Positions 1 through 64,000 of a stretch of DNA of 64,000 nucleotides are shown here, piece after piece. The translations under genes were made by a program, and so were the position numbers. Source of the DNA: Prochlorococcus sp. AG-409-P01 (lineage in GTDB: Bacteria; Cyanobacteriota; Cyanobacteriia; PCC-6307; Cyanobiaceae); the NCBI GenBank assembly GCA_003215335.1, contig QCKM01000001.1:124001-188000 (forward strand), given 5' to 3'. The number at the start of each line of letters is the position of its first letter. Position 1 is the first letter of the stretch. Below the pieces are notes generated by a model. That model made no database searches. It was not told the DNA's origin and saw nothing but the letters and a program-made list of their open reading frames with translations.

Positions 1-777
1 AAACTTTTGAATATTAGACTTTTAACCTTACCTAACTCAGGTCAATTAGAAAAAATAGACTTTGCTTTTAATACTTCTGAAGGCCAAGTGATCTTTCTCC
101 TTGATGCTGATGATGAGTTTACTCCATATCACATTGAATGCACTCTTAATCTCTTCTCAGAAAAACCTTCACCAGATTGTGTCATCTCAAACTTTACTAC
201 TGTAGATATTGACTCCAACAAATGTTCTTCTGAATATAGTTCAAGCTTTTCTAATGGGAGGCCATTACCTGAAACTATGCCTGTAACATCCGGTCTTTTT
301 GCACTCAGGTCTGAGCCAACTTCATGCTTAGCACTTAAGAGATCAACTTTAGAGAACATTTTCCCAGCTGATCATCTCCATGAAGACTGGATAATAGCTG
401 CCGATGCTTACATTCATACAGCAATCAGACTAAGGTCTTCATCTATTCTTTATAGTCGGAACCCTTCTGTCTTATATAGGATACACAGCTCTAATTACTC
501 GCTGGGAGATCACTATAATTCGTTAATTAATCAACAGCGTATGGCAGCAAGTTTTGAAAAGACTAGAAATTCTATCAATAAAGTATTAACGCATGATGCA
601 TATGTTCTTATGTCATTAATACTTTTAGAGAGGCCTATTACACTAAAGGATTTTTACTACCAGATTATGTCAATCCTTAAATATTCAAATAATACACCTT
701 TATTTTGGTTTACTATTATTCAATACATCATTAGAATTCCGCGAAACCTTTTTAATGTATTAAGATTATCTATGTAA
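1..777 (+). CDS. Family 2 glycosyltransferase, 5'-truncated by window edge
   Basis: The frame is open from base 1, so the true start lies upstream. The visible part, about 258 residues, begins inside a GT-A fold: the segment GQVIFLLDADDEF carries the DxD-type metal/nucleotide-sugar motif of family 2 glycosyltransferases. The C-terminal part is helical and basic with no clear transmembrane helix, so a cytoplasmic or membrane-peripheral enzyme that adds a sugar to a surface glycan is likely. It is the only plus-strand gene in the first 13.9 kb and converges with the SDR gene at 801, 23 bases away. Donor and acceptor cannot be told from the sequence. Confidence 0.8.
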   Translation, partial: KLLNIRLLTLPNSGQLEKIDFAFNTSEGQVIFLLDADDEFTPYHIECTLNLFSEKPSPDCVISNFTTVDIDSNKCSSEYSSSFSNGRPLPETMPVTSGLFALRSEPTSCLALKRSTLENIFPADHLHEDWIIAADAYIHTAIRLRSSSILYSRNPSVLYRIHSSNYSLGDHYNSLINQQRMAASFEKTRNSINKVLTHDAYVLMSLILLERPITLKDFYYQIMSILKYSNNTPLFWFTIIQYIIRIPRNLFNVLRLSM

Positions 778-800
778 TGGAAATCATTAAATAACACTTG

Positions 801-1715
801 TTAACCAGAATAAATTTCCTTGTAATACAGTAGGCACTCTTCGAGCCCAGTTCTGATTTTAACTTTCGGTATCCAGCATAGTTTCTCTTCTAGATCCCTG
901 CTAGCTTCAGGTAATTGATCATACTCCCAATCACTTTCTGCTTTTGCCCCAAAAATAAGCACCTTCTCACTTGAGTTGGTCAATTCTCTTATTTGCTCAA
1001 TTATCCAACGTACCTGATAATTTTTTCCTGAGCGGACTACAAATTCATTAAAATTGCTATGATCCCAATTCAACATATCATGATATGTAATTAGCAATCT
1101 TATTAACGCTATGAAATCTGATATATGCAAGTAATCTCTTTTTTGCTTGCCTGAAGTAAACTCTAACTCTCCTTGTTTTTCAAGTAAACCCCTGAAGCAA
1201 TAACTTATAAGTGAATCTTCTTTATCATTTGGACCATATAAAGTAGTGATTAATAAATTTACAAATCTAATCCTATTATTTAAAAGCTTATTGTTGCAAC
1301 AATATCGTATTTCTTCGCTAAATAACTTTTTAGTTCTTGAATATAAACCACTGTCTATAGGCCTTAGAGTTGAAAGTTGAACAAATAATAGCTTTTGACC
1401 TATATCCTCGGCGGATTTAATGTATTTCAGAGGATTGCATACATTAACCATGTAAAATGCATGCCATGTATCGTCATCTTTACTTATTTGAATTGTTGAT
1501 GTATTTATGACTATGTCTGGACCAAAATCTTTTAATACATTATATGGATCTTCATAGTAGTCATAAACATTTTGACTAGTACTTTTAAGTGATTTGGGAT
1601 TTCTGGTTACTATTCCCGTTTGAATTGACATTGAATTGGCTAAAACTAATATTGCTTTTGCGACAAAGTTGGAAGCTCCAATGACTAATAATTTAGGCTT
1701 CTTGTCTTTTGTCAT
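801..1715 (-). CDS. NAD-dependent epimerase/dehydratase (extended SDR)
   Basis: The 304-residue protein starts with a Rossmann nucleotide-binding segment (KLLVIGASNFVAKAIL, a GxSxFVA variant of the usual GxxGxxG) and has the YSRTKK segment, which fits the YxxxK catalytic pair of extended short-chain dehydrogenases. This family epimerises, dehydrates or reduces nucleotide-bound sugars. The ATG overlaps the stop of the upstream oxidoreductase gene (1712-2698) by 4 bases (ATGA), so the two are translationally coupled. The glycine motif is less canonical than in rfbG or galE in the same window, so the substrate may be unusual. The substrate is unknown. Confidence 0.75.
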   Translation of the reverse strand: MTKDKKPKLLVIGASNFVAKAILVLANSMSIQTGIVTRNPKSLKSTSQNVYDYYEDPYNVLKDFGPDIVINTSTIQISKDDDTWHAFYMVNVCNPLKYIKSAEDIGQKLLFVQLSTLRPIDSGLYSRTKKLFSEEIRYCCNNKLLNNRIRFVNLLITTLYGPNDKEDSLISYCFRGLLEKQGELEFTSGKQKRDYLHISDFIALIRLLITYHDMLNWDHSNFNEFVVRSGKNYQVRWIIEQIRELTNSSEKVLIFGAKAESDWEYDQLPEASRDLEEKLCWIPKVKIRTGLEECLLYYKEIYSG

Positions 1716-2698
1716 GGTTTTAGTAGTGATTCATTTTTTTTCATATGAAATCCTACTGATAAGGCATCAATCGTATCCACCATGGCTTCTATATTCACAT
1801 CTTTAATGATTTCACCGTTCCCTGTATCAAGGTAATCACAAATCAGTTCAATAGCGACAGACATTTCATTTTCTTGAGACAGCTTTAATTCAGGTACATC
1901 TTCTTTAAGGATATATTCATTGTCATTATTTTTGACACAACTATCAAAAAATATCCTCTCCTCAAAATTTTCAATTCTCAATCTACATTGTTGAAACCAG
2001 AATTCAAAATCAAATATCTGATATTGCAGATCACTGGTTGATGATATGAATAACTTGGCTTGTGTTTTTTTTAAGCTTCCATAGATATCGATATTTCTAT
2101 CATCACAATTTATTAATCTGTCATTAGATATTACATTACTCCATTCAATCTTGTCATCTGTTAGATATAGGATTGTATCAACAGAATGTGTGCCATTATG
2201 ATACCAGCCATTGTAATAAGTGCAATTAATTCTTTTCAAAGAACCGTATCTTTTCTGCCTAATTATTTCCTTTAAATCTTTATATTTAGTGGAGAACCTT
2301 CTCGAGTGATTTATTATTATGTTTATACCACGTTTCTGAGCCAACTCTATCAATTCCAGAATTTCAATCTTGTCTTTGCAGATTGGCTTTTCTAGAAAGA
2401 TCAACTTTGGGGTTGATTTATTCAATAGTATCTGTTTTGTTATTTGAAAATGTGTTGGATCTGGAGTGCATATAGAGATTATGTCAATTGGACTATGCGA
2501 AAATGCAGCTGTAATTTCATGGAATGAATTGCAGTTGTATGTATTGGCAAACTTCTGCGCTTTGCCTTGATCTTTGTCAATACAAGCTACTAATCGTGTC
2601 CTGCTTTCATTCTTATAACATTCTGCATGAGTTTTTTGTTTGTCAACTCTAGACAAACCCGCTATTTTCCCGCACCCAACTATCGCTACTTTGTACAT
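1712..2698 (-). CDS. Gfo/Idh/MocA-family oxidoreductase
   Basis: This 328-residue protein has the N-terminal GCGKIAG dinucleotide-binding loop and the EKPICK segment around residue 100, matching the EKP motif of the Gfo/Idh/MocA family. The second half fits the α/β domain that binds the sugar. Such enzymes oxidise or reduce nucleotide-linked or free sugars with NAD(P); in polysaccharide clusters they often produce 3-keto or N-acetyl sugar acids. It lies one base from the SpsF-like gene upstream and overlaps the SDR gene downstream, so it belongs to a minus-strand operon with NeuB, SpsF and DegT homologues. The exact substrate is unknown. Confidence 0.8.
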   Translation of the reverse strand: MYKVAIVGCGKIAGLSRVDKQKTHAECYKNESRTRLVACIDKDQGKAQKFANTYNCNSFHEITAAFSHSPIDIISICTPDPTHFQITKQILLNKSTPKLIFLEKPICKDKIEILELIELAQKRGINIIINHSRRFSTKYKDLKEIIRQKRYGSLKRINCTYYNGWYHNGTHSVDTILYLTDDKIEWSNVISNDRLINCDDRNIDIYGSLKKTQAKLFISSTSDLQYQIFDFEFWFQQCRLRIENFEERIFFDSCVKNNDNEYILKEDVPELKLSQENEMSVAIELICDYLDTGNGEIIKDVNIEAMVDTIDALSVGFHMKKNESLLKP

Positions 2699-3511
2699 TT
2701 AATCACCTCTCAGCTCTTTCCATCTGCGTGGAACATTGTTATTAATATGAATTAATTCATTATTAGCTTTAAGCATTGATAGTATTTCAGTAAGACTAAA
2801 ATGACTTTGTCCTCTATTTATAAAATATTTAAATATCTCTTTCACTAATTCAAGATCTTTATCAGTATCCACTTCAAGATATATCTCTGGTTCTGATAGC
2901 CAGCTTGGTGCTTCTATCGAATATAAGTTATAACTTTCTGGAAAACGTGTTATATTATATCCAACATGTTCTCTCAATTTATCATCTTGCTTTATTAACC
3001 GATCAACTTCCAATAATATATTTGCTTTATACAATGTAATTTCTTGGCCCGGTGGATATGTTGTTTTCAAAGCACTGGAAAAGTAAGCTTTCTCATCATT
3101 CCTCTTAAGGAACATACCTATAAATTCATCTGCAATTTGAGGGTCTATTAACGGTGAGTCCCCATAGCACTCTAAATGAATATCAACTTTATACTGTTCT
3201 AATAGCTTTGCAATCCTACTGAGAACATCTGATTCTGAACCTCTAAAACAATCTATACCTCTTTGCTCGCAAAAGTCTTCTATTAGATCATCCTTTGAAT
3301 CAGTTGTTGTACCTATGATTATATTATCAATTAATCTGCTTTGACTTAGGCGTAAAACCTGCCACTCGAGCATAGGCTTGCCACAAATCTCACTAAGAAC
3401 TTTCCCTGGCAACCTTGAGGAACCCATTCTGGCCTGAATGGTTGCCGTCACTTCTCTTGATTTAGCTTTTATCTTAGAATTATTAATTCTGTGCATTTGC
3501 TTGATTATCAT
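2699..3511 (-). CDS. SpsF/NeuA-type cytidylyltransferase
   Basis: The protein has the nucleotidyltransferase signature ARMGSSRLPGKVL near residue 28 and the segment YGDSPLIDP around residue 117, which fits metal and nucleotide binding in CMP-sugar synthetases. It resembles SpsF (spore-coat polysaccharide protein F) and CMP-KDO/NeuA synthetases, so its likely role is to activate a sugar acid with CTP. Its start overlaps the 3' end of the NeuB-type gene by 29 bases from the first ATG; a second in-frame ATG at 3496 would cut this to 14. Pairing with a NeuB homologue suggests that it activates a nonulosonic acid. That substrate assignment is inferred. Confidence 0.78.
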   Translation of the reverse strand: MIIKQMHRINNSKIKAKSREVTATIQARMGSSRLPGKVLSEICGKPMLEWQVLRLSQSRLIDNIIIGTTTDSKDDLIEDFCEQRGIDCFRGSESDVLSRIAKLLEQYKVDIHLECYGDSPLIDPQIADEFIGMFLKRNDEKAYFSSALKTTYPPGQEITLYKANILLEVDRLIKQDDKLREHVGYNITRFPESYNLYSIEAPSWLSEPEIYLEVDTDKDLELVKEIFKYFINRGQSHFSLTEILSMLKANNELIHINNNVPRRWKELRGD

Positions 3512-4577
3512 TTACTTGGACTAGGTCCATCCATTGCAGTATATGGTCTGAATCTAGGCTTTTAACAGTTTTCATTCCTATCACTCTATCCCAATGCTCA
3601 GCACCTATTCCAGTTCCAGGTCGTTTGTAAGTAATATCTTTTTCACTTATTATATGATTGATAGGTAATGATTCTATTGTTACTAAGCTGCGCCTAGCAT
3701 TTTTTCTAGAGATTTGCTCTGAATCTATTGGCTGCTTGTAACTATCTTCCCCTAGTAAAATATCTATTTTACTTACACTATTAACAAAATTATTCAAGTC
3801 TTTTATATCCATAGCGTGATAATGGTCGTTGCCTCTTTTTGCTTTGTCATCAGTAAAATGCTTTTCAATGATCACAGCACCCATTAAATATGCTGAAGTT
3901 AAGGATGTCATATTTTCATCAGGAAGAGTGTGATCAGAATAACCAATTATCTTTTCAGGATAAACCTTTTTAAGCCCTTCTATCATTCGAATATGTGCAT
4001 TATGGTTATCAGTCGGGTAATTAAGTATACAATGCAATAGTGCTATTTCTTTGCAGCCAGACTTTACTAATTCTTCAATTGCAGAGTCTATCTCTCTTAA
4101 TGTAGAGGCACCTGTTGAGATCACTACTGGTTTAGATTTTCTCCCAACTCTTCTTAGGAACTCTATATTTGTAAGATCAGCAGAAGCAATCTTAAAGAAT
4201 GGCATTAGCGGATCAAGAAAATCTATTGCATCATCATCAAAAGGTGTGCTGAGAAAATCAATCCCTTCTTTTTTACAGTAGTTCGACAACTCTAAATAGT
4301 CTTCACTGTTAAAAGAATCATATTTTTGGAACAGCTTATGCTGACTAGTCGTTGGCTCCAAGTTTGTATCCCAATAACTTGGTGATTCTTTTGCGGCGAG
4401 CTTACTTGCTTTATAGCTTTGAAACTTTGCAGCATCCGCGCCACCTTCTTTTGCCAATCTGATTAGTTCTTTAGCTTTGGTCAAGCTTCCTTCGTGATTT
4501 ACCCCAATCTCTGCGATTATGTATGGCTTACTCTTTTTTGTTATCAACCTTGAGCCTAGATGAATTGATACTTGCAT
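3483..4577 (-). CDS. NeuB-family sialic-acid-like synthase (TIM barrel plus SAF domain)
   Basis: The 364-residue protein begins with the NeuB hallmark IIAEIGVNHEGS, contains KFQSYK and FKIASADLTN, and has the IIGYSDHT motif near the barrel's C-terminal side. The last 70 residues (SLVTIESLP, then YKRPGTGI) form the SAF/antifreeze-like domain that caps the active site. The family condenses phosphoenolpyruvate with an N-acyl-amino sugar to give a nine-carbon nonulosonic acid. Length and domain order are normal. Downstream lies the SpsF-type cytidylyltransferase, expected to activate the product. Whether the product is neuraminic, legionaminic, pseudaminic or another acid cannot be read from the sequence. 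Confidence 0.88.
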   Translation of the reverse strand: MQVSIHLGSRLITKKSKPYIIAEIGVNHEGSLTKAKELIRLAKEGGADAAKFQSYKASKLAAKESPSYWDTNLEPTTSQHKLFQKYDSFNSEDYLELSNYCKKEGIDFLSTPFDDDAIDFLDPLMPFFKIASADLTNIEFLRRVGRKSKPVVISTGASTLREIDSAIEELVKSGCKEIALLHCILNYPTDNHNAHIRMIEGLKKVYPEKIIGYSDHTLPDENMTSLTSAYLMGAVIIEKHFTDDKAKRGNDHYHAMDIKDLNNFVNSVSKIDILLGEDSYKQPIDSEQISRKNARRSLVTIESLPINHIISEKDITYKRPGTGIGAEHWDRVIGMKTVKSLDSDHILQWMDLVQVNDNQANAQN

Positions 4578-4595
4578 TTTTTTATCTGAACCAAC

Positions 4596-5297
4596 TTAGT
4601 TTAGTCCCTTTTTGCCATGTTTTTCAATCAAGAACTGCTTGTAACGTTCCATTTGCTTAGAATCGTTAGTTATATTACTTTGATGTCTTCTATATCTATA
4701 TAAGGGAAGTTCTAACCTCTTGATTTTGTATTTCTTGTCAAATCTAAATCTAAGCTCTCGATCTTCTTGGCAGCGGAAGTCTTCGTCATAAAGCCCTATT
4801 TCCATTAAATGCTTTCGTCTAAACATTATCCCGCACGCGATAGGATCTTTTGCACAGTCACCTCTTCCTAGAACTGCCTCTGTGTCATCTAGCAAGAGAT
4901 AATCACAGGCAACTGCATCAGCATCAGCATTACTATCAAGATATAGGCAAAGAATATTTAGAAAATTAGTATTTACAAAATCATCGGAGTCGACTCTCAC
5001 TATATATTCTGAATTAGAAGAAATTATAGCCTTGTTAAGAGAAGCTGGCAGGCCTAAATTCTTTTTATTAGTAATTACCTTTACAACTGATTCACCTGGA
5101 TCCAGAAATAGATTAATGGCGAATGAAGTTGAATCTATGCTGCCATCATCTACAACTATTATTTCATAATCATCATGAGATAATGTTTGATGCAATAAAG
5201 ACCTTAGGCATCTGCCTATAAATCTCTCTTGGTTATATGCAGCTACAATAACTGATACCTTAGGATTTCTTTTTGCCTTTATTATTATATCTGTCAT
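4596..5297 (-). CDS. Family 2 glycosyltransferase
   Basis: A 233-residue GT-A enzyme. The N-terminus has the classic KVSVIVAAYNQERFIGRCL segment followed by IIVVDDGSIDST, and YIVRVDSDD supplies the DxD motif. A later EDRELRF segment fits the catalytic-base ED region. No transmembrane helices are apparent, so it probably acts at the cytoplasmic face of the membrane. It lies 18 bases downstream-side of the NeuB-type gene and directly abuts the DegT gene (stop and start adjacent), within the same minus-strand operon. It probably adds a sugar made by these neighbours to a glycan; donor and acceptor are unknown. Confidence 0.88.
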   Translation of the reverse strand: MTDIIIKAKRNPKVSVIVAAYNQERFIGRCLRSLLHQTLSHDDYEIIVVDDGSIDSTSFAINLFLDPGESVVKVITNKKNLGLPASLNKAIISSNSEYIVRVDSDDFVNTNFLNILCLYLDSNADADAVACDYLLLDDTEAVLGRGDCAKDPIACGIMFRRKHLMEIGLYDEDFRCQEDRELRFRFDKKYKIKRLELPLYRYRRHQSNITNDSKQMERYKQFLIEKHGKKGLN

Positions 5298-6464
5298 TTA
5301 CCCTATACTCATTGCAGCTTCAAGTGCTTTAGCTACTTTCATTGGTACTTCTCTGTTCATATATACACTAATCGGAATTGATACGGCTCTTTTTAGTAGA
5401 TCTTTAGATTGATCAAAAGCATCGTTTAGATTCCCTTCATGACTTTCAAGAAGACTTTCCATATGCTCCCATGTGCCTGCAAAATGCCATGTATAGGCTT
5501 CTGGCAGTATTTTAGTGCTCAAGCCAACTTTTAGCAGCTCCTCTCTACAACGGATTGCCAATTCGCTTGAATTTACTTGGAATATCAAGGCGTCGGCTGT
5601 TTCATATGATTCCGGAGGAATCTGTCTAGCTATTATTCCTTCTATATGTGATATTGAATTCCAGATTTGACGTTTATTATCTCTCTGCATTTGAACGATC
5701 TTCTTTAGCTTCCTCAGCTGTGCCAAGCCTATTGCCCCTTGCAATTCCATCATTCTATAGTTAAATCCATTTGATGATCGAGTATCTTCCCAACGGGGAA
5801 AATTGGGATTATTCTCGTGCCCATGGTCATGCCAGGCGAATGCTTTTTCATATATTTTTTTGTCTTTAAATACAACCATCCCTCCTTCACCAGTTGTCAT
5901 GGTTTTGGCGAAATCAAAACTATATGTACCTATGTCACCCCATGTTCCGAGAGCTTTTTTCTGTAAACTTCCTCCGCACCCCCAAGCCGTATCTTCAATT
6001 AGAAATAAGCTATTTTTCTTACATATATTATTGAGCTCTTCCAGTTTTGCTGGTGTGCCTAGCATATGAACGACAATTACAGCTTTGGTTCTTGGAGTTA
6101 TTGCTTTTTCTAAAGCTTTGGGACACATATTCAACGTTTGATCTATATCAACACATTTTGGCTTCGCACCTGCTTCTATTATTGCTTCGACTGTGGCCAC
6201 AAATGTGAAGCATTGAGTGATTACTTCGTCTCCTGGACCGAGACCCAAAGACGCTAATGCAACTCTTAGCGCAGCAGTACCTGAGGTAACGGCAAGAGCA
6301 TACTCTCTTCCAACAAACTTACCAAATTCATTTTCAAAATCCTTGACTTTGTAACAACCACTCCTCATTGATTCAAACCCATGTCTAAAAAGAATTGCTC
6401 CATTATCAAAAACATCTTTCACCTCATTTTCTTCTTCTTTCCCAATCATCTCATGCCCTGGCAT
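5298..6464 (-). CDS. DegT/DnrJ/EryC1/StrS-family sugar aminotransferase
   Basis: This 388-residue protein has the features of PLP-dependent sugar aminotransferases: VTSGTAALRVALASLGLGPGD near the cofactor phosphate site, EDTAWGCG containing the PLP-pyridine-binding Asp, and DFAKTMTTGEGG containing the Schiff-base Lys. Because the Lys is present, it is not the Lys-lacking 3-dehydratase type (RfbH/ColD). The family transfers an amino group from glutamate to a keto-sugar nucleotide, usually at C3 or C4. It is the first gene of the block that runs through 801; a TATAAT-like box lies just upstream (6491-6496). An amino sugar precursor for the NeuB pathway is a sensible but unproven product. Confidence 0.87.
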   Translation of the reverse strand: MPGHEMIGKEEENEVKDVFDNGAILFRHGFESMRSGCYKVKDFENEFGKFVGREYALAVTSGTAALRVALASLGLGPGDEVITQCFTFVATVEAIIEAGAKPKCVDIDQTLNMCPKALEKAITPRTKAVIVVHMLGTPAKLEELNNICKKNSLFLIEDTAWGCGGSLQKKALGTWGDIGTYSFDFAKTMTTGEGGMVVFKDKKIYEKAFAWHDHGHENNPNFPRWEDTRSSNGFNYRMMELQGAIGLAQLRKLKKIVQMQRDNKRQIWNSISHIEGIIARQIPPESYETADALIFQVNSSELAIRCREELLKVGLSTKILPEAYTWHFAGTWEHMESLLESHEGNLNDAFDQSKDLLKRAVSIPISVYMNREVPMKVAKALEAAMSIG

Positions 6465-6626
6465 AATCGATAAATTTATTTTCTAGTGATATTATATCGC
6501 TTATAACTTTATTTATTCATATTGAAGTTATCTACGCACATATATATATATGCTTGACTTACGAGACGTGATTTGTTCGGGATTTCCTGAATAAAAGGAT
6601 CTCTTAAATTGATTTTACTATCATGC
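6465..6626. promoter_or_regulatory. AT-rich intergenic region with candidate -10 box for the DegT operon
   Basis: On the minus strand, the bases complementary to 6491-6496 read TATAAT, placing a consensus -10 about 27 bases before the DegT start codon at 6464. No convincing -35 was found at the expected spacing. A run of alternating A and T (about 6540-6551) lies further upstream. On the left-to-right axis this interval also lies downstream of the PhyH gene, so it may hold that gene's terminator, but no clear hairpin was found. Confidence 0.4.
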
Positions 6627-7295
6627 CTATTTAGAGCTTATTAACTCCATGTGTTCTTTATAGCATTCTTTGTACTTTTGTAGTGCTTTACTGTTGATCT
6701 TGGCCCCTTTAGATTGATATCTAAATACAACAAATGTTGTCTCGTAATTTGATTGATTGCCAATTGAGTAGTGAATTGAGTTCAAGAAGTGATAACTTGC
6801 ATCACCTAACTCATAATGGTAGCTTGTAGCCTTTAATTTTAACTCTTTAAACTTTGCCTCTTTAATGTATGAGGAGAAATTTTTAATATTTGATGGCCTA
6901 TGCTCAATTATTGGATAACTTGTATTAATATCACAATAGAAAAGTCCACCAGAATCGGCACACATTTTTGTCAATGGGATCAAAACCTTAAGACCTTTAT
7001 TGTTTTCAACACAGTGGTAAAAGTTGTCTTGATGTGGCGGGATTGCCTGGCATCTAGGCATTTGAGAATGTAATTCTACGGAGCATAATATGGGCTCTTG
7101 ATCATCAAGAAGTTCTTTTACTTTTTTCAGGACGGTCTCGTTTATTAACTGAACGGAGTCAGGCACATGATCTCTTAGATTTTCAATGTAGACATTCTCA
7201 GTCCTGGTTAAATTGATGAGTTTTTTGTATATGGATCTAATGCGGGATATTTCGCTTATATTGATACATCCAGTTAGAAAGCCGTGCGATAGCAT
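6627..7295 (-). CDS. PhyH (phytanoyl-CoA dioxygenase)-family Fe(II)/2-oxoglutarate oxygenase
   Basis: The 222-residue protein shows HQDNFYH near residue 90, which fits the HxD half of the 2-His-1-carboxylate iron site, and a distal histidine in SIHYSIGNQS, followed by VFRYQS, whose Arg fits the 2-oxoglutarate-binding position. These are features of the PhyH family, whose members hydroxylate diverse small molecules, lipids and sugars. Its place between sugar-nucleotide genes and the ABC exporter suggests that it hydroxylates a glycan precursor or a lipid carrier, but this is inferred from position. It is shorter than typical PhyH proteins. It is 58 bases downstream of the ABC transporter gene on the same strand. 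Confidence 0.72.
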   Translation of the reverse strand: MLSHGFLTGCINISEISRIRSIYKKLINLTRTENVYIENLRDHVPDSVQLINETVLKKVKELLDDQEPILCSVELHSQMPRCQAIPPHQDNFYHCVENNKGLKVLIPLTKMCADSGGLFYCDINTSYPIIEHRPSNIKNFSSYIKEAKFKELKLKATSYHYELGDASYHFLNSIHYSIGNQSNYETTFVVFRYQSKGAKINSKALQKYKECYKEHMELISSK

Positions 7296-7353
7296 GATTC
7301 ATGACCTTTTAGTGAATTTGTTTCAAGTAGGTTATCCAGCATAAACTAGTTAA

Positions 7354-9159
7354 TTAGTTTTTTGTTTGAGTCAATAGTGCTTCTCCACTTAGACTCCTTA
7401 CTATTTTACCCTCATCTAATTCAAATACTTTTTGACATTTACAAACTGTACTCAGTCGATGGGCAATCATTATGACAGTCAGTGTTTTACTTAGACCATC
7501 TATTGCTTCCATTAAAGCTGTCTCAGTTGCGTTATCTAAAGCACTTGTCGCCTCATCAAATATAAGTACCTTTGATTCTTTATATAGTGCTCTAGCAATC
7601 CCTATTCTTTGTTTTTGCCCACCACTTAGCCTTACCCCTCTTTCTCCAACTGTAGTTTGATAACCATTTGAACAACTTTCAATAAATTCGTGTATTTGAG
7701 CTTTTCTTGCTGCTTTAATCACCTTTGCTCTATCAATTTTTTCTAAGGGAATTCCGAATGCAATATTTTCTGCAATAGAACTATCTGATAAGTATATGCT
7801 CTGTGGTACATGAGCAATAGTAGCTCGCCAAGCCAACAGTCTTTCTGGAAATTCCTTACAGTTTATATTTTGATCATCAACAGTAATTGTTCCTTCAGTT
7901 GGCTCTAGCAGACCCATCAGCAAATCAATGCTGGTACTTTTCCCACTCCCCGTCTTGCCGATAAAACCAATTCTCTCCCCTTTTTCTATTGTCAAGTTTA
8001 TTGATTGAACTACTTTGGGTGAACTCTTCTCATAGCTAAATGATACATTTTTGAATCTAATGCTATTTTTAAGCTCTATAGGCTTTATTTCTTTACTAGA
8101 CAACATCTTTGGTAGCGGCTGTTCTAATAGGTCAAAAGCTTTAGCCATAGATGCGCTGTATTTTCTTACACCTGCCCATGAGGTATAGATTTGTTGGAGC
8201 GCAGGAAGAAGCCTCTGAGCCCCAAGAGCAATTGCACCCAAAACTGGAATGATATTGATAACACCACCATGTTGAATAACTAGTCCATAGGATAAAGCTG
8301 CTATCAATACAAGCCCTACACCTTCCATTAAGTAACGTGGATAGAATCTTAGTATTTCCGTCTGAGCCATCCATCTTCTCAGTGGATAATCTGTTCCACG
8401 ATATATTTTTAAATAAGTTCCCTGACTACTATCTAATAGGATATCTCTTATAGCTCCAAGACCTTCTTGTAAAATTTTTAATTGGTTAGAGCTTGCATTA
8501 GTTATTCTTTTACCCGTCACTTCTAGCTTCTTTTTGGATATTAAAATAATTATTAAGTAAGCGGCTCCAAATATTACTCCAGCACTTAATGCGACTTGCC
8601 AATCTACAAGTAAAAGTGGCACAAAAATGAATATGAAAACTATGCTGCCAGTACAAACTTGTAGCAAATAACCTAATACAGCTGTGGTGTCATTTATATA
8701 CTGAATTACCCCTGTTATTACACTACTGCTATTCTGTGTAATTTGAACAATGTACGGTTGATAAAGAGTCCTTTTGTAAGCTTCACAGCTCATTTCACTA
8801 CCAATAGAGGCAGTAAATCTTCCTGCTAGCCAGATATTTGCTAGTCTTATCAAAGCAGTGCAAATTGCAGATGTTGCAAAAAGTAGAGTTGCTGGAAGTA
8901 AAAGTTGCTCAGCCTTGTATATGCCAGCAAAACTAGCAATTCCTTTTATTAGATTTGATTCCCAAAGTGTTTCTGGACTTGTTAATACTGTTAGGAATGG
9001 TATTATCGTCCCAAGTGATATCATTTCTGCTGTGCCACTGGCAATCATTACAAATATGATGCCTGCTAATTGGAATCGACGCTTATAGTTTAATAATCTC
9101 CAAAAACGTATCAATAAATTGCTTTTTTTTATTTCTATATCTTGAGTTATTGGTTTCAT
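7354..9159 (-). CDS. ABC transporter, fused permease and ATPase (PglK/MsbA-like exporter)
   Basis: A 601-residue half-transporter with six predicted transmembrane helices in the first ~330 residues and a complete ATPase domain: Walker A GKTGSGKST, signature LSGGQKQR, Walker B VLIFDEATSALD and the H-loop IAHRLS. The architecture matches exporters that flip lipid-linked glycans (PglK) or lipid A (MsbA). Because no Wzx-type flippase is recognisable in the window, this is the best candidate for moving the cluster's glycan across the inner membrane, feeding the Wza/Wzc-like pair at 14190. It is probably transcribed with the PhyH gene. Substrate is inferred from context. Confidence 0.88.
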   Translation of the reverse strand: MKPITQDIEIKKSNLLIRFWRLLNYKRRFQLAGIIFVMIASGTAEMISLGTIIPFLTVLTSPETLWESNLIKGIASFAGIYKAEQLLLPATLLFATSAICTALIRLANIWLAGRFTASIGSEMSCEAYKRTLYQPYIVQITQNSSSVITGVIQYINDTTAVLGYLLQVCTGSIVFIFIFVPLLLVDWQVALSAGVIFGAAYLIIILISKKKLEVTGKRITNASSNQLKILQEGLGAIRDILLDSSQGTYLKIYRGTDYPLRRWMAQTEILRFYPRYLMEGVGLVLIAALSYGLVIQHGGVINIIPVLGAIALGAQRLLPALQQIYTSWAGVRKYSASMAKAFDLLEQPLPKMLSSKEIKPIELKNSIRFKNVSFSYEKSSPKVVQSINLTIEKGERIGFIGKTGSGKSTSIDLLMGLLEPTEGTITVDDQNINCKEFPERLLAWRATIAHVPQSIYLSDSSIAENIAFGIPLEKIDRAKVIKAARKAQIHEFIESCSNGYQTTVGERGVRLSGGQKQRIGIARALYKESKVLIFDEATSALDNATETALMEAIDGLSKTLTVIMIAHRLSTVCKCQKVFELDEGKIVRSLSGEALLTQTKN

Positions 9160-9266
9160 GTAGTCAATTTGAGTATTAGAGCTAATATAGCTTTTATCAG
9201 ATTTAACTGAATTAATAGTATATAGTCAAGGTCTATCTTGATTTCGAATGAAATATCTTCATATGT

Positions 9267-10415
9267 CTATTGATTTCTATTTTCGTCAGTAGCTTCAAAC
9301 ATATATATATCTTCAAGGCAGCAGTCTAAGGCCATATTCCCCTGATCAAATTTTCTATACCAGGTTGCTGTTCTTTCCACACTTTTTTCGAAATTCCATT
9401 GTGCCTCCCATCCCATTATTTGTTTTGCCTTGTCACTGATTAAATAGAGTGAACTGGTCTCGTGAGGTTCTGTCTTATCTGATTTGTCTACCCAATCACC
9501 TTCCCAATACTTAAGGAATGATTCAATTAGCTCTTTTACAGTTTTCTTTGATGATATGCCTGGGCCAAAATTTAAAGCAGAGCAATTGAAGTTCTTTTTC
9601 CCTTTGAAATGAATAAGATTTTTATGTAGATTTTCTGCCAATAATAAGTATCCATTAAGTGGATCGAGTACATGTTGCCATGGCCGAATTGCTTTTGGGT
9701 TTCTAATAGATATGGACTTAGAAAGTGAAATTGCTTTTACGGCATCCGGTATGACTCTGTCTTTTGCCCAATCACCTCCACCAATTACGTTTCCTGCTCT
9801 GGCCGTACATATAGACAAATGGTTCGTTTGGTGAGGTTTGAATCCAATAAAGCTTGAACGCCAGCTGTCTACGGCAAGTTCAGTTGCGGCTTTACTGGCA
9901 CTGTATGGGTCGTGTCCTCCAAGCTCGTCGCTTTCTCTATACCCAGATTTGGATTCATGGTTTTTGTATACTTTATCAGTTGTAATTACAACTACAGAAC
10001 AGTATTTATCAAGTTGCTTTAAATTCTCAAGTAATTGGATAGTGCCTAGTAAATTTGTTTTCCATGTTCCAAGTGGATCTAGATAACTTTCTCGAACTAA
10101 TGGCTGGGCTGCTAAATGAAATACAATGTCTGGCTGTGAAGCTTCTATACAACTTTTAAGCGACTCTGAATCATTAATATCACCTATGTGACTATTTATA
10201 ATTCCAGAATATTTTGTATTTTTATTGAAAAGTTGTAGGCTATTAAAAAGTGATTTTTCTTTTAAAGGTAGAAGGGAGTACCCCCAAACTTCAGCACCTT
10301 TCATCATCAGCCACAAAGAAAGCCAACTACCTTTAAAACCTGTATGGCCTGTTACAAGAACTTTACGGCCTTCCCAGAATTTATTTTTCAGAGATTTTTT
10401 TACCAAGTCTTCCAT
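9267..10415 (-). CDS. rfbG: CDP-glucose 4,6-dehydratase
   Basis: The 382-residue protein has a Rossmann motif VLVTGHTGFKGSWLSLWL that is characteristic of RfbG rather than of RmlB, and YSASKAATE supplying the YxxxK pair. The enzyme converts CDP-glucose to CDP-4-keto-6-deoxyglucose, the entry to 3,6-dideoxyhexoses and some branched or amino deoxy sugars. Its start overlaps the end of rfbF by 16 bases, so the two consecutive steps are made together. No RfbH (Lys-lacking dehydratase) is visible in the window, so the fate of the 4-keto intermediate is unknown; the DegT aminotransferase or the SDR at 801 could act on it. Confidence 0.9.
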   Translation of the reverse strand: MEDLVKKSLKNKFWEGRKVLVTGHTGFKGSWLSLWLMMKGAEVWGYSLLPLKEKSLFNSLQLFNKNTKYSGIINSHIGDINDSESLKSCIEASQPDIVFHLAAQPLVRESYLDPLGTWKTNLLGTIQLLENLKQLDKYCSVVVITTDKVYKNHESKSGYRESDELGGHDPYSASKAATELAVDSWRSSFIGFKPHQTNHLSICTARAGNVIGGGDWAKDRVIPDAVKAISLSKSISIRNPKAIRPWQHVLDPLNGYLLLAENLHKNLIHFKGKKNFNCSALNFGPGISSKKTVKELIESFLKYWEGDWVDKSDKTEPHETSSLYLISDKAKQIMGWEAQWNFEKSVERTATWYRKFDQGNMALDCCLEDIYMFEATDENRNQ

Positions 10416-11170
10416 GGCGCCTCACCTTTTAACCAAAGCTCCTCAAGTCGATTCTTATCACGTAAAGTATCCATCGGCTGCCAAAATCCTGGATGAAAGT
10501 ATGCTGATAAGTTGTTAGCACTAGCCAGCTTGGGAAGAATATCTTTCTCCCAGTTAGTATCATCACCTTCAATCAATTCAAGTACATTTGGCTCTAAAAT
10601 AAAAAAACCTCCATTGATCCAGGCGTTGTCTCCATCAGGCTTCTCTTGGAAGTTGACAACGGTTTCCTCGATCAACTTTAAGGCACCGTACCTGCCTTCA
10701 GGTTGTACAGCTGTAAGAGTTGCACTGCGACCATGCTTAATATGATGATCAATTAATTTTTTTATATTTACATTGGAAAGCCCATCTCCATAAGTAAAAC
10801 AGAACCTTTCGCCTTTAATATGACTTTTAAGCCTCCCAAGTCTACCTCCTGTTTGAGTTGAATCCCCTGTATCAATTAGCGTGACTTTCCAAGGCTCACT
10901 CTTCCTCTCAAGAATTTCCATTTTGTTATCTTCATCCATGTGAAAAGTTACATCACTTGTATGTAAAAAATAGTTTGCGAAATATTCTTTAATTAAATAG
11001 CCTTTGTACCCACAACATATTATAAATTCATTTATTCCATAATGGCTATAGATTTTTAGAATATGCCATAGGATAGGCTTCCCACCTATCTCAACCATAG
11101 GTTTTGGCTTTAAATAAGTTTCTTCGCTTAGGCGTGTACCTAGGCCACCGGCCAAGATGATAGCTTTCAT
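10400..11170 (-). CDS. rfbF: Glucose-1-phosphate cytidylyltransferase
   Basis: A 256-residue nucleotidyltransferase beginning with IILAGGLGTRLSEET and KPKPMVEIGGKPILWHILK, the canonical loop and Lys signature of glucose-1-phosphate cytidylyltransferase. FCFTYGDGLSNV supplies the metal-binding Asp. The enzyme makes CDP-glucose from CTP and glucose-1-phosphate, the substrate of the overlapping rfbG product. Length matches the family. A 9-bp inverted repeat (11197-11230) lies just upstream, between this gene and the dehydrogenase gene on the same strand. Confidence 0.93.
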   Translation of the reverse strand: MKAIILAGGLGTRLSEETYLKPKPMVEIGGKPILWHILKIYSHYGINEFIICCGYKGYLIKEYFANYFLHTSDVTFHMDEDNKMEILERKSEPWKVTLIDTGDSTQTGGRLGRLKSHIKGERFCFTYGDGLSNVNIKKLIDHHIKHGRSATLTAVQPEGRYGALKLIEETVVNFQEKPDGDNAWINGGFFILEPNVLELIEGDDTNWEKDILPKLASANNLSAYFHPGFWQPMDTLRDKNRLEELWLKGEAPWKTW

Positions 11171-11196
11171 GCTTTAGGTTTTTTGGTCAGAATTAG

Positions 11197-11230
11197 AATC
11201 CTTGAGCTAATCATGTCTTAATCAAGGATT
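11197..11230 (-). terminator. 9-bp perfect inverted repeat between the dehydrogenase and rfbF genes
   Basis: AATCCTTGA (11197-11205) and TCAAGGATT (11222-11230) are perfect inverse complements with a 16-base loop. On the minus strand the hairpin lies 116 bases after the dehydrogenase stop and before rfbF. There is no run of T after it, so it is a weak terminator candidate or a structured leader of rfbF rather than a typical intrinsic terminator. Confidence 0.4.
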
Positions 11231-11346
11231 GATTTCGAAATAGTGCATAGCTGAAATTTATAGATTTATTTTCTTATTATATAATACCTTGGTATCAACC
11301 AGTAGTGGAAAATTGATTGATCTTATTTACTCAGATACAAGAAACG

Positions 11347-12714
11347 CTATATGCGCATGACATTTATGTCTCTTGGTGCAATACCTTTTAAATCTAGCAG
11401 AATTCCATTTGAGTCGAGCAGTTCTTTCCATTCATTGCTATTAATAGAACAAAATTGGTTATGTGCAACTGCAATTATGATTGCTTGATACTGAATTTTT
11501 TTGGGAGTTGCATAGACATCTAGCCCATAACTTTTATAAGCTTCTTTTGAATCTACCCATGGATCTACAATAGTGGGAGTCATCCCATACTTAATAAGTG
11601 AAGTTATCATGTTTACAACTCTTGTATTTCTTAGATCAGGACAATTTTCTTTAAATGCTAATCCTAGGACTAGAACTTTTGCACCTCCTATAATCATTTT
11701 CCGAGTTGCCATTTCTAGTACGAGTTGCTCAACTATCCAGCTGCTCATTCCATCATTAATTCTTCTTCCAGCCAGAACAATTTGAGGGTGATACCCTACC
11801 TGCTCGGATTTGTATGTTAAGTAATATGGATCAACACTTATACAATGTCCTCCCACTAAACCAGGCTTAAAAGGAATAAAGTTCCATTTTGTTGCAGCTG
11901 TTTCAATGACATCATTTGTATCTATACCTAGAATTCTAAATATCATCGCGAGTTCATTAACAAGTGCAATATTGAGATCTCTCTGTGTATTCTCAATGAC
12001 CTTGGCTGCCTCTGCTACTTTTATGTTAGATGCGCGATATGTCCCTGCCTTTATTATTGACCCATATAATTCATCGATCCAATCAAGTGCTTCTTGATTG
12101 GATCCGCTTGTTACTTTTAGAATAGATGTGACCCTATGATCTTTATCGCCAGGGTTTATTCTTTCTGGACTATAGCCGCAAACAAAGCCTTCATTGATTT
12201 TGAGGCCTGATTCTTTTTCGATGATTGGTACGCATATTTCTTCAGTTGCACCAGGAAATACTGTGCTTTCATAAATAATTACTGGTATGACATCTGTTTT
12301 ATTATTTACCTTAAGTTTAATTGCTTCCCCAACAGTTTTACTAGCCTCCATTAGAGGTTCTAGATTAGGTTTTTTTGATGAATCTATTGGTGTTGGAACA
12401 GTGACTATATATACATCAGCAGCTTTAAGAGTGGATTTTTTAGAAGTAAATTCTAGAAGAGATGCTTCTTCTAGCTGATCTTTGGTTGTTTCATTTGTTT
12501 TATCGAGACCACTTGACAAATCAGCCAATCGCTGTTTGTTAATGTCAAATCCAATTACTCTTCTATTTAGCTTCTTGTTTGTTCTAAGGCATACTTGCTT
12601 TTTGCCAAATTCGACCGCCAATGGTAATCCAACATAGCCAAGGCCAATCACGGCGACTGTACAACTCTCATGTGCAGGAAGTACTGCAATCTCTTTCTTA
12701 CTTCTGTTGAACAT
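11347..12714 (-). CDS. UDP-N-acetyl-D-hexosamine 6-dehydrogenase (WbpO/TviB-like)
   Basis: The 455-residue protein carries the N-terminal Rossmann motif VIGLGYVGLPLAVEFGKK, the central Lys region EAAKVIENTQRDLNIALVNE and the catalytic-Cys segment GGHCISVDPYYL. GYSPERINPGDKDHR is typical of the UDP-N-acetylgalactosamine/glucosamine dehydrogenase branch (TviB, WbpO) rather than UDP-glucose dehydrogenase. The reaction is NAD-dependent, two-step oxidation of C6 to a uronic acid. It lies in the polysaccharide cluster next to a UDP-glucuronate epimerase gene, so it probably supplies acidic sugars. Whether the substrate is GlcNAc or GalNAc is not resolved. Confidence 0.88.
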   Translation of the reverse strand: MFNRSKKEIAVLPAHESCTVAVIGLGYVGLPLAVEFGKKQVCLRTNKKLNRRVIGFDINKQRLADLSSGLDKTNETTKDQLEEASLLEFTSKKSTLKAADVYIVTVPTPIDSSKKPNLEPLMEASKTVGEAIKLKVNNKTDVIPVIIYESTVFPGATEEICVPIIEKESGLKINEGFVCGYSPERINPGDKDHRVTSILKVTSGSNQEALDWIDELYGSIIKAGTYRASNIKVAEAAKVIENTQRDLNIALVNELAMIFRILGIDTNDVIETAATKWNFIPFKPGLVGGHCISVDPYYLTYKSEQVGYHPQIVLAGRRINDGMSSWIVEQLVLEMATRKMIIGGAKVLVLGLAFKENCPDLRNTRVVNMITSLIKYGMTPTIVDPWVDSKEAYKSYGLDVYATPKKIQYQAIIIAVAHNQFCSINSNEWKELLDSNGILLDLKGIAPRDINVMRI

Positions 12715-12885
12715 GTTAATAGAAGATTTGAGCCAAATAATCTTTCAATTCTTCCCCCAATTTATAGCATAGTATTTCTTTGTGCATTGCTTTGAACTCT
12801 TTGGAACCTTCATTTTAGATAGGCTTTTGGGTGAGCTTGGCTCGAATTGCAATCTTTTATTCATCTATTTATTGAAATGAGATCT

Positions 12886-13908
12886 CTAATACCCATAGAA
12901 ATCCTTATACCATTCAACAAATTTCTTTACACCATCTTTGATTGAGGTATTCGGTTTAAACCCAGTCCATTTTTCTAGGGCTGATGTGTCAGCAGCTGTA
13001 GCCTGAACATCACCTTTCTGCATTGGCAGGAACTCTATCTTTGCCTTTGTTCCAATGGCTTCTTCTATCGCTTCAATATATATCATTAAAGGTGTTGGCA
13101 TCGAATTACCAATATTAAAAATCCGATGAGGAGCCCAGCTTGTGGAGGGGTCTGGCTTTGCGCAATTAAAATTTAGATCACTTGTTGCAGGTTTTTCTAA
13201 AAGTCGAACCATGCTTTCCACAATATCTGATATGAAGGTGAAATCTCTTACCATTTGTCCGTTATTAAATACTTTTATTGGATTGTCTTTTAACATTGCT
13301 TCTGTAAACAAGAATAGTGCCATGTCTGGCCTTCCCCAAGGTCCATATACTGTAAAAAACCTAAGCCCTATTGAAGAAAGACCATATAAATGACTATATG
13401 TATGAGCCATAAGTTCATTGGCTTTTTTGCTGGCTGCATATAAACTTACTGGATGGTCGACACCTTGACTTTCTTTGAAAGGAAGGTTCGTATTCCCGCC
13501 ATATACTGAACTACTAGAAGCATATATTAAATTTTCAACGTTGTTATCTCTGCACCCTTCAAGTATATTTCCAAAGCCTACAATGTTTGCTTGAATATAT
13601 GCAGAGGGGTTCTCTATTGAATATCTCACTCCTGCTTGTGCCGCTAAATTTACTACTTGAAGTGGTTGATGATCTGAAAAAATCTTTTTTATAGAATCTG
13701 TATTTTCTAGACTTTCCTCGAACATTTGGAAGTCCACTCCAGTTTTAATTGATTTGCTTTTTATTTGCTCATGACGTGATCTTTTAAGAGAAGGGTCATA
13801 GTAATTGTTGAAATTATCTATACCTACAACAGGCTTCCCAAGCTCAAGTAGCCTGCATGTGAGGTGAAAACCTATAAAGCCTGCAGCACCAGTGACTAGG
13901 ATTGTCAT
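12886..13908 (-). CDS. UDP-glucuronate 4-epimerase-like
   Basis: A 340-residue extended SDR with VTGAAGFIGFHLTCRLLELG, followed by GIDNFNNYYDPSLKRSR, the stretch typical of the UDP-glucuronate epimerases LpsL/CapI. YAASKKANELMAHTYSHLYG gives the YxxxK catalytic pair. The family interconverts UDP-glucuronate and UDP-galacturonate. Transcription runs left from the divergent region at 13909-14189, opposite to the wza-like gene. It is the last minus-strand gene at the right end of the AT-rich island. The catalytic class is secure; the exact uronate or a 4-epimerase on an amino-uronate is not fully resolved. Confidence 0.87.
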   Translation of the reverse strand: MTILVTGAAGFIGFHLTCRLLELGKPVVGIDNFNNYYDPSLKRSRHEQIKSKSIKTGVDFQMFEESLENTDSIKKIFSDHQPLQVVNLAAQAGVRYSIENPSAYIQANIVGFGNILEGCRDNNVENLIYASSSSVYGGNTNLPFKESQGVDHPVSLYAASKKANELMAHTYSHLYGLSSIGLRFFTVYGPWGRPDMALFLFTEAMLKDNPIKVFNNGQMVRDFTFISDIVESMVRLLEKPATSDLNFNCAKPDPSTSWAPHRIFNIGNSMPTPLMIYIEAIEEAIGTKAKIEFLPMQKGDVQATAADTSALEKWTGFKPNTSIKDGVKKFVEWYKDFYGY

Positions 13909-14189
13909 TTAGATCAAATAATTGCTGCAAATGGGAGTGAGTTTTTTCTTGAATTAGGTGAGGACAGTCTGCTGTTGATTTATTGCCCATGATTAGACCT
14001 ATGTGAATCTTCTATAGGTATGCGTGGATCCACCGCACATTTTTAAATTTACTTGGGTTTTAAAGCATAGGCGAGGTTTGTAGTGATTAACCTATGGACA
14101 TAGCTTAAATCCAGCTTGCTGACCGGCCTTATTGAGTGTCTTCAGATAAGCATATCGCTTAGGCTCTCCTTTGACTTGCGTTTGCTGGT
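13909..14189. promoter_or_regulatory. Divergent intergenic region with repeated inverted CCTAT/ATAGG motifs
   Basis: This 281-base stretch separates two divergent operons and holds no gene. It contains CCTAT (13998-14002) facing ATAGG (14014-14018) and CATAGG (14066-14071) facing CCTATG (14091-14096). Between them lies a near-palindromic hairpin (14021-14037, stem TGCGTGG/CCACGCA with one bulged base) followed by a short run of T. It is a good place for operators or a shared promoter, but no regulator can be named and no consensus -10/-35 pair is secure. Confidence 0.35.
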
Positions 14190-15368
14190 GTGCTTTTGAG
14201 CTCGCCTAAGAAAAAAATAATTTGGGCTTGTTTATTGGCATTGCTGCCAGTGCAGGCCTTTTCGGCTTCTTTGGAGCCCAGTATTTCCGAACCAAAAATT
14301 AGTTCTCATAAGGCTGACCCTAATCATTTTTCAGAGAACGGTGGTTATATTCTCGGTGCAGGCGACAGACTACTTATAGATTTATTAGCAGTCCCTGAAT
14401 TCTCAGGCCAATACACAGTTGCTCCGGATGGGGGGTTGATTCTGCCAAGGGTTCGGAAGATTTTGGTAGAAGGACTTACAATAGAAGAACTAAGAAACAT
14501 TTTAGTAGAAAAATATTCTGAATTTGTTGTTGATCCTGATGTCTATGTGACTATCTCAAGTTATCGGCCAATCAGAGTATATGTAGGGGGAGAGGTTCAA
14601 AGACCAGGTTATTACTTTTTAAGCGTTAGTTCAGCCACTGAAGGTAATTCAGGATTAAATAGACTTGAAGATGATAATCTTATTAGACTTCAACAACCTA
14701 GTGAAGACAGTATTCCACCTATTCCTGGAGACCTTCAGAAAATAGGAGTCAATAAAGGTTGGAAAATTCCAACAGTATTTGATGCTCTTCGTACAGCGGG
14801 GGGGGTAACACCTTTATCAAAACTTGCGGATGTGAAGATTACAAGAAAGCGTGCAAAGATTGCTGGAGGTGGAAAGATTCAGGCGAAGGTCAACTTCCTT
14901 AGTTTAATTACAGAAGGCGATGAATCACAAAATATACGTTTATTTGATGGAGATTCAATAATCGTTGGGAAGTCAGAAGTTGAGCTTAGAGATCAAATTA
15001 TACAAGCAGGACAGACTAATTTAAGCCCACAGTTCTTCCAGGTATATGTAACTGGACGTGTAAGAGACCCTGGAGTGAAAGTTTTAAGGCAAGGTTCCAG
15101 TCTTGATCAAGCTCTTGCGGCGGCTGGCGGGCAAAAACTTTTGAGAGGTAGGGTCGAGTTTGTTAGATTCAACAGAGATGGATCAACTGAAAAACGCAGA
15201 TTTTTTTATAGTAGTAGCGTCGCGGCAGGTGAATATAGGAACCCTGTTCTCATGGCAGGAGATGTGATACGTGTAAATGATTCACCTTTTTCGGCAGGGG
15301 TTAAGATCTTAAACGAAATAACAGGTCCAACTTTAAGCATTTATTCTTTATATAATATTTTCAAATAA
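14190..15368 (+). CDS. Polysaccharide export outer-membrane protein (Wza-like)
   Basis: The 392-residue protein starts with GTG and has a signal peptide (basic KKK, hydrophobic WACLLALLPVQAF, then SAS). Residues ~50-130 match the polysaccharide-export domain (YILGAGDRLLIDLL, later YVGGEVQRPGYYFL), and further SLBB-like repeats follow (VYVTGRVRDPGVKVL). These proteins form the outer-membrane channel for capsule or exopolysaccharide export. No lipobox Cys is visible, so unlike Escherichia coli Wza it may not be a lipoprotein. Its stop overlaps the start of the Wzc-like gene by one base (TAATG), so the channel and its inner-membrane partner are coupled. Confidence 0.88.
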   Translation: MLLSSPKKKIIWACLLALLPVQAFSASLEPSISEPKISSHKADPNHFSENGGYILGAGDRLLIDLLAVPEFSGQYTVAPDGGLILPRVRKILVEGLTIEELRNILVEKYSEFVVDPDVYVTISSYRPIRVYVGGEVQRPGYYFLSVSSATEGNSGLNRLEDDNLIRLQQPSEDSIPPIPGDLQKIGVNKGWKIPTVFDALRTAGGVTPLSKLADVKITRKRAKIAGGGKIQAKVNFLSLITEGDESQNIRLFDGDSIIVGKSEVELRDQIIQAGQTNLSPQFFQVYVTGRVRDPGVKVLRQGSSLDQALAAAGGQKLLRGRVEFVRFNRDGSTEKRRFFYSSSVAAGEYRNPVLMAGDVIRVNDSPFSAGVKILNEITGPTLSIYSLYNIFK

Positions 15369-17143
15369 TGACCAATCAAGCACTTAACGATTACAAGAAT
15401 CTTTCGAATAATGAATTCTCTACAGGAGTTGAGAATGTTGATTTTCGGCAAATATTTGGGAGTCTTCGCCGTAGATGGAAATGGGTTTTTGCTGGTGTGA
15501 TTTTTGGTTCCGTTTGGGGAGTCACAAAAGTTTGGGACTTGCCTGATATTTATAAGGGAGAATTTTTAATTGTCATGAGGAAATCTGACCAGCAAATAGG
15601 ATCTGCTGGTCAATTCTCTACAGGAGTTCTTTCTAAACTTGCAGGAATGTCTTCAGGCGGGGGGGCAGATGAATCTAATACTGAAATACTGATTTTAAAA
15701 AGTCCTTCTGTCCTTGAGCCAGTCTTTGAAGTAGCTAAAAGTATGAAGTCACCAGAAGTTGCAGAAGGTATGACAGTTCAAGGTTGGTCGCGTTCGGTTG
15801 AGGTCGAAAAATCAGAAGGGACTTCTGTACTGATTGTCTCCTATTTGGATCAAAATAAAGACCATATATTGCCTCTGTCTAGATTACTATCACAGACTTA
15901 TCAGGATTATTCAAATAGATCTAGAAACCGTGAATTGAATAACCTAATATCTTACCTAGAGGAACAGATTAGTATAATGAAACCGCAGGCAGCGTCATCC
16001 ACAGCAGCAGCAATTTCTTACGGATTTAAGCATGGTTTAAGTCTTAAAGATGGCATGCCTATAGCTGGTGAGGTAAGTGGAGGAGGAATGCCTGGAGAGC
16101 AAATGGCAGGGGCAAGTCGAAGTATAATTACATCTGCAAGAATAGTTGGAGGATCTATTGAAAATGAGCGTTCAAGACTTCTCCAGAAAGTTAAATCTAT
16201 AGAGCTTATTCTTAAAGAGATAAATAAAGATGAGGAGGGTGCAATCTATACTTCTTCGAAGATATTTCCACTTACTCAAAAAGAGTCTTCATTTGAGGAA
16301 CTTTCTAGGATTGATAGAGAACTGTCTGCCAAGCTCGCCCGCTTCAAAGAGAATGATCCAGTAATCCAAAGATTGAGAAGAGAGAGAGGAGCAATGATCG
16401 AATTTATTAAGAATGAGACTATTAGTCTTTTACGTGGTGAGTTGGTTATGGCTAGAGCTGAATTGGAGGCTAATGATTTCCCTCGGGGGGTCATTAACCG
16501 CCATCGAGATCTCACTCAAAAAGCGCTTAGAGATGAATCAACTCTAGTTACACTTAGGAATCAGCTCTCACAATTTAGACTCGAAAGGGCTAGGGATGCA
16601 ACGCCATGGGAACTTATATCTGAACCAAGGGTTTTTAATCAGCCCGTTGCACCTAGAAGGTCGCAAATGTTAGCTAAGAATATTTTTATAGGACTGATTT
16701 TTGGAATTGCTATTGCCTTGTTAATTGATCTTCGAACTGGAAGAATCTTTAAGCGCGAGGAATTAGAGAATAAAATTCCGTTTGAACTGCTTCAAAGATT
16801 ACCGGCTCAATATCCCGAGACTTGGGGGACTTCGATTCGATTACTAGTTGATGGACCATTAGCTAAAACTGGTAATGGTTCTGTGGCTCTTATTCCAGTA
16901 GGTGATATTCCTTCTGATCAGTTGAAGTCATTTGAAACAGAGCTTCGTTTAGCTCTTGGAAAAAATAGAGAACTGATAGTAAGTAGGGACTTATTGATTA
17001 CACGTGCTTCTTCATCACAATTGCTGATCACTTCTCTTGGAGCAACAAAAAATCATCAGCTTGCAATATTAAAGGCACAATTAGCTCTTCAAGGAAATCC
17101 TATTCAAGGTTGGGTGCTTCTTGATTCAAAGTTGGAGCCTTGA
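15368..17143 (+). CDS. Wzc/chain-length-determinant protein without a recognisable kinase P-loop
   Basis: The 591-residue protein has a Wzz-type architecture: a transmembrane helix near residue 45 (WVFAGVIFGSVWGV), a long periplasmic α-rich region, and a second helix near 440-455 (IFIGLIFGIAIALLIDL) preceded by a proline-containing QPVAPRR motif. The C-terminal ~115 residues resemble the end of a BY-kinase domain (LITSLGATKNHQLAILKAQL then GWVLLD), but no Walker A GxxxxGK[ST] or tyrosine cluster is seen. It should set polysaccharide chain length and partner the Wza-like channel; kinase activity is doubtful. It is coupled to the upstream gene and lies 3 bases from galE. Confidence 0.83.
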   Translation: MTNQALNDYKNLSNNEFSTGVENVDFRQIFGSLRRRWKWVFAGVIFGSVWGVTKVWDLPDIYKGEFLIVMRKSDQQIGSAGQFSTGVLSKLAGMSSGGGADESNTEILILKSPSVLEPVFEVAKSMKSPEVAEGMTVQGWSRSVEVEKSEGTSVLIVSYLDQNKDHILPLSRLLSQTYQDYSNRSRNRELNNLISYLEEQISIMKPQAASSTAAAISYGFKHGLSLKDGMPIAGEVSGGGMPGEQMAGASRSIITSARIVGGSIENERSRLLQKVKSIELILKEINKDEEGAIYTSSKIFPLTQKESSFEELSRIDRELSAKLARFKENDPVIQRLRRERGAMIEFIKNETISLLRGELVMARAELEANDFPRGVINRHRDLTQKALRDESTLVTLRNQLSQFRLERARDATPWELISEPRVFNQPVAPRRSQMLAKNIFIGLIFGIAIALLIDLRTGRIFKREELENKIPFELLQRLPAQYPETWGTSIRLLVDGPLAKTGNGSVALIPVGDIPSDQLKSFETELRLALGKNRELIVSRDLLITRASSSQLLITSLGATKNHQLAILKAQLALQGNPIQGWVLLDSKLEP

Positions 17144-17146
17144 CAA

Positions 17147-18241
17147 ATGGCTCGTCTGCTCATAACTGGAGGAGCTGGGTTTATAGGTAGTCATACATGT
17201 GTCGTTTTGCTTGAAGCAGGGCACAATTTATTGGTACTCGATAACTTCTCAAACAGCTCTCCTGTGGCTCTTGAGAGATTGAAAAGCATTTTGAATTTGA
17301 ATGATAGAGATTCTGCGTCCAGGCTTCAAGTTTTCCAAGGTGATGTACGCGATATAGATCTCCTTGAGAAGATCTTTGAGAAATCAGAGCTACAGTCAAG
17401 CCCAATTGAAGCTGTGATTCACTTTGCTGGATTAAAAGCTGTTGAAGAATCTGTCCATGACCCACTTGGATATTGGGATGTCAATGTCTCTGGTTCTCGT
17501 ACACTTCTTGAAGTCATGGATAAGCATGATTGTAAAACTCTTGTTTTTAGTAGCAGTGCAACTCTATATGGCTACCCGGATATAGTTCCTATTCCTGAAA
17601 GTGCACCAATAAATCCAATTAATCCTTATGGGGCGAGCAAAGCCGCGGTTGAAATGATGTTGGCAGATGTCGCAGGTTGCTTGAAAGATAGAGGAATTAA
17701 GCAGGCTAGTACTACCGGTTGGCGTATTGCTCGGTTGCGCTACTTTAATCCAGTTGGAGCTCATCCAAGCGGATGCATTGGTGAAGATCCCAATGGTGTC
17801 CCAAATAATCTTTTCCCATATGTAAGTCAAGTTGCTATTGGTCGACGTGGAACTTTGCAGGTTTTTGGAAGTGATTGGCCAACTTCTGACGGGACTGGGA
17901 TTCGTGATTACATCCATGTAATGGATTTAGCGGAAGGTCATAAATGTGCTTTAGATGCACTTGTTGGAAGTGGGCCACAACTTTTGACTCTTAATTTAGG
18001 AAGTGGTGTTGGTTCGTCAGTCCTTGAGGTGATACGTGCATTTGAAACTGCTAGTGGTCGAGAAGTTCCATATAAGATTGTTGAACGTCGACCCGGAGAT
18101 GCTGCTATTACAGTGGCTGATCCAACCCTTGCATATAAATGCCTTGGGTGGAGAACACGAAGAGGGCTTAACGAAATTTGTAGGGATGGTTGGGCATGGC
18201 AGTTTGCCAATCCTAATGGCTACAAAGGTGAGGTTGCCTGA
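17147..18241 (+). CDS. galE: UDP-glucose 4-epimerase
   Basis: A 364-residue extended SDR: LLITGGAGFIGSHTCVVLLE at the N-terminus, LVLDNFSNSS after it, HFAGLKAVEESV, and YGASKAAVEMML giving the YxxxK pair. The C-terminal part contains the GalE-type IRDYIHVMDLAEGH segment. It interconverts UDP-glucose and UDP-galactose for surface glycans. It starts three bases after the Wzc-like gene and its TGA overlaps the ATG of the outer-membrane protein gene (TGATG), so four genes form a tight plus-strand operon. Length is slightly greater than in E. coli GalE (338), with an insert around residues 60-70. Confidence 0.92.
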   Translation: MARLLITGGAGFIGSHTCVVLLEAGHNLLVLDNFSNSSPVALERLKSILNLNDRDSASRLQVFQGDVRDIDLLEKIFEKSELQSSPIEAVIHFAGLKAVEESVHDPLGYWDVNVSGSRTLLEVMDKHDCKTLVFSSSATLYGYPDIVPIPESAPINPINPYGASKAAVEMMLADVAGCLKDRGIKQASTTGWRIARLRYFNPVGAHPSGCIGEDPNGVPNNLFPYVSQVAIGRRGTLQVFGSDWPTSDGTGIRDYIHVMDLAEGHKCALDALVGSGPQLLTLNLGSGVGSSVLEVIRAFETASGREVPYKIVERRPGDAAITVADPTLAYKCLGWRTRRGLNEICRDGWAWQFANPNGYKGEVA

Positions 18242-20313
18242 TGGCCTTGTTGCGTTTTCAAGGCCGCTTGATGTTGGCTTCACTCCTCATTCAACTTGTG
18301 CATGTGTCAAGTGTGCGAGCAGACTCTCTAGATCAGGATTTTCAGGGACATCAAAAAGTCTCTAAATCAGAAGTGAATGCTCAATCAAGTGAGTCTTCAT
18401 CTGACCAGGACTTGACAGTAAGACAAACCGTTAATTGGGAACCTCTTGTTGTAGGCAGCAAGTTGAATTCAACTCCTACTAAGGATTCAAGTGAAACCAT
18501 TATTTGGGAAGCTGTCCCAAACAGTCGAGATAGCGATCAAACTTCTATTAAGTGGGAAGTCATTGATGAACAAGATACAAAAAATTCTTCTGATGTCGCT
18601 GAGGGTGATGTAAACCAACATTCAGTAGTCATTCCACGAACTGCTCAGGAGGCAGAAGATTTGCTGAGGCGAATGGCTCCTACTGAGGACGACTTTCAAC
18701 TCCCTTTGCGGCTTGGCCCTGCTGTTCCTACTGCTAATCAATTGCCAGTGCCTGAGGTCCAATTGAGCACTATGCAATTGTCTCCATTTAGTGGAGGAGA
18801 AGGCGGTGGAACAGGGAACCAGAATTATGCGGTCTTTTTTGATGTTGGCTTTACAGAGAGTGTGCAACTTTCTGGTTTTTATTCTCAGGCGGATGATCCC
18901 CTTTTCGCTCCTATGAAAGGGTTCTCAAAACAACCAGGTAATTTGTGGGAAAGTTATGGGGGATCAATTCGCTGGCGTGTGGCGAGCGATGGCAGTGGTG
19001 ACTATCCAGGAAGTCAAGGGAAGATTTGGAACCTTGCTATTTCAGGTTCTCTTGAGGGTTGGCATGTAGGAAGTGGTGGTTGTGACTCTTTTCAATGCAA
19101 GGGACAAGATGATTACAGTCCCAATATTTTTAATGATTCAGGAAAAAGGGTTTCCACTACTAACCTGATTGGTTCTGTAGCTGTTCCTTTTAGTTGGAAT
19201 GTCTCTCCTAAATGGCAATTGAGTATTGCTCCAGGCGCAAGCTTTTTGCCTGCTACTCAAGGGGAAGGCCAGGGAGGCTCAGGGACTTTTTATGGAAATA
19301 ATGTTTGGCTTTCTGGAGGTGCGTTGTGGAGGCCGATCTCTCATGTAGAGCTTTTTGGCTCATCATTAGTACCTTTTGGCCCTGGGACCAATAGCTTTGA
19401 TGAAAGCTTGAACTTCAGCAGGGTACCAATTTTTACAGGAGGCCTGAATTGGAGGATTAATCCACGCATTGGTTTGGAAGGGAGTCTTACAAATGGTTGG
19501 GGTGCAAGTCCTGCTACGGCACTCTTGTCAATGCCTTCATCTAATCAGTTGGGTTATTCAGCACGTTTTCACTACACTGCGGGAGCAGCAGATAGCCCTC
19601 AGCCTCTTCTGACAGAACGTCAATTTTCTTTGGCTACAGGTGGTTTAACTGTAAATACAGCATTAGTTCCACCTGATAAACATACACAGATCTGGTTCAA
19701 TAATGATAGCAATGGCAATGTCTTTGGCTTTTGGGGACATTCAATATCGAATGCTTTTCAATTGGATTTATATCAAGGAGGATTTTTTAAAGGTTTGAAT
19801 GTTGTTGGCGGGGAACCTTCAGAAAGTCTTGCTAATACCTTTAGTACAAATGGGGGTTGGAATTGGCGAGTTGGTGGTAAAGCAGTAGCTTTTAGTCCAT
19901 TGCGAGGTGCACCTCTTTGGGGAGGAGGTCGAATTAGCCTTGGTCGTAATAATGATGCAACTAGTTATCAGGGATATGTTTTTGCAGAAACGATGAATAC
20001 TTGGGAAGCGAATACTTGGTTGGCTTTAAATGTCAACCCCAAACTTGCCTGGAGCGGAGTTGGAGAACCTTGGGGAGTTGGCCTTGGTGCCAACATTCAA
20101 CTGGGACAATCATTCCAATTGATTCCTGAAATCAATTTGGTTGGATCTCAACTTGAAGCGAGTAATGCTACTTTCGCTTTGAGATGGCTTGCAAAGTCAA
20201 AGTCTATTTACTTTGATTTGTATGCTAGTAATGCAGCAGGTCTGCTTGACATGGGGCAATTGATGCGTAGTCAGGATATTCGATATGGAGCTCGAGTTAG
20301 TTTTATCTTCTGA
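18241..20313 (+). CDS. Large outer-membrane β-barrel protein of unknown function (capsule export context)
   Basis: The 690-residue protein begins with a signal peptide (LMLASLLIQLVHVSSVRA, cleavage near ADS). Residues ~30-160 are acidic and Ser-rich and hold three spaced copies of an aromatic motif (VNWEPL, IIWEAV, IKWEVI). The rest is rich in Gly, Trp, Ser and alternating hydrophobic strands and ends with GARVSFIF, a terminal Phe typical of substrates of the BAM machinery. This pattern supports an outer-membrane barrel. It overlaps galE by one base, in an operon with Wza/Wzc-like genes, so a role in capsule assembly or surface display is likely but unproven. I do not recognise a named family. 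Confidence 0.65.
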   Translation: MALLRFQGRLMLASLLIQLVHVSSVRADSLDQDFQGHQKVSKSEVNAQSSESSSDQDLTVRQTVNWEPLVVGSKLNSTPTKDSSETIIWEAVPNSRDSDQTSIKWEVIDEQDTKNSSDVAEGDVNQHSVVIPRTAQEAEDLLRRMAPTEDDFQLPLRLGPAVPTANQLPVPEVQLSTMQLSPFSGGEGGGTGNQNYAVFFDVGFTESVQLSGFYSQADDPLFAPMKGFSKQPGNLWESYGGSIRWRVASDGSGDYPGSQGKIWNLAISGSLEGWHVGSGGCDSFQCKGQDDYSPNIFNDSGKRVSTTNLIGSVAVPFSWNVSPKWQLSIAPGASFLPATQGEGQGGSGTFYGNNVWLSGGALWRPISHVELFGSSLVPFGPGTNSFDESLNFSRVPIFTGGLNWRINPRIGLEGSLTNGWGASPATALLSMPSSNQLGYSARFHYTAGAADSPQPLLTERQFSLATGGLTVNTALVPPDKHTQIWFNNDSNGNVFGFWGHSISNAFQLDLYQGGFFKGLNVVGGEPSESLANTFSTNGGWNWRVGGKAVAFSPLRGAPLWGGGRISLGRNNDATSYQGYVFAETMNTWEANTWLALNVNPKLAWSGVGEPWGVGLGANIQLGQSFQLIPEINLVGSQLEASNATFALRWLAKSKSIYFDLYASNAAGLLDMGQLMRSQDIRYGARVSFIF

Positions 20314-20322
20314 TTAGATCGA

Positions 20323-21741
20323 TTATCTACTTTCAAGTAGCAGTTTGATCCCATTTGTAGAACGAAGAGTTAATCGACCTGTCAGGTTGGGTTTGTGATC
20401 AGAAACTGGCAAGATCCGATAACGTCGAACCAACTCGGCTAGAACAAGTATGGCTTCTTGCTGAGCGAAAGCTGCACCAGGACATTTTCTAGGCCCTAGT
20501 CCAAATGGGAGGAATGCGTCTTTTGCCCAACGACAATCTTTTTGCTCTAAAAAACGTTCTGGTTGAAAATGGTTGGGTTCTGGCCAGTGCTTTTCATGAC
20601 GTTGTATTACCCATGGAGAAAGGGTTAGCAGTGCCCCAACAGGACATTGTTTTTTGCCATCGGGAACAGAAAACTCTGTTGAGTCTTGAGTGCGTTCGCG
20701 AATGAAAAAACTTACTGGTGGATACAACCTAAGGGTTTCATTGAACACTGCTCCACAGTATTGAAGTTTACGAATATCATCGCTCGTCAGCATTGATGTT
20801 AAAGGTCTATTCTTTACCACTTCTAGAACTTCGCTTCTTACCTTTTCTTGTATTGATGGGGAAAGTGCTAACAACCAAGTGGCTATCCCTAGAGAACTTG
20901 CAGATGTTTCGTGGCCAGCAAGAAAAAGGAAGCAGATTTGGTCTACGAGTTCTTCAGATGAAAAGCTTGTTTTGGTTTTTGTATCATTTGCGGTGATTAG
21001 GCAATCAAGAATATCGATTGGCTTTGAAGGGTTGGGAGGGGTGACCTTGTGAACTTTTAATCGTTCTTCAATCGCACTTTGAACCCAGTTTCGAATAATG
21101 GCAGCATCGTTGAGTAAGGTTTTTTGTAAAAATCCCATTGGGAGTTTTAGGAATCTCAGCACAAGTGCTCTTCCCGCTTGTTGTTGATAGCGAGCAAAGG
21201 CTTTGAAGATTTCAGTTGCTTCTCCTTGTTCAAGTGGCCGGCTAAGAATCGTACGTACTATGACATCGGCTGTGACTAGGGTCATCTCAGCATCAATATC
21301 AATAGGCCCATTATTGGCTTGACTTTTTAGACGTGTTAATAGTGATGACGTTGCATCTGCCATTGCTGGAAAAACTTGCCTTAGTTTTGCAACCTGAAAG
21401 GCTTGGTCAATTAGTCGCCTTTGTCTTGCCCACTCCTCCCCATTAACGGAAAAAATTGCATGTCCTATTAGTGGCTCAAGAATCCAAAGTGTATATGGGT
21501 GTTTTGGAAATTTTTCTACCTCATCTACTAGTATTTGACGAACTAGAGGAGGATTATTTACAAGGAAAACTGGCAGGCCAAGTAAGTTAAGTTCTCCTAA
21601 GTTGATACGAAAATCCCATTCATTCAGAAGGCCAAGCCATGATTTCCACCCAAGTCCCAACCTTTTAAAAATATTAGTTGTATAAGGCTTTGGTTTAGGC
21701 CAGGGTGGAATAAGCTTTTCTTTTGATGGAGTTTCATTCAT
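20323..21741 (-). CDS. Cytochrome P450
   Basis: The 472-residue protein carries the P450 signatures in order: the I-helix AGHETS near residue 275, ETLR (ExxR) near 333, PERF near 395, and FGLGPRKCPGAAFAQQE with the heme-ligand Cys at about 420. The preferred start is the ATG at 21741; an earlier TTG at 21768 would add nine residues. It overlaps the hydrolase gene by a few bases and is last in the minus-strand cluster. P450s hydroxylate fatty acids, terpenoids and other hydrophobic molecules with O2 and reductant; a hydroxylase acting on the PKS-derived chain is the main guess, but the substrate is not shown by the sequence. Confidence 0.9.
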   Translation of the reverse strand: MNETPSKEKLIPPWPKPKPYTTNIFKRLGLGWKSWLGLLNEWDFRINLGELNLLGLPVFLVNNPPLVRQILVDEVEKFPKHPYTLWILEPLIGHAIFSVNGEEWARQRRLIDQAFQVAKLRQVFPAMADATSSLLTRLKSQANNGPIDIDAEMTLVTADVIVRTILSRPLEQGEATEIFKAFARYQQQAGRALVLRFLKLPMGFLQKTLLNDAAIIRNWVQSAIEERLKVHKVTPPNPSKPIDILDCLITANDTKTKTSFSSEELVDQICFLFLAGHETSASSLGIATWLLALSPSIQEKVRSEVLEVVKNRPLTSMLTSDDIRKLQYCGAVFNETLRLYPPVSFFIRERTQDSTEFSVPDGKKQCPVGALLTLSPWVIQRHEKHWPEPNHFQPERFLEQKDCRWAKDAFLPFGLGPRKCPGAAFAQQEAILVLAELVRRYRILPVSDHKPNLTGRLTLRSTNGIKLLLESR

Positions 21742-22888
21742 TGGAATTTCTTTGAGAGTCGCCAACAAAGAGCCTTGTCAGATCAACTCGACTGCAGGTG
21801 TTTCGTAAGTAGTCGAAATGAATGTCAAATTGATGTGAGAGAAGTTCATGACGATGTCTAAACCCTCTAGCCATAGCAAGGTTGATCAGCTCCATCTTTG
21901 GGTATGACTGGCCTTTTGGTCCATGTAAGCCACAGCTCTCGTAAGGGTTGACTCCAGCAAAACAAAGTAAGTCTTGGTATGAGGTGACATCTCTCCAGGG
22001 GAGAATTGGCTCAGTGGCTAATTCTTCAAGGTCTTTACGAAACTCATGAGCCCCTGGGTATAACGACAAATTGGCTAGATTCTGACCAAGTGTTAGTAAT
22101 TCTAGTCGACCCAATAATGATTTGGACTTGGGGTGGCGGTGTAACTCAGCTGCCACCATTGCAAGCACGAAGCTTCCACTACTATGCCCGATTAATCTAA
22201 TTGCTTTAGCAGGGCATTGTTGCTCCAAAATTAATACTTCATCAGCTAAAGTCTTAACCTTGTTACGTAGTGCTGAGTCACGAGCTTGACCAAGTTGATG
22301 TGTGAAAAGAATTGAGCGTGTCAGCCAAATGACACCTAATCTTTCTGCCATATTCCAAGCTTTCCAAAGAGTTATAAGTGCGACCAATAAACAAGAAATT
22401 AATTTAAACTCAAAGAATGCTGTGACTACGCTTAGGCCCATAAAAGACAACCCAGAAGTTACTATTGCTAAAACAAGTGAAAAAAAGATAAAAAGTAAGG
22501 GGTATGCTCCGCAAAGTGCAACACCTGGACAGAGTTTGGCCAGGTGAATAAAACAACCTTTTGCTAAAAAGAAGTAGGCATAGTGTGAACACTGCTTGAG
22601 CAGCTCTAGTGGTTTTCGAGGCCAGTTTTCTCTTGCAATATCATCCCAGTGGAGAAAGCATAATTCGGATGTAGACCTTTTGAAATCATTATTTCCCTGA
22701 TCTTGTTTTAAATCTAGAGGCCATCGAGTTATATTTCCATTACTGATACGTTTACCAAGAGCCCAACCTCTTTCCTTCAGTTCGATTTGAAAAAGCTTTT
22801 GATAATGGTTTGATCCTCTGGGATCGAAACCACTTATGAAATAGTTACGACAGGAAGGGTTGGCACCCCAGAATGCATTACTGGGCAT
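21734..22888 (-). CDS. Membrane-anchored α/β-hydrolase-like protein
   Basis: A protein of about 384 residues with a hydrophobic central region (two helices including LLFIFFSLVLAIVTSGLSFMG, then LISCLLVALITLW) followed by RLIGHSSGSFVL, which fits the G-x-S-x-G nucleophile elbow of α/β-hydrolases. A possible catalytic His lies near the C-terminal HRHELLSHQFDIH. The preferred start is the ATG at 22888; a GTG at 22933 is an alternative that would leave only 24 bases to the divergent gene's start. Its place next to the P450 and PKS genes suggests hydrolysis or transfer of an acyl chain at the membrane. Family identity beyond the fold is uncertain. Confidence 0.6.
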   Translation of the reverse strand: MPSNAFWGANPSCRNYFISGFDPRGSNHYQKLFQIELKERGWALGKRISNGNITRWPLDLKQDQGNNDFKRSTSELCFLHWDDIARENWPRKPLELLKQCSHYAYFFLAKGCFIHLAKLCPGVALCGAYPLLFIFFSLVLAIVTSGLSFMGLSVVTAFFEFKLISCLLVALITLWKAWNMAERLGVIWLTRSILFTHQLGQARDSALRNKVKTLADEVLILEQQCPAKAIRLIGHSSGSFVLAMVAAELHRHPKSKSLLGRLELLTLGQNLANLSLYPGAHEFRKDLEELATEPILPWRDVTSYQDLLCFAGVNPYESCGLHGPKGQSYPKMELINLAMARGFRHRHELLSHQFDIHFDYLRNTCSRVDLTRLFVGDSQRNSNE

Positions 22889-22957
22889 TGACTTCACACT
22901 TTCGCCATGGTTGTAAATGTCGGATTCAGACACGTGAGATGGAAACGAGCCTCGGCA

Positions 22958-23530
22958 ATGAATGTCGTCTTGATGACATTGATCGTAGGACCATCATGGC
23001 CAGTTGGATCTATTCCTATTAATGACGACAAGGTTCAGATTCATCGTGCTGATGGGATGACCACCGCTTCTGTCAAGGTTGATGTGCCTCTTGCTCGTGC
23101 ATGGGATGTGCTTACGAGTTATGAGACGACAGGTCCACAGATGCCCGATATTAAAAAGGCAAAGCTGATTAGTCGCAATGGCAATGTAGTTAGGCTTCAA
23201 CAGTCTTATCAAGCTCCTTATACATTTGGTTTGAGAGTTGATGCATTACTAGAGATCGAGGAATTGCCGAGGACTCAGATTAAGTACAAAATGCTTCGAG
23301 GTGAATTCATTCGAAGGCTTAAAGGCCATTGGAAGATTGTGCCAGTCAAAGAGGGGATAAATCTTGTTCATAAGATTTATCTAGAGCCTGAAATCCCTTC
23401 GATCTTGCAACCAGTTTTTCTTGAACTTAGCGAGGAGAATCTTCGCCAGTCGATGGAGGCGCTACGGCAATTGATGTTATCGAGTTCAAAAACTCAACAC
23501 CCTGTGGATGCTGAGTTATTCGATAAGTGA
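22958..23530 (+). CDS. SRPBCC/START-like (polyketide cyclase-fold) exported protein
   Basis: The ~190-residue protein starts with a hydrophobic leader (MNVVLMTLIVGPSWPVGSIP) and then has the features of a START/SRPBCC hydrophobic-ligand fold: VKVDVPLARAWDVLTSYETTGPQMPDIKKAKLI at the N-terminus and HKIYLEPEIPSILQPVFLE later. An earlier in-frame ATG at 22907 would overlap the divergent hydrolase gene, so the ATG at 22958 is preferred. It is the only plus-strand gene inside the PKS cluster, and its last 104 bases overlap the 3' end of the glycosyltransferase gene antisense. It may bind or carry a lipid or polyketide product, but the fold is widespread, so this is inferred. Confidence 0.62.
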   Translation: MNVVLMTLIVGPSWPVGSIPINDDKVQIHRADGMTTASVKVDVPLARAWDVLTSYETTGPQMPDIKKAKLISRNGNVVRLQQSYQAPYTFGLRVDALLEIEELPRTQIKYKMLRGEFIRRLKGHWKIVPVKEGINLVHKIYLEPEIPSILQPVFLELSEENLRQSMEALRQLMLSSSKTQHPVDAELFDK

Positions 23531-24644
23531 TTTGTTTCCATTCAACTTTTTTCGCGAAGATAGCTAATAGAGTTGCTAAGCCATTTATAAATTGACCAGT
23601 AATTAAAGCTGAGATCCAGCCCTTTAAAGAGTGGGGCCGTTTTTGCATGGCAATCGTCTCAATCCAGACGAGTAAACCAAGACATCCAAATTCGTAAGCA
23701 GCTAATGCTCCCCAGGCATTATTAATCAGACCAATTAATAGCAATGCACTTGTTCCAAGACCATGCAATAGAACTATTGACCATCTTGGATGATGAAGGC
23801 GAGCAGTTATAAGTTGTCTGGTTATCCATTTGATTAATTGGGAGAAGGTTATTTCGTCATCATGATTAATTGCTAATAACTCTGGCCTAAAAACATATCG
23901 CATACCAAGTTCTTTTAGAGGTTGGAGTAAGCCAGTGTCTTCACAAAGTCCATGCTTAAGAAGAGCTCTCCATGAACTGGTTTCAATGACTTCTCTACGG
24001 ATTGCTAGTGAACCTCCCCAAGGGATGGCTAGTAATGTCATGAGCACTAATGCTCCAGCATTCCAAACCGCTCGAGTCCAGCCAATTAATGAGTTTCTAG
24101 CAGGTATATACCAGCGATTTCCAGATACAGCTCCTACTCCAGGTTGTGAACATGCCTGGATAAGATTGGTCAGCCACTTGGTACCGATTGCCGCATCAGC
24201 ATCTACTAAAGCAATAAAAGAGGAGTCTGGGTGAAGGTTATTAATAGCCAATAGGAGCGAAGCACATTTAAGGGAGCCTTTGGTGGGATAAGTATCCAGG
24301 GAAGTTATTTCAACATCAGACCAGCTTGGTTTGGGGTACTTGTTTTTAGGGTTTGAGCAAATAAATTGCTCGACTACTGGCCAGGATGGATCTGATTTTG
24401 AATCGACAACGATAGTTAATCTCCATTTGCCCAAGTAGTCTTGTTTGGCAAGCGCGTTAAGAACTGCTTTAAGGTTTTGATCAGCTCCTCGCAAACATAA
24501 GATAACTTCGCTATCTGGTAAGCGTTCACTCTTTTGATTTGACCAGTTTTGATGTTCTATTCGCCGGTGATTTACTTGCTTTGCAAACAACCAAACTAGT
24601 AGTGCTTGAAGAGTTAGTGCTATGGCAAAAGCTATAGGGAGCAC
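23427..24644 (-). CDS. Ceramide-glucosyltransferase-like membrane glycosyltransferase (GT2/GT21)
   Basis: The 405-residue protein starts with GTG and a hydrophobic helix (IAFAIALTLQALLVWLF). LRGADQNLKAVLNALAKQDY and IALVDADAAIG give the donor-binding and DxD regions, GNRWYIPARN and LCEDTGLLQPL follow, and further helices lie near the C-terminus (LLHGLGTSALLLIGLI). This architecture matches GT21 ceramide glucosyltransferases and the related HpnI group, which put sugars on lipid acceptors at the membrane. It lies 4 bases after the PKS stop, so it probably acts on the PKS product or on a glycosylated derivative. Its 3' end overlaps the SRPBCC gene by 104 bases. Confidence 0.8.
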   Translation of the reverse strand: MLPIAFAIALTLQALLVWLFAKQVNHRRIEHQNWSNQKSERLPDSEVILCLRGADQNLKAVLNALAKQDYLGKWRLTIVVDSKSDPSWPVVEQFICSNPKNKYPKPSWSDVEITSLDTYPTKGSLKCASLLLAINNLHPDSSFIALVDADAAIGTKWLTNLIQACSQPGVGAVSGNRWYIPARNSLIGWTRAVWNAGALVLMTLLAIPWGGSLAIRREVIETSSWRALLKHGLCEDTGLLQPLKELGMRYVFRPELLAINHDDEITFSQLIKWITRQLITARLHHPRWSIVLLHGLGTSALLLIGLINNAWGALAAYEFGCLGLLVWIETIAMQKRPHSLKGWISALITGQFINGLATLLAIFAKKVEWKQITYRITQHPQGVEFLNSITSIAVAPPSTGEDSPR

Positions 24645-24648
24645 TTGA

Positions 24649-27600
24649 TTAAGGAGATGTAGCTAAAGATCCGCTGAGAAGTGCCTCACTCCATGCACCC
24701 ATGAGTTCATGGAAATCCGGACATCTTACATTTAGTTCTTCGAGAGTCGATTGAGTTGCTTTGCAGCTTGGACGTGCTCGTACACCTAATGCGTTTAACT
24801 CTGGATAGGTGAGCTGCTCTTTGCCCCATCGTTGTTGGAAAAAGGCTCGTAATGGATGTAATGGATTGTTTGAGTCTGCAGAAATTGCTTCCAACCACTC
24901 TTCCATAGAGACGTGTTCCAATGGAGCGCCATCAGAAATGAGTTGACTCAACAAGTCGTTTAACATAATTGGTCGAGGATGTTGTAGGTGAAAGCAACGT
25001 CCTTTTGCACAATTACTCCATGCAAGAGCAGTGACTGCATCAGCAACATAATCAACTGGTACTAAATCTAGTTCCCATGCCAGTTGAGGGGCCTTGCCAA
25101 GAGCTAGACAACCTTGCAGTAACCTCTGAAGTAAATCTCCTTCATGCCATAGCCCATTATGAGAGTGACCACCAATTAAAGGTGGTCGATAAACTGCGAT
25201 TGGTAAGCCTGCTTTGCCTGCCTCAAGAATTAACCTTTCACTTACCCATTTGGTTTGTGAGTAGCCGATGTGAATATCTTGCCAATCAGTCAAGTCATCA
25301 CTTTCCAATATCTCACGATTGCGATAGGCGGATGCTTCGAAAACTGACACGCTGGAGATCATCTCTACTCGTAGTGGATTTGCAAGAGTGGCAAGCCTTA
25401 AAATTTCTTTAGTGCCCCCAACATTTGCAGAGGAAAGCTGGGCATAAGAGGCCATTTGGCTCAGTTGAGCTCCGTTGTGAAGAATTCCACCAAGTCCTTC
25501 GGTGATTTTGTCAAAAGCTTCAGATTCAAGACCAAATCTTGGAAGAGCTAAATCTCCAAGAATTGGCGATATTCTTTCTTCCCAACTTGATTTCCAGAGG
25601 CCATAACGACTGAGATTTGATTTGATTCGGTCAAATCCATTTTTCGTTGATTGGGCTCTTACCAAGCACCGCACTTCTAGTTCAGGCCAACGATTAAGTT
25701 GCCCTGCTAATAGGAAAGCTCCAAGAAAACCTGAGGCACCAGTCAGGAAGATTGATTGACCAGGGTGCAACACTGCAGGTTGCGATGGACATTGCCAATC
25801 CGCAGGGAGCTGTGCTTCTGATGCCAGATTTAGTGATTGGTTCTCTTGTCTCCAACCTTGAGGTGTTAATTGATTTAGGGCTAATTTTGCTAGTCCATCT
25901 AGGCTTGGATCGTCGGTTAAAGCTTCAAGATCTAGACGTAAGCCAAGGTCTGTTTGAACAATTGCGGCAAATTCAACGGCCATTAGTGAATCTAAGCCTA
26001 GATTAAATAAAGAGGCTCCTGGATCAATGGATTCAGGCTCTAATGAATCGTCGTCAGAGTCAGAAGCCATAACACGTGCCAAGCGTTCCCTGAGGGCTTC
26101 CATGAGGAGTACTTGACGATCAGACTCCGGTAGCGATTGTAATTTTTCCCAAAGCAACTCTGCAGGAGAAGGCCCTACTTTCTCAAGCAATTCTGAAAAC
26201 CATTCGCGTTGTCTTGGTGAGGCTTGTGAAGCGATTTTTGACCATTCATTATCTAATACTGATATGACTCCACCTTTACCTCGCTCTAACAGTTCTCCAA
26301 GAATTTTCAAGGCTTCTTGAGGGTTAAGCATGCCTACCCCAACCCTTTCAAAACGTTGTTTTAGCCCTGAAGCCATTCCATCACCACTCCAAGGACCCCA
26401 TTGAATTGCTAAACGCATAGGCCTTTGAGATCCATCTTTGCAATAGCTTTCCATAGCACTATTGGCTGCTGCATAAGCAGCCTGACCAGGTGAGCCAAGT
26501 AACGAAGCAATGGAGGAGAATGCCACGAGGAAATCCAGGTCAAAACTATTTTCGAGTAGTGATTCCAAATAAAGCCATCCACCAAGCTTTGGAGCGAGCA
26601 CTTCGTCTAAGCAGGTTTTATCCATTCGTGAAATGAAACCATCACGAAGCACACCAGCTGCATGAAAAACTCCCCGAAGAGGTTGATGAGATGGGAGTTG
26701 ATTAAGCGCATCGAGTATCAATTTGCTTTGCGCTGAATCTTGTGACTTATTTTTTGATAGATCGCATGCAATTCGTAGGCACTTGACTCCTTTGCTTTCG
26801 ATATTCCTGAGAACTTCTAAAGCTTTTTGACTCGGTGTTTCAACCGAGCGCCCTATTAAAACTAATGAGCGCGCACCTTGATTAACAAGCCAAGGTAGAA
26901 GCTCTAAGCCAATTCCTCCAAGAGCCCCTGTAATTAGATAGCTCGCATCTGGTCGGATAGTAAGGGGCTTTGGTTTTGGACTATGACTTATTACCACCTT
27001 GCCGATATGCTTTGCTTGAGCGAGGTATTTAAAAGCTTCGTGGTGGCTTTCTAGAGGCCAAACTTGCTGTGCAATATGATGTAGAGACCCATTATTTAAA
27101 TCTTCAGTCAACTGTCTAAGTAGACGATTTAAATAAGCAGGGTTTGCTGAAGCAACTTCTAATAGGTCAAATGGTAGATAAGTTGCATCTGGCCGGCGAA
27201 CGGCAGCCTCATCTTTGCTCCATATCTCAATTTTTCCAAGCTCAATGAATCGCCCACCCTTAGAAAGCGAACGGAAGCTTGCCTCTACCCATGGACCTTT
27301 GAGACTATTTAAAACAACGTCTACACCACGATTATTTGTGTGAGCTAAAACCTGATCGGCAAAATCTGTACTTCGTGAATCGAATACCGCTTCTATACCT
27401 TGTTGCAAGAGAGCAGCTTGTTTGTTTTTGCTTGCAGTCGCAAGAATATGTGCTCCATTACGTTTGGCAATTTGTAGAGCAGCCTGTCCTACTCCGCCGG
27501 CTGCTGCATGAATTAAGACTGTTTCGCCGGGTTTTAATTTTGCCAGGCTTTCAAGGCCGTGAATTGCAGTTAGGAAGGCAGTTGAGAAACTCGCTCCTTC

Positions 27601-30600
27601 CTGGGGAGTCATATTTGGTGGGATGGGTACACAAAGCTCTACTCTTGAGATCACATGACTTGCAAGACTGCCAACTGTCAGTGCAGCTACAACTTTTTGG
27701 CCAAGCAGCTCTGGATCTACTTCGGGTCCAATGGCAGTTACACGGCCAACAGCTTCTCCACCAAATGGCATCTTCGCTTGATTATCAAGACCAAGTGAAG
27801 ATGCATGCTCTTGAAGTAAGCCTAGAGCGTTAAGGACATCCCTAAAGTTCAATCCAGTTGCTTCAACGGCAAGTTCAATTTCACCAGGTAGAAGCTTGGC
27901 TGTTGGGATAGCTTCTTTATGTAATCCTTCTATTCGCCCACTATTATCACTAGCTATTCGATATCGTTCTTGTTCAATTGGTACTAATTGGGGGATATGT
28001 AACTTGTTTTTATCCCAGAGAAGTTCGGAATGATTTTCGGATGCCATCCAAATGTCATCCCAGTCTTTTGGTTTCGGTTGATTTTGAATTTCTTTGGGTA
28101 AGCAAATTGTAGTGAACTGCCAATCTGATTTTTCTAAACTGGCTGTGCGTTGAAAGGCGGTTAGTGCGCTAGCAACAGGTCCATTGCCTTCCAAAACGAG
28201 CCATATTTCAACTTCTTTATTTGAACCTAGTCTTTGTAAGGAGTTCAAAAGCTTCGTTATAGCGCTCTTGGGATCTTCCTTAGAGAGATTTGGCCAAAAC
28301 ACAATTGGATTAGAGTCCTCAGAGATAGTCTCATCGATTGGAATACTGTCTACTGATAATCCCTTTTCGTTAGCCCAATCTTTTAATTGGTTTTTGCTCT
28401 GCTTAGAAGGGCCAATTAAAACGATTTTCTTTTCGTGACTAATAATTGGTTTCTTTGTCGTGTTTGCTGGAAGAGATGTCCACGCGGTGTTGAATAATTT
28501 TGGACCACCACTTGGTAGATCTTTTTGCGGAAATAGAAGGTCCAGAACTGATCGGGTTAGTCTTCGCAATCTCAGGCCTGAAAGATGGCCAAAAGGTATT
28601 CCGTCTTTCTCGAGGACCATGTCGGCTAGCAAAGTCACACCTTCATCTCCAGAAGGCCGTAGGAATGTGTTGCATTGGAAGTGATCAGGTAGTGGCCACT
28701 TGGACAGTTGGACATGATCAACTCCAACCGGAAGAAAAAGTTGAGAATTGGCTACTTCTAAGTCGACACAAGCTGCAACGGTTTGAAAACAACCATCAAT
28801 TAAGCATCGGTCAGGAGCCTCTTGAGGGCGGGCCAGATCTGCCCATGCATTGCCAGGTGTTGCTTTGAGAGCCTTAATTGGACGATAATTTGATCCATAT
28901 CTTAGACCCAGAATCTCCAGACTTTTGTAGAAAGTTGTCGTATCAATTGACAACATCTCATTTGTAGAGGCGTTCTCTAGAGACAGGAATTTTGTGTTGA
29001 TGTTGGTTGAAAGTTTTGGAGGAAATGTTACTTCTCCATGACGTAGCCAATTTGTTTGAGATTCATCTTGACTGTGGAAATTGAGAGTTTCGTTTTCAAG
29101 CAAGGCATGTAATTTATTGTCTTCTTTGTGAAGTCGAAGAGGTGCTTCTAGTTGGAAAGACTTTAAGCAAATGGGTTGCCTTTTTTCTTTGCGGAGATCG
29201 AGTGCTAAAGCGATATATCCTGCTGCAGGAAAAACAACCCAATTTCGGATTTGGTGATCAGTAAGATCAGAAGATGGGTTTGTTAGTAGTGAGGCCTGGA
29301 AGTGTTCGGTTTTGCCAGGGAGTTGAAGTGCTTTGAGTTTGCAGTGCTCATCGGTGGAAGAATTACCCGCACCATTACCTTTGCCTAAGTGATTCAGCCA
29401 GAGACTGGCCTTCCCATGTTCTTTGTCTAATTGACTCCACCAAAAATGTTGGCGATTAAATGGGTGTCCAGGTACTGAGATTTTTTGATATGGGAATGAG
29501 GAATGTAGATGCTGCCAGTCAACCTTTAGGCCTTTCCCAAATGCCGCGGCAATCGCTTCTAGTTGTTCGCGACCTTTGTCTCCTGCAAGGCCAAGCTTTA
29601 TAGCTTTAAGGGATTCATCAGAAGGTTTGTTTGAGCTGCCTGTTAAGGAGGCTTCGCCACGTATTACCGGAGGTGATTGTCCATTTAGTTGAGCTAATAA
29701 TTCATCACGATCTTTTCCTATCGCGATGAAACGATGAGGGAAAATGCTTCTCCCCAAATTAGTACTTGCACAAAGGTCATTAAGGTTTAGTTGGGGGTTT
29801 TGCTTAATAAGCTCTGAATAACTTGAAATTAATAAATCAAGAGCGGATGGAGTTCTTGCAGATAAAGAGAGGATATAGAGGGGAGGATTAGTAATAGATG
29901 ATCTTTTCTCTTCTAATGAAGAGTTGGGAGGATCAGTTAAAACTGCGTGAGCATTTGTTCCACCAAATCCAAATGAACTAACACCAACCACTAATTGTTC
30001 ATCTGGTTTCGGGAAGTGTTCAAGCTTAGTTTGCACTTTTAAGCTGAGTCCTAAGAAATCGATAGAAGGGTTGGGAGTGTGAAAGTGCAAACTTGGTGGG
30101 AGTCTCTTCTCGCGGATACATAAAGCTGCCTTAATAAGCCCTGTAATACCTGCAGCTGTTTCTCCATGACCCAAGTTGGTCTTGACTGACCCCACTCGAC
30201 AAGGTTCGTTTTCTTGACGCCCTTTACCTAAAACATTTCCAAGTGCTCTCAATTCGATTGGATCACCTTGTCTAGTTCCTGTTCCATGGGCTTCTACGTA
30301 TTGAGTGTGTTTTGGATTGATTCCTGCTTTCGTATATGCCTCACGAACGCAAGCCATTTGTGATCTTTGACTAGGTGCTGCAAGACCTTGACTTCGACCG
30401 TCAGAATTAATTGCTGTTCCTCTTATTAAGGCATGTACTTTGTCTTTGTCTCTGATGGCGGCAGAAAGTGGTTTGAGCAATATGACTCCAGCTCCTTCAG
30501 AACGAACGTATCCATTCGCTTCAGCATCAAAGCTTTTACATTTTCCGTCTGGTGAGAGAAGTCCAGCCTTGCAAAAACTCATTTGGATGCCTGGATGAAT

Positions 30601-31233
30601 CAGTGCTTGCACACCACCAGCAAATGCAAGCTCTGATTCGCCACGCCAAAGGCTTTCACAAGCCAGGTGGACTGCTACTAGCGATGAAGAACATGCAGTG
30701 TCGACCGTAAAGCTAGGACCTTTTAAATCAAGAAAATATGAAAGACGATTTGCAGCAATACAACCGGTGTTGCCAGGGAGAATAAATGGTTCATTATCTG
30801 GGGTCGCGTAATTCTCTTCAGAAGTCCAAAGAAGTGAGCTGTAGTCAGCACTGGAAATGCCGATGAATACCCCAACTTGGCGGCCCCTCAATGTTTCAAG
30901 TGGATGGCCAGCATCTTCTATCGATCGCCATGCGACTTCTAGGAGAAGACGTTGTTGAGGGTCCATGCAAATTGCTTCACGTGGAGTTATTCCAAAAAAG
31001 CCAGGGTCAAACAAATTGATGTCTTCTAAGAACCCCCCATGACGTACGTGCTGAGTTAAGGGGTTCTTGGGATCTGAATTGAAATGTGTGGAGAGATCCC
31101 AGCGATCAGCAGGAACTTCTGTAATAGCTTGCTCCCCATCACGCAACATTTCCCAAAATTTTTCAGGTGAGTCAATTCCACCAGGCAAACGGCAGCCAAT
31201 ACCAACTATTGCGATTGCTTCAGGGGCTGACAT
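24649..31233 (-). CDS. Single-module reducing type I polyketide synthase lacking an AT domain, with terminal reductase
   Basis: The 2194-residue protein has: ketosynthase (~1-430; VDTACSSSL with Cys181, EAHGTGTRQGDP, NLGHGETAAG); a linker (~430-600) that runs into YQKISVPGHPFNRQHFWW with no AT signature (no GHSxG); dehydratase (~620-900; HQIRNWVVFP with Gly replaced by Asn, and DGCFQ); MDR-type enoyl reductase (~1090-1400; HAAAGGVGQAAL); ketoreductase (~1420-1620; TGALGGIGLELL, AYAAANSAMES); ACP (LGLDSLMAVE, Ser1749); and a thioester-reductase domain (~1820-2190; TGASGFLG, GYSQTKW). Such a set should build a fully reduced chain and release it as an aldehyde or alcohol. Malonyl loading must come from a separate transacylase. 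It overlaps the GT28-like gene by one base upstream. Confidence 0.92.
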   Translation of the reverse strand: MSAPEAIAIVGIGCRLPGGIDSPEKFWEMLRDGEQAITEVPADRWDLSTHFNSDPKNPLTQHVRHGGFLEDINLFDPGFFGITPREAICMDPQQRLLLEVAWRSIEDAGHPLETLRGRQVGVFIGISSADYSSLLWTSEENYATPDNEPFILPGNTGCIAANRLSYFLDLKGPSFTVDTACSSSLVAVHLACESLWRGESELAFAGGVQALIHPGIQMSFCKAGLLSPDGKCKSFDAEANGYVRSEGAGVILLKPLSAAIRDKDKVHALIRGTAINSDGRSQGLAAPSQRSQMACVREAYTKAGINPKHTQYVEAHGTGTRQGDPIELRALGNVLGKGRQENEPCRVGSVKTNLGHGETAAGITGLIKAALCIREKRLPPSLHFHTPNPSIDFLGLSLKVQTKLEHFPKPDEQLVVGVSSFGFGGTNAHAVLTDPPNSSLEEKRSSITNPPLYILSLSARTPSALDLLISSYSELIKQNPQLNLNDLCASTNLGRSIFPHRFIAIGKDRDELLAQLNGQSPPVIRGEASLTGSSNKPSDESLKAIKLGLAGDKGREQLEAIAAAFGKGLKVDWQHLHSSFPYQKISVPGHPFNRQHFWWSQLDKEHGKASLWLNHLGKGNGAGNSSTDEHCKLKALQLPGKTEHFQASLLTNPSSDLTDHQIRNWVVFPAAGYIALALDLRKEKRQPICLKSFQLEAPLRLHKEDNKLHALLENETLNFHSQDESQTNWLRHGEVTFPPKLSTNINTKFLSLENASTNEMLSIDTTTFYKSLEILGLRYGSNYRPIKALKATPGNAWADLARPQEAPDRCLIDGCFQTVAACVDLEVANSQLFLPVGVDHVQLSKWPLPDHFQCNTFLRPSGDEGVTLLADMVLEKDGIPFGHLSGLRLRRLTRSVLDLLFPQKDLPSGGPKLFNTAWTSLPANTTKKPIISHEKKIVLIGPSKQSKNQLKDWANEKGLSVDSIPIDETISEDSNPIVFWPNLSKEDPKSAITKLLNSLQRLGSNKEVEIWLVLEGNGPVASALTAFQRTASLEKSDWQFTTICLPKEIQNQPKPKDWDDIWMASENHSELLWDKNKLHIPQLVPIEQERYRIASDNSGRIEGLHKEAIPTAKLLPGEIELAVEATGLNFRDVLNALGLLQEHASSLGLDNQAKMPFGGEAVGRVTAIGPEVDPELLGQKVVAALTVGSLASHVISRVELCVPIPPNMTPQEGASFSTAFLTAIHGLESLAKLKPGETVLIHAAAGGVGQAALQIAKRNGAHILATASKNKQAALLQQGIEAVFDSRSTDFADQVLAHTNNRGVDVVLNSLKGPWVEASFRSLSKGGRFIELGKIEIWSKDEAAVRRPDATYLPFDLLEVASANPAYLNRLLRQLTEDLNNGSLHHIAQQVWPLESHHEAFKYLAQAKHIGKVVISHSPKPKPLTIRPDASYLITGALGGIGLELLPWLVNQGARSLVLIGRSVETPSQKALEVLRNIESKGVKCLRIACDLSKNKSQDSAQSKLILDALNQLPSHQPLRGVFHAAGVLRDGFISRMDKTCLDEVLAPKLGGWLYLESLLENSFDLDFLVAFSSIASLLGSPGQAAYAAANSAMESYCKDGSQRPMRLAIQWGPWSGDGMASGLKQRFERVGVGMLNPQEALKILGELLERGKGGVISVLDNEWSKIASQASPRQREWFSELLEKVGPSPAELLWEKLQSLPESDRQVLLMEALRERLARVMASDSDDDSLEPESIDPGASLFNLGLDSLMAVEFAAIVQTDLGLRLDLEALTDDPSLDGLAKLALNQLTPQGWRQENQSLNLASEAQLPADWQCPSQPAVLHPGQSIFLTGASGFLGAFLLAGQLNRWPELEVRCLVRAQSTKNGFDRIKSNLSRYGLWKSSWEERISPILGDLALPRFGLESEAFDKITEGLGGILHNGAQLSQMASYAQLSSANVGGTKEILRLATLANPLRVEMISSVSVFEASAYRNREILESDDLTDWQDIHIGYSQTKWVSERLILEAGKAGLPIAVYRPPLIGGHSHNGLWHEGDLLQRLLQGCLALGKAPQLAWELDLVPVDYVADAVTALAWSNCAKGRCFHLQHPRPIMLNDLLSQLISDGAPLEHVSMEEWLEAISADSNNPLHPLRAFFQQRWGKEQLTYPELNALGVRARPSCKATQSTLEELNVRCPDFHELMGAWSEALLSGSLATSP

Positions 31234-32354
31234 TAATTCAACTCCAATATCATTTTTCGAATTCCATCGCGATCATTGATTAAAGGATTTTCGTTATAGA
31301 TCTGTTTTAGAAGTAATTGTTTCTTAGGGTGATTGAGCCAATCAACAATTATCTTGAGAAGATGTTCAGGATTATCAATGGCTACGTCGATACCCATTTT
31401 AAAGAAGTAACGTCTGGCTAATAATTCTTGAGGCATGGTGCTGCCAAATCCATTAAAGATAAGGATGCAACCAGCAGCTAGGGCTTCAGTTGCTGTTCGC
31501 GCGCCAGGCCTTGTCACCATTGCCCATGCTTTGCGATAAAGCCGGGCCATCTCTGAAGGGCTTTGGAAGCCAAGAGCTTCTGCAGATAGTTGCGGGTGGG
31601 AGTGGATCCATTTGTCTAGCTCTGCTTTTGCAGTTGCACGTTTACCACATAATGCAATTACATGAATTCGACCCGAAAGAGGCAGCAGGGTATTTAGTAA
31701 TTCCACATGATTATTAGATCCGTTAGCACCAGTGCCTAAAACAAGGATTGGCAAGGAGGATGAGTTCTGATTTTTGTATAAAGGCTCTTCTATTACTTTT
31801 TCAAATGTCGGATCAAATAAAGGGCCTAGAACAGCTATTCGATCTTCTTGATATTTTCGACTTTTTACCTCCTGTGCGACTTCTGGGGTGATAGCCCAGA
31901 ATTGATCAGCTTTTGGGCTTACCCAGTTCCGACTAAAACCAAAGCCACCATCAAGTTCAGTGCAGCATGTTATGCAGCGCAGTGAAGGTCCAAGCACTCT
32001 TTTCGCTAGATCGAAATGACCTCTATTGATGTGTGGGTGAGTTGAGATTATGAGATTAGGCTGCAAACGTTTAAGCAAGCGAATTAAATAAGGTCTTCCA
32101 AAAAGTACAGTGCCAGGCTTCCAAAGATCTTCAAATTCGACGAACCGCCAATAAATCTGATGTAATTTTGGGAAGTTTTTCTGTATCCAGTTATATAGAT
32201 GCACACCTTTCCTTAGTACTGGGCTGGAGTTTTCAAGCAAGTGCTCTACCCATACTGAGCCGCATGGATCCCAGTCTTTTAACCAAGATCTGAGTGCATA
32301 GGCTGCTGCATCGTGAGCAGTACCACCACTTGATGTAAGAATCAGAACCCTCAT
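31233..32354 (-). CDS. MGDG-synthase-like GT28 glycosyltransferase
   Basis: The 373-residue protein resembles monogalactosyldiacylglycerol synthases and MurG (GT28): N-terminal VLILTSSGGTAHDAAAYALRSW, a His-rich STHPHINRG segment, and the C-terminal donor loop TRPGARTATEALAAGCILIFNGFG. The fold transfers a hexose from a nucleotide sugar to a lipid at the inner leaflet. It is shorter than plant MGD1 and close to cyanobacterial lipid glycosyltransferases. It abuts the MFS gene and overlaps the PKS start by one base, so it is co-transcribed with them. Glycosylation of the PKS-derived chain is the best inference; galactolipid synthesis for thylakoids cannot be excluded from sequence alone. Confidence 0.8.
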   Translation of the reverse strand: MRVLILTSSGGTAHDAAAYALRSWLKDWDPCGSVWVEHLLENSSPVLRKGVHLYNWIQKNFPKLHQIYWRFVEFEDLWKPGTVLFGRPYLIRLLKRLQPNLIISTHPHINRGHFDLAKRVLGPSLRCITCCTELDGGFGFSRNWVSPKADQFWAITPEVAQEVKSRKYQEDRIAVLGPLFDPTFEKVIEEPLYKNQNSSSLPILVLGTGANGSNNHVELLNTLLPLSGRIHVIALCGKRATAKAELDKWIHSHPQLSAEALGFQSPSEMARLYRKAWAMVTRPGARTATEALAAGCILIFNGFGSTMPQELLARRYFFKMGIDVAIDNPEHLLKIIVDWLNHPKKQLLLKQIYNENPLINDRDGIRKMILELN

Positions 32355-33737
32355 TTAGGTAAGGATCTCACTCCTGCGATTGAAAGCTAGGTTCTTTCTC
32401 TGACTAGCAAGGGAAAGAATTAGTACCCAGCCAATTGCCCCAAGAGCGATTGCGATCTCACGACCTTGATCGACCCCTAACGCTGTTACTAGCCAGGTTG
32501 GCCAGTATGTTGCTGCTAGTGCAGGCTTGAGTAATTTGTCTACTGCCAGGCTGATTATAAGAAAAGCTATTAATCGAGCGGACCATTCAAAGCTGTACCG
32601 CAAAGCAAAAAGACGAGGCAAATCCTTTGCAGGACTGAGCTTTACCCATAGTTGCTGCAGTGAAGCCATTACAACAGGAAGAGCAGCAGTGAAAACAACA
32701 ACTCCTGCAAACCATATTTCGGTCTTGTCAGCAAAGAACTGCAAACCTGCTCCCATAAGTATTAGTGCTTGAACAACAATTGCAGTTCGCCAGTAACGCT
32801 GCCATCGATGGCCAACGCCTTGGCTCCAAGCCAAGTATCCCAGTCCATAACCAATAACACCAAAAAGAAGGACCTTTGCCATTCTTTCAGTTCCATAAGT
32901 GAGCGCTACCCATGCAGGGAACAAAACTTCTGTAGCTGCGTAAGAAAAGGCAACCGTTGTTCCAATGACTAAAGCAACCCTTGCCATGGGCATTGTCAAC
33001 CAAAATTTCTTTAACTCAGTCCAAAAAGTTAATGGATTTGCCTTGACCCATCGGCTTCTACTTTGACTAATAAAGCTGAATTGATTGGACCATGGGGCAG
33101 CAAGTACACAGATGAGTGCAAGGAAAAAACTAGCTGCATCTATAGCTAAAACACCGCGCAATCCAAGCCAACCAGCCAGCCAAGTGCCTATAAAAGGAGC
33201 CATGGCAAGGATTAGTCCGTCTGTAGTGGCAAAAAGGCCATTTGCTTGAATAAGTGTTGGCCCATCCTCAATCAGTAGTGGGATCAAGGTGGAGAAACTT
33301 AATACCAAAATGGCTTCCGCCATTGCTGCTACAGCCTGGATTAAAAGCAATGGTAAAAGGAAAGGAATGCTGTCATGACGCAGCAGAATTAAAGCAAGGA
33401 ATAGAGTGCAAATAGCTCCAATCCCGTTCGCGACAAGCATTATTTTTTTTCTTGGAAAGGCGGCGAGTTGGTTGGCTAGAAGAGGAAGGGCCAAGATCCG
33501 AGCTAATTGGACTACTAGGGCTACCAAGGCGAAATCTGCAAGGCGTTGGGTATTTGTGAAGAACCAAAGCCCAATTCCGTAAAGACTTGTTTGAGTACCA
33601 ATGTTGGAGATAAGTTGCCCAACCCAAAGCCAAAGGAATATTTGCTGTGCTTTTTGGGTAGGCAATTTTTCTATAGCAGGTGTGTTTGGGATTGAAATAT
33701 TTTTTGTAGAGATTGACTTGAGCCTAGGCTTTGACAT
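32355..33737 (-). CDS. MFS transporter
   Basis: The 460-residue integral membrane protein has about 12 hydrophobic helices, a basic loop after helix 2 (FPRKKIMLV) that fits the MFS loop 2-3 signature, and a cytoplasmic N-terminal tail of ~35 residues. It is closest in style to the drug/siderophore exporter MFS groups. It is the first gene of the minus-strand PKS cluster, immediately upstream of the GT28-like gene, with a divergent NDH-SelD gene behind it. Export of the cluster's lipid product, or of a precursor, across the inner membrane is inferred from position. The substrate is unknown. Confidence 0.8.
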   Translation of the reverse strand: MSKPRLKSISTKNISIPNTPAIEKLPTQKAQQIFLWLWVGQLISNIGTQTSLYGIGLWFFTNTQRLADFALVALVVQLARILALPLLANQLAAFPRKKIMLVANGIGAICTLFLALILLRHDSIPFLLPLLLIQAVAAMAEAILVLSFSTLIPLLIEDGPTLIQANGLFATTDGLILAMAPFIGTWLAGWLGLRGVLAIDAASFFLALICVLAAPWSNQFSFISQSRSRWVKANPLTFWTELKKFWLTMPMARVALVIGTTVAFSYAATEVLFPAWVALTYGTERMAKVLLFGVIGYGLGYLAWSQGVGHRWQRYWRTAIVVQALILMGAGLQFFADKTEIWFAGVVVFTAALPVVMASLQQLWVKLSPAKDLPRLFALRYSFEWSARLIAFLIISLAVDKLLKPALAATYWPTWLVTALGVDQGREIAIALGAIGWVLILSLASQRKNLAFNRRSEILT

Positions 33738-33914
33738 AGACGAGTGATGGGTGGTTTGGATTCGAATAAAGGGAAGTGGCGCTGTATAACTCTTGAAGAA
33801 TTTGGTCTCAAACTCTTAAAGCTGCTAGAGCAGCACATTTGACAGGTGGGACACGCTAAACAGACTGAAGGGAAGGTTCACTTGTCCACCTGCTGAAAAC
33901 AGAACAATCAACTT
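33738..33914 (+). promoter_or_regulatory. Divergent region with a long-stem hairpin in the NDH-SelD leader
   Basis: CAGGTGGGACA (33843-33853) pairs with TGTCCACCTG (33883-33892) with one bulged G and a loop of about 29 bases. The right arm ends 22 bases before the NDH-SelD ATG at 33915. A small GCTGC-TAGA-GCAGC stem lies upstream at about 33822-33835. No clear -10 box or Shine-Dalgarno sequence was found. The hairpin may affect translation or be a leader element; no known riboswitch class was recognised. Confidence 0.35.
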
Positions 33915-36116
33915 ATGAAGGCTGACCATTTAGTTCTTGCTGGCGGAGGTCATAGCCACGCATTGCTACTTAGACGGTGGGCAATGAACCCCAACCTTAG
34001 GCCTGCTGGGCTGATAACTCTGGTTAATCGAAACAGTGTGAGTCTTTATTCGGGGATGGTGCCTGGTCTTATATCGGGTTTTTATAGCTCTGACGAGGTG
34101 TCTATTGACTTTCGTCACCTGACAAAACAAAGCGGCGCAGAGCTTCTAGTTGCTGAGATTTTGGGACTAGATGTCATTAACAATCGACTGCTATTGGCTG
34201 ATCGCCCACATATTGACTTCACTCGACTGAGTCTTGATGTTGGCAGTGAGACTAAAAACTTGGACCAATTGCGTCTTGAAAATCAATACGCAGAAATAAT
34301 TCCAATTAAGCCTTTAGAGCAAGTCTTGACTTGGCTTAATAGTCAGGACCCTAGGCCGGGCTTTTTCCCTCGTTCTCCAATAACAGTAGTTGGGTCTGGC
34401 TTGAGTGGTATTGAAGTTGCAATGGCTTTACGTAATCGATGGCCGTCGAGGCAAATATTGCTTCAGACTTATAAAGAGCAATCAAGTCATTCTTCTTTTA
34501 GAAGAGCACTTTCCAGGGCGGAGATTGATTTAATCCCTTTTGGGTCATCGTTGCATGGTCAAACTTTGCTTTGTACTGGCAGCAAGGCTCCTGACTGGCT
34601 TGCTTTAAGTGGTCTCCCGGTTGATGTACGTGGTCGTGTTCGCACAAAAGATACTCTTCAGGTTTTAGGAAAACCATTTATTTTTGCTTCTGGCGACTGT
34701 GCGGTTGTTGATTCCGCACCTCGACCGCCTTCTGGTGTATGGGCGGTTCGTGCCGCGAGGCCATTAGCTAGGAATCTTGAACGGCATAGCCGCAACCTTG
34801 CTCCACAATCTTGGCGACCTCAACGGAAGGCGTTGAAATTGTTGGGCTTTCAGACTCCGTTTGAAAGATCCAAGGCTTGGGCGCTTTGGGGCAGTTGGAT
34901 TGTCGGCCCAAATGATTGGATTTGGAGATTGAAGGAATTTATAGATCGCAGCTTTATGAATCGATTTGTGGCCTTAAACGAAAACATGTCGAGAGATACT
35001 TTGATAGCTGATGAAACCACTTCCTGTAGAGGGTGTGCAGCAAAGCTATCAGCAAAAACCCTAAGAGATGCACTAGGTCAAGCAGGTCTTTCTCCTCTGG
35101 CGAGTTCTGCTCGAGATGCCTTTGAGATATCTCTTCCACAAAACGGCGACAGGTTGCTTCAAAGTGTCGATGGTTTTCCTGCTCTTGTGACCGACCCTTG
35201 GCTGAATGGTCGATTAACTGCCTTACATGCATGTTCAGATATTTGGGCCAGTGGTGCCAATGTGATTTCTGCTCAGACTGTGATTACTTTGCCATTGGTT
35301 CATTCTGATATTCAAAAGGAATTACTTGCTCAGACTCTTTTGGGAATTCAATCTTCTCTTGAACCACAAGGAGCAAAGTTGGTAGGAGGCCACACTTTGG
35401 AATCTCGAAGTAAACCTCTACTGCCATACAGCTTAGGTATTCAGGTGACTCTAGCTGTGAATGGTCGATTGACTTCGAATGACAATCTTTTGGAGAAGGG
35501 TGGGATGCAGTGTGGAGATGTTGTGTTGTTAAGCAGAGCATTAGGCACAGGAGTGATTTTTGCTGCTGCAATGTCAGGAAGAGCTCTCCCGAAATATGTA
35601 GATGTTGCTTTGGAACAAATGTCTAGGAGCCAGCATCTTTTTTTGAGTGAATTGCGCTCTCTTCAGAACAGTTCTAATGAATTGAATCCAATCCATGCTT
35701 GTACCGATATCACTGGCTTTGGATTGTTAGGGCATCTTGAAGAAATGCTTGATGCCAGCAACAATCTTCTAAAGAGTTCTAGTCAAAAGGTGCCATTAGC
35801 TATAAGACTTGATGCTGAAGAAGTTCCAGCTTTACCAGGGGCTTTGGATCTTCTAGAACAAGGTCATTCCAGCACTCTTGCACCTGCTAATCGCGGCTTC
35901 TTGAATTTGTTGACCATGTCATCAAATTGCCAACCGAAAATTTATTTAACTTTCAAAGAAGCTCGTAAAGGGAGTGATCGCCATAAGGCAATTTTAGAAC
36001 TTCTTGTTGACCCGCAAACTTGTGGTCCATTATTGGTTACATGCTCAACAAATTCTGCTTCAAAACTGTTGGCTCATGGACACTGGTTCAAGATCGGAAA
36101 TGTCATTCGCAAATGA
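33915..36116 (+). CDS. selD: Bifunctional pyridine-nucleotide disulfide oxidoreductase (NDH-2-like)/selenide, water dikinase
   Basis: The 733-residue protein is a fusion. Residues ~1-365 form a type II NADH dehydrogenase-like flavoprotein: HLVLAGGGHSHALLLRRW, TVVGSGLSGIEVAMAL and FIFASGDCAVVD are FAD/NAD-binding motifs. Residues ~370-733 are SelD: SCRGCAAKLSAK holds the catalytic Cys and the following Lys, LVGGHTLE and CTDITGFGLLGHLEEML are conserved SelD segments. SelD makes selenophosphate from ATP and selenide for selenocysteine or 2-selenouridine in tRNA. This fusion is known in cyanobacteria. It is divergent from the MFS gene. The flavin part may supply electrons for selenide or act in redox balance; that link is inferred. 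Confidence 0.88.
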   Translation: MKADHLVLAGGGHSHALLLRRWAMNPNLRPAGLITLVNRNSVSLYSGMVPGLISGFYSSDEVSIDFRHLTKQSGAELLVAEILGLDVINNRLLLADRPHIDFTRLSLDVGSETKNLDQLRLENQYAEIIPIKPLEQVLTWLNSQDPRPGFFPRSPITVVGSGLSGIEVAMALRNRWPSRQILLQTYKEQSSHSSFRRALSRAEIDLIPFGSSLHGQTLLCTGSKAPDWLALSGLPVDVRGRVRTKDTLQVLGKPFIFASGDCAVVDSAPRPPSGVWAVRAARPLARNLERHSRNLAPQSWRPQRKALKLLGFQTPFERSKAWALWGSWIVGPNDWIWRLKEFIDRSFMNRFVALNENMSRDTLIADETTSCRGCAAKLSAKTLRDALGQAGLSPLASSARDAFEISLPQNGDRLLQSVDGFPALVTDPWLNGRLTALHACSDIWASGANVISAQTVITLPLVHSDIQKELLAQTLLGIQSSLEPQGAKLVGGHTLESRSKPLLPYSLGIQVTLAVNGRLTSNDNLLEKGGMQCGDVVLLSRALGTGVIFAAAMSGRALPKYVDVALEQMSRSQHLFLSELRSLQNSSNELNPIHACTDITGFGLLGHLEEMLDASNNLLKSSSQKVPLAIRLDAEEVPALPGALDLLEQGHSSTLAPANRGFLNLLTMSSNCQPKIYLTFKEARKGSDRHKAILELLVDPQTCGPLLVTCSTNSASKLLAHGHWFKIGNVIRK

Positions 36117-36139
36117 AATCTGAGGAGGTTTTGAGATGC

Positions 36140-37405
36140 TTAAATTATTTTTTTCTTTTCCCTCCGATTGATCTCTTCTAGCCTTAGGCGTTTCAGTTCT
36201 GTTCCGAGCTCAGGACCAGATTGCCAACCTTTGTCCATGAGCATTCTTGCTGAAACGTTTGATTTTATGTGGCGCCAACGCCCCCACCAACGTAATAACT
36301 GCTGCCAATGTCTCACTCCTAAGCACGCTGTAAAAATGATTGTTTGAGGTGTCCAGTTGGCGTGTTCAAGTGCTTGACACCAATCGCTAGGTTGATGGAC
36401 AAGACATTTGTTTGCGAATTCATTGCTTTTGAGAAAGCTTTGAAGTTCAAGGCTTTCTTTTAGGAGTTGTTGATGTTGACGTGGTAATTGCAATCTTGCG
36501 GCTAATGCAAGTGCGTCTTTTGCACCTGATAGTAGGACTGGCAGAAGAGGGAGCCTTAGCCTTTGTGCCCAATGGAGGCGACGCAACCAGTGGGTATCTT
36601 TTTGAAGTCCATCGTCCAATAAGACTAGTGCTCCCCATTCTTGTAAGTTTGATATAGCAATTTCCCATGGTTCGCGTTCAAGCATTATCTCGAGTTCCAT
36701 CCTTAATCTTGTGCCAAGTGCGGGAGGTGCAAGTTCTGGTGGATCTCCCGGTTGCCAATTCCATGGCCAATTCTTAAGCGTTGAACGCACTTGATATTTG
36801 GATTGATCGGTCAAGACAAGCCCTAGCCTTGCCGAATATCGTGCACCCCTTATGACCCTCGTTGGGTCATCGGCAATGCTGTTTGAGTGCAGGAATGTCA
36901 GTTCTTTATTCGCTAAAGCTGATCTACCTTGGTATGGGTCAATTAGCTCTAAATTAGAGAGGTCAAGAGCAATTGCATTGACTGTAAAATCCCGTCTAGA
37001 CAGATCGTGCTCTAGAAAGTCTGACCTTACAATTGGGTTCTCCCCTGGGGCTGGATAATGCTCTTTTCGAGCACTGGCTATGTCTAGTGGAAATCCGTCT
37101 ATTGTTATTTCCACCGTGTCAAAAGAGGGGTGTACGCGCCATTTAGTTAGACGCTCACTTGAGAAGATCTGCTGCAGTACTTCTCCTAGTTGTATTGCTG
37201 AACCTTCTACAACTAGATCAACGTCACCTGGCGTTCTGATTGGCTCGAGATGATCTATGTGTAGTAGCCAATCCCGAACTACCCCACCAACTATTGCTAT
37301 ACGAGAGACTTTCAATTTTGATGCTGCTTGCAACAATTCCATTGCCAATTTCTTGGGTAGGCATGGAATCTCATTTCCGGACCTATCCATGTCCGGCAAC
37401 TCCAT
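36140..37405 (-). CDS. CCA tRNA nucleotidyltransferase (or poly(A)-polymerase-like)
   Basis: The 421-residue protein has the class II nucleotidyltransferase signatures IVGGVVRDWLL (GGxVRD), GDVDLVVEG (DxD) and SRRDFTVNAIAL (RRDF). These head-domain motifs mark the CCA-adding enzyme/poly(A)-polymerase family, which adds or repairs the 3' CCA of tRNA. The C-terminal half is helical, as in the neck, body and tail of the family. It converges with the SelD fusion, 23 bases apart, and its start lies 55 bases from the helicase stop at 37461. Prochlorococcus has no obligate CCA in all tRNA genes, so a CCA-adding enzyme is expected. CCA versus poly(A) specificity cannot be read directly. Confidence 0.87.
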   Translation of the reverse strand: MELPDMDRSGNEIPCLPKKLAMELLQAASKLKVSRIAIVGGVVRDWLLHIDHLEPIRTPGDVDLVVEGSAIQLGEVLQQIFSSERLTKWRVHPSFDTVEITIDGFPLDIASARKEHYPAPGENPIVRSDFLEHDLSRRDFTVNAIALDLSNLELIDPYQGRSALANKELTFLHSNSIADDPTRVIRGARYSARLGLVLTDQSKYQVRSTLKNWPWNWQPGDPPELAPPALGTRLRMELEIMLEREPWEIAISNLQEWGALVLLDDGLQKDTHWLRRLHWAQRLRLPLLPVLLSGAKDALALAARLQLPRQHQQLLKESLELQSFLKSNEFANKCLVHQPSDWCQALEHANWTPQTIIFTACLGVRHWQQLLRWWGRWRHIKSNVSARMLMDKGWQSGPELGTELKRLRLEEINRREKKKII

Positions 37406-37460
37406 TATTCGTGAATTGAGGAATTAAGTTCATCATCTCCAAATTAATGCTGTTTGGCTT

Positions 37461-39875
37461 TTAGGTATTGCCCAATGGTTTAATCGGTGCCAGCCGAGGA
37501 TCAAGTATTTTTGGTCCCATGCCTTGAAATTTGACCGCGATCGAAATTTTTTCTGCGCTCCCAAAGGTGTGGGTGACTTCTCCTTCTCCAAAATTTGCAT
37601 GAAACACTCTGTCCCCAACAGCCCATTCTCTGTCTGGAGTTGGACCTGCATGAAGACGCCTTACGGCATTGCTTGCTACGGCTTCACTTCCTCCTGTTTG
37701 CACAAGTCGAATTTCTGGTCGATCTATACGTGTTAAGCGATCAAGTCTTTTGCTTTGACGTAGAGCAGCACCTCCACTATGTGGAATGTCCCCTTTTACA
37801 AGGTCTTCAGGAATCTCTGAGAGAAAAACAGATGGCATAGCTGATTCACGTGTTCCGCCCCATAGCCTCCTTTCTGTTGCATGGAAGAGGAATAACCTTT
37901 CTTTAGCTCTGGTAATACCTACATAGCAAAGACGTCGTTCTTCTTCTAGTGCTGCAGGATCATCCATTGAGCGATAGCTAGGAAAAAGGCCTTGCTCCAT
38001 CCCAACCATGCACACTACTGGGAATTCCAAGCCTTTACTGCTATGCAATGTCATAAGTGTGACCCGATCCGAGGCTGTGTCTTTGTTGTCCGCATCGCTG
38101 GCAAGAGCTGCTGAAGCTAAAAATCCTTCTAGGTCTCCTTCTTCATTTTCCTCTTGATATTGCAGAGCTGCATTAATTAATTCCTGGAGATTTCTTCGAC
38201 GTTCTTCTGCTTCATCTGTTGCTTCTGCAATGAGCTCGCTTATGTAGCCACTTTTTTCCATTACTTGTTGAATGAGCTCAGCAGGAGCTACATCTTTTAT
38301 AAATCGCTGTAATTGATAAATGAGCTCGCTGAATTGCAGTAAACCTTTGGCGGACCGTCCACCCAGTGAGCGAACAGCTTCGGCATCATTGACAACCTCC
38401 CAGAGTGGTATTCCAAGTTGACTAGATGCATCTGTGAGACGTTGTACCGTCGTTTTCCCTATCCCTCTCCTCGGAACATTTAAAACCCTTAGCAGGCTGA
38501 CAGTGTCTGATGGATTAACAAGAAATCTTAAATAGGCAAGAATATCTTTGATTTCTCGCCTGTCATAGAAGCGAAGTCCTCCAACGACTACATATGGGAT
38601 GGACCATCTAACTAGAGACTCTTCTAATGCACGTGACTGTGCATTGGTTCGATAAAGAATCGCCATGTCTTTCCATTGAGGTCCTGGGAGTGCAGCTTCA
38701 ATCATTCGAAGCCTATGCACTACTGCTTCTGCTTCCGCTATTTCGTTATCACACCTTGTGAGAGTAATTGGCTCTCCCTCTATACGAGTTGCCCGCAAAA
38801 CCTTGTCTATTCTTTCCGTATTGTTTGCTATTAAGGCATTGGCTGCTTTTAAGATTGTTGCAGTTGATCGATAGTTGTCTTCAAGTTTCACCATTGTGGC
38901 AGTTTTATTATCAGGAGCTTTGTCACCAAAGTCATCTTGGAAACCCATTAGGATTGTGAAGTCGGCGGCTCGGAAGCTGTAGATACTTTGGTCAGCATCG
39001 CCTACTACGAAAACTGATCGATCTTCCCAGTTGTTGAAGACACTAGGACTTTCTCCATTAGCAACAAGCAGTCTGATTAATTCATATTGGGTACGGTTTG
39101 TATCCTGATATTCATCGACTAGGACATGCCTAAAGCGTTCATGCCAGTAACTTCGAACTTGATCATTTTGACTTAATAATTGAACTGGCAATAACAGCAA
39201 ATCATCGAAGTCAAGAGCATTATTAGCTGCTAATGCTCGTCGATATCTACGGTACGTCTCTGCAACAAGTTTTCCTCGTTGGCCTTCAGCATTTTTTTCT
39301 AGATGATCTGGCATCCAGCCTTGATTTTTTGCATTGCTTATAGCCCAGCGAATTTTTTTAGGTTCGAATCTTTTCGGGTCAAGTTGCAGTTCTTGCGTCA
39401 CAATCTCTTTGATAAGACTTTGTGCATCTGTTTCGTCGTATATAGAAAACTGACGGGTCCAGCTAAGACCTTCTTGATCTCTAAATTTATTAATGTCATA
39501 ACGAAGGAGCCTTGCAAAAAGAGCATGAAAGGTCCCTATCCAAAGCTCTTTAGTGATTTCTTGGTAAATCCTGTTTCGCAATTGACGTTGTTGAATAATT
39601 GGAATGGTTTCTAATGGCTGGCCAAATTGGGTTTTAGAAAGCTTTTGCGCAAGCAGCACTTCAAGACGCTCTTTCATTTCTCGAGCAGCTTTGTTGGTAA
39701 ATGTCACCGCTAAAATTTTTGTTGGATCTACTGAGTGGTGACCAATTAAATGGGCTATACGATGTGTGAGTGCCCGTGTTTTTCCACTGCCAGCACCTGC
39801 CACAACCAGCAATGGCCCGGTGTAATGATCCACCGCTTTTCGTTGGGCATCATTAAGGCCTGTGAGAAAGCTCAT
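37461..39875 (-). CDS. UvrD/PcrA/Rep-type ATP-dependent DNA helicase
   Basis: An 804-residue superfamily-1A helicase with LNDAQRKAVDHYTGP (Q-motif region), Walker A AGAGSGKTRALTHR, the DExx-box VDEYQDTNRTQYEL, VGDADQSIYSFRAAD, LEDNYRSTATIL, LMTLHSSKGLEFPVVCMVGMEQGLFP and VGITRAKERL. These place it with PcrA/UvrD, which unwind DNA in repair and during replication-fork clearance. The last ~100 residues (WAVGDRVFHANFGEGEVTH) form the C-terminal Tudor-like region common in PcrA. The gene is well conserved in length. It lies divergent from the glycosyltransferase gene at 39992. Confidence 0.94.
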   Translation of the reverse strand: MSFLTGLNDAQRKAVDHYTGPLLVVAGAGSGKTRALTHRIAHLIGHHSVDPTKILAVTFTNKAAREMKERLEVLLAQKLSKTQFGQPLETIPIIQQRQLRNRIYQEITKELWIGTFHALFARLLRYDINKFRDQEGLSWTRQFSIYDETDAQSLIKEIVTQELQLDPKRFEPKKIRWAISNAKNQGWMPDHLEKNAEGQRGKLVAETYRRYRRALAANNALDFDDLLLLPVQLLSQNDQVRSYWHERFRHVLVDEYQDTNRTQYELIRLLVANGESPSVFNNWEDRSVFVVGDADQSIYSFRAADFTILMGFQDDFGDKAPDNKTATMVKLEDNYRSTATILKAANALIANNTERIDKVLRATRIEGEPITLTRCDNEIAEAEAVVHRLRMIEAALPGPQWKDMAILYRTNAQSRALEESLVRWSIPYVVVGGLRFYDRREIKDILAYLRFLVNPSDTVSLLRVLNVPRRGIGKTTVQRLTDASSQLGIPLWEVVNDAEAVRSLGGRSAKGLLQFSELIYQLQRFIKDVAPAELIQQVMEKSGYISELIAEATDEAEERRRNLQELINAALQYQEENEEGDLEGFLASAALASDADNKDTASDRVTLMTLHSSKGLEFPVVCMVGMEQGLFPSYRSMDDPAALEEERRLCYVGITRAKERLFLFHATERRLWGGTRESAMPSVFLSEIPEDLVKGDIPHSGGAALRQSKRLDRLTRIDRPEIRLVQTGGSEAVASNAVRRLHAGPTPDREWAVGDRVFHANFGEGEVTHTFGSAEKISIAVKFQGMGPKILDPRLAPIKPLGNT

Positions 39876-39991
39876 TGGCTAAAGCTATCGCTCATTGGAA
39901 AACTTCTGGATGATTGTCCTGAGAAGCGCTTGAATTGATAGCTCAGTCTTAATTGAAAAGGGTTAACTGTGGGCCAGAAAGGATTGAAATT

Positions 39992-40870
39992 GTGACTACT
40001 GCAAATCAGGATCTAGTTGTTCTTACTGTGGCTTATCATTCGCAACAAGCCTTGAAAGCTTTGGCAGAGGATTTTGGTCGACAGACAAAAGAGCCGAACC
40101 TCTGGATTGTGGTTAATAACAGTCCTCAGAGTGCTGAGCCTCTTTTGATTGGTGACAAGGGCTATATCAAGATTCTCGAAGGTAATGAAGGAGATGGTTT
40201 TGGAATAGGTTGTAATCGTGGTCTCGATTATTTACTTGACCATCAATGGGAAGGTTGGGTTTGGTTACTTAATCCTGATGCGGTTTTATTAGAGACGAGC
40301 ACGATAGAGGATATCGGGAAGATTTTGGGTAGCTTTCGACCTAGAGCCTTAATTGGGACAGGAGTTTTGGATGGCTTTGGGGACATTGACCCAAGTGCAG
40401 GGTGGATTGATCCTGGATTTAATTTTCGTAGTCGCAATGTTGACTCAACAACCATCGAATTTGGCTCGAAAGACCCTGTCAATGTTGATTGGTTAAGTGG
40501 GTGTAGTCTTCTGTTCAAGCCAAATGCACATGAATCAAAGCCTAGATTTGAAAACTATTTGCCGCTTTATTACGAGGATATTGATTTTTGTTTGAGGTTG
40601 TCGAAAGACGGTTCACCTGTTTTGTGGCTTCCTTCAATTTGGATTGGTCATCAACGTGGTCATGGCAGCCAAGTTTCTTCTGGCCGACGATTGCGTCTTT
40701 CTACATGTAGCTATGTTCGGTTCCTCCAGCGTTATCGATCTGGATGGGTGTTGTTTTTTCGGACAATGAGACTGTTAAGCAAAGCTTTTGTCCTTTTGCC
40801 TCTTCAGCCACGGAAAAGTTGGGCTGTATTGCAAGGCTGGTGGGAAGCATTTAGACAGCCTTTAGCGTGA
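39992..40870 (+). CDS. Family 2 glycosyltransferase (rhamnosyltransferase-like)
   Basis: The ~292-residue GT-A enzyme has VVLTVAYHSQQALKALAEDF at its start, GFGIGCNRGLDYLL, WLLNPDAVLLE as a DxD-like segment (NPDA), and LPLYYEDIDFCLRLSKDG, the ED(I)DF pattern of rhamnosyl- and related transferases. I prefer the GTG at 39992, which has AAGGA eight bases before it; a TTG at 39953 is an alternative. Its stop overlaps the GTG of the next glycosyltransferase by four bases (GTGA), so the two are coupled. They probably act in sequence on a surface polysaccharide; the sugars are not identifiable. Confidence 0.84.
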   Translation: MTTANQDLVVLTVAYHSQQALKALAEDFGRQTKEPNLWIVVNNSPQSAEPLLIGDKGYIKILEGNEGDGFGIGCNRGLDYLLDHQWEGWVWLLNPDAVLLETSTIEDIGKILGSFRPRALIGTGVLDGFGDIDPSAGWIDPGFNFRSRNVDSTTIEFGSKDPVNVDWLSGCSLLFKPNAHESKPRFENYLPLYYEDIDFCLRLSKDGSPVLWLPSIWIGHQRGHGSQVSSGRRLRLSTCSYVRFLQRYRSGWVLFFRTMRLLSKAFVLLPLQPRKSWAVLQGWWEAFRQPLA

Positions 40871-41943
40871 GTAATCGTCATCCACTTGCGTTGTTTAATG
40901 GCAGTTATTTGGGCCAGAAACCAACTGGGATAGGGGTTGTAGCTCGGGAATTGGTTAATGCTCTTGACCCTGAAACTGTACCTTTGTTGGACCCTCAAAA
41001 GGGATCGCGCCCTGGCAGCATATTTATCCCAAACAACTTGTCCCCTGATTTTGGAACGAAAGGACATTTTCGTCGTTTGATATGGACCCAGACAAAACTC
41101 CCTGCTCTAATTAAAAGAACAGGTCACCCAATACTTTTATCCCCTTTGCCAGAGGCCCCTTTATTGAGTGGAGTTAGGTCCATTGTTTTGGTTCATGACT
41201 TGCTTCCTTTGAGATATCCACAAGTAACACCTCTTTTGCTATATCACTTAAGCTATGTTCCTGTTGTTTTGCATACTGCTAAAAGAATATTGTGTAATTC
41301 TGAGGCCACTGCGCGTGAGGTCAATGGAAGGTTAGGTGTACCAATTAGCAAGTTGACAACCATTCCCCTCGGGTTTAACTCTGACAAATTGCACCCTTTA
41401 GATATATCTAGGAAACCTTTTTTCCTTGTTTTAGGGAGACATGATCCTCATAAAAATATTGCGCGAGTAATCCAAGCTCTTTCTTTTTTGAAGGACAAAG
41501 AAATTGAACTTTGGATGGTAGGGCCTCAGGACGATCGCTATACACCAAGCTTAAAACAAAAGGCTAAAGAACTAGGGCTTTTAAAGCGATGCAGATGGAT
41601 TCCTTGGGTAACGGATGAAGAAAAGTTGAAGTTGCTAAATCAGTGTCAAGCCTTGATCATAGCTAGCCTTTGGGAAGGCTTTGGCCTTCCTGCGCTTGAA
41701 GCAATGGCATGTAATACTCCTGTTATTTCTGCAAGGGCTGGCGCTCTGCCTGAAGTGGTTGAAGATGCTGGGCTAATTGTTGACCCTATGAATTCTTATG
41801 AGATAGCAGATGCAATGAAGCAAGTAATACTTGATATGTCATTGCGACAAGAATTGATTGCCAATGGACGACAGCGCTTAAATACTTATACATGGGACAA
41901 ATCGGCAGGGATAATTTTGGAAATTATCAATCAGTTGTCGTAA
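40867..41943 (+). CDS. Family 4 (GT-B) glycosyltransferase
   Basis: The 358-residue GT-B protein shows the family-4 C-terminal donor-binding region: FFLVLGRHDPHKNIARVIQAL, then LIIASLWEGFGLPALEAMACNTPVISARAGALPEV, with the conserved E(x7)E spacing. The N-terminal half has GTGIGVVARELV-like glycine-rich acceptor segments (PTGIGVVARELVNAL). It is coupled to the upstream GT2 by a GTGA overlap and lies just left of the phycoerythrin region, but has no role in it. It probably adds one sugar to an extracellular polysaccharide. A very similar fold is used for mannosyl- and glucosyltransferases, so the donor is unknown. Confidence 0.88.
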   Translation: MSNRHPLALFNGSYLGQKPTGIGVVARELVNALDPETVPLLDPQKGSRPGSIFIPNNLSPDFGTKGHFRRLIWTQTKLPALIKRTGHPILLSPLPEAPLLSGVRSIVLVHDLLPLRYPQVTPLLLYHLSYVPVVLHTAKRILCNSEATAREVNGRLGVPISKLTTIPLGFNSDKLHPLDISRKPFFLVLGRHDPHKNIARVIQALSFLKDKEIELWMVGPQDDRYTPSLKQKAKELGLLKRCRWIPWVTDEEKLKLLNQCQALIIASLWEGFGLPALEAMACNTPVISARAGALPEVVEDAGLIVDPMNSYEIADAMKQVILDMSLRQELIANGRQRLNTYTWDKSAGIILEIINQLS

Positions 41944-42004
41944 TTAATACTTTTTCTTATTTAGCTCAAGAGTTATCACTTATACTTTCTCTGGTGAAGA
42001 TGCT

Positions 42005-42220
42005 TTATTCATGTTTATCTTTATCTCTTTGCTTGCTAAGCTTGGAAATAATTTCTTCGATATTTTTTAATTCAGCATGTTCATCAATTGTTGATTCGAT
42101 CTTGTTTTTTGGCATTCCTAGTTTTTGAGAGATTTTAATCACCTCCTTTTGCAGCCGATCGTGATATGCGGTCAGCTCTTCAATTGATTCTTGTAATTCC
42201 TGCTGTGTCGGTTCCGACAT
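42005..42220 (-). CDS. Small coiled-coil protein, unknown function
   Basis: A 71-residue highly charged protein with heptad-like spacing of Leu/Ile (ESIEELTAYHDRLQKEVIKISQKL, shown as parts). It probably forms a helical coiled coil. It has an ATG start and lies between a plus-strand glycosyltransferase and the phycoerythrin promoter region, so it is read away from ppeB. I do not recognise a family. Small proteins of this kind are common in marine picocyanobacteria and often conserved. Coding is supported by the complete frame and codon use, not by an assigned function. Confidence 0.55.
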   Translation of the reverse strand: MSEPTQQELQESIEELTAYHDRLQKEVIKISQKLGMPKNKIESTIDEHAELKNIEEIISKLSKQRDKDKHE

Positions 42221-42580
42221 GGATCAACTCATTCACTTTCCACAATAGTGGGTCCTCTTTATCTCTGTAATTTCAAACAACCCAGATCTGAAGCGTTTTC
42301 ATTGAGGTAGTGATCGACCCTAGTGCTTGATTATTAATTGAGTTACGAACCGTTGCGTTAACTTCTTTTGGCGGATTAGCTCATGCCTCTAGGCGTAGGT
42401 TTAGAAAGGTTTGTCTGTCCTTTTAAAAGAATCCGCTTTGTACAAAGAACCTGGTCAGTAAATATGGTTTGGGTCATTCAAAAGCCCAACTATTAATTAC
42501 TGAGCATTTTCATCAAAGCTTATGGCTTCATTCAAATGGATGTGACTTGCTTAAACCCTTCAAACTGTCTTGCCTTATAA
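42221..42580 (+). promoter_or_regulatory. Phycoerythrin promoter region with two adjacent perfect palindromes
   Basis: This 360-base region holds no gene. CTTTTAAAAG (42420-42429, 10 bp) and CTTTGTACAAAG (42436-42447, 12 bp) are perfect palindromes six bases apart, 134-161 bases before the ppeB ATG. They are candidate operators for a light- or nutrient-responsive regulator. No secure -10/-35 pair was identified, and no Shine-Dalgarno sequence precedes ppeB, which is common in this lineage. The bound regulator is unknown. Confidence 0.45.
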
Positions 42581-43129
<549 letters not shown>

Positions 43130-43187
43130 ATCTTTCGATCACTTTCTCCAAAAAAACAATTCACACTTCCTAATTGGAAAGCACCCA

Positions 43188-43655
43188 ATGAAATCCGCAG
43201 TCACAACCGTAGTGACCGCAGCTGATGCGGCAGGTCGCTTTCCCTCGTCAAGTGACATAGAGGCCGTCAAAGGTTCTTTTGATAGGGCACCAGAAAGGAT
43301 GCAGGCGGCAGAAAAGCTTGCATCTTCAATCGACAATATGACTGCAGAGGCAGTGGAGGCCGTTTACAGCAAAGGTTTTTACGAACAGGCAAATAAAGAC
43401 AAGTGTGCTCGAGATATAAACCATTATTTGCGCCTTATAAATTATTGTTTGGTTACTGGTGGTACAGGTCCACTTGATGAGTGGGGTATTGCCGGGATGC
43501 GTGAGGTTATACGTGCTCATGTCCTGCCGACTGCTGCTTACATTGAGGCATTTACCTATATTCGTGATCGAGTCTCAGTTCCTGGGGATATGGGACCTCA
43601 GGCTGCCACAGAGTTTAAGGGACTCTTGGATTATTTAATTAATGCTCTCTCCTGA
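43188..43655 (+). CDS. ppeA: Phycoerythrin α subunit, shortened, one bilin site lost
   Basis: The 155-residue protein is clearly a phycoerythrin α subunit (SAVTTVVTAADAAGRFPS; GTGPLDEWGIAGMREV; LLDYLINALS). It is shorter than the usual ~164 residues, missing sequence just before the Cys82 site. Cys73 in DKCARDINHY is the Cys82 equivalent, but where others have CAP in RDRACAP this reads RDRVSVP, so the Cys139 bilin site is gone (Ser130). It should carry one chromophore. CpeY and CpeZ, the lyase pair for α-Cys82, are nearby. The GGAAAG upstream is a plausible ribosome-binding site. Confidence 0.95.
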   Translation: MKSAVTTVVTAADAAGRFPSSSDIEAVKGSFDRAPERMQAAEKLASSIDNMTAEAVEAVYSKGFYEQANKDKCARDINHYLRLINYCLVTGGTGPLDEWGIAGMREVIRAHVLPTAAYIEAFTYIRDRVSVPGDMGPQAATEFKGLLDYLINALS

Positions 43656-43731
43656 GCTTTTAATCTATAGAATAAACTTCTTGAATATAATTTTTAAATA
43701 ATATATTTTAGATTTGAAATTAGAAAGAGAA

Positions 43732-43771
43732 TTATTATATAACTCTTTCTCTAGCGAGAGTTTTATAATAA
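43732..43771 (+). terminator. Strong AT-rich hairpin between ppeA and cpeZ
   Basis: A 15-bp stem with one mismatch: TTATTATATAACTCT (43732-43746) and AGAGTTTTATAATAA (43757-43771), with a 10-base loop. It lies about 77 bases after ppeA and 52 before cpeZ. There is no T-run after it, so it may be an mRNA-stabilising end or a partial terminator that lets abundant subunit mRNA exceed lyase mRNA, as is common for phycobiliprotein operons. That role is inferred. Confidence 0.55.
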
Positions 43772-43823
43772 GATCAAATTTAAAAGTACTTATAGCGATT
43801 ACTTCTTCTTTGACTGAAGTCTT

Positions 43824-44435
43824 ATGACTAAAGATGATGATTCTTTGCCTCCTTTGAACAATTTGTTTGAGGATCTAATGCACCCAAATCCTCATATAAA
43901 TCGAGAGGCATATTTAAAAATGGCTTTCTATTGGCCTAAGGAATCCCTTCCTCTTTTGTTGGCTAATCTTGATCATGAAAATATTGCACTTAGAAGAATT
44001 TCAGTGAAGGCATTGGGTGCTTTTGGAAGAGATGCTCTTCTTCCTTTGGCTGAACTGTTTTCTACATCTAACAGCAATATTGTTCGCACAAGCTGCTTAA
44101 AGGGATTTGTTCAAGTCGCAATTAATATTCAAGAAGAATTTCCTCCATATGCAATGAAGGCAATTGAATTGGCTTTTTTAGATGAATCTCCAGAAATTAT
44201 ATTGACTTTAATTCCATTACTTAAACTTTTGGAAAAGCAAGGGATTGAATTGCTACTTAGAGCTTGTAGAGATGATAATATTTTGAGGGCTTCAGCTGCT
44301 GTAACTGCATTAGGTGAGTGTGACGACCCCAAGGCTAAAAAAATTTTAAAAGAGATGGTGGATAGTCCTTTTGTCGACAAGTCTTTATCTGAAAGCGTAA
44401 TTGATGCTCTGAATACCATCGAACAAAGAAATTGA
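43824..44435 (+). CDS. cpeZ: Phycoerythrobilin lyase subunit CpeZ
   Basis: The 203-residue protein is a PBS-lyase HEAT-repeat protein: ALRRISVKALGAFGRDALLPLAELF and RASAAVTALGECDDPKAKKIL (quoted in part) are typical repeats. Its length fits CpeZ (~205). CpeY/CpeZ form the lyase that attaches phycoerythrobilin to the Cys82-type site of the α subunit. It follows ppeA after a hairpin. CpeZ is also reported as a chaperone for CpeB. Downstream, the CpeF/MpeV-like gene lies on the opposite strand and converges, with a small GAGA-TGA-TCTC stem at about 44448-44458. Confidence 0.82.
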   Translation: MTKDDDSLPPLNNLFEDLMHPNPHINREAYLKMAFYWPKESLPLLLANLDHENIALRRISVKALGAFGRDALLPLAELFSTSNSNIVRTSCLKGFVQVAINIQEEFPPYAMKAIELAFLDESPEIILTLIPLLKLLEKQGIELLLRACRDDNILRASAAVTALGECDDPKAKKILKEMVDSPFVDKSLSESVIDALNTIEQRN

Positions 44436-44473
44436 TATCAATATAAAGAGATGATCTCAAATTAATTTTGAAG

Positions 44474-45373
44474 CTATTTGTGGAAATTCATTAAATGATT
44501 GATTGCTAGTTGAAGAACATTAATGACTTGTGGATCTTCTTCTCTTTGAATTCTTCTTTTTAGTTGTTCAATTGTTGAAAAAGACTCGAGTCTCATAAGG
44601 GAAAATGCCGCATTCCTTCGAACTTGTGCATCTGAATCATTAAGCCTTTGTATTAGTAGTGGCTCTGCAAACTTGGCGTCTTGGAGTCTTCCAAGTAAAG
44701 AGGTCGCTTCGGCTCGAACGTCGACAACTGGATCATTGAGAGCTGCTTTAACTAGTTCACGAGCGGCTGAATCCTCTAGAGATTGAATTTGCTCTCCAAG
44801 TGCAGCAATGGCTGCAGCTCTTATTTTGGGGTCAGTGGAGATAGCGGCTTCACGAAGGGCCTTGGGGGCCTCGGATCCAACAAAAGCTAGTCCCCAGCTG
44901 GCTAATCCGCATTGAATAGGAGTACTGTTTGGATTTTTCAGGACCTCCAGTAATAGTTTGGCCGCAGCTTCACCGAAAATTGCCATTGCCCCAACTGCTG
45001 ACCCCTGAACAACTGGGTCTGGATCATTGATCAACGCTTTAAGGAGTGCCGTTAACGCACTTTGTTCGCCAACTAATTTAAGTGTTTTTGCAGCTGCTCT
45101 TCTTACGGTGACACTTGGATTTTTGAGTAAAGCATCCTGAAGTGCAGGAATGGCAGGTTTGCCTACTAGGCCAAGACTCTTTACAAAAGTCCGTCTTACA
45201 AGACCTCTTTTGTCTCCTAGACCAGCAATCATTCGTTGTATTTGTATGTCAGTTGCGTCTAATTTGTCCCCAGTTCTGATCTTCTCTTTAAGCTCGTTTG
45301 CTAACTTTAAAGCTTCTTTTTCAGCAAGTTTAACCTGAGCTACTTGAATTAGTTTTTGGGATTCTTTTGACAA
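44474..45373 (-). CDS. PBS-lyase HEAT-repeat protein, CpeF/MpeV-like
   Basis: The 299-residue protein consists of about five to seven HEAT-like repeats (RAAAKTLKLVGEQSALTALL; RAAAIAALGEQIQSL; VRRNAAFSLMRLES). It is the size of CpeF (formerly MpeV), which attaches the doubly linked bilin at β Cys50/61; those two cysteines are present in ppeB here. It starts with TTG, with a stop codon eight codons upstream and no ATG earlier in frame. It is on the minus strand between cpeZ and cpeY, which are on plus. The name mpeX has been used for related genes. Exact orthology needs phylogeny. Confidence 0.68.
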   Translation of the reverse strand: MSKESQKLIQVAQVKLAEKEALKLANELKEKIRTGDKLDATDIQIQRMIAGLGDKRGLVRRTFVKSLGLVGKPAIPALQDALLKNPSVTVRRAAAKTLKLVGEQSALTALLKALINDPDPVVQGSAVGAMAIFGEAAAKLLLEVLKNPNSTPIQCGLASWGLAFVGSEAPKALREAAISTDPKIRAAAIAALGEQIQSLEDSAARELVKAALNDPVVDVRAEATSLLGRLQDAKFAEPLLIQRLNDSDAQVRRNAAFSLMRLESFSTIEQLKRRIQREEDPQVINVLQLAINHLMNFHK

Positions 45374-45544
45374 TTCAATCTCTACTAGAGGTTGTCATTA
45401 TGCCTCTTTATAATAAATTTTTTCTATACGGCGCATGAAGAATCTTTTGTTGTGAGGCCTTTGATTGCTCCTTTTGAGTTTGTTCAAGTGAAAATGCATT
45501 TTGATTTTTGGCACCCTCAAGCCCCTCATCATCATTTGTGAAAA

Positions 45545-46876
45545 GTGAAAGCTAGTCCATTTGACAACCTCCCTCCATTGAGCCAGGAGGAGGCTTTAGA
45601 GCTTCTTGCGACACCAGTATGTGAACTTCAGTTGTCGAGTGACTATTACAAGGCAGCTTTTCATTTAATGAAATATCCCGGGGAAAAGACCGAGAAAGCT
45701 TTGATTGATTTAGTTGAATCCACAGCTACTGACCAGGCAGTGATTATTGCTCGGAGGAAGGCAGTTGAAGGACTTGCCAGGCTTGGATGTGTCGATGCGA
45801 TACCGGTGATTGGTTCTTGTCTTAATAGCTCTGACCCTTATTTAGTTGAAAATGCTGCCTGGGCACTTAAGGAACTTGGCTGTGAAGATGGTTCCCTTCA
45901 TTCAGTCATGATTTCATTGCTTGATGATCCAAGGCAAAATAGGCGAGTTTTGATTCAGAGCCTTACAGATTTAGGAGTGGTTTCAGTTATATCTAAGATC
46001 AAGGATTTATTAAACGATGTGACTTTGTCGGTTGGGGTTCGAGGAGCATCGATAGTCGCCATGTCAAGGTTGGCTGGGGCTGATAATTATATTTTTGAGT
46101 TAGAGAAACATTTGATTGATTTGAATCAAAATAACCGACATTGTGCCGTTGAGGATGTTATTAATGGAGGCGCTCTTGACCTTTTGCCAGCAGTTTTGCG
46201 AGCACCAGTTGCACCTTCATTTAGGATGCGTGCAATTAGTGCCCTTTGGCCAGATAAAATTTTACGGTATAGGCAACTAAACCTGATAGAGATCATTGAC
46301 CAGTTGATTATTGATGACCCAAATAACTTGAATTTGGTTCACTATTATGATTCTAGACCTACAGAAGATATTTTGGTTGATTATTTATTTGGTACAGACT
46401 TTAGCCGCTCCTACCTCGCAGTTAAAATGCTCTGCACGAGAAATATCGATTTAGTTTGGCTCGCATTATCCAAAAATCTAGACAAAGCAAAGAAGGATTA
46501 TGGTGCTCTCTATTTCTTCCTGCTAGTTATTAACCTCATGCCGTATCTAATTGAGGCTAATAAAGAGAAAGTAGAGGAAATCATCTCCTCAGCGTTAAGT
46601 AATTCATGGCCTCCATTTATGAAATTTAAACCGATTGCAATTTTTTTGATCATGAAAGTAGATACTAGATTAAACTATAAAAATATAGCTTTCTTCCTTG
46701 ACGAAGAGAAGACCCCATTTTGGGCTTCTCGTTATGCAGCTTTGCTTTCTATTGAGGATTGGCTTAAAGATGAGCGAAAAGAGAATATTTACACCTTTTT
46801 GAATTGCTGCATAAATGATTCAAATCGCTTTGTAAATGCCAAGAGAGAAGCTCTTCTTGAGAAATTAAGGCATTAA
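45545..46876 (+). CDS. cpeY: Phycoerythrobilin lyase subunit CpeY
   Basis: The 443-residue protein starts at GTG and is a HEAT-repeat lyase: ATPVCELQLSSDYYKAAFHLMKYPG at the N-terminus and RRKAVEGLARLGCVDAIPVIGSCL (given in parts) among the repeats. Its length and N-terminus match CpeY (~430-440). With CpeZ it attaches phycoerythrobilin to the α-subunit Cys82 equivalent. It is divergent from the CpeF/MpeV-like gene by 171 bases and converges with cpeT. No truncation is seen, so the lyase should be complete. Confidence 0.84.
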   Translation: MKASPFDNLPPLSQEEALELLATPVCELQLSSDYYKAAFHLMKYPGEKTEKALIDLVESTATDQAVIIARRKAVEGLARLGCVDAIPVIGSCLNSSDPYLVENAAWALKELGCEDGSLHSVMISLLDDPRQNRRVLIQSLTDLGVVSVISKIKDLLNDVTLSVGVRGASIVAMSRLAGADNYIFELEKHLIDLNQNNRHCAVEDVINGGALDLLPAVLRAPVAPSFRMRAISALWPDKILRYRQLNLIEIIDQLIIDDPNNLNLVHYYDSRPTEDILVDYLFGTDFSRSYLAVKMLCTRNIDLVWLALSKNLDKAKKDYGALYFFLLVINLMPYLIEANKEKVEEIISSALSNSWPPFMKFKPIAIFLIMKVDTRLNYKNIAFFLDEEKTPFWASRYAALLSIEDWLKDERKENIYTFLNCCINDSNRFVNAKREALLEKLRH

Positions 46877-46886
46877 AAGTTGATTT

Positions 46887-46919
46887 ATTAGATCTTATTT
46901 ATTCTAAATAGGATCTAAT
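46887..46919. terminator. Hairpin between convergent cpeY and cpeT, possibly bidirectional
   Basis: ATTAGATCTTATTTA (46887-46901) and TAAATAGGATCTAAT (46905-46919) pair over 15 bases with one G-T pair and a 3-base loop. It lies 10 bases after the cpeY stop and 109 bases before the cpeT stop (47028). No T-run follows on either strand, so it is a bidirectional terminator or mRNA-end candidate. Confidence 0.5.
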
Positions 46920-47027
46920 GATCCCTGTTTATAACATACTAAACCTGCTCGTAAAAAAATATGTATTTTGAGATCTGATTTGCTTTGAACATTTTTCCTG
47001 TGTGCTTATTGGTTGATTTGAATTTTA

Positions 47028-47645
47028 TTACATAAGATTTGCCTCCCAAGAACTTGTGACGCTTTCACCAATATTTCTAATTCTTTTGAAAATTAGGTCG
47101 CCATGCTCTGATCCCCAAGAATGCTTATTGGTTTTAGCGTCATAGCCTATGTCGAGACTAGTCCATGTCTCTTGGTTGAATGTGACTTTGCTGATCAAAT
47201 ATGTTGAACGCCCTTCGCGATTGATTATGCAGTTATTTCCTGGCTCAACCTTACCTTCATATTGACCAGATAGCTTTTCCTTAAAGTGCATTGAGCAGCC
47301 TACTCTTCTTTTTAAATTGCTTGTATCTATGTCATTAATTAGTTCGTGGTGTATACCTGCACCCGCTACTCTCTCAGGCTTCCAGATCTTATAATTCTCA
47401 ATTACATAAATATTTCTTCTCACTTTTAGTCTATGTAAGGATTGTCTATATGGTGTCCAGGGTGAATAGTCATAACTTTGCTCAGAATAGAAACCAGGAC
47501 CACCAAGTACCTTCCAAGGTAGAGGGCAGAAGTAGATATTGATATGAGCAAATAGCCGAGGTGATTCTTTGGCCTGATCTTGATTGCTGTAATGTGCTGA
47601 CAATGTTCTTGCAAAACGAAGAAGTGAAATATTTCTCTCTAACAT
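47028..47645 (-). CDS. cpeT: Phycoerythrobilin lyase CpeT
   Basis: The 205-residue protein matches CpeT: RFARTLSAHYSNQDQAKESPRLFAHI at the start, then FYSEQSYDYSPWTPYRQSLHRL in the middle (shown as parts), which is typical of this lyase. CpeT attaches phycoerythrobilin to the β-subunit Cys165; the equivalent Cys163 exists in ppeB here. It follows cpeS by seven bases on the minus strand, so cpeS-cpeT are co-transcribed behind ppeC. Length is normal. Confidence 0.86.
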   Translation of the reverse strand: MLERNISLLRFARTLSAHYSNQDQAKESPRLFAHINIYFCPLPWKVLGGPGFYSEQSYDYSPWTPYRQSLHRLKVRRNIYVIENYKIWKPERVAGAGIHHELINDIDTSNLKRRVGCSMHFKEKLSGQYEGKVEPGNNCIINREGRSTYLISKVTFNQETWTSLDIGYDAKTNKHSWGSEHGDLIFKRIRNIGESVTSSWEANLM

Positions 47646-47652
47646 CTTTTGA

Positions 47653-48192
47653 TTAGGTTTTTGGATTTATCTTACGGACTTCGGAAGCAAAAGATGTTTG
47701 AATGATTCCTTTGCCTGAGGATGTTTTTATAACTGTAGATCGACAACGTACATTTTCAGAAACAAACCATATGCGTTCTTCTGCAATAGAATTTTCATAA
47801 TTAGTTTTTAAGATTAAAGTACCATCCGACAGTAGAACATAATCTGAAATAGCCTGAATAGCTTCTGCATAGCCAAGGCTTCTAACTATTAAACCTTTTT
47901 TGATCGAAGATGGGACAGGTATTAGGACACAGGAACCAGACGTATTCTCTGTTTCTTCAATCATATTCCAGTCACTATCTGCTTCCCAGCTCATGCGAAA
48001 TGGTGCAACTGGTTTGTATTGGCTTGTATTACTTTGCTCTAGAAGCTTGACTACATCTGGTTCCTTAAGATCTAGTCGACTTATCTCTATATGGCTTGTA
48101 ATTTGCTCAAACTGTTGAAAAGCAAGTGAATGTCCACTTCTCATAGAGCGCCAATTGCCTTCACTAAGTTCAATAAACTGTTCAATTCTCAT
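47653..48192 (-). CDS. cpeS: Phycoerythrobilin lyase CpeS
   Basis: The preferred product has about 179 residues, beginning MRIEQFIELSEGNWRSMRSGHS, which aligns with the usual CpeS N-terminus. An earlier ATG at 48234 would add 14 residues. The CpeS/CpcS family attaches phycoerythrobilin at Cys82 of β subunits; Cys82 is present in ppeB. The start at 48192 overlaps the 3' end of the upstream 62-residue gene by 11 bases; the earlier start would overlap it by 53. It lies in the order ppeC, 62-residue gene, cpeS, cpeT on the minus strand. Confidence 0.84.
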   Translation of the reverse strand: MRIEQFIELSEGNWRSMRSGHSLAFQQFEQITSHIEISRLDLKEPDVVKLLEQSNTSQYKPVAPFRMSWEADSDWNMIEETENTSGSCVLIPVPSSIKKGLIVRSLGYAEAIQAISDYVLLSDGTLILKTNYENSIAEERIWFVSENVRCRSTVIKTSSGKGIIQTSFASEVRKINPKT

Positions 48193-48370
48193 CAATTGAG
48201 CTTTCTGAGTCATTGTCATCCAAATTCGATCCATGACTTCGAGCTTTTTGAATCATGCGAACCATCGAATCAACCATCATTGACATAGCCATTGGAACTT
48301 TTTTCCCCGAAGGGGTTTCTGAAGACTGATCACCTGGTAGGTCATTAGAAGGAGGGCGGAATTGAGGCAT
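48182..48370 (-). CDS. Small acidic protein upstream of cpeS, unknown
   Basis: A 62-residue protein with a proline-rich start (PQFRPPSNDLPGDQSSETP), a Met-rich middle (PMAMSMMVDSMVRMIQ) and an acidic end (DDNDSESSIDEN). It overlaps the start of cpeS by 11-53 bases and follows ppeC by 126 bases. Position in the phycoerythrin lyase operon suggests a role in phycoerythrin assembly, such as a lyase partner or chaperone, but nothing in the sequence shows activity. It is not similar to any named family that I recognise. The frame is open with an ATG start. Confidence 0.5.
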   Translation of the reverse strand: MPQFRPPSNDLPGDQSSETPSGKKVPMAMSMMVDSMVRMIQKARSHGSNLDDNDSESSIDEN

Positions 48371-48496
48371 GGATCAGAGAGTTTAGGAAGAGATGACCGT
48401 GTGTTGTAGCTTCTAATTATCTAGTGCTTTCTGCCTGGTATAAGAGTATTTCATAGCCTTGTGATTGAATTTGAATAACTAAAAGCTCTTATTAGT

Positions 48497-49408
48497 TCAT
48501 TTGATTAAGGCAACAACTTTCAAGTGCTCAGGCATTCTTATGGATTCAGCTTTACCCTTAGCTAAACTTTCTAGCAAAAGACTTTTGCCCCCTCGCGAAT
48601 TTGCCAAAGTGCTTCTGCCATGCAAGACATTGTCACTTGAAGCAAAACTCCTTGCAATGGCAGCTGAGTTATTAAAACATGAGGTTGGCATATCGCATGG
48701 AGAATTCCACCCCCGCATATATGGAACTATGTCTGATCCAAAGACCTCTTCATATTCAGCTCCATCGACTAAAGCATCAATATGTCTGTCAAACCCTTCC
48801 TCTCTCATTATTTCAACATGATTGAGAACTTCTTGCTGTGATTTTGGTGGCCTGCCAAGCAGATGTTTGAAGTTTAGTTCTATAGACCTTTGTTGAGTAA
48901 CGACTTCCAAATAATGGGCTTTGTAAAACGATGATTTGGCTAGATGCCTTACAAAATCTCGAATTGTTATGTCACCATTTCGAAGTCGCCTTTCGGCATC
49001 GCGTGGACGTTCGCTTTCCATTGCATGGAAATTGCCATAGACCTGTCTATATGCAGTTTTGATTGCTAGGTGGAAAGATTCATCATCATGAGGTGCATAT
49101 TTCTGAAAGGTAAAGCCAAAAGGACATGTCTCTTCATCCCTTGGTCCTATAGGGAGGTGTAATTTGTGGCAGGCTTTTCTTTTATATGCACTAATGACTT
49201 GATTCTTTTCTAAAGAAGCGCCTTTCCCTGGATCTGTTTGAGAGGTTGTCGTGAAAATATCTGGTTGTCCTGGCATGCAGCCAGCCTTCGAGCAAAGTAT
49301 GTAACTCACTTGAGTGCTTCCCGCTACGCGTGACTTGCCGTAGGAAATGGGTTCTTCAGTCATGCTTTGGGCACCAAATCCCTTGGCAAAGACTGGAATG
49401 TAAGACAT
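48497..49408 (-). CDS. ppeC: Phycoerythrin-associated PBS linker
   Basis: The 303-residue protein contains a phycobilisome linker domain (residues ~115-240: HLAIKTAYRQVYGNFHAMES, RLRNGDITIRDFVRHLAKSS, FKHLLGRPPKSQQEV). It has an N-terminal extension of ~100 residues with Cys39 and Cys44 and a C-terminal tail. In low-light Prochlorococcus this is the linker PpeC, which holds phycoerythrin in place, probably at the thylakoid. No phycobilisome rod or core genes are visible. It heads a minus-strand operon of ppeC, the small gene, cpeS and cpeT. A palindrome and -10-like box lie upstream. The N-terminal cysteines could bind a bilin, but this is speculative. Confidence 0.88.
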   Translation of the reverse strand: MSYIPVFAKGFGAQSMTEEPISYGKSRVAGSTQVSYILCSKAGCMPGQPDIFTTTSQTDPGKGASLEKNQVISAYKRKACHKLHLPIGPRDEETCPFGFTFQKYAPHDDESFHLAIKTAYRQVYGNFHAMESERPRDAERRLRNGDITIRDFVRHLAKSSFYKAHYLEVVTQQRSIELNFKHLLGRPPKSQQEVLNHVEIMREEGFDRHIDALVDGAEYEEVFGSDIVPYMRGWNSPCDMPTSCFNNSAAIARSFASSDNVLHGRSTLANSRGGKSLLLESLAKGKAESIRMPEHLKVVALIK

Positions 49409-49467
49409 ATGAAGTGTGGGGGTAAGGGAAGCTTTTATTTGAAAAAGAAACAGCAGTTAGTGTCTTT

Positions 49468-49505
49468 GATAATAATTGTGGTTATCTAATTGTTCTTAGA
49501 AGAAC
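49468..49505 (-). promoter_or_regulatory. Candidate ppeC promoter with palindromic operator
   Basis: On the minus strand TATTATC (complement of 49468-49474) is a -10-like box about 60 bases before the ppeC start. The palindrome GTTCTT-AG-AAGAAC (49492-49505) lies where the -35 would be expected. Overlap of a symmetrical site with the promoter suggests repressor or activator control, but no -35 consensus is clear and the regulator is not known. Confidence 0.35.
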
Positions 49506-49580
49506 CTACAAGCACCTCTTACTGCAAGACTTTTCCATAAATTAATGGTAATGCTTTCTGCCTTGACTCATGATGTCTTG

Positions 49581-50027
49581 TTAATGATTTAGAAGCCACT
49601 CCACTTGAGCCGCATTTAGCACAGGTGAAGCACTAAGCCAACCATGTCGATCTAAATAGAAAGCCCAAGGCAGTTCTTCTCCTAATCCTGGACAATGCTC
49701 TTTGCTTAAAGCAGCCAGACCCGGATCGACATCCAAAGCTTCTAAAAGTTTTACTGCATGATCTGGCCCGGAAATTTTGGTTGGCCTTATTGCCGAGCCG
49801 ACAACCCAGGTCAAGCGAGTTTCAGAGAGCTCACCTTGAGTTTTTTCGCACGCAAGTAGTAGGTTGCATGTCGCTGGGTATTTTTGAATTGTTTCGTTCC
49901 ACAGAAGTAGATTCTCTTTTTTTAGATCAAGTTTAAAAGTCCCATTGGAAGCACAAATTTGCAGCTCATTTTTCCCATCTAGGCATGCAAGAATGTCTTT
50001 TATCTTGTATTCAGCTGAAATTTTCAT
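49581..50027 (-). CDS. Conserved hypothetical protein near phycoerythrin genes
   Basis: The 148-residue protein has no signal peptide or transmembrane helix. It mixes charged and hydrophobic strands (LLLACEKTQGELSETRLTWV; AFYLDRHGWLSASPVLNAAQ, shown in part), suggesting a small soluble α/β protein. I do not recognise the family. It lies 49 bases after the PucC-like gene's stop (50077) on the same strand and upstream of the ppeC promoter region, so it may be co-transcribed with the transporter. Association with pigment handling is positional only. Confidence 0.55.
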   Translation of the reverse strand: MKISAEYKIKDILACLDGKNELQICASNGTFKLDLKKENLLLWNETIQKYPATCNLLLACEKTQGELSETRLTWVVGSAIRPTKISGPDHAVKLLEALDVDPGLAALSKEHCPGLGEELPWAFYLDRHGWLSASPVLNAAQVEWLLNH

Positions 50028-50076
50028 TGATAATTTTTTGAGGGTCTATGGGGTTTGAATGACTTAGTGAAACCAA

Positions 50077-51510
50077 CTAATCATCGAGATTTTGCATGAA
50101 TAGAGTCTGCATTTGGGTGACAGTATCTTTACGAAAACGGTTCACATTTACCTTCCCAAGGACTACTATAGCCAGAACCATCAGGACAGTTTCAAGGACA
50201 AAGACAAAGGAGAATGCCAGGAGGGGATTGTCTGGCCCTGTGATTATTCTTCCGATGTCTAATAACCCACCCCCGAGAACCTTACCCATGGCTCTTGATA
50301 GAGCTTGTGCGAGCCCCCATATCCCAACAAAGGTTCCAGCGACTTCTGGAAGTGTTAAGTCAAGCATTAATGAAAGAGCGCTATTTGTACCAATACCAGC
50401 TGAGATGCCGAAGATTCCCATTACCAAGAAAAGTGTATTGTTGTCCTTGCCAATTCCCGCAAATATGATCATTAATAGTGAACCAATTATCATCCAACAG
50501 CCCATACGTGCAGTTGCAAGTTTACCCAGACGTGGTGTTACCCAGATGCCAGCAATTAACAGTCCTAAGAGAGTTCCAACACCCCAATATGCATTTAGCA
50601 ATGTAGTTCGAGATATTGGGAGAGAAAACACTTCTGCACCATAACTTTCAAGTATTGGATCTTGAAGAAATAATCCAAGGGTATAAAGAACTAAAAAACC
50701 AAAGAAAATAAGAATTTGAGGACTTGATTTTATTAATGACCAGGATTTTTTTAGGCTTACATTATTTGAGGATTCTTTTGAAGATTGATCAGTTAGTGTT
50801 TTTTGGGGTTCAATTCCCCAACATGAAATGAAGGATAGGAAAAGTACAATGATCGATACTCGAACCATGAAGCTTTGCAGTGCAGGTTGCAGAACTGCAG
50901 GATCTGTGACTCCATCGATCCCTTTCATAGTGCTTGAAATTGCAATAGCGCCAACAACTATTCCTACAGTCAGCATTGCCCAAATAATGCCCACTGCTTT
51001 GGGCCTTTCTTCCTCTGTCGTTAAGTCAATGATTAGAGCCAAGTAAGGAGTTGAAGCTAAGGAGATAGCAAGTCCATAAAGCGCAAAAAGGCAACAAAGA
51101 GCAATTGAACATGCTGTGATGGGGATTAAATCTCCTCCTCTTAGCGCTTTTTCTGTTATGAAAATCAGCGGAATAGACAAAACTGCCATCAGGCAAAAAC
51201 CTGCAGTGCCTAACCATATGTAAGGAGTTCTTCTTCTCCCTTTGATTGGCAAACTATCTGAGATGTTCCCAAAGAGAACCCTAGAAGGAGCCATTAATTG
51301 CTCGAATGCGAGACCTCCGCCTACTAGTAGAGCTGGGAATGCTAATTCGGAAATCATCACTCGATTAAGCATTCCAGCGAAGATGACGGCAAGGCAGCCT
51401 AAGCAGCCTTGAAAAACACTTAATCGTGCGAGCTTTAGAGCATTTAAGCCATTGGGGGAATGAAAACTTTGCTCTGCTTGAAAACCTGATCTCATTAAAG
51501 AAGATTCCAT
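50077..51510 (-). CDS. PucC/BCD-family chlorophyll transporter-like MFS protein
   Basis: The 477-residue membrane protein has about 12 hydrophobic segments. AFPALLVGGGLAFEQLMAPSRVLFGNISD and KGRRRTPYIWLGTAGFC (as pieces) match the PucC family, MFS-like proteins involved in assembly of light-harvesting (bacterio)chlorophyll complexes. In oxygenic cyanobacteria such proteins may act on chlorophyll delivery or Pcb antenna assembly. It is divergent from the 51602 gene and next to the phycoerythrin genes. Substrate and direction are not evident. Confidence 0.8.
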   Translation of the reverse strand: MESSLMRSGFQAEQSFHSPNGLNALKLARLSVFQGCLGCLAVIFAGMLNRVMISELAFPALLVGGGLAFEQLMAPSRVLFGNISDSLPIKGRRRTPYIWLGTAGFCLMAVLSIPLIFITEKALRGGDLIPITACSIALCCLFALYGLAISLASTPYLALIIDLTTEEERPKAVGIIWAMLTVGIVVGAIAISSTMKGIDGVTDPAVLQPALQSFMVRVSIIVLFLSFISCWGIEPQKTLTDQSSKESSNNVSLKKSWSLIKSSPQILIFFGFLVLYTLGLFLQDPILESYGAEVFSLPISRTTLLNAYWGVGTLLGLLIAGIWVTPRLGKLATARMGCWMIIGSLLMIIFAGIGKDNNTLFLVMGIFGISAGIGTNSALSLMLDLTLPEVAGTFVGIWGLAQALSRAMGKVLGGGLLDIGRIITGPDNPLLAFSFVFVLETVLMVLAIVVLGKVNVNRFRKDTVTQMQTLFMQNLDD

Positions 51511-51601
51511 TGAGTCAATATTGCCTCCTCACAAGCTTGAGATGGACAGTTTCCTCAACACCGATACCATCTAAAATATTAGTTCAATTAGGCTAGTCGT
51601 A

Positions 51602-52066
51602 ATGGCTGGAAATGAGACATCTAATTCATCTGAGCAATTATTGAGCCGACAACTCCTTATCATGAGCGAGCTCAGTGAGAAGATGACTATTAGATTACTC
51701 GAGATTGAAAATAGGATTCTGAAAATGAAAGAATCTAATTATCTTCTAAATAAAAAAAATACCTCGTCATCGCAAAAGATGCTTCAAATTAGTCAAAGTA
51801 GGTTGACTGGTTTGCGCGACTTACTTAAATCTAAATTGGGCAAGGAATACTATGAAGATTTAGAACCATGCAATGTATACAATAGCAACAAGAATAGTGA
51901 TCCATCACAGTCAGTATCTTTGACGACGAATTATCAAGAAGAGTTGGAGGATAACCTCTCAGAGCAAAGCCTTTCCAATAATCAAACTAGTTACTCAGCC
52001 GATAATACTTGTGATATTAAGCATGTTGACAACCCTCAGTTGGAATTCATATCTTCTTTTGATTAG
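51602..52066 (+). CDS. Hypothetical protein with coiled-coil segment
   Basis: A 154-residue protein with an N-terminal helix rich in Leu/Glu/Met (SEQLLSRQLLIMSELSEKMT) that could form a coiled coil, then a Ser/Asn/Asp-rich C-terminus (SLTTNYQEELEDNLSEQSLSN in part) probably disordered. No transmembrane segment. Divergent from the PucC-like gene by 91 bases and converging with the short gene at 52070. Family not recognised. Confidence 0.5.
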   Translation: MAGNETSNSSEQLLSRQLLIMSELSEKMTIRLLEIENRILKMKESNYLLNKKNTSSSQKMLQISQSRLTGLRDLLKSKLGKEYYEDLEPCNVYNSNKNSDPSQSVSLTTNYQEELEDNLSEQSLSNNQTSYSADNTCDIKHVDNPQLEFISSFD

Positions 52067-52069
52067 GTT

Positions 52070-52312
52070 TTACTTCAGACTTAAAAGCCTTACTCTAAAA
52101 TTTGCAACCTCTTTTGCCATTGATGGATTCTGGATTGAGAATGGATGATCACTTACTTGTGAAAGTGCAAGCTCAATTTTTTTATCTTGACTTATTTCTT
52201 TGCTGCCATTTTCAGAGCAGGACCTTTCCCAAGCCTTATCAAAGGCCATGGCAAAACTGTCGGCATTGTTAAATACTTGAGGGTTCTTATCAATAGGTGA
52301 TGGAAATGCCAA
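52070..52312 (-). CDS. Small hypothetical protein
   Basis: An 80-residue open frame (if it starts at TTG 52312; ATG 52249 would give 59 residues). It has a serine-rich, charged sequence without transmembrane segments (ERSCSENGSKEISQDKKIEL). A stop codon lies five codons upstream of the TTG, so no longer start is available. It converges with the gene at 51602 with a 3-base gap. It is not recognised and may be a decayed or lineage-specific gene. Confidence 0.35.
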   Translation of the reverse strand: MAFPSPIDKNPQVFNNADSFAMAFDKAWERSCSENGSKEISQDKKIELALSQVSDHPFSIQNPSMAKEVANFRVRLLSLK

Positions 52313-52741
52313 AATGATGCCCTCTTGTTATCAGGGAAAGACTTGTCAGTCGAAATTATATAGCTTGTTGTCAGGAGATTCAAAATGATTTTTTCTTTTT
52401 CTCACAGACTCAAAATGCTTTGACTCATTTTTTAATAGGTCGTATTTTGGCAACTTTCTTTTAAGGATATTGAAAGTGTTCTCTATGTAAAGCATTCAGG
52501 ATTGATAATTTAAAGACTCTAAGTTTATAGTCTAATTGTTTTAAGTATATTTAAATGCCACCCTCTTTGGTTGTTGAGTGTAATTGCTTGATTGGACTTC
52601 CATTACTTTCTTCCATGAGAAGGCACAGTTACTGCTTTGAATCTTTCTTTTAACAAATGATTAACCATTATTTATAAGTTCTTGGGTTGGCGCGACTATT
52701 TGCCGAAGATTTGAATATCATTTAGTTAGCATTAGTCTCAA
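52313..52741. other. 429-base gap before the prohibitin-like gene; nothing firm seen
   Basis: No convincing gene, tRNA or riboswitch was found. A short inverted pair, AGACT (52514-52518) and AGTCT (52529-52533), is too weak to call. The region probably contains the promoter of the prohibitin-like gene, but no -10/-35 with proper spacing stands out. A short open frame on the minus strand overlapping the small gene (up to 52383) is judged a shadow. Confidence 0.5.
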
Positions 52742-53551
52742 ATGACCTCACCAACTTCCTTTCGCAATATCACTCCTAATGGATCGGGAGGAGCGGCTAC
52801 TCTTCTGGTAGTGCTTTCTTTTACTGGCTTTATCTTGCTAACGCAGGCTTTGTTCATAGTGCCTGCGGGTCAAGTTGCTGTAGTTACTACTCTTGGAAAG
52901 GTAAGTGGCGGGTCAAGAAGGCCTGGTTTAAACCTGAAGATACCTTTTGTTCAGGCTGTTGCTCCATTTGATGTAAGAACGCAGGTAAAGCCAGAGAAAT
53001 TTGCAACCCTTACAAAAGATTTGCAAGTTATTGAAGCTACTGCCACTGTTAAGTATGCAGTGAGGCCAAGTGAAGCAGGGCGTGTTTTTAGCACAATTGC
53101 AAGTAATGATAGAGATGTTTATCCAAGAATTATTCAACCTTCTTTGCTAAAAGCTTTGAAGTCTGTCTTTTCCCAATATGAGCTTGTCACAATTGCTAGT
53201 AAATGGAGTGATATATCTGAGTTAGTTGAAAGAACAGTCGCTGAAGAACTTGATAAATTTGATTATGTAGATGTTCGAGGCCTAGATCTGACTGGCTTGC
53301 AGATTGCTGAAGAATATCGTGCTGCGATTGAACAAAAACAGATTGCTGAACAGCAATTGCTTAGAGCTCAGACAGAAGTGAAGATCGCAGAGCAAGAAGC
53401 CAAGCGCTACGAAACATTGACGCAAAGCTTAGATAATCAAGTCTTGTTTAAGTTGTTTCTCGATAAGTGGGATGGTAAAACACAAGTTGTTCCATCTCTC
53501 CCGGGAAGTAATAGCGGTACTCCACCAGTAATAGTAAGAGGAAATAACTAA
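52742..53551 (+). CDS. Prohibitin/SPFH (band 7)-family membrane protein
   Basis: The 269-residue protein has an N-terminal transmembrane helix (TLLVVLSFTGFILLTQALFIV) and an SPFH domain: VPAGQVAVVTTLGKVSG, RRPGLNLKIPFVQAVAPFDVR, and a later coiled-coil (AAIEQKQIAEQQLLRAQTEV). This is the prohibitin subfamily. These proteins form ring-like membrane scaffolds; cyanobacterial homologues act in stress and possibly photosystem or thylakoid quality control. The gene stands alone between a long gap and a convergent hypothetical gene. Confidence 0.88.
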   Translation: MTSPTSFRNITPNGSGGAATLLVVLSFTGFILLTQALFIVPAGQVAVVTTLGKVSGGSRRPGLNLKIPFVQAVAPFDVRTQVKPEKFATLTKDLQVIEATATVKYAVRPSEAGRVFSTIASNDRDVYPRIIQPSLLKALKSVFSQYELVTIASKWSDISELVERTVAEELDKFDYVDVRGLDLTGLQIAEEYRAAIEQKQIAEQQLLRAQTEVKIAEQEAKRYETLTQSLDNQVLFKLFLDKWDGKTQVVPSLPGSNSGTPPVIVRGNN

Positions 53552-53625
53552 TTTTTCAACTTTTTTTATCTCTAAGATTTCTTTTCTTTTAAATTAATAT
53601 TCCGTACAATTTATTTATGAACACT

Positions 53626-54231
53626 TCATTTATGCCTTCGAATACTTATCAAGTAACAAATCAATATTAAGCTTAGTAGGGGTATTAGGAATGTCGACAT
53701 GAGGATCATTAGAGCGAAAATAGCAACCCCAATTGCTAATAGAGTTACAAGTAGTTTTAGTCTCTTTATCCAGAATTTCCCTGTTATTCTGTCAAGCCTA
53801 TTTTGAAGAGCCAAACGCCTTTGTAAAAGCCTTTTTAGATGCAAGAAATGCCAGTTGCTTGATTCTCTTGAGGAGGTGAAATGAGCTTGTCTCTGAATAG
53901 TGCTTAGCAGGCCTTTAGGTTGATTGATGTATGAGAGAAAAGTTACTCTTTGTGCGTCCAAAAGGTTCTTATAGGTCTTGTTTATTTCTTGGTCAACATC
54001 TTCTATCTCAGACATAATCGCATCTATATTAGATATGTAGGGGCTATTCCCCGTTGCAATGCTGATTGATGTGATTTGACTGGAAGTTCCTTTCTTGAGG
54101 CGGTCGAAATAAGTCTTACCTTTTAGGAGGAATCTTTTAACTTTCGAAGAACTACTTTTATGATAAACATTTGGATTTAGATGAACTATTCGGTTTAGTA
54201 AACTGTTTAGCCGATAAAGATTATTTGACAT
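53626..54231 (-). CDS. Hypothetical protein with C-terminal transmembrane segments
   Basis: A 201-residue basic protein. Residues ~1-150 are hydrophilic and helical (SEIEDVDQEINKTYKNLLD; LLQRRLALQNRLDRIT), and the last ~40 residues contain two hydrophobic stretches (LVTLLAIGVAIFALMILMST; LIPLLSLILICYLIS). This suggests a tail-anchored or bitopic inner-membrane protein. It converges with the prohibitin-like gene and lies 68 bases upstream of hemL on the same strand. Family not recognised. Confidence 0.5.
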   Translation of the reverse strand: MSNNLYRLNSLLNRIVHLNPNVYHKSSSSKVKRFLLKGKTYFDRLKKGTSSQITSISIATGNSPYISNIDAIMSEIEDVDQEINKTYKNLLDAQRVTFLSYINQPKGLLSTIQRQAHFTSSRESSNWHFLHLKRLLQRRLALQNRLDRITGKFWIKRLKLLVTLLAIGVAIFALMILMSTFLIPLLSLILICYLISIRRHK

Positions 54232-54299
54232 TTAACTCTTAGAGAACTGTAAGAATTAGACTTGGATATTTATTGACTTTTGTATTTTATAAGTATTTT

Positions 54300-55601
54300 T
54301 TAGCTTATGGTCGCAAAGCTTTCTCGGAAGGCCTGCAATGTTGCTTCGATGTCTGCTTCGGAGTGGGCTAAGGATGTAAACCCTGCCTCGAATGCGCTAG
54401 GTGCAAGATAAACACCTCTTTCAAGCATTGCTCTATGGAGTTTCCCAAATCGTTCGGTATCGGTTGATTTGGCTTCCTCAAAGTTTCGTACTGGCCCTTC
54501 ACAAAGATAGAACCCGAACATTGCGCTAATGCTGCTACCAGTTATTGGTAAACCTGCTTCTTTAGCTGCGGCAAGAATCCCCTGAAGAAGCTTTTTAGTA
54601 GTGCTTTCAAGGCGCTCGTAAGTTCCTTCTTGTTTAAGTAGCTCAAGTGTCTTGATGCCAGCTGTCATTGCTAATGGATTCCCACTCAAGGTCCCGGCTT
54701 GATACATCGGCCCGGCTGGAGCAACCATTGCCATAATGTCAGCTCGACCGCCATAGGCTCCTACCGGCAGTCCTCCTCCAATGACTTTCCCCATGGTGGT
54801 CAAATCAGGCGTGACGCCAAATCGCTCTTGAGCACCGCCATAACTGATTCTGAACCCAGTCATCACTTCATCGAAAACAAGCAGTGCTCCATGCTCTTTG
54901 GTTAGTTCTCTTAGGCCTTCAAGGAATCCAGGCTCGGGGGTTATGAACCCAGCGTTGCCAACAACAGGCTCTAAAATTACCCCTGAGATTGCGTCTGGAT
55001 TTTCTGCAAAAAGCGCCTTTACAGCCTCTAGATCGTTATATGGGGCAGTGAGTGTATTTGCAGTAGTGCTTCTTGGTACTCCAGGGGAGTCAGGTAGTCC
55101 AAGAGTGGCTACTCCTGAGCCAGCTTTGACCAAAAACATATCGGCATGGCCGTGATAGCACCCTTCGAATTTGATTACCTTGTCACGTCCTGTGAAGGCC
55201 CTCATTAGGCGGAGAACTGCCATGCATGCTTCTGTCCCGCTATTTACAAAGCGCACCATTTCTACGCTTGGCACGGCCTCGATGACCATCTCTGCGAGTT
55301 GGTTCTCTAGTTCGCATGGCGCACCAAAGCTTGTTCCCTTTTCGAGTGACTCATGAAGTGCTTCTGTGACTTCAGGGTGAGCATGGCCACAGATCGCAGG
55401 CCCCCAGGTGCCTACATAGTCAATAAATCTATTCCCATCAACGTCCCATGCATAGGGGCCTTTGACTCTGTCAAAGACTATTGGCTGCCCTCCTACTGAT
55501 CGGAATGCCCTTACTGGGGAACTAACACCTCCTGGCATTAGAACTTGGGCGGCGCCAAAAATGGCCTGGGATCTGCTTGTGTTTAAGGCGTTAGCTGTCA
55601 C
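54300..55601 (-). CDS. hemL: Glutamate-1-semialdehyde 2,1-aminomutase
   Basis: The 433-residue PLP enzyme has [16 protein letters not shown] at the N-terminus, [29 protein letters not shown] for the PLP-binding Asp, and [17 protein letters not shown] with the PLP Lys. It converts glutamate-1-semialdehyde to 5-aminolevulinate, the C5-pathway entry to chlorophyll, heme and bilins (including phycoerythrobilin). The start is GTG at 55601. Length is normal. Divergent from glcD by 130 bases. Confidence 0.96.
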
Positions 55602-55731
55602 GGGGACCGTTAGGGCTTTTATAAACCGTCAGCCATCTTGACTCAAAAAGGGCATAAGCGTCGCAACTTTTCTTTGAATTCATTACTTAATGACTAAGAG
55701 GCTTAATTTATTGATTAGACGCTGATGATTC

Positions 55732-57204
55732 TTGTCCCACGACTGGGCTGCTATAGACAGGGAACTCAGGGGATTCTTACCCCCTCGAGCGGTGGTTTCA
55801 AAGCGCCAAGAGCTTCTCGTGTACGACTGTGACGGTTTGACAATGGATCGTAATTCTCCACCTCTTGCAGTGTTGGCAGAAACCACAGCAGATGTTGCTC
55901 GTGTGGTGACTTGTTGCAATCGTTATGGTGTTCCATTTGTTGCAAGAGGTAGTGGGACTGGGCTTTCTGGTGGGGCGCTTGTGGAAGAAGAGGCCCTTTT
56001 GATTGTTACTAGCCGAATGAGAAGCATTCTTGAAATTGATTTGCCTAATCAGACCATTACTGTTCAGCCAGGTGTAATAAATAGTTGGGTAACCAGGGCG
56101 GTTTCTGGAGATGGCTTTTATTTTGCGCCTGATCCATCGAGTCAGATTATTTGCAGTATTGGTGGCAATGTTGCTGAAAATTCAGGTGGTGTGCATTGCC
56201 TGAAGTACGGAGTTACTACTAATCATGTTTTAGGCCTTGAAGTTGTTCTCCCTGATGGTTCTGTGACGACTTTGGGCGGGGATCTTTATGAATATTCTGA
56301 GTTGGATCTAAGGGGGACCTTTGTTGGTAGTGAAGGTACTTTGGGGATCGCGACTGCAATCACGTTGAGGTTGTTGTGCGAGCCTGAACACGTAACTGTG
56401 CTTCTGGCAGATTTCTCCACGATGGAGGCTGCGGGCAGAGCAGTGCGGGATGTGACTGCAGCAGGTGTTCTGCCTTCCGGGATGGAGATTATGGATAATT
56501 TCATGATTAATGCAGTAAATGATCTGTTCGGAACTGATGAATATCCTCGTGATGCAGCGGCTGTATTGCTAATAGAGGTAGATGGGCATTTTGCAGAGGT
56601 AACTGCTGCTGCTGAGCAGTCTACTGAGCTTTGTCTAGCCGCAGGTGCTAGAGCTGTCCGGCGTGCTGATGATGATAAGGATCGTGAACTTCTTTGGAAG
56701 GGTCGAAAATCAGCTTTCGCTGCGGTGGGTCAGATATCGCCAGGTTATTACGTTCAAGATGCGGTGGTTCCTCGGAGCTCTTTGCCAGAAGTGTTGACTT
56801 CGATAGAGCGTTTGAGTAGATCACATTGCCTTCCTGTTGCGAATGTATTTCATGCAGGCGATGGCAACCTTCATCCGCTAATCCTTTATGACCCTGCTGT
56901 CCCAGGAATAGAGAAAAGGGTTCGTGATTTGGGAGCTGCGATCCTTCGCGAGTGTCTGGATGTAGGTGGCAGTATTACTGGAGAACATGGGGTTGGTGCT
57001 GATAAGCGTTGCTACTTAGATTGGATGTTTACTGCCGATGATTTATCCACTATGAGTCTTCTTAGAAGGGCTTTTGATCCTTTAGATAGAGCAAATCCTG
57101 GGAAGGTTTTTCCTACTCCAAAAAACTGTGGAGAGTCTTCACGCAGGAAGGTAAATCTTAAATTCGAAGATAATGATTTTCCCAATGAGATGGATGTTTT
57201 CTGA
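55732..57204 (+). CDS. glcD: Glycolate oxidase/dehydrogenase FAD-linked subunit (GlcD-type)
   Basis: The 490-residue flavoprotein has the PCMH FAD-binding fold: FVARGSGTGLSGGALVEE, VAENSGGVHCLKYGVTTNHVLGLE in pieces, LRGTFVGSEGTLGIATAITL, and the C-terminal VFHAGDGNLHPLILYD and TGEHGVGADKR. It oxidises glycolate, the photorespiratory product, to glyoxylate in cyanobacteria, together with other subunits not seen here. It begins at TTG 55732 with an in-frame stop just upstream, and the first ATG would remove 37 conserved residues, so TTG is preferred. Length is normal. Confidence 0.92.
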   Translation: MSHDWAAIDRELRGFLPPRAVVSKRQELLVYDCDGLTMDRNSPPLAVLAETTADVARVVTCCNRYGVPFVARGSGTGLSGGALVEEEALLIVTSRMRSILEIDLPNQTITVQPGVINSWVTRAVSGDGFYFAPDPSSQIICSIGGNVAENSGGVHCLKYGVTTNHVLGLEVVLPDGSVTTLGGDLYEYSELDLRGTFVGSEGTLGIATAITLRLLCEPEHVTVLLADFSTMEAAGRAVRDVTAAGVLPSGMEIMDNFMINAVNDLFGTDEYPRDAAAVLLIEVDGHFAEVTAAAEQSTELCLAAGARAVRRADDDKDRELLWKGRKSAFAAVGQISPGYYVQDAVVPRSSLPEVLTSIERLSRSHCLPVANVFHAGDGNLHPLILYDPAVPGIEKRVRDLGAAILRECLDVGGSITGEHGVGADKRCYLDWMFTADDLSTMSLLRRAFDPLDRANPGKVFPTPKNCGESSRRKVNLKFEDNDFPNEMDVF

Positions 57205-57243
57205 TTTGTATTTCTTATCTATATATTTTTTATCAAATTCACT

Positions 57244-58074
57244 TTAAAAGTCAGTGATCTCCTCATCCTTTTCTTCGATGGGCCAGTGAATATCTACTAA
57301 TACAGGTGCGTGATCACTTGGCTTTTCTTCACCTCTAGTCTCTTTGTGTATAAAACAACTTTTTGCTTGGTTGAGAAGTTCATTGGATAAATAGATGTGA
57401 TCAATTCGCCACCCACTATCTCTAGCCCAAGCCCCACTTCGGTAATCCCACCAGCTCCAGTGATTAGTCTCTTGCTCGAACACACGGAAGACATCTTTTA
57501 GATCTTCCCCTAAAGCATTTTTCAGTGCTTGTCTTTCAGGCTCACTTGCCATGATTCCCCCCGTCAACCTTTCTGGGTTATGAATATCGCGAGATTCCAG
57601 GGCAATATTGAAATCACCTAAAATACAAAGTGGTTCAAAACGGTGAGATTGTGCTTTTAGATATCTTTGAAGACAATTAAGCCATTCGAGCTTGTAGTTG
57701 TATTTTTCTGATTTCAGGCTTGAACCGTTTGGAACATATACGTTTACAACTCGAATGCCATCAATAAGTGCACTTAGCACTCTTTTTTGCTCTGACAATT
57801 TGTCGGCTTGGGTGTCACCTGGGAGTTCTCCTTGAAGACCAAAACGAACATCCTCTAGTCTTGTTTTGCTTGCTATCGCAACCCCATTGTAGGATTTTTG
57901 CCCATGAAAGCTCACTTGATAACCTCTGTTATTAAAGGCTTCTTGAGGAAATAGTGGATCATCTACTTTGGTCTCTTGAAGGCAGATCACATCTGGGTTA
58001 ACTACTTCAATCCAAGATTGAATCTGATCAAGGCGAGAACGAACTGAATTGACATTCCAAGTGGCGATCTTCAA
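57244..58074 (-). CDS. xth: Exodeoxyribonuclease III
   Basis: The 276-residue protein has the AP-endonuclease/exonuclease III motifs: KIATWNVNSVRSRL at the N-terminus, VICLQETKVDDPLFP with the metal-binding Glu, ILGDFNIALESRDIHNP, and PSDHAPVLVDIHW with the catalytic Asp-His pair. It repairs abasic sites and 3' blocks in DNA. It uses TTG as start at 58074, as no ATG fits the conserved N-terminus. It converges with glcD and is divergent from the gene at 58135. Confidence 0.93.
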   Translation of the reverse strand: MKIATWNVNSVRSRLDQIQSWIEVVNPDVICLQETKVDDPLFPQEAFNNRGYQVSFHGQKSYNGVAIASKTRLEDVRFGLQGELPGDTQADKLSEQKRVLSALIDGIRVVNVYVPNGSSLKSEKYNYKLEWLNCLQRYLKAQSHRFEPLCILGDFNIALESRDIHNPERLTGGIMASEPERQALKNALGEDLKDVFRVFEQETNHWSWWDYRSGAWARDSGWRIDHIYLSNELLNQAKSCFIHKETRGEEKPSDHAPVLVDIHWPIEEKDEEITDF

Positions 58075-58134
58075 GGACTTAATTTCTTGGAGTATTCCTT
58101 TAGCATTAGACCACTATCTTGGGAGGCCAGTCAC

Positions 58135-58473
58135 ATGCCATATAAGCCTCTTCAAGCATCTAGGGCTTTTGAAAAATTGCTCTTCTTATTTTTCCCGGCT
58201 TTTTTTCTGATTTTCCATTCAAGTCATCAGGATCTAAAAGCCCAGCCTGTGACTGATCATCAATCATCTCAGCGGAGTGAGATGTATAACACTTTGCCTG
58301 GCAGTGATAAGAAGGACACACTTATCAATCCAGGTAACCCTTTTGATCTGATTCACCGTTTAAATCGAGCAAAGGCTATGGAAGATGCGACCAGTCCCTC
58401 TGATGCGATTGACCAGGCATTGCGGATATTTGAAGAGGGTGATGTTATTTCTCCAGAGATGAAGCAGCCCTAA
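58135..58473 (+). CDS. Small exported hypothetical protein
   Basis: The ~112-residue protein has a hydrophobic leader (LLFLFFPAFFLIFHSSHQD region) and a polar mature part (NPFDLIHRLNRAKAMEDAT). The ATG at 58135 is preferred because GGGAGG lies eight bases upstream, an unusually good ribosome-binding site here; a TTG at 58087 would extend it by 16 residues. It is probably a periplasmic or lumenal protein. Its end overlaps the minus-strand TPR-like gene by 29 bases. Family not recognised. Confidence 0.6.
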   Translation: MPYKPLQASRAFEKLLFLFFPAFFLIFHSSHQDLKAQPVTDHQSSQRSEMYNTLPGSDKKDTLINPGNPFDLIHRLNRAKAMEDATSPSDAIDQALRIFEEGDVISPEMKQP

Positions 58474-59266
58474 GTGATTCTTTAGCAGCTTTGTCTCTAG
58501 CTGAATTTATCCCCCATAGCCCTGCTAATTCATCAATAAAGGGATCTTTCTTATAAGCCCCACTGCGGAGTCTTCTTAATTCTCTAAGGAGATTTTGTGC
58601 AATCTCTGCTTCTCCAAGTTCTTGATGGAGGAAGGCAAGGGCCAGTAGAGGCCTTTGGTCGTCAGGGTTTTCTTTAGAAAGTAAAAGATAGATCTTTTTT
58701 GCCTTGTCAGAACTTCTATTTTGAAGATGTGAGTCGGCTAAAAGTAGACCTAGTTTTAGCCTGTCACCTTTGTCTTTTGATTCAAATCTTTTTTCTATAA
58801 GTGCAACAGCATTCTCTTCTCTTTTTGTCTCTATTTCAATTAGAGCCATTAATTCTATTACATCAAGATTATTTGGGTGTAGCTTTAAAAGAATATTGAC
58901 CTCATCCTTTGCAGCATCAAGATTCTTTAGATGTCGATTAAGTTCTACACGTAGGATTCTCCAGCTCAATTTTTTTGACTCTTTTGAAATCAAAAAATCG
59001 AGCACTTTTATGGCCTCTTTCGGACGATTTACTTCAAGAAGCTTTATGAGGAGCTCTTGCTGATCCTTTCTAGTGAGCTCCCAACTCTTGATTGTGCTCA
59101 GTTTCGTGATCAGTTGTCTTTCAAAAAGCTTCTTCCTTCCCATCTGTGAGGAATTTGTAGGAATTAAATTGGCGGCAAGAAAGCAAAGCCCTGCAGTAAG
59201 AAGAAGTCCAGTGACAACGAGAATTAGCTCTTGAAACTGAAGGGCTTTGCCAGATTGGCGAGCCAC
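58445..59266 (-). CDS. Membrane-anchored TPR-like protein
   Basis: The 273-residue protein starts with GTG, has one N-terminal transmembrane helix (LILVVTGLLLTAGLCFLAANL) and then helix pairs with TPR character (RPKEAIKVLDFLISKE; HPNNLDVIELMALIEI; QRPLLALAFLHQELGEAEIAQ in parts). It is expected to be a periplasmic or thylakoid-facing scaffold for protein-protein contacts. It is divergent from the gene at 59354 by 87 bases. Function unknown; the repeat assignment is from pattern only. Confidence 0.6.
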   Translation of the reverse strand: MARQSGKALQFQELILVVTGLLLTAGLCFLAANLIPTNSSQMGRKKLFERQLITKLSTIKSWELTRKDQQELLIKLLEVNRPKEAIKVLDFLISKESKKLSWRILRVELNRHLKNLDAAKDEVNILLKLHPNNLDVIELMALIEIETKREENAVALIEKRFESKDKGDRLKLGLLLADSHLQNRSSDKAKKIYLLLSKENPDDQRPLLALAFLHQELGEAEIAQNLLRELRRLRSGAYKKDPFIDELAGLWGINSARDKAAKESLRAASSLEK

Positions 59267-59353
59267 GGCACAAATTTATTTACTGACTAAGTCTGAAGCT
59301 GTTTGAGCATTTGGCTAGATTTGTAAGTGGGTCATTAATGCACCCCTTCTCCG

Positions 59354-60028
59354 ATGCGCGCTCACCCGATCCCTCCGGTTACAGAGCCTTTTCAATACAG
59401 GGCGATAGGTGTTGTTAGGGCTACCTATAGACCTGTAGGGCCCGATCAATTCACCCGAGGATATTTGGTTGATGAGAATGGGGAATCTTTAGAAGCAGTA
59501 GTGCTGGGAAGGATGATTGCGTTGATGCGAAGACATCTGGTAATGGAGCAACCACATCTTTGGGTCGTTTATCCCCGGTGCAGGCAGGAGAGTTGTTTGC
59601 ATTTACAGATTGCTGGCATTTGGGAGCCGAGCACGCTTGAAAGAATTTCTCAAGACTTAATTGATGACGACAGTTCAGCAGAGTCGACTATCTCCCTAGG
59701 AGATCAGCTCCCTGAGGGGGATGATTTTTTTTCAATTCGAGGAGAGTTGATCTTTACTAAGCCTGAAAATGAAGAATTAGTAATCAAAGTACGTCAACGC
59801 CCAAGATCTAATGGCAATAGACCATTGCCTTTCAAAATCAAGTTAAAAGGAAATATCCCTTTAGATCATCTTCGCAATTTTGTGAGCCTGAATGTGCGAC
59901 GACAGGGGCAAGGTCTTCTGCTCGAAAGTTTTGAAGTCATAGGACCAATGCCTGTGCGTGGAGGTCATCGGAAGGTAGGGCATGGGGCTGGTGGGAAAGC
60001 CTTTCCTAAAGGGGGGCGTTCTCATTAG
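59354..60028 (+). CDS. Conserved cyanobacterial hypothetical protein
   Basis: The 224-residue protein is soluble, starts with MRAHPIPPVTEPFQYRAIGV and ends in a basic Gly-rich tail (RGGHRKVGHGAGGKAFPKGG). The tail resembles RNA- or nucleic-acid-binding tails, while the body looks like a β-rich domain (RGYLVDENGESLEAVVLGRM). I do not recognise a named family, but this general type is common across cyanobacteria. It is 176 bases upstream of larC. A 10-bp hairpin spans its stop codon. Confidence 0.6.
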   Translation: MRAHPIPPVTEPFQYRAIGVVRATYRPVGPDQFTRGYLVDENGESLEAVVLGRMIALMRRHLVMEQPHLWVVYPRCRQESCLHLQIAGIWEPSTLERISQDLIDDDSSAESTISLGDQLPEGDDFFSIRGELIFTKPENEELVIKVRQRPRSNGNRPLPFKIKLKGNIPLDHLRNFVSLNVRRQGQGLLLESFEVIGPMPVRGGHRKVGHGAGGKAFPKGGRSH

Positions 60029-60043
60029 TAAAGCCCTTTAGGA
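60004..60043 (+). terminator. 10-bp hairpin spanning a stop codon
   Basis: TCCTAAAGGG (60004-60013) and CCCTTTAGGA (60034-60043) are perfect inverse complements with a 20-base loop that contains the TAG stop (60026-60028). No T-run follows. It could be a terminator or a translational/mRNA-end element of the preceding gene. Confidence 0.4.
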
Positions 60044-60203
60044 TTCTTGTGGTTAGGAAAGAGCACCACATCATCTCTTAAAGTTTTACTGATTAACCCT
60101 TTCAAGGTCCTGGAATAGCTTTGACTGATTTTTTGGATTGTTGAAATAGGTTTATCAAATTGGATGATTCAATTGTTTTCTGAACTGTCAGGTTGTTTGG
60201 TAA

Positions 60204-61436
60204 ATGAAAAATCTTTTTGTGGATTGTTCAACAGGACTGGCTGGAGATATGCTTTTGGCTGCTTTTTTAGATTTAGGAATTCCAAGGGAAGTCATTGAAA
60301 AACCTTTGGCGTTACTTGGCCTTGAAAATGCGTATGAATTGAAGACAGAATTAAATAGCAGTTATGGTTTAAGAGGACTAAGGGTCTCTGTCGAGAACCT
60401 TGAGACTCAATCGCCTAGACGTCTTTGGAAAGATATAAGGGAAATGATTAAGGCGGCAACATTGCCAGCATCATTGCAAGAGAAAGTTTTATTAGTTTTT
60501 AAAACTCTTGCAATTGCAGAGGCCTCTGTTCATGGACAGCCTCTCGAAGATGTGCATTTTCATGAGATTGGAGCGATAGATGCGCTTGTAGATGTTGTGG
60601 GAGTGTGTGCTGCTGTAGATCATTTGTCTCCTAAGCAGTTTCTTTGCGCAGTGCCTCCAGCTGGATATGGAACTGTTGATACTGCGCATGGGAAATTGCC
60701 TGTTCCTGCACCTGCTGTTTTGGAATTAGCGCGCACAAATCTGGTCAGGCTTGATTTTGGGGAGGGCTTCCCTCCAGGAGAATTAACAACGCCAACTGGG
60801 CTGGCTTTGATGATTGTTTTAGCTGACCGCTTCGGATTGCCCTCATCACTTGGGGTTAGTGATGTTGGAGTGGGATTGGGGCATCGCAATCTTGGTAGGC
60901 CGAACTTGCTTAGGATTTGTGAGCTTGATTATTTAGATAACCAAGATTCAATTACTTTCCAAAATGAGTTGAGTTGGCAAGAGGTTGTAGTTCAGGAGTC
61001 TTGGATTGATGACGCCACACCTGAGGAGCTTGCCTACTTGTCAGAACAGTTGAGAAATGCTGGAGCAATAGATGTTTCAATCCAACCGATTCAGATGAAA
61101 AAAGGCCGGCAGGGGGCAAGTCTTACGGCTTTAGTTGCACCTAAAGATGCTCCACTTCTAAGGTTGGTATGGTTTTCTAAAGGGTCCACAATTGGTGTAA
61201 GGGAGCGAACGGAAGGGAGGTGGGTTCTTCCTCGACGGAGTGGATTCTGCAAAACATCATTGGGAAAAGTAAGAGTAAAGGAGGTTAGGCGCCCCAATGG
61301 TCAACGCACTCTGAAGCCAGAGTATGAGGATCTTCTAGCATTAAGCTCCAAGACAGGTCATTCATTCGAGGAGATCCGACGAGAAGTTTTGAGATGTCAG
61401 GTTGATTTTGTGGCGACGTGTGATTGGTCATGTTGA
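60204..61436 (+). CDS. larC: Nickel-pincer-cofactor biosynthesis protein LarC (DUF111 family)
   Basis: The 410-residue protein has the LarC pattern: STGLAGDMLLAAFLDLG at the start, DVHFHEIGAIDALVDVVG (a His-rich metal-associated motif) and ELTTPTGLALMIVLADRFG. LarC inserts nickel in the pyridinium pincer cofactor of lactate racemase and related enzymes. Neither LarB, LarE nor LarA is recognised in the window, so the cofactor's consumer is unknown here. It overlaps the next gene by a few bases. Cyanobacterial homologues are common; some annotated function remains inferred. Confidence 0.85.
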   Translation: MKNLFVDCSTGLAGDMLLAAFLDLGIPREVIEKPLALLGLENAYELKTELNSSYGLRGLRVSVENLETQSPRRLWKDIREMIKAATLPASLQEKVLLVFKTLAIAEASVHGQPLEDVHFHEIGAIDALVDVVGVCAAVDHLSPKQFLCAVPPAGYGTVDTAHGKLPVPAPAVLELARTNLVRLDFGEGFPPGELTTPTGLALMIVLADRFGLPSSLGVSDVGVGLGHRNLGRPNLLRICELDYLDNQDSITFQNELSWQEVVVQESWIDDATPEELAYLSEQLRNAGAIDVSIQPIQMKKGRQGASLTALVAPKDAPLLRLVWFSKGSTIGVRERTEGRWVLPRRSGFCKTSLGKVRVKEVRRPNGQRTLKPEYEDLLALSSKTGHSFEEIRREVLRCQVDFVATCDWSC

Positions 61437-62416
61437 AGAGAGAGATCAACCGCCAATTTCATGAATTGAAGATTTGGATGAGCAGGCAACCTTTACCTGG
61501 AGGTTTTCGCCTGTGGATAACTGTTATCAGTTTGGCTTTTGTGAGCTCGACGATTTATAACAACTCGGCTCAGTTAAGTAGTCTTTCTCTAAATGGAAAT
61601 GCCTTTGCATGGCTTGGACTTGGCACGTTAATTAGTTTGCTCAGCCTTTTGGTGAATGCTTTCGCCTGGTCAACTCTTGTTGGATGGCTTGACTTGAGGC
61701 CTAAGAAGCTAAATCTTATAAGTCTTTTTTTAAGTAGCAATTTACTTAAGTATTTGCCAGGTGGTATCTGGCATTTTCTTGAAAGGCTTCGAATACTTCG
61801 TCTTCATATGGATTATGAGAAAGCTCTTACATCAGTTTTGCTCGAGCCCATTCTCATGGTTGCAGCCGCGTTGTTGTGGGTTCCTTTTGGCGGTTGGCAG
61901 TCAGGCTTGGCATTGTGTTGTTGTCTCCCTCTCTTTGCCTTGAATTCGAGATGGCGGGATCATTTGCTAAATCGGATTAGAAGCAATAAGGCCAAGCAAT
62001 TTCAAAGGGTTCAAGAAGGGGCGCCAGTGCCTTTGCAGAATCAATACTTGAAGGTTGATCGTGATGGCTATCCATGGTCGGCATTGTTTATAGAAATGGG
62101 TTTTGTTGCATGTCGTTTTGGTGGCTTTTTATGTTGTTTGATCGGTTTTTCAGTTGATGGAACGTTCTCTTTATTTGAGTGGTTAGCTGCTTTTGCATTT
62201 GCTTGGACCGTGGGCTTGATTGTCCCGGCTGCTCCTGGAGGGGTAGGTGTGTTTGAGGCTACTATTTTGCTTCGCTTAGGATCATCTGCTTCTTCAGCCC
62301 CTTTTTTGGGAGCGATACTTTGTTATCGCTTGGTTGTAACAATCGCTGATGGATTAGCAGTTTTGTGTGTTTTTGCTGCCCCAAGATTTTTAGGGACTTT
62401 AAAAAAAGACTGGTAA
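61430..62416 (+). CDS. UPF0104/lysylphosphatidylglycerol synthase-flippase-like membrane protein
   Basis: The ~329-residue protein has about eight hydrophobic segments (WLGLGTLISLLSLLVNAFAW; LEPILMVAAALLWVPFG; LFEWLAAFAFAWTVGLIVPA) and the PGGVGVFEATILLRLG segment characteristic of the AglD2/LPG-synthetase transmembrane family. These proteins flip or transfer lipids. The ATG at 61430 is preferred over a TTG at 61424. It overlaps larC by seven bases but has no clear functional tie. It converges with the iron permease gene. Confidence 0.8.
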   Translation: MLKREINRQFHELKIWMSRQPLPGGFRLWITVISLAFVSSTIYNNSAQLSSLSLNGNAFAWLGLGTLISLLSLLVNAFAWSTLVGWLDLRPKKLNLISLFLSSNLLKYLPGGIWHFLERLRILRLHMDYEKALTSVLLEPILMVAAALLWVPFGGWQSGLALCCCLPLFALNSRWRDHLLNRIRSNKAKQFQRVQEGAPVPLQNQYLKVDRDGYPWSALFIEMGFVACRFGGFLCCLIGFSVDGTFSLFEWLAAFAFAWTVGLIVPAAPGGVGVFEATILLRLGSSASSAPFLGAILCYRLVVTIADGLAVLCVFAAPRFLGTLKKDW

Positions 62417-62482
62417 TAGATTTAGAATTCCTATTTGTGTATTGCTTTTGGTTTTGAAAGTTCTTTGTGAAAGAACTTGGGA

Positions 62483-64000
62483 TTAGTTGTTATGACTTTG
62501 ATTTACAGATTTTTCTTCTTCCTCAAGTCCTGGCACTAGAGTCAAGGCAGCTGCTAAACCTAAGAATAAAATCATTAGTGCTGGTAATAAGCACTCAGCC
62601 ATTCTCTCATCACTTGCATATTGAAATATTCGAACAGAAAGAGTATCAAAGTCAAATGGTCTGAGGACAAATGTAAGGGGAAGTTCTTTCAAAGTGTCTA
62701 CAAAAACAAGAAGTGCTCCAATCGCAAGAGGTCCTTTTAGGAGTGGCAAGTGAACTTTCTTAAGGACTGCTAACCACCTCCACCCAAGTCCGGTGGCAGC
62801 TTCATCCAAGCTTGGGGAGAGACGTTCTAAAGCTGCATCTAAACCTCCCTTTGCAACTGCAAGAAAGCGAATGCTGTAAGCCCATAGGAGTAAAACAACT
62901 GGTGAGATTCTTAAGGGCGGAGCGCCAAATGATTGAATCGCTAGAGCAAGAACAACTCCTGGTATTGCATAGCCAACACCAGCCATAAAGGTAAGGCTGT
63001 ACATCCATTTCTTTGGGTTCCACCGTCTTGCAATGGAAAGCATTAGGGCTGCTATTACGACTAACCCAGAGGCTGCGATGCCAAGCCCAAGGCTACGCAG
63101 AGTTAGAAGAATTAGATCAAGGTCTGTCCCTTGGCGAAGTTGGTCAAGATTAAGAACGGCCCATATTAATGGGGTCCCAAGAGTGAAGACTGGAGGGGCT
63201 AATCCGAGTAATTGAGCTAAAAGTGCTCGGGGGCCCTTAAGGACCCATGCAGGCGCTTCACCGCCAGCAGCTCCTTCTGTCCATCGCCGACTGCGCCTTC
63301 TGAGAATTCGTTCATAAGCGACTAGTGTCATTACGATTACAAGAGCAATCAAAGCAAGGCCAATGGCTCCTGTTGGGTTGCCTTCTGCTTGCCAGCTTTC
63401 GACAATCCCAGCTGAAATGCTGGGAATGTTGAGCAACTGGACGGCCCCAAGCTCATTGACGACTTCCATGCCCATGAGTGCAATGCCGGCACCAATTGCT
63501 GGAACTGCCATTGGCAATGCAATACGCCGAAAACTAGACCATGGCCCAACTCCTAGGCTTCGACATGCTTCTAATTGTTTGCGCCCACACTTTCCAAAAC
63601 TTTCAGTGCTGAGAAGAAATACGTAAGGATAGGTTGTCAAAGCCATTATTAAAATGCCCCAGCCCATGCCGTAAATCCTTATTGCGTACCTGCTGCCTAA
63701 ATCGATAAGGGTTGCAGATAGTAAGTACGCAGGAGTGGCCAGTGGTAGTAGCTGGGCGATCCTTAGGGCTTGTCTACCTGGAAAACGGCAATTAGCCAAC
63801 AACCAACCATTGACGGTGCCAAGAATGCCTCCAGTTACACCAGTGCCGAATAATAAAAATAAAGTTCCTCTGACTTGCAGGAAACCATCAATTCCAAGAT
63901 TCGTCGAACCACTGCTAAACCCACGTAAGCCTTCTGTAATCAGACCTATGACTGGCCACAAAGCCAGTGTGGTTATAAGTATTGCTATGGAACTAAGTAT
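62483..64000 (-). CDS. Iron(III) ABC transporter permease (FutB-like), cut by right edge
   Basis: The visible ~506 codons form a double-length permease with about twelve transmembrane segments and two EAA loops: RRIALPMAVPAIGAGIALMG in the first half and KKVHLPLLKGPLAIGALLVF in the second. This duplicated architecture is typical of FutB/SfuB-type ferric iron permeases, partners of FutA and FutC in cyanobacteria. Frame remains open to 64000 (for example ILSSIAILITTLAL in that frame), so the start is beyond the window; a TTG at 63961 is only an internal alternative. It converges with the UPF0104-like gene. Confidence 0.85.
   Translation of the reverse strand: MLSSIAILITTLALWPVIGLITEGLRGFSSGSTNLGIDGFLQVRGTLFLLFGTGVTGGILGTVNGWLLANCRFPGRQALRIAQLLPLATPAYLLSATLIDLGSRYAIRIYGMGWGILIMALTTYPYVFLLSTESFGKCGRKQLEACRSLGVGPWSSFRRIALPMAVPAIGAGIALMGMEVVNELGAVQLLNIPSISAGIVESWQAEGNPTGAIGLALIALVIVMTLVAYERILRRRSRRWTEGAAGGEAPAWVLKGPRALLAQLLGLAPPVFTLGTPLIWAVLNLDQLRQGTDLDLILLTLRSLGLGIAASGLVVIAALMLSIARRWNPKKWMYSLTFMAGVGYAIPGVVLALAIQSFGAPPLRISPVVLLLWAYSIRFLAVAKGGLDAALERLSPSLDEAATGLGWRWLAVLKKVHLPLLKGPLAIGALLVFVDTLKELPLTFVLRPFDFDTLSVRIFQYASDERMAECLLPALMILFLGLAAALTLVPGLEEEEKSVNQSHNN

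Follow-up and report, generated by a model that had tools for sequence, protein, structure and literature searches.

Among the closest described systems are the hgl islands of cyanobacteria, defined as homologues of at least seven of the 19 Anabaena hgl genes in one cluster (PMC11804610). A 1,3-diol head occurs in heterocyte glycolipids and in their non-heterocyst analogues, and the C24 1,3-diol glycosides made by non-heterocyst cyanobacteria are thought to be derived from hgl islands (PMC11804610). For picocyanobacteria, the main text of Calteau et al. (2014; PMC4247773) describes CF-20, an uncharacterised polyketide synthase (PKS) family that is common to marine and freshwater members and has a conserved gene order; that main text gives no product, no loss of an acyltransferase (AT) and no two-gene form.

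The locus reported here lies in a window of 64,000 nt (the whole stretch of DNA that was analysed), which belongs to contig 1 of a low-light Prochlorococcus genome of 1.78 Mb. Strongly streamlined genomes are typical of Prochlorococcus and marine Synechococcus, two of the most abundant groups of phototrophs; in a UvrD tree the source genome falls with other small-genome relatives. It carries only two phycobilisome-family genes, both in the window (42602-43649); genome G010, probably a low-light Prochlorococcus, also has two, and Synechococcus relatives have about 13. The cluster agrees with the CF-20 description in its PKS, its conserved order and its spread over marine and freshwater picocyanobacteria, and from that description it is probably CF-20. 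The first-pass annotation of the window had proposed a glycolipid cluster with no described product: we likewise found no product in the open literature, and a P450 survey of cyanobacterial clusters gave no match to the seven-gene set, but the family itself was probably catalogued in 2014.

Gene layout of the cluster

The cluster and its neighbours are arranged as follows:

32355..33737, minus strand: MFS exporter, H+ antiporter-like and TIGR00900-related, first gene of the operon (Pfam MFS_1; position kept in 22 loci)
31233..32354, minus strand: GT28 glycosyltransferase of the MGDG-synthase / processive diacylglycerol glucosyltransferase (UgtP) kind (PF06925, PF04101)
24649..31233, minus strand: type I PKS of 2194 aa, KS-(no AT)-DH-ER-KR-ACP-thioester reductase
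23427..24644, minus strand: GT21 membrane glycosyltransferase of the ceramide glucosyltransferase / HpnI kind (PF13506)
22907..23530, plus strand: SRPBCC lipid-binding protein, signal sequence probable (Pfam Polyketide_cyc2; likely start about 22958)
21734..22933, minus strand: membrane alpha/beta-hydrolase-like protein (ABH), nearly confined to genomes with the cluster PKS (called by motif)
20323..21768, minus strand: cytochrome P450, heme-Cys motif intact (Pfam p450; likely start about 21741)
18241..20313, plus strand: putative outer-membrane beta-barrel protein, convergent with the P450 gene, a conserved neighbour (reading of the sequence)
14190..18241, plus strand: Wza-like (Poly_export/SLBB), Wzz-like and epimerase genes beside the barrel gene, outside the core set

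Every open reading frame lies at the position and on the strand given by the first-pass annotation, and the tight spacing that it noted for the first four genes is confirmed (0 nt between MFS and GT28, an overlap of 1 nt between GT28 and PKS, and 4 nt between PKS and GT21). Among the called frames, there is an overlap of 35 nt between ABH and P450, and the SRPBCC gene overlaps GT21 by 104 nt and ABH by 27 nt, as counted from the first possible start codon, the true starts being probably further in. Six of its family calls (MFS, GT28, PKS, GT21, SRPBCC, and P450) score above Pfam cut-offs; the alpha/beta-hydrolase is called by motif only.

Both glycosyltransferases fall in lipid-acceptor families, according to profile and PDB matches. 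GT28 contains the MGDG_synth (PF06925) and Glyco_tran_28_C (PF04101) domains above cut-offs, scores 90 bits against PRK13609, and matches PDB entries 9wde and 4wyi; it was not found outside the picocyanobacterial family in the 292 genomes of the phylum that were searched. GT21 matches Glyco_transf_21 (PF13506; 28.8 bits, above cut-off) and Glycos_transf_2, and its D, DxD, and ED motifs are conserved in 29 sequences; an assignment as HpnI itself was rejected (68 bits against the HpnI model, where the cut-off is 310). The hydrolase has no Pfam match above cut-off (the best, Thioesterase, reaches 16.9 bits, below cut-off), and its GHSSG motif and conserved Ser251/Asp/His372 set are near-invariant across 26 relatives; its structure, predicted without an alignment, has a pLDDT of 41. 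PDB searches with the barrel protein, the hydrolase, and GT21 gave nothing useful. The source genome contains one PPTase candidate of Sfp size.

The barrel gene is 9 nt from the P450 gene, and beyond it lie the epimerase gene and then the Wzz-like and Wza-like genes. The barrel call is putative, with a signal peptide and an aromatic C-terminus as its basis, and the protein has no family match. Many loci, with either PKS type, have this gene next to the cluster, and several whose sequence extends far enough continue with Wza/Wzz. It is present in 35 of the 48 genomes with the PKS and in 48 of the 352 others; a strict membership of the pathway is weakened by its presence in genomes without the PKS, which makes it a neighbour with a possible export role and not a proven part. 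The Wza, Wzz, and epimerase genes are a context of surface-polysaccharide export, not part of the core set. The first-pass annotation mentioned neither the barrel gene nor the capsule-export neighbours, nor the AT absence and the two-gene relatives described below.

The PKS has lost its acyltransferase

The domains of the PKS, all on the minus strand, are:

29929..31221, minus strand: KS domain, residues 5-435, Cys/His/His present
29566..29685, minus strand: site of the lost AT, about residues 517-556, where the KS-AT linker runs directly into the post-AT linker
29434..29565, minus strand: retained post-AT linker (ending in PGHPFNRQHFWW)
28549..29325, minus strand: DH domain, residues 637-895, His660 and Asp813 invariant in 18 sequences
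26986..27957, minus strand: ER domain, residues 1093-1416
26386..26946, minus strand: KR domain, residues 1430-1616, B-type Asp retained
25885..26043, minus strand: ACP domain, residues 1731-1783, one copy, GLDSL
24703..25752, minus strand: thioester reductase (TR) domain, residues 1828-2177, for reductive release, YxxxK invariant

The Pfam matches above cut-offs begin with ketoacyl-synt and end with NAD_binding_4, and the TR domain scores 279 bits against TIGR01746, also above cut-off. A single module with a full reductive loop and an ACP is the make-up of a type I iterative reducing PKS, and the enzyme would work iteratively. It has no FAAL or loading domain to supply a starter, which weighs against the pathway proposed below. 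An olefin synthase (Ols) was rejected, the PKS being without FAAL loading, sulfotransferase, and thioesterase domains.

Neither domain search nor alignment revealed an AT domain in this PKS, whereas freshwater-type relatives carry one in cis (PF00698). In the alignment, 84 residues in the AT-less PKS correspond to 375-396 in the AT-bearing relatives, so that about 292 residues have been removed cleanly. The AT-less PKSs group together as a single clade both in the KS tree (SH-aLRT 99) and in a separate TR tree (SH-aLRT 98), with AT-bearing relatives around them; thus one loss is the simplest explanation. This clade covers low-light Prochlorococcus-like genomes and a marine Synechococcus group (g34, which includes G259). 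One genome with an AT-less PKS, G124, is placed among freshwater-type genomes by the UvrD tree, and its PKS may reflect transfer.

The AT-less PKS looks alive, judging from its invariant residues and purifying selection. The KS Cys/His/His, DH His/Asp, KR Ser/Tyr, ACP Ser, and TR Tyr/Lys residues are invariant in 17 or 18 sequences; 18 genomes have intact frames with 50-65% identity (one of them truncated at a contig end); and dN/dS between close relatives is 0.14-0.17. With no AT in cis and the linkers retained, malonyl must come in trans. The only PF00698 gene in the source genome is FabD, on another contig. Exactly one such gene, FabD-sized in nearly all, was found in the 12 AT-less genomes searched, and in the 11 besides the source it stands apart from the PKS; the same search gave none in the fragmented assembly of G124, and genomes with an AT-bearing or two-gene PKS have at least two. 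Since FabD is the sole AT gene left, it is the only visible source of malonyl loading: the PKS, having lost its building-block loader, probably borrows it from ordinary fatty-acid synthesis, and FabD would load malonyl onto it in trans. We found no FabD-served AT-less PKS of cyanobacteria in the open literature, and no mention there of the AT loss of this PKS, subscription papers being largely outside that search.

Conservation of the cluster and its two-gene relatives

A close relative of the PKS (E ≤ 1e-150) is present in 48 of 400 genomes of the same family. A synteny search, which the first-pass annotation had set beforehand as a test that could refute it, showed that the genes are conserved together: all seven (MFS, GT28, PKS, GT21, reversed SRPBCC, ABH, and P450) occur in the same order in 22 loci, including that of the window, some of them with one or two extra small genes inserted. 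The SRPBCC gene is reversed relative to the cluster in all loci compared. Of the 48 PKS genomes, 36 carry the hydrolase gene, against 4 of the 352 without the PKS (Fisher 2e-36, which overstates the evidence because related genomes are not independent). Conserved gene order and co-occurrence thus mark the seven-gene set as a unit. The MFS and GT28 positions are swapped in three close relatives, and two genomes (G259 and G338) have neither ABH nor P450 near the cluster. A scan of a genome collection matched only PKSs of Flavobacterium and Aquimarina, which were rejected as orthologues, their KS being a far-off long branch.

Several genera have a split PKS, in which PksB is KS-AT-DH-ER-KR-ACP and PksA is an AT-less KS-KR-ACP-TR; some of these loci have a Rieske oxygenase gene between PksB and PksA. 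Most of the two-gene loci examined gave no GT21; the two that were read more widely (G237 and G121) contain GT28, MFS, SRPBCC, ABH, and P450 but not GT21. Together with the lack of ABH and P450 in the two genomes above, this indicates that not every step is obligatory. If the last cycle lacks DH and ER and the chain is then released reductively, the predicted product is a 3-hydroxy alcohol with a 1,3-diol head, for which the C24 1,3-diol glycosides of non-heterocyst cyanobacteria are a structural precedent (PMC11804610). The two-gene form would therefore yield a 1,3-diol, and the one-gene form of the window may yield a plain alcohol or a 1,3-diol.

Proposed pathway and alternative explanations

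We favour, at a probability of roughly 55%, a glycolipid assembly and export operon, in which an iterative AT-less PKS served by FabD is followed by glycosylation, hydroxylation, and export. The evidence at the sequence level comprises the gene set and its conservation, the domain order, the AT loss, the sole remaining AT gene, and purifying selection, and from it we infer iterative use, loading by FabD, the product, and its cellular place. The KS would condense malonyl units iteratively and KR, DH, and ER would reduce the chain held on the single ACP; the housekeeping FabD would load malonyl in trans, the enzyme's own AT having presumably been lost before marine Synechococcus and Prochlorococcus diverged. 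Release by the TR may then turn a long reduced chain into a fatty aldehyde or alcohol, and possibly into a 1,3-diol if a last incomplete cycle leaves a 3-OH. GT28 and GT21, both of lipid-acceptor families, could add one or two sugars, the P450 could hydroxylate the chain, and the hydrolase may trim or transfer an acyl group; the MFS exporter, the SRPBCC protein, and perhaps the outer-membrane barrel would carry the product to the cell surface. Families and domain order agree with the sequence of chain building, reductive release, glycosylation, hydroxylation, and export read from the gene content in the first-pass annotation, whose observation is confirmed and whose interpretation is supported in part. 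More tentatively, at clearly less than even odds, a cis-AT PKS lost its AT in the marine Synechococcus/Prochlorococcus ancestor, was wired to FabD, and makes undescribed surface glycolipids (glycosyl long-chain 1,3-diols or hydroxy-alcohols) that have been kept through streamlining.

A soluble secreted glycosylated polyketide, such as a signal or an allelochemical, would also suit the P450 tailoring, the patchy spread over 48 of 400 family genomes (typical of accessory metabolites), and the exporter: the MFS protein is of the drug (H+) antiporter type, which is compatible with a soluble product too and counts against a glycolipid. We nevertheless consider it unlikely that the product is of this kind and not a membrane or surface lipid, given that GT28 and GT21 are both of lipid-acceptor families, that a greasy chain is to be expected from a fully reducing module and reductive release, and that the neighbours are outer-membrane and polysaccharide-export genes. 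These neighbours suggest in turn a lipid anchor or primer for a surface polysaccharide, made beside the Wza/Wzz/barrel genes, and the barrel gene indeed adjoins the cluster in many loci (two-gene ones included) and is commoner in PKS genomes; but its occurrence in many genomes without the PKS gives it another job, and there is no tie between sugar transfer and the capsule, which leaves this proposal improbable.

That the AT-less PKS no longer elongates, being a decaying gene or one that only reduces acyl chains from fatty-acid synthesis, might be suspected from the missing AT and from one genome (G138) that keeps GT28 beside a PKS reduced to a 140-residue KS stub; the intact frames in 18 genomes, the invariance of all KS, DH, KR, ACP, and TR residues checked, and a dN/dS of about 0.15 make it very unlikely. 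Descent from a true hgl pathway would account for the shared logic of PKS, reductive release, glycosylation, and export, but is scarcely credible in view of the KS tree, in which starred branches part the cluster KS from the HglE/PUFA-type clade, the restriction of GT28 to this family among the cyanobacterial genomes searched, and a Pfam content that includes neither an ABC transporter nor a PfaA-like synthase.

A glycolipid operon of the kind we favour would be an undescribed surface glycolipid pathway and its product a possible biomarker, which may affect grazing, phage contact, or permeability; some streamlined lineages keep about 13 kb for it under purifying selection. The PKS is in addition a clean natural case of a cis-AT synthase that probably became AT-less through a single deletion; it can be compared with close relatives of the AT-bearing and two-gene forms, which makes it useful for studies of PKS evolution and engineering.

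Comparison with known systems

The cluster resembles hgl islands in its PKS-made reduced chain, thioester-reductase release, glycosylation, and export, with release and glycosylation shared at the level of families and not at that of HglT. It differs in its KS lineage, in its GT28 and GT21 enzymes, and in having an MFS protein where hgl has an ABC exporter, and it has been found so far in one picocyanobacterial family only. The resemblance to heterocyst glycolipid synthesis pointed out in the first-pass annotation therefore stands as an analogy of logic, not as homology. The cluster GT21 shares its fold family and the D, DxD, and ED motifs with HpnI and ceramide glucosyltransferase. Like trans-AT PKSs, the cluster PKS has no AT in cis and keeps the flanking linkers; in contrast to them, it probably descends from a cis-AT PKS through a single deletion that took place within the family, its KS nests with AT-bearing cis relatives and not with the trans-AT lineage, and the cluster has no dedicated stand-alone AT, FabD elsewhere in the genome being the only one. 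Functionally, then, the cluster PKS would resemble trans-AT PKSs without being a canonical example.

Low-G+C stretch and phycobilisome-family genes

The G+C content of window positions 1-14000 is 33-37%, vs. 40-47% over most of the remaining window, and this stretch is possibly a variable surface-polysaccharide island. The whole genome contains only two phycobilisome-family genes, both inside the window, which marks it as a low-light Prochlorococcus; the two are probably cpeB and cpeA.

12886-13908, epimerase gene, at the edge of the low-G+C stretch (1-14000)
42602-43123, phycobilisome-family gene, probably cpeB or cpeA
43206-43649, phycobilisome-family gene, probably cpeB or cpeA

Related PKS loci in other genomes

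In a Synechococcus-group genome (G138) the cluster has decayed (L187:8841-10423): GT28 is still present, and the KS is cut down to its first 140 residues. Genome G124 contains the AT-less PKS (L075) and clusters with freshwater-type relatives in the UvrD tree; this form may have been transferred. At L085:8161-9297, and in L077 and L078, a sulfotransferase adjoins a related AT-bearing PKS that lies outside the cassette, which hints at a sulfated product.

In the two-gene loci, PksA (KS-KR-ACP-thioester reductase) likewise lacks an AT, and PksB has one; in several genomes (loci including L035, L096, and L097) a Rieske oxygenase gene lies between them. An ABC/FtsX/HlyD exporter set adjoins the PKS in two-gene clusters of one genus (L093, L092, and L099), and recalls the export genes of the heterocyst glycolipid (hgl) system.
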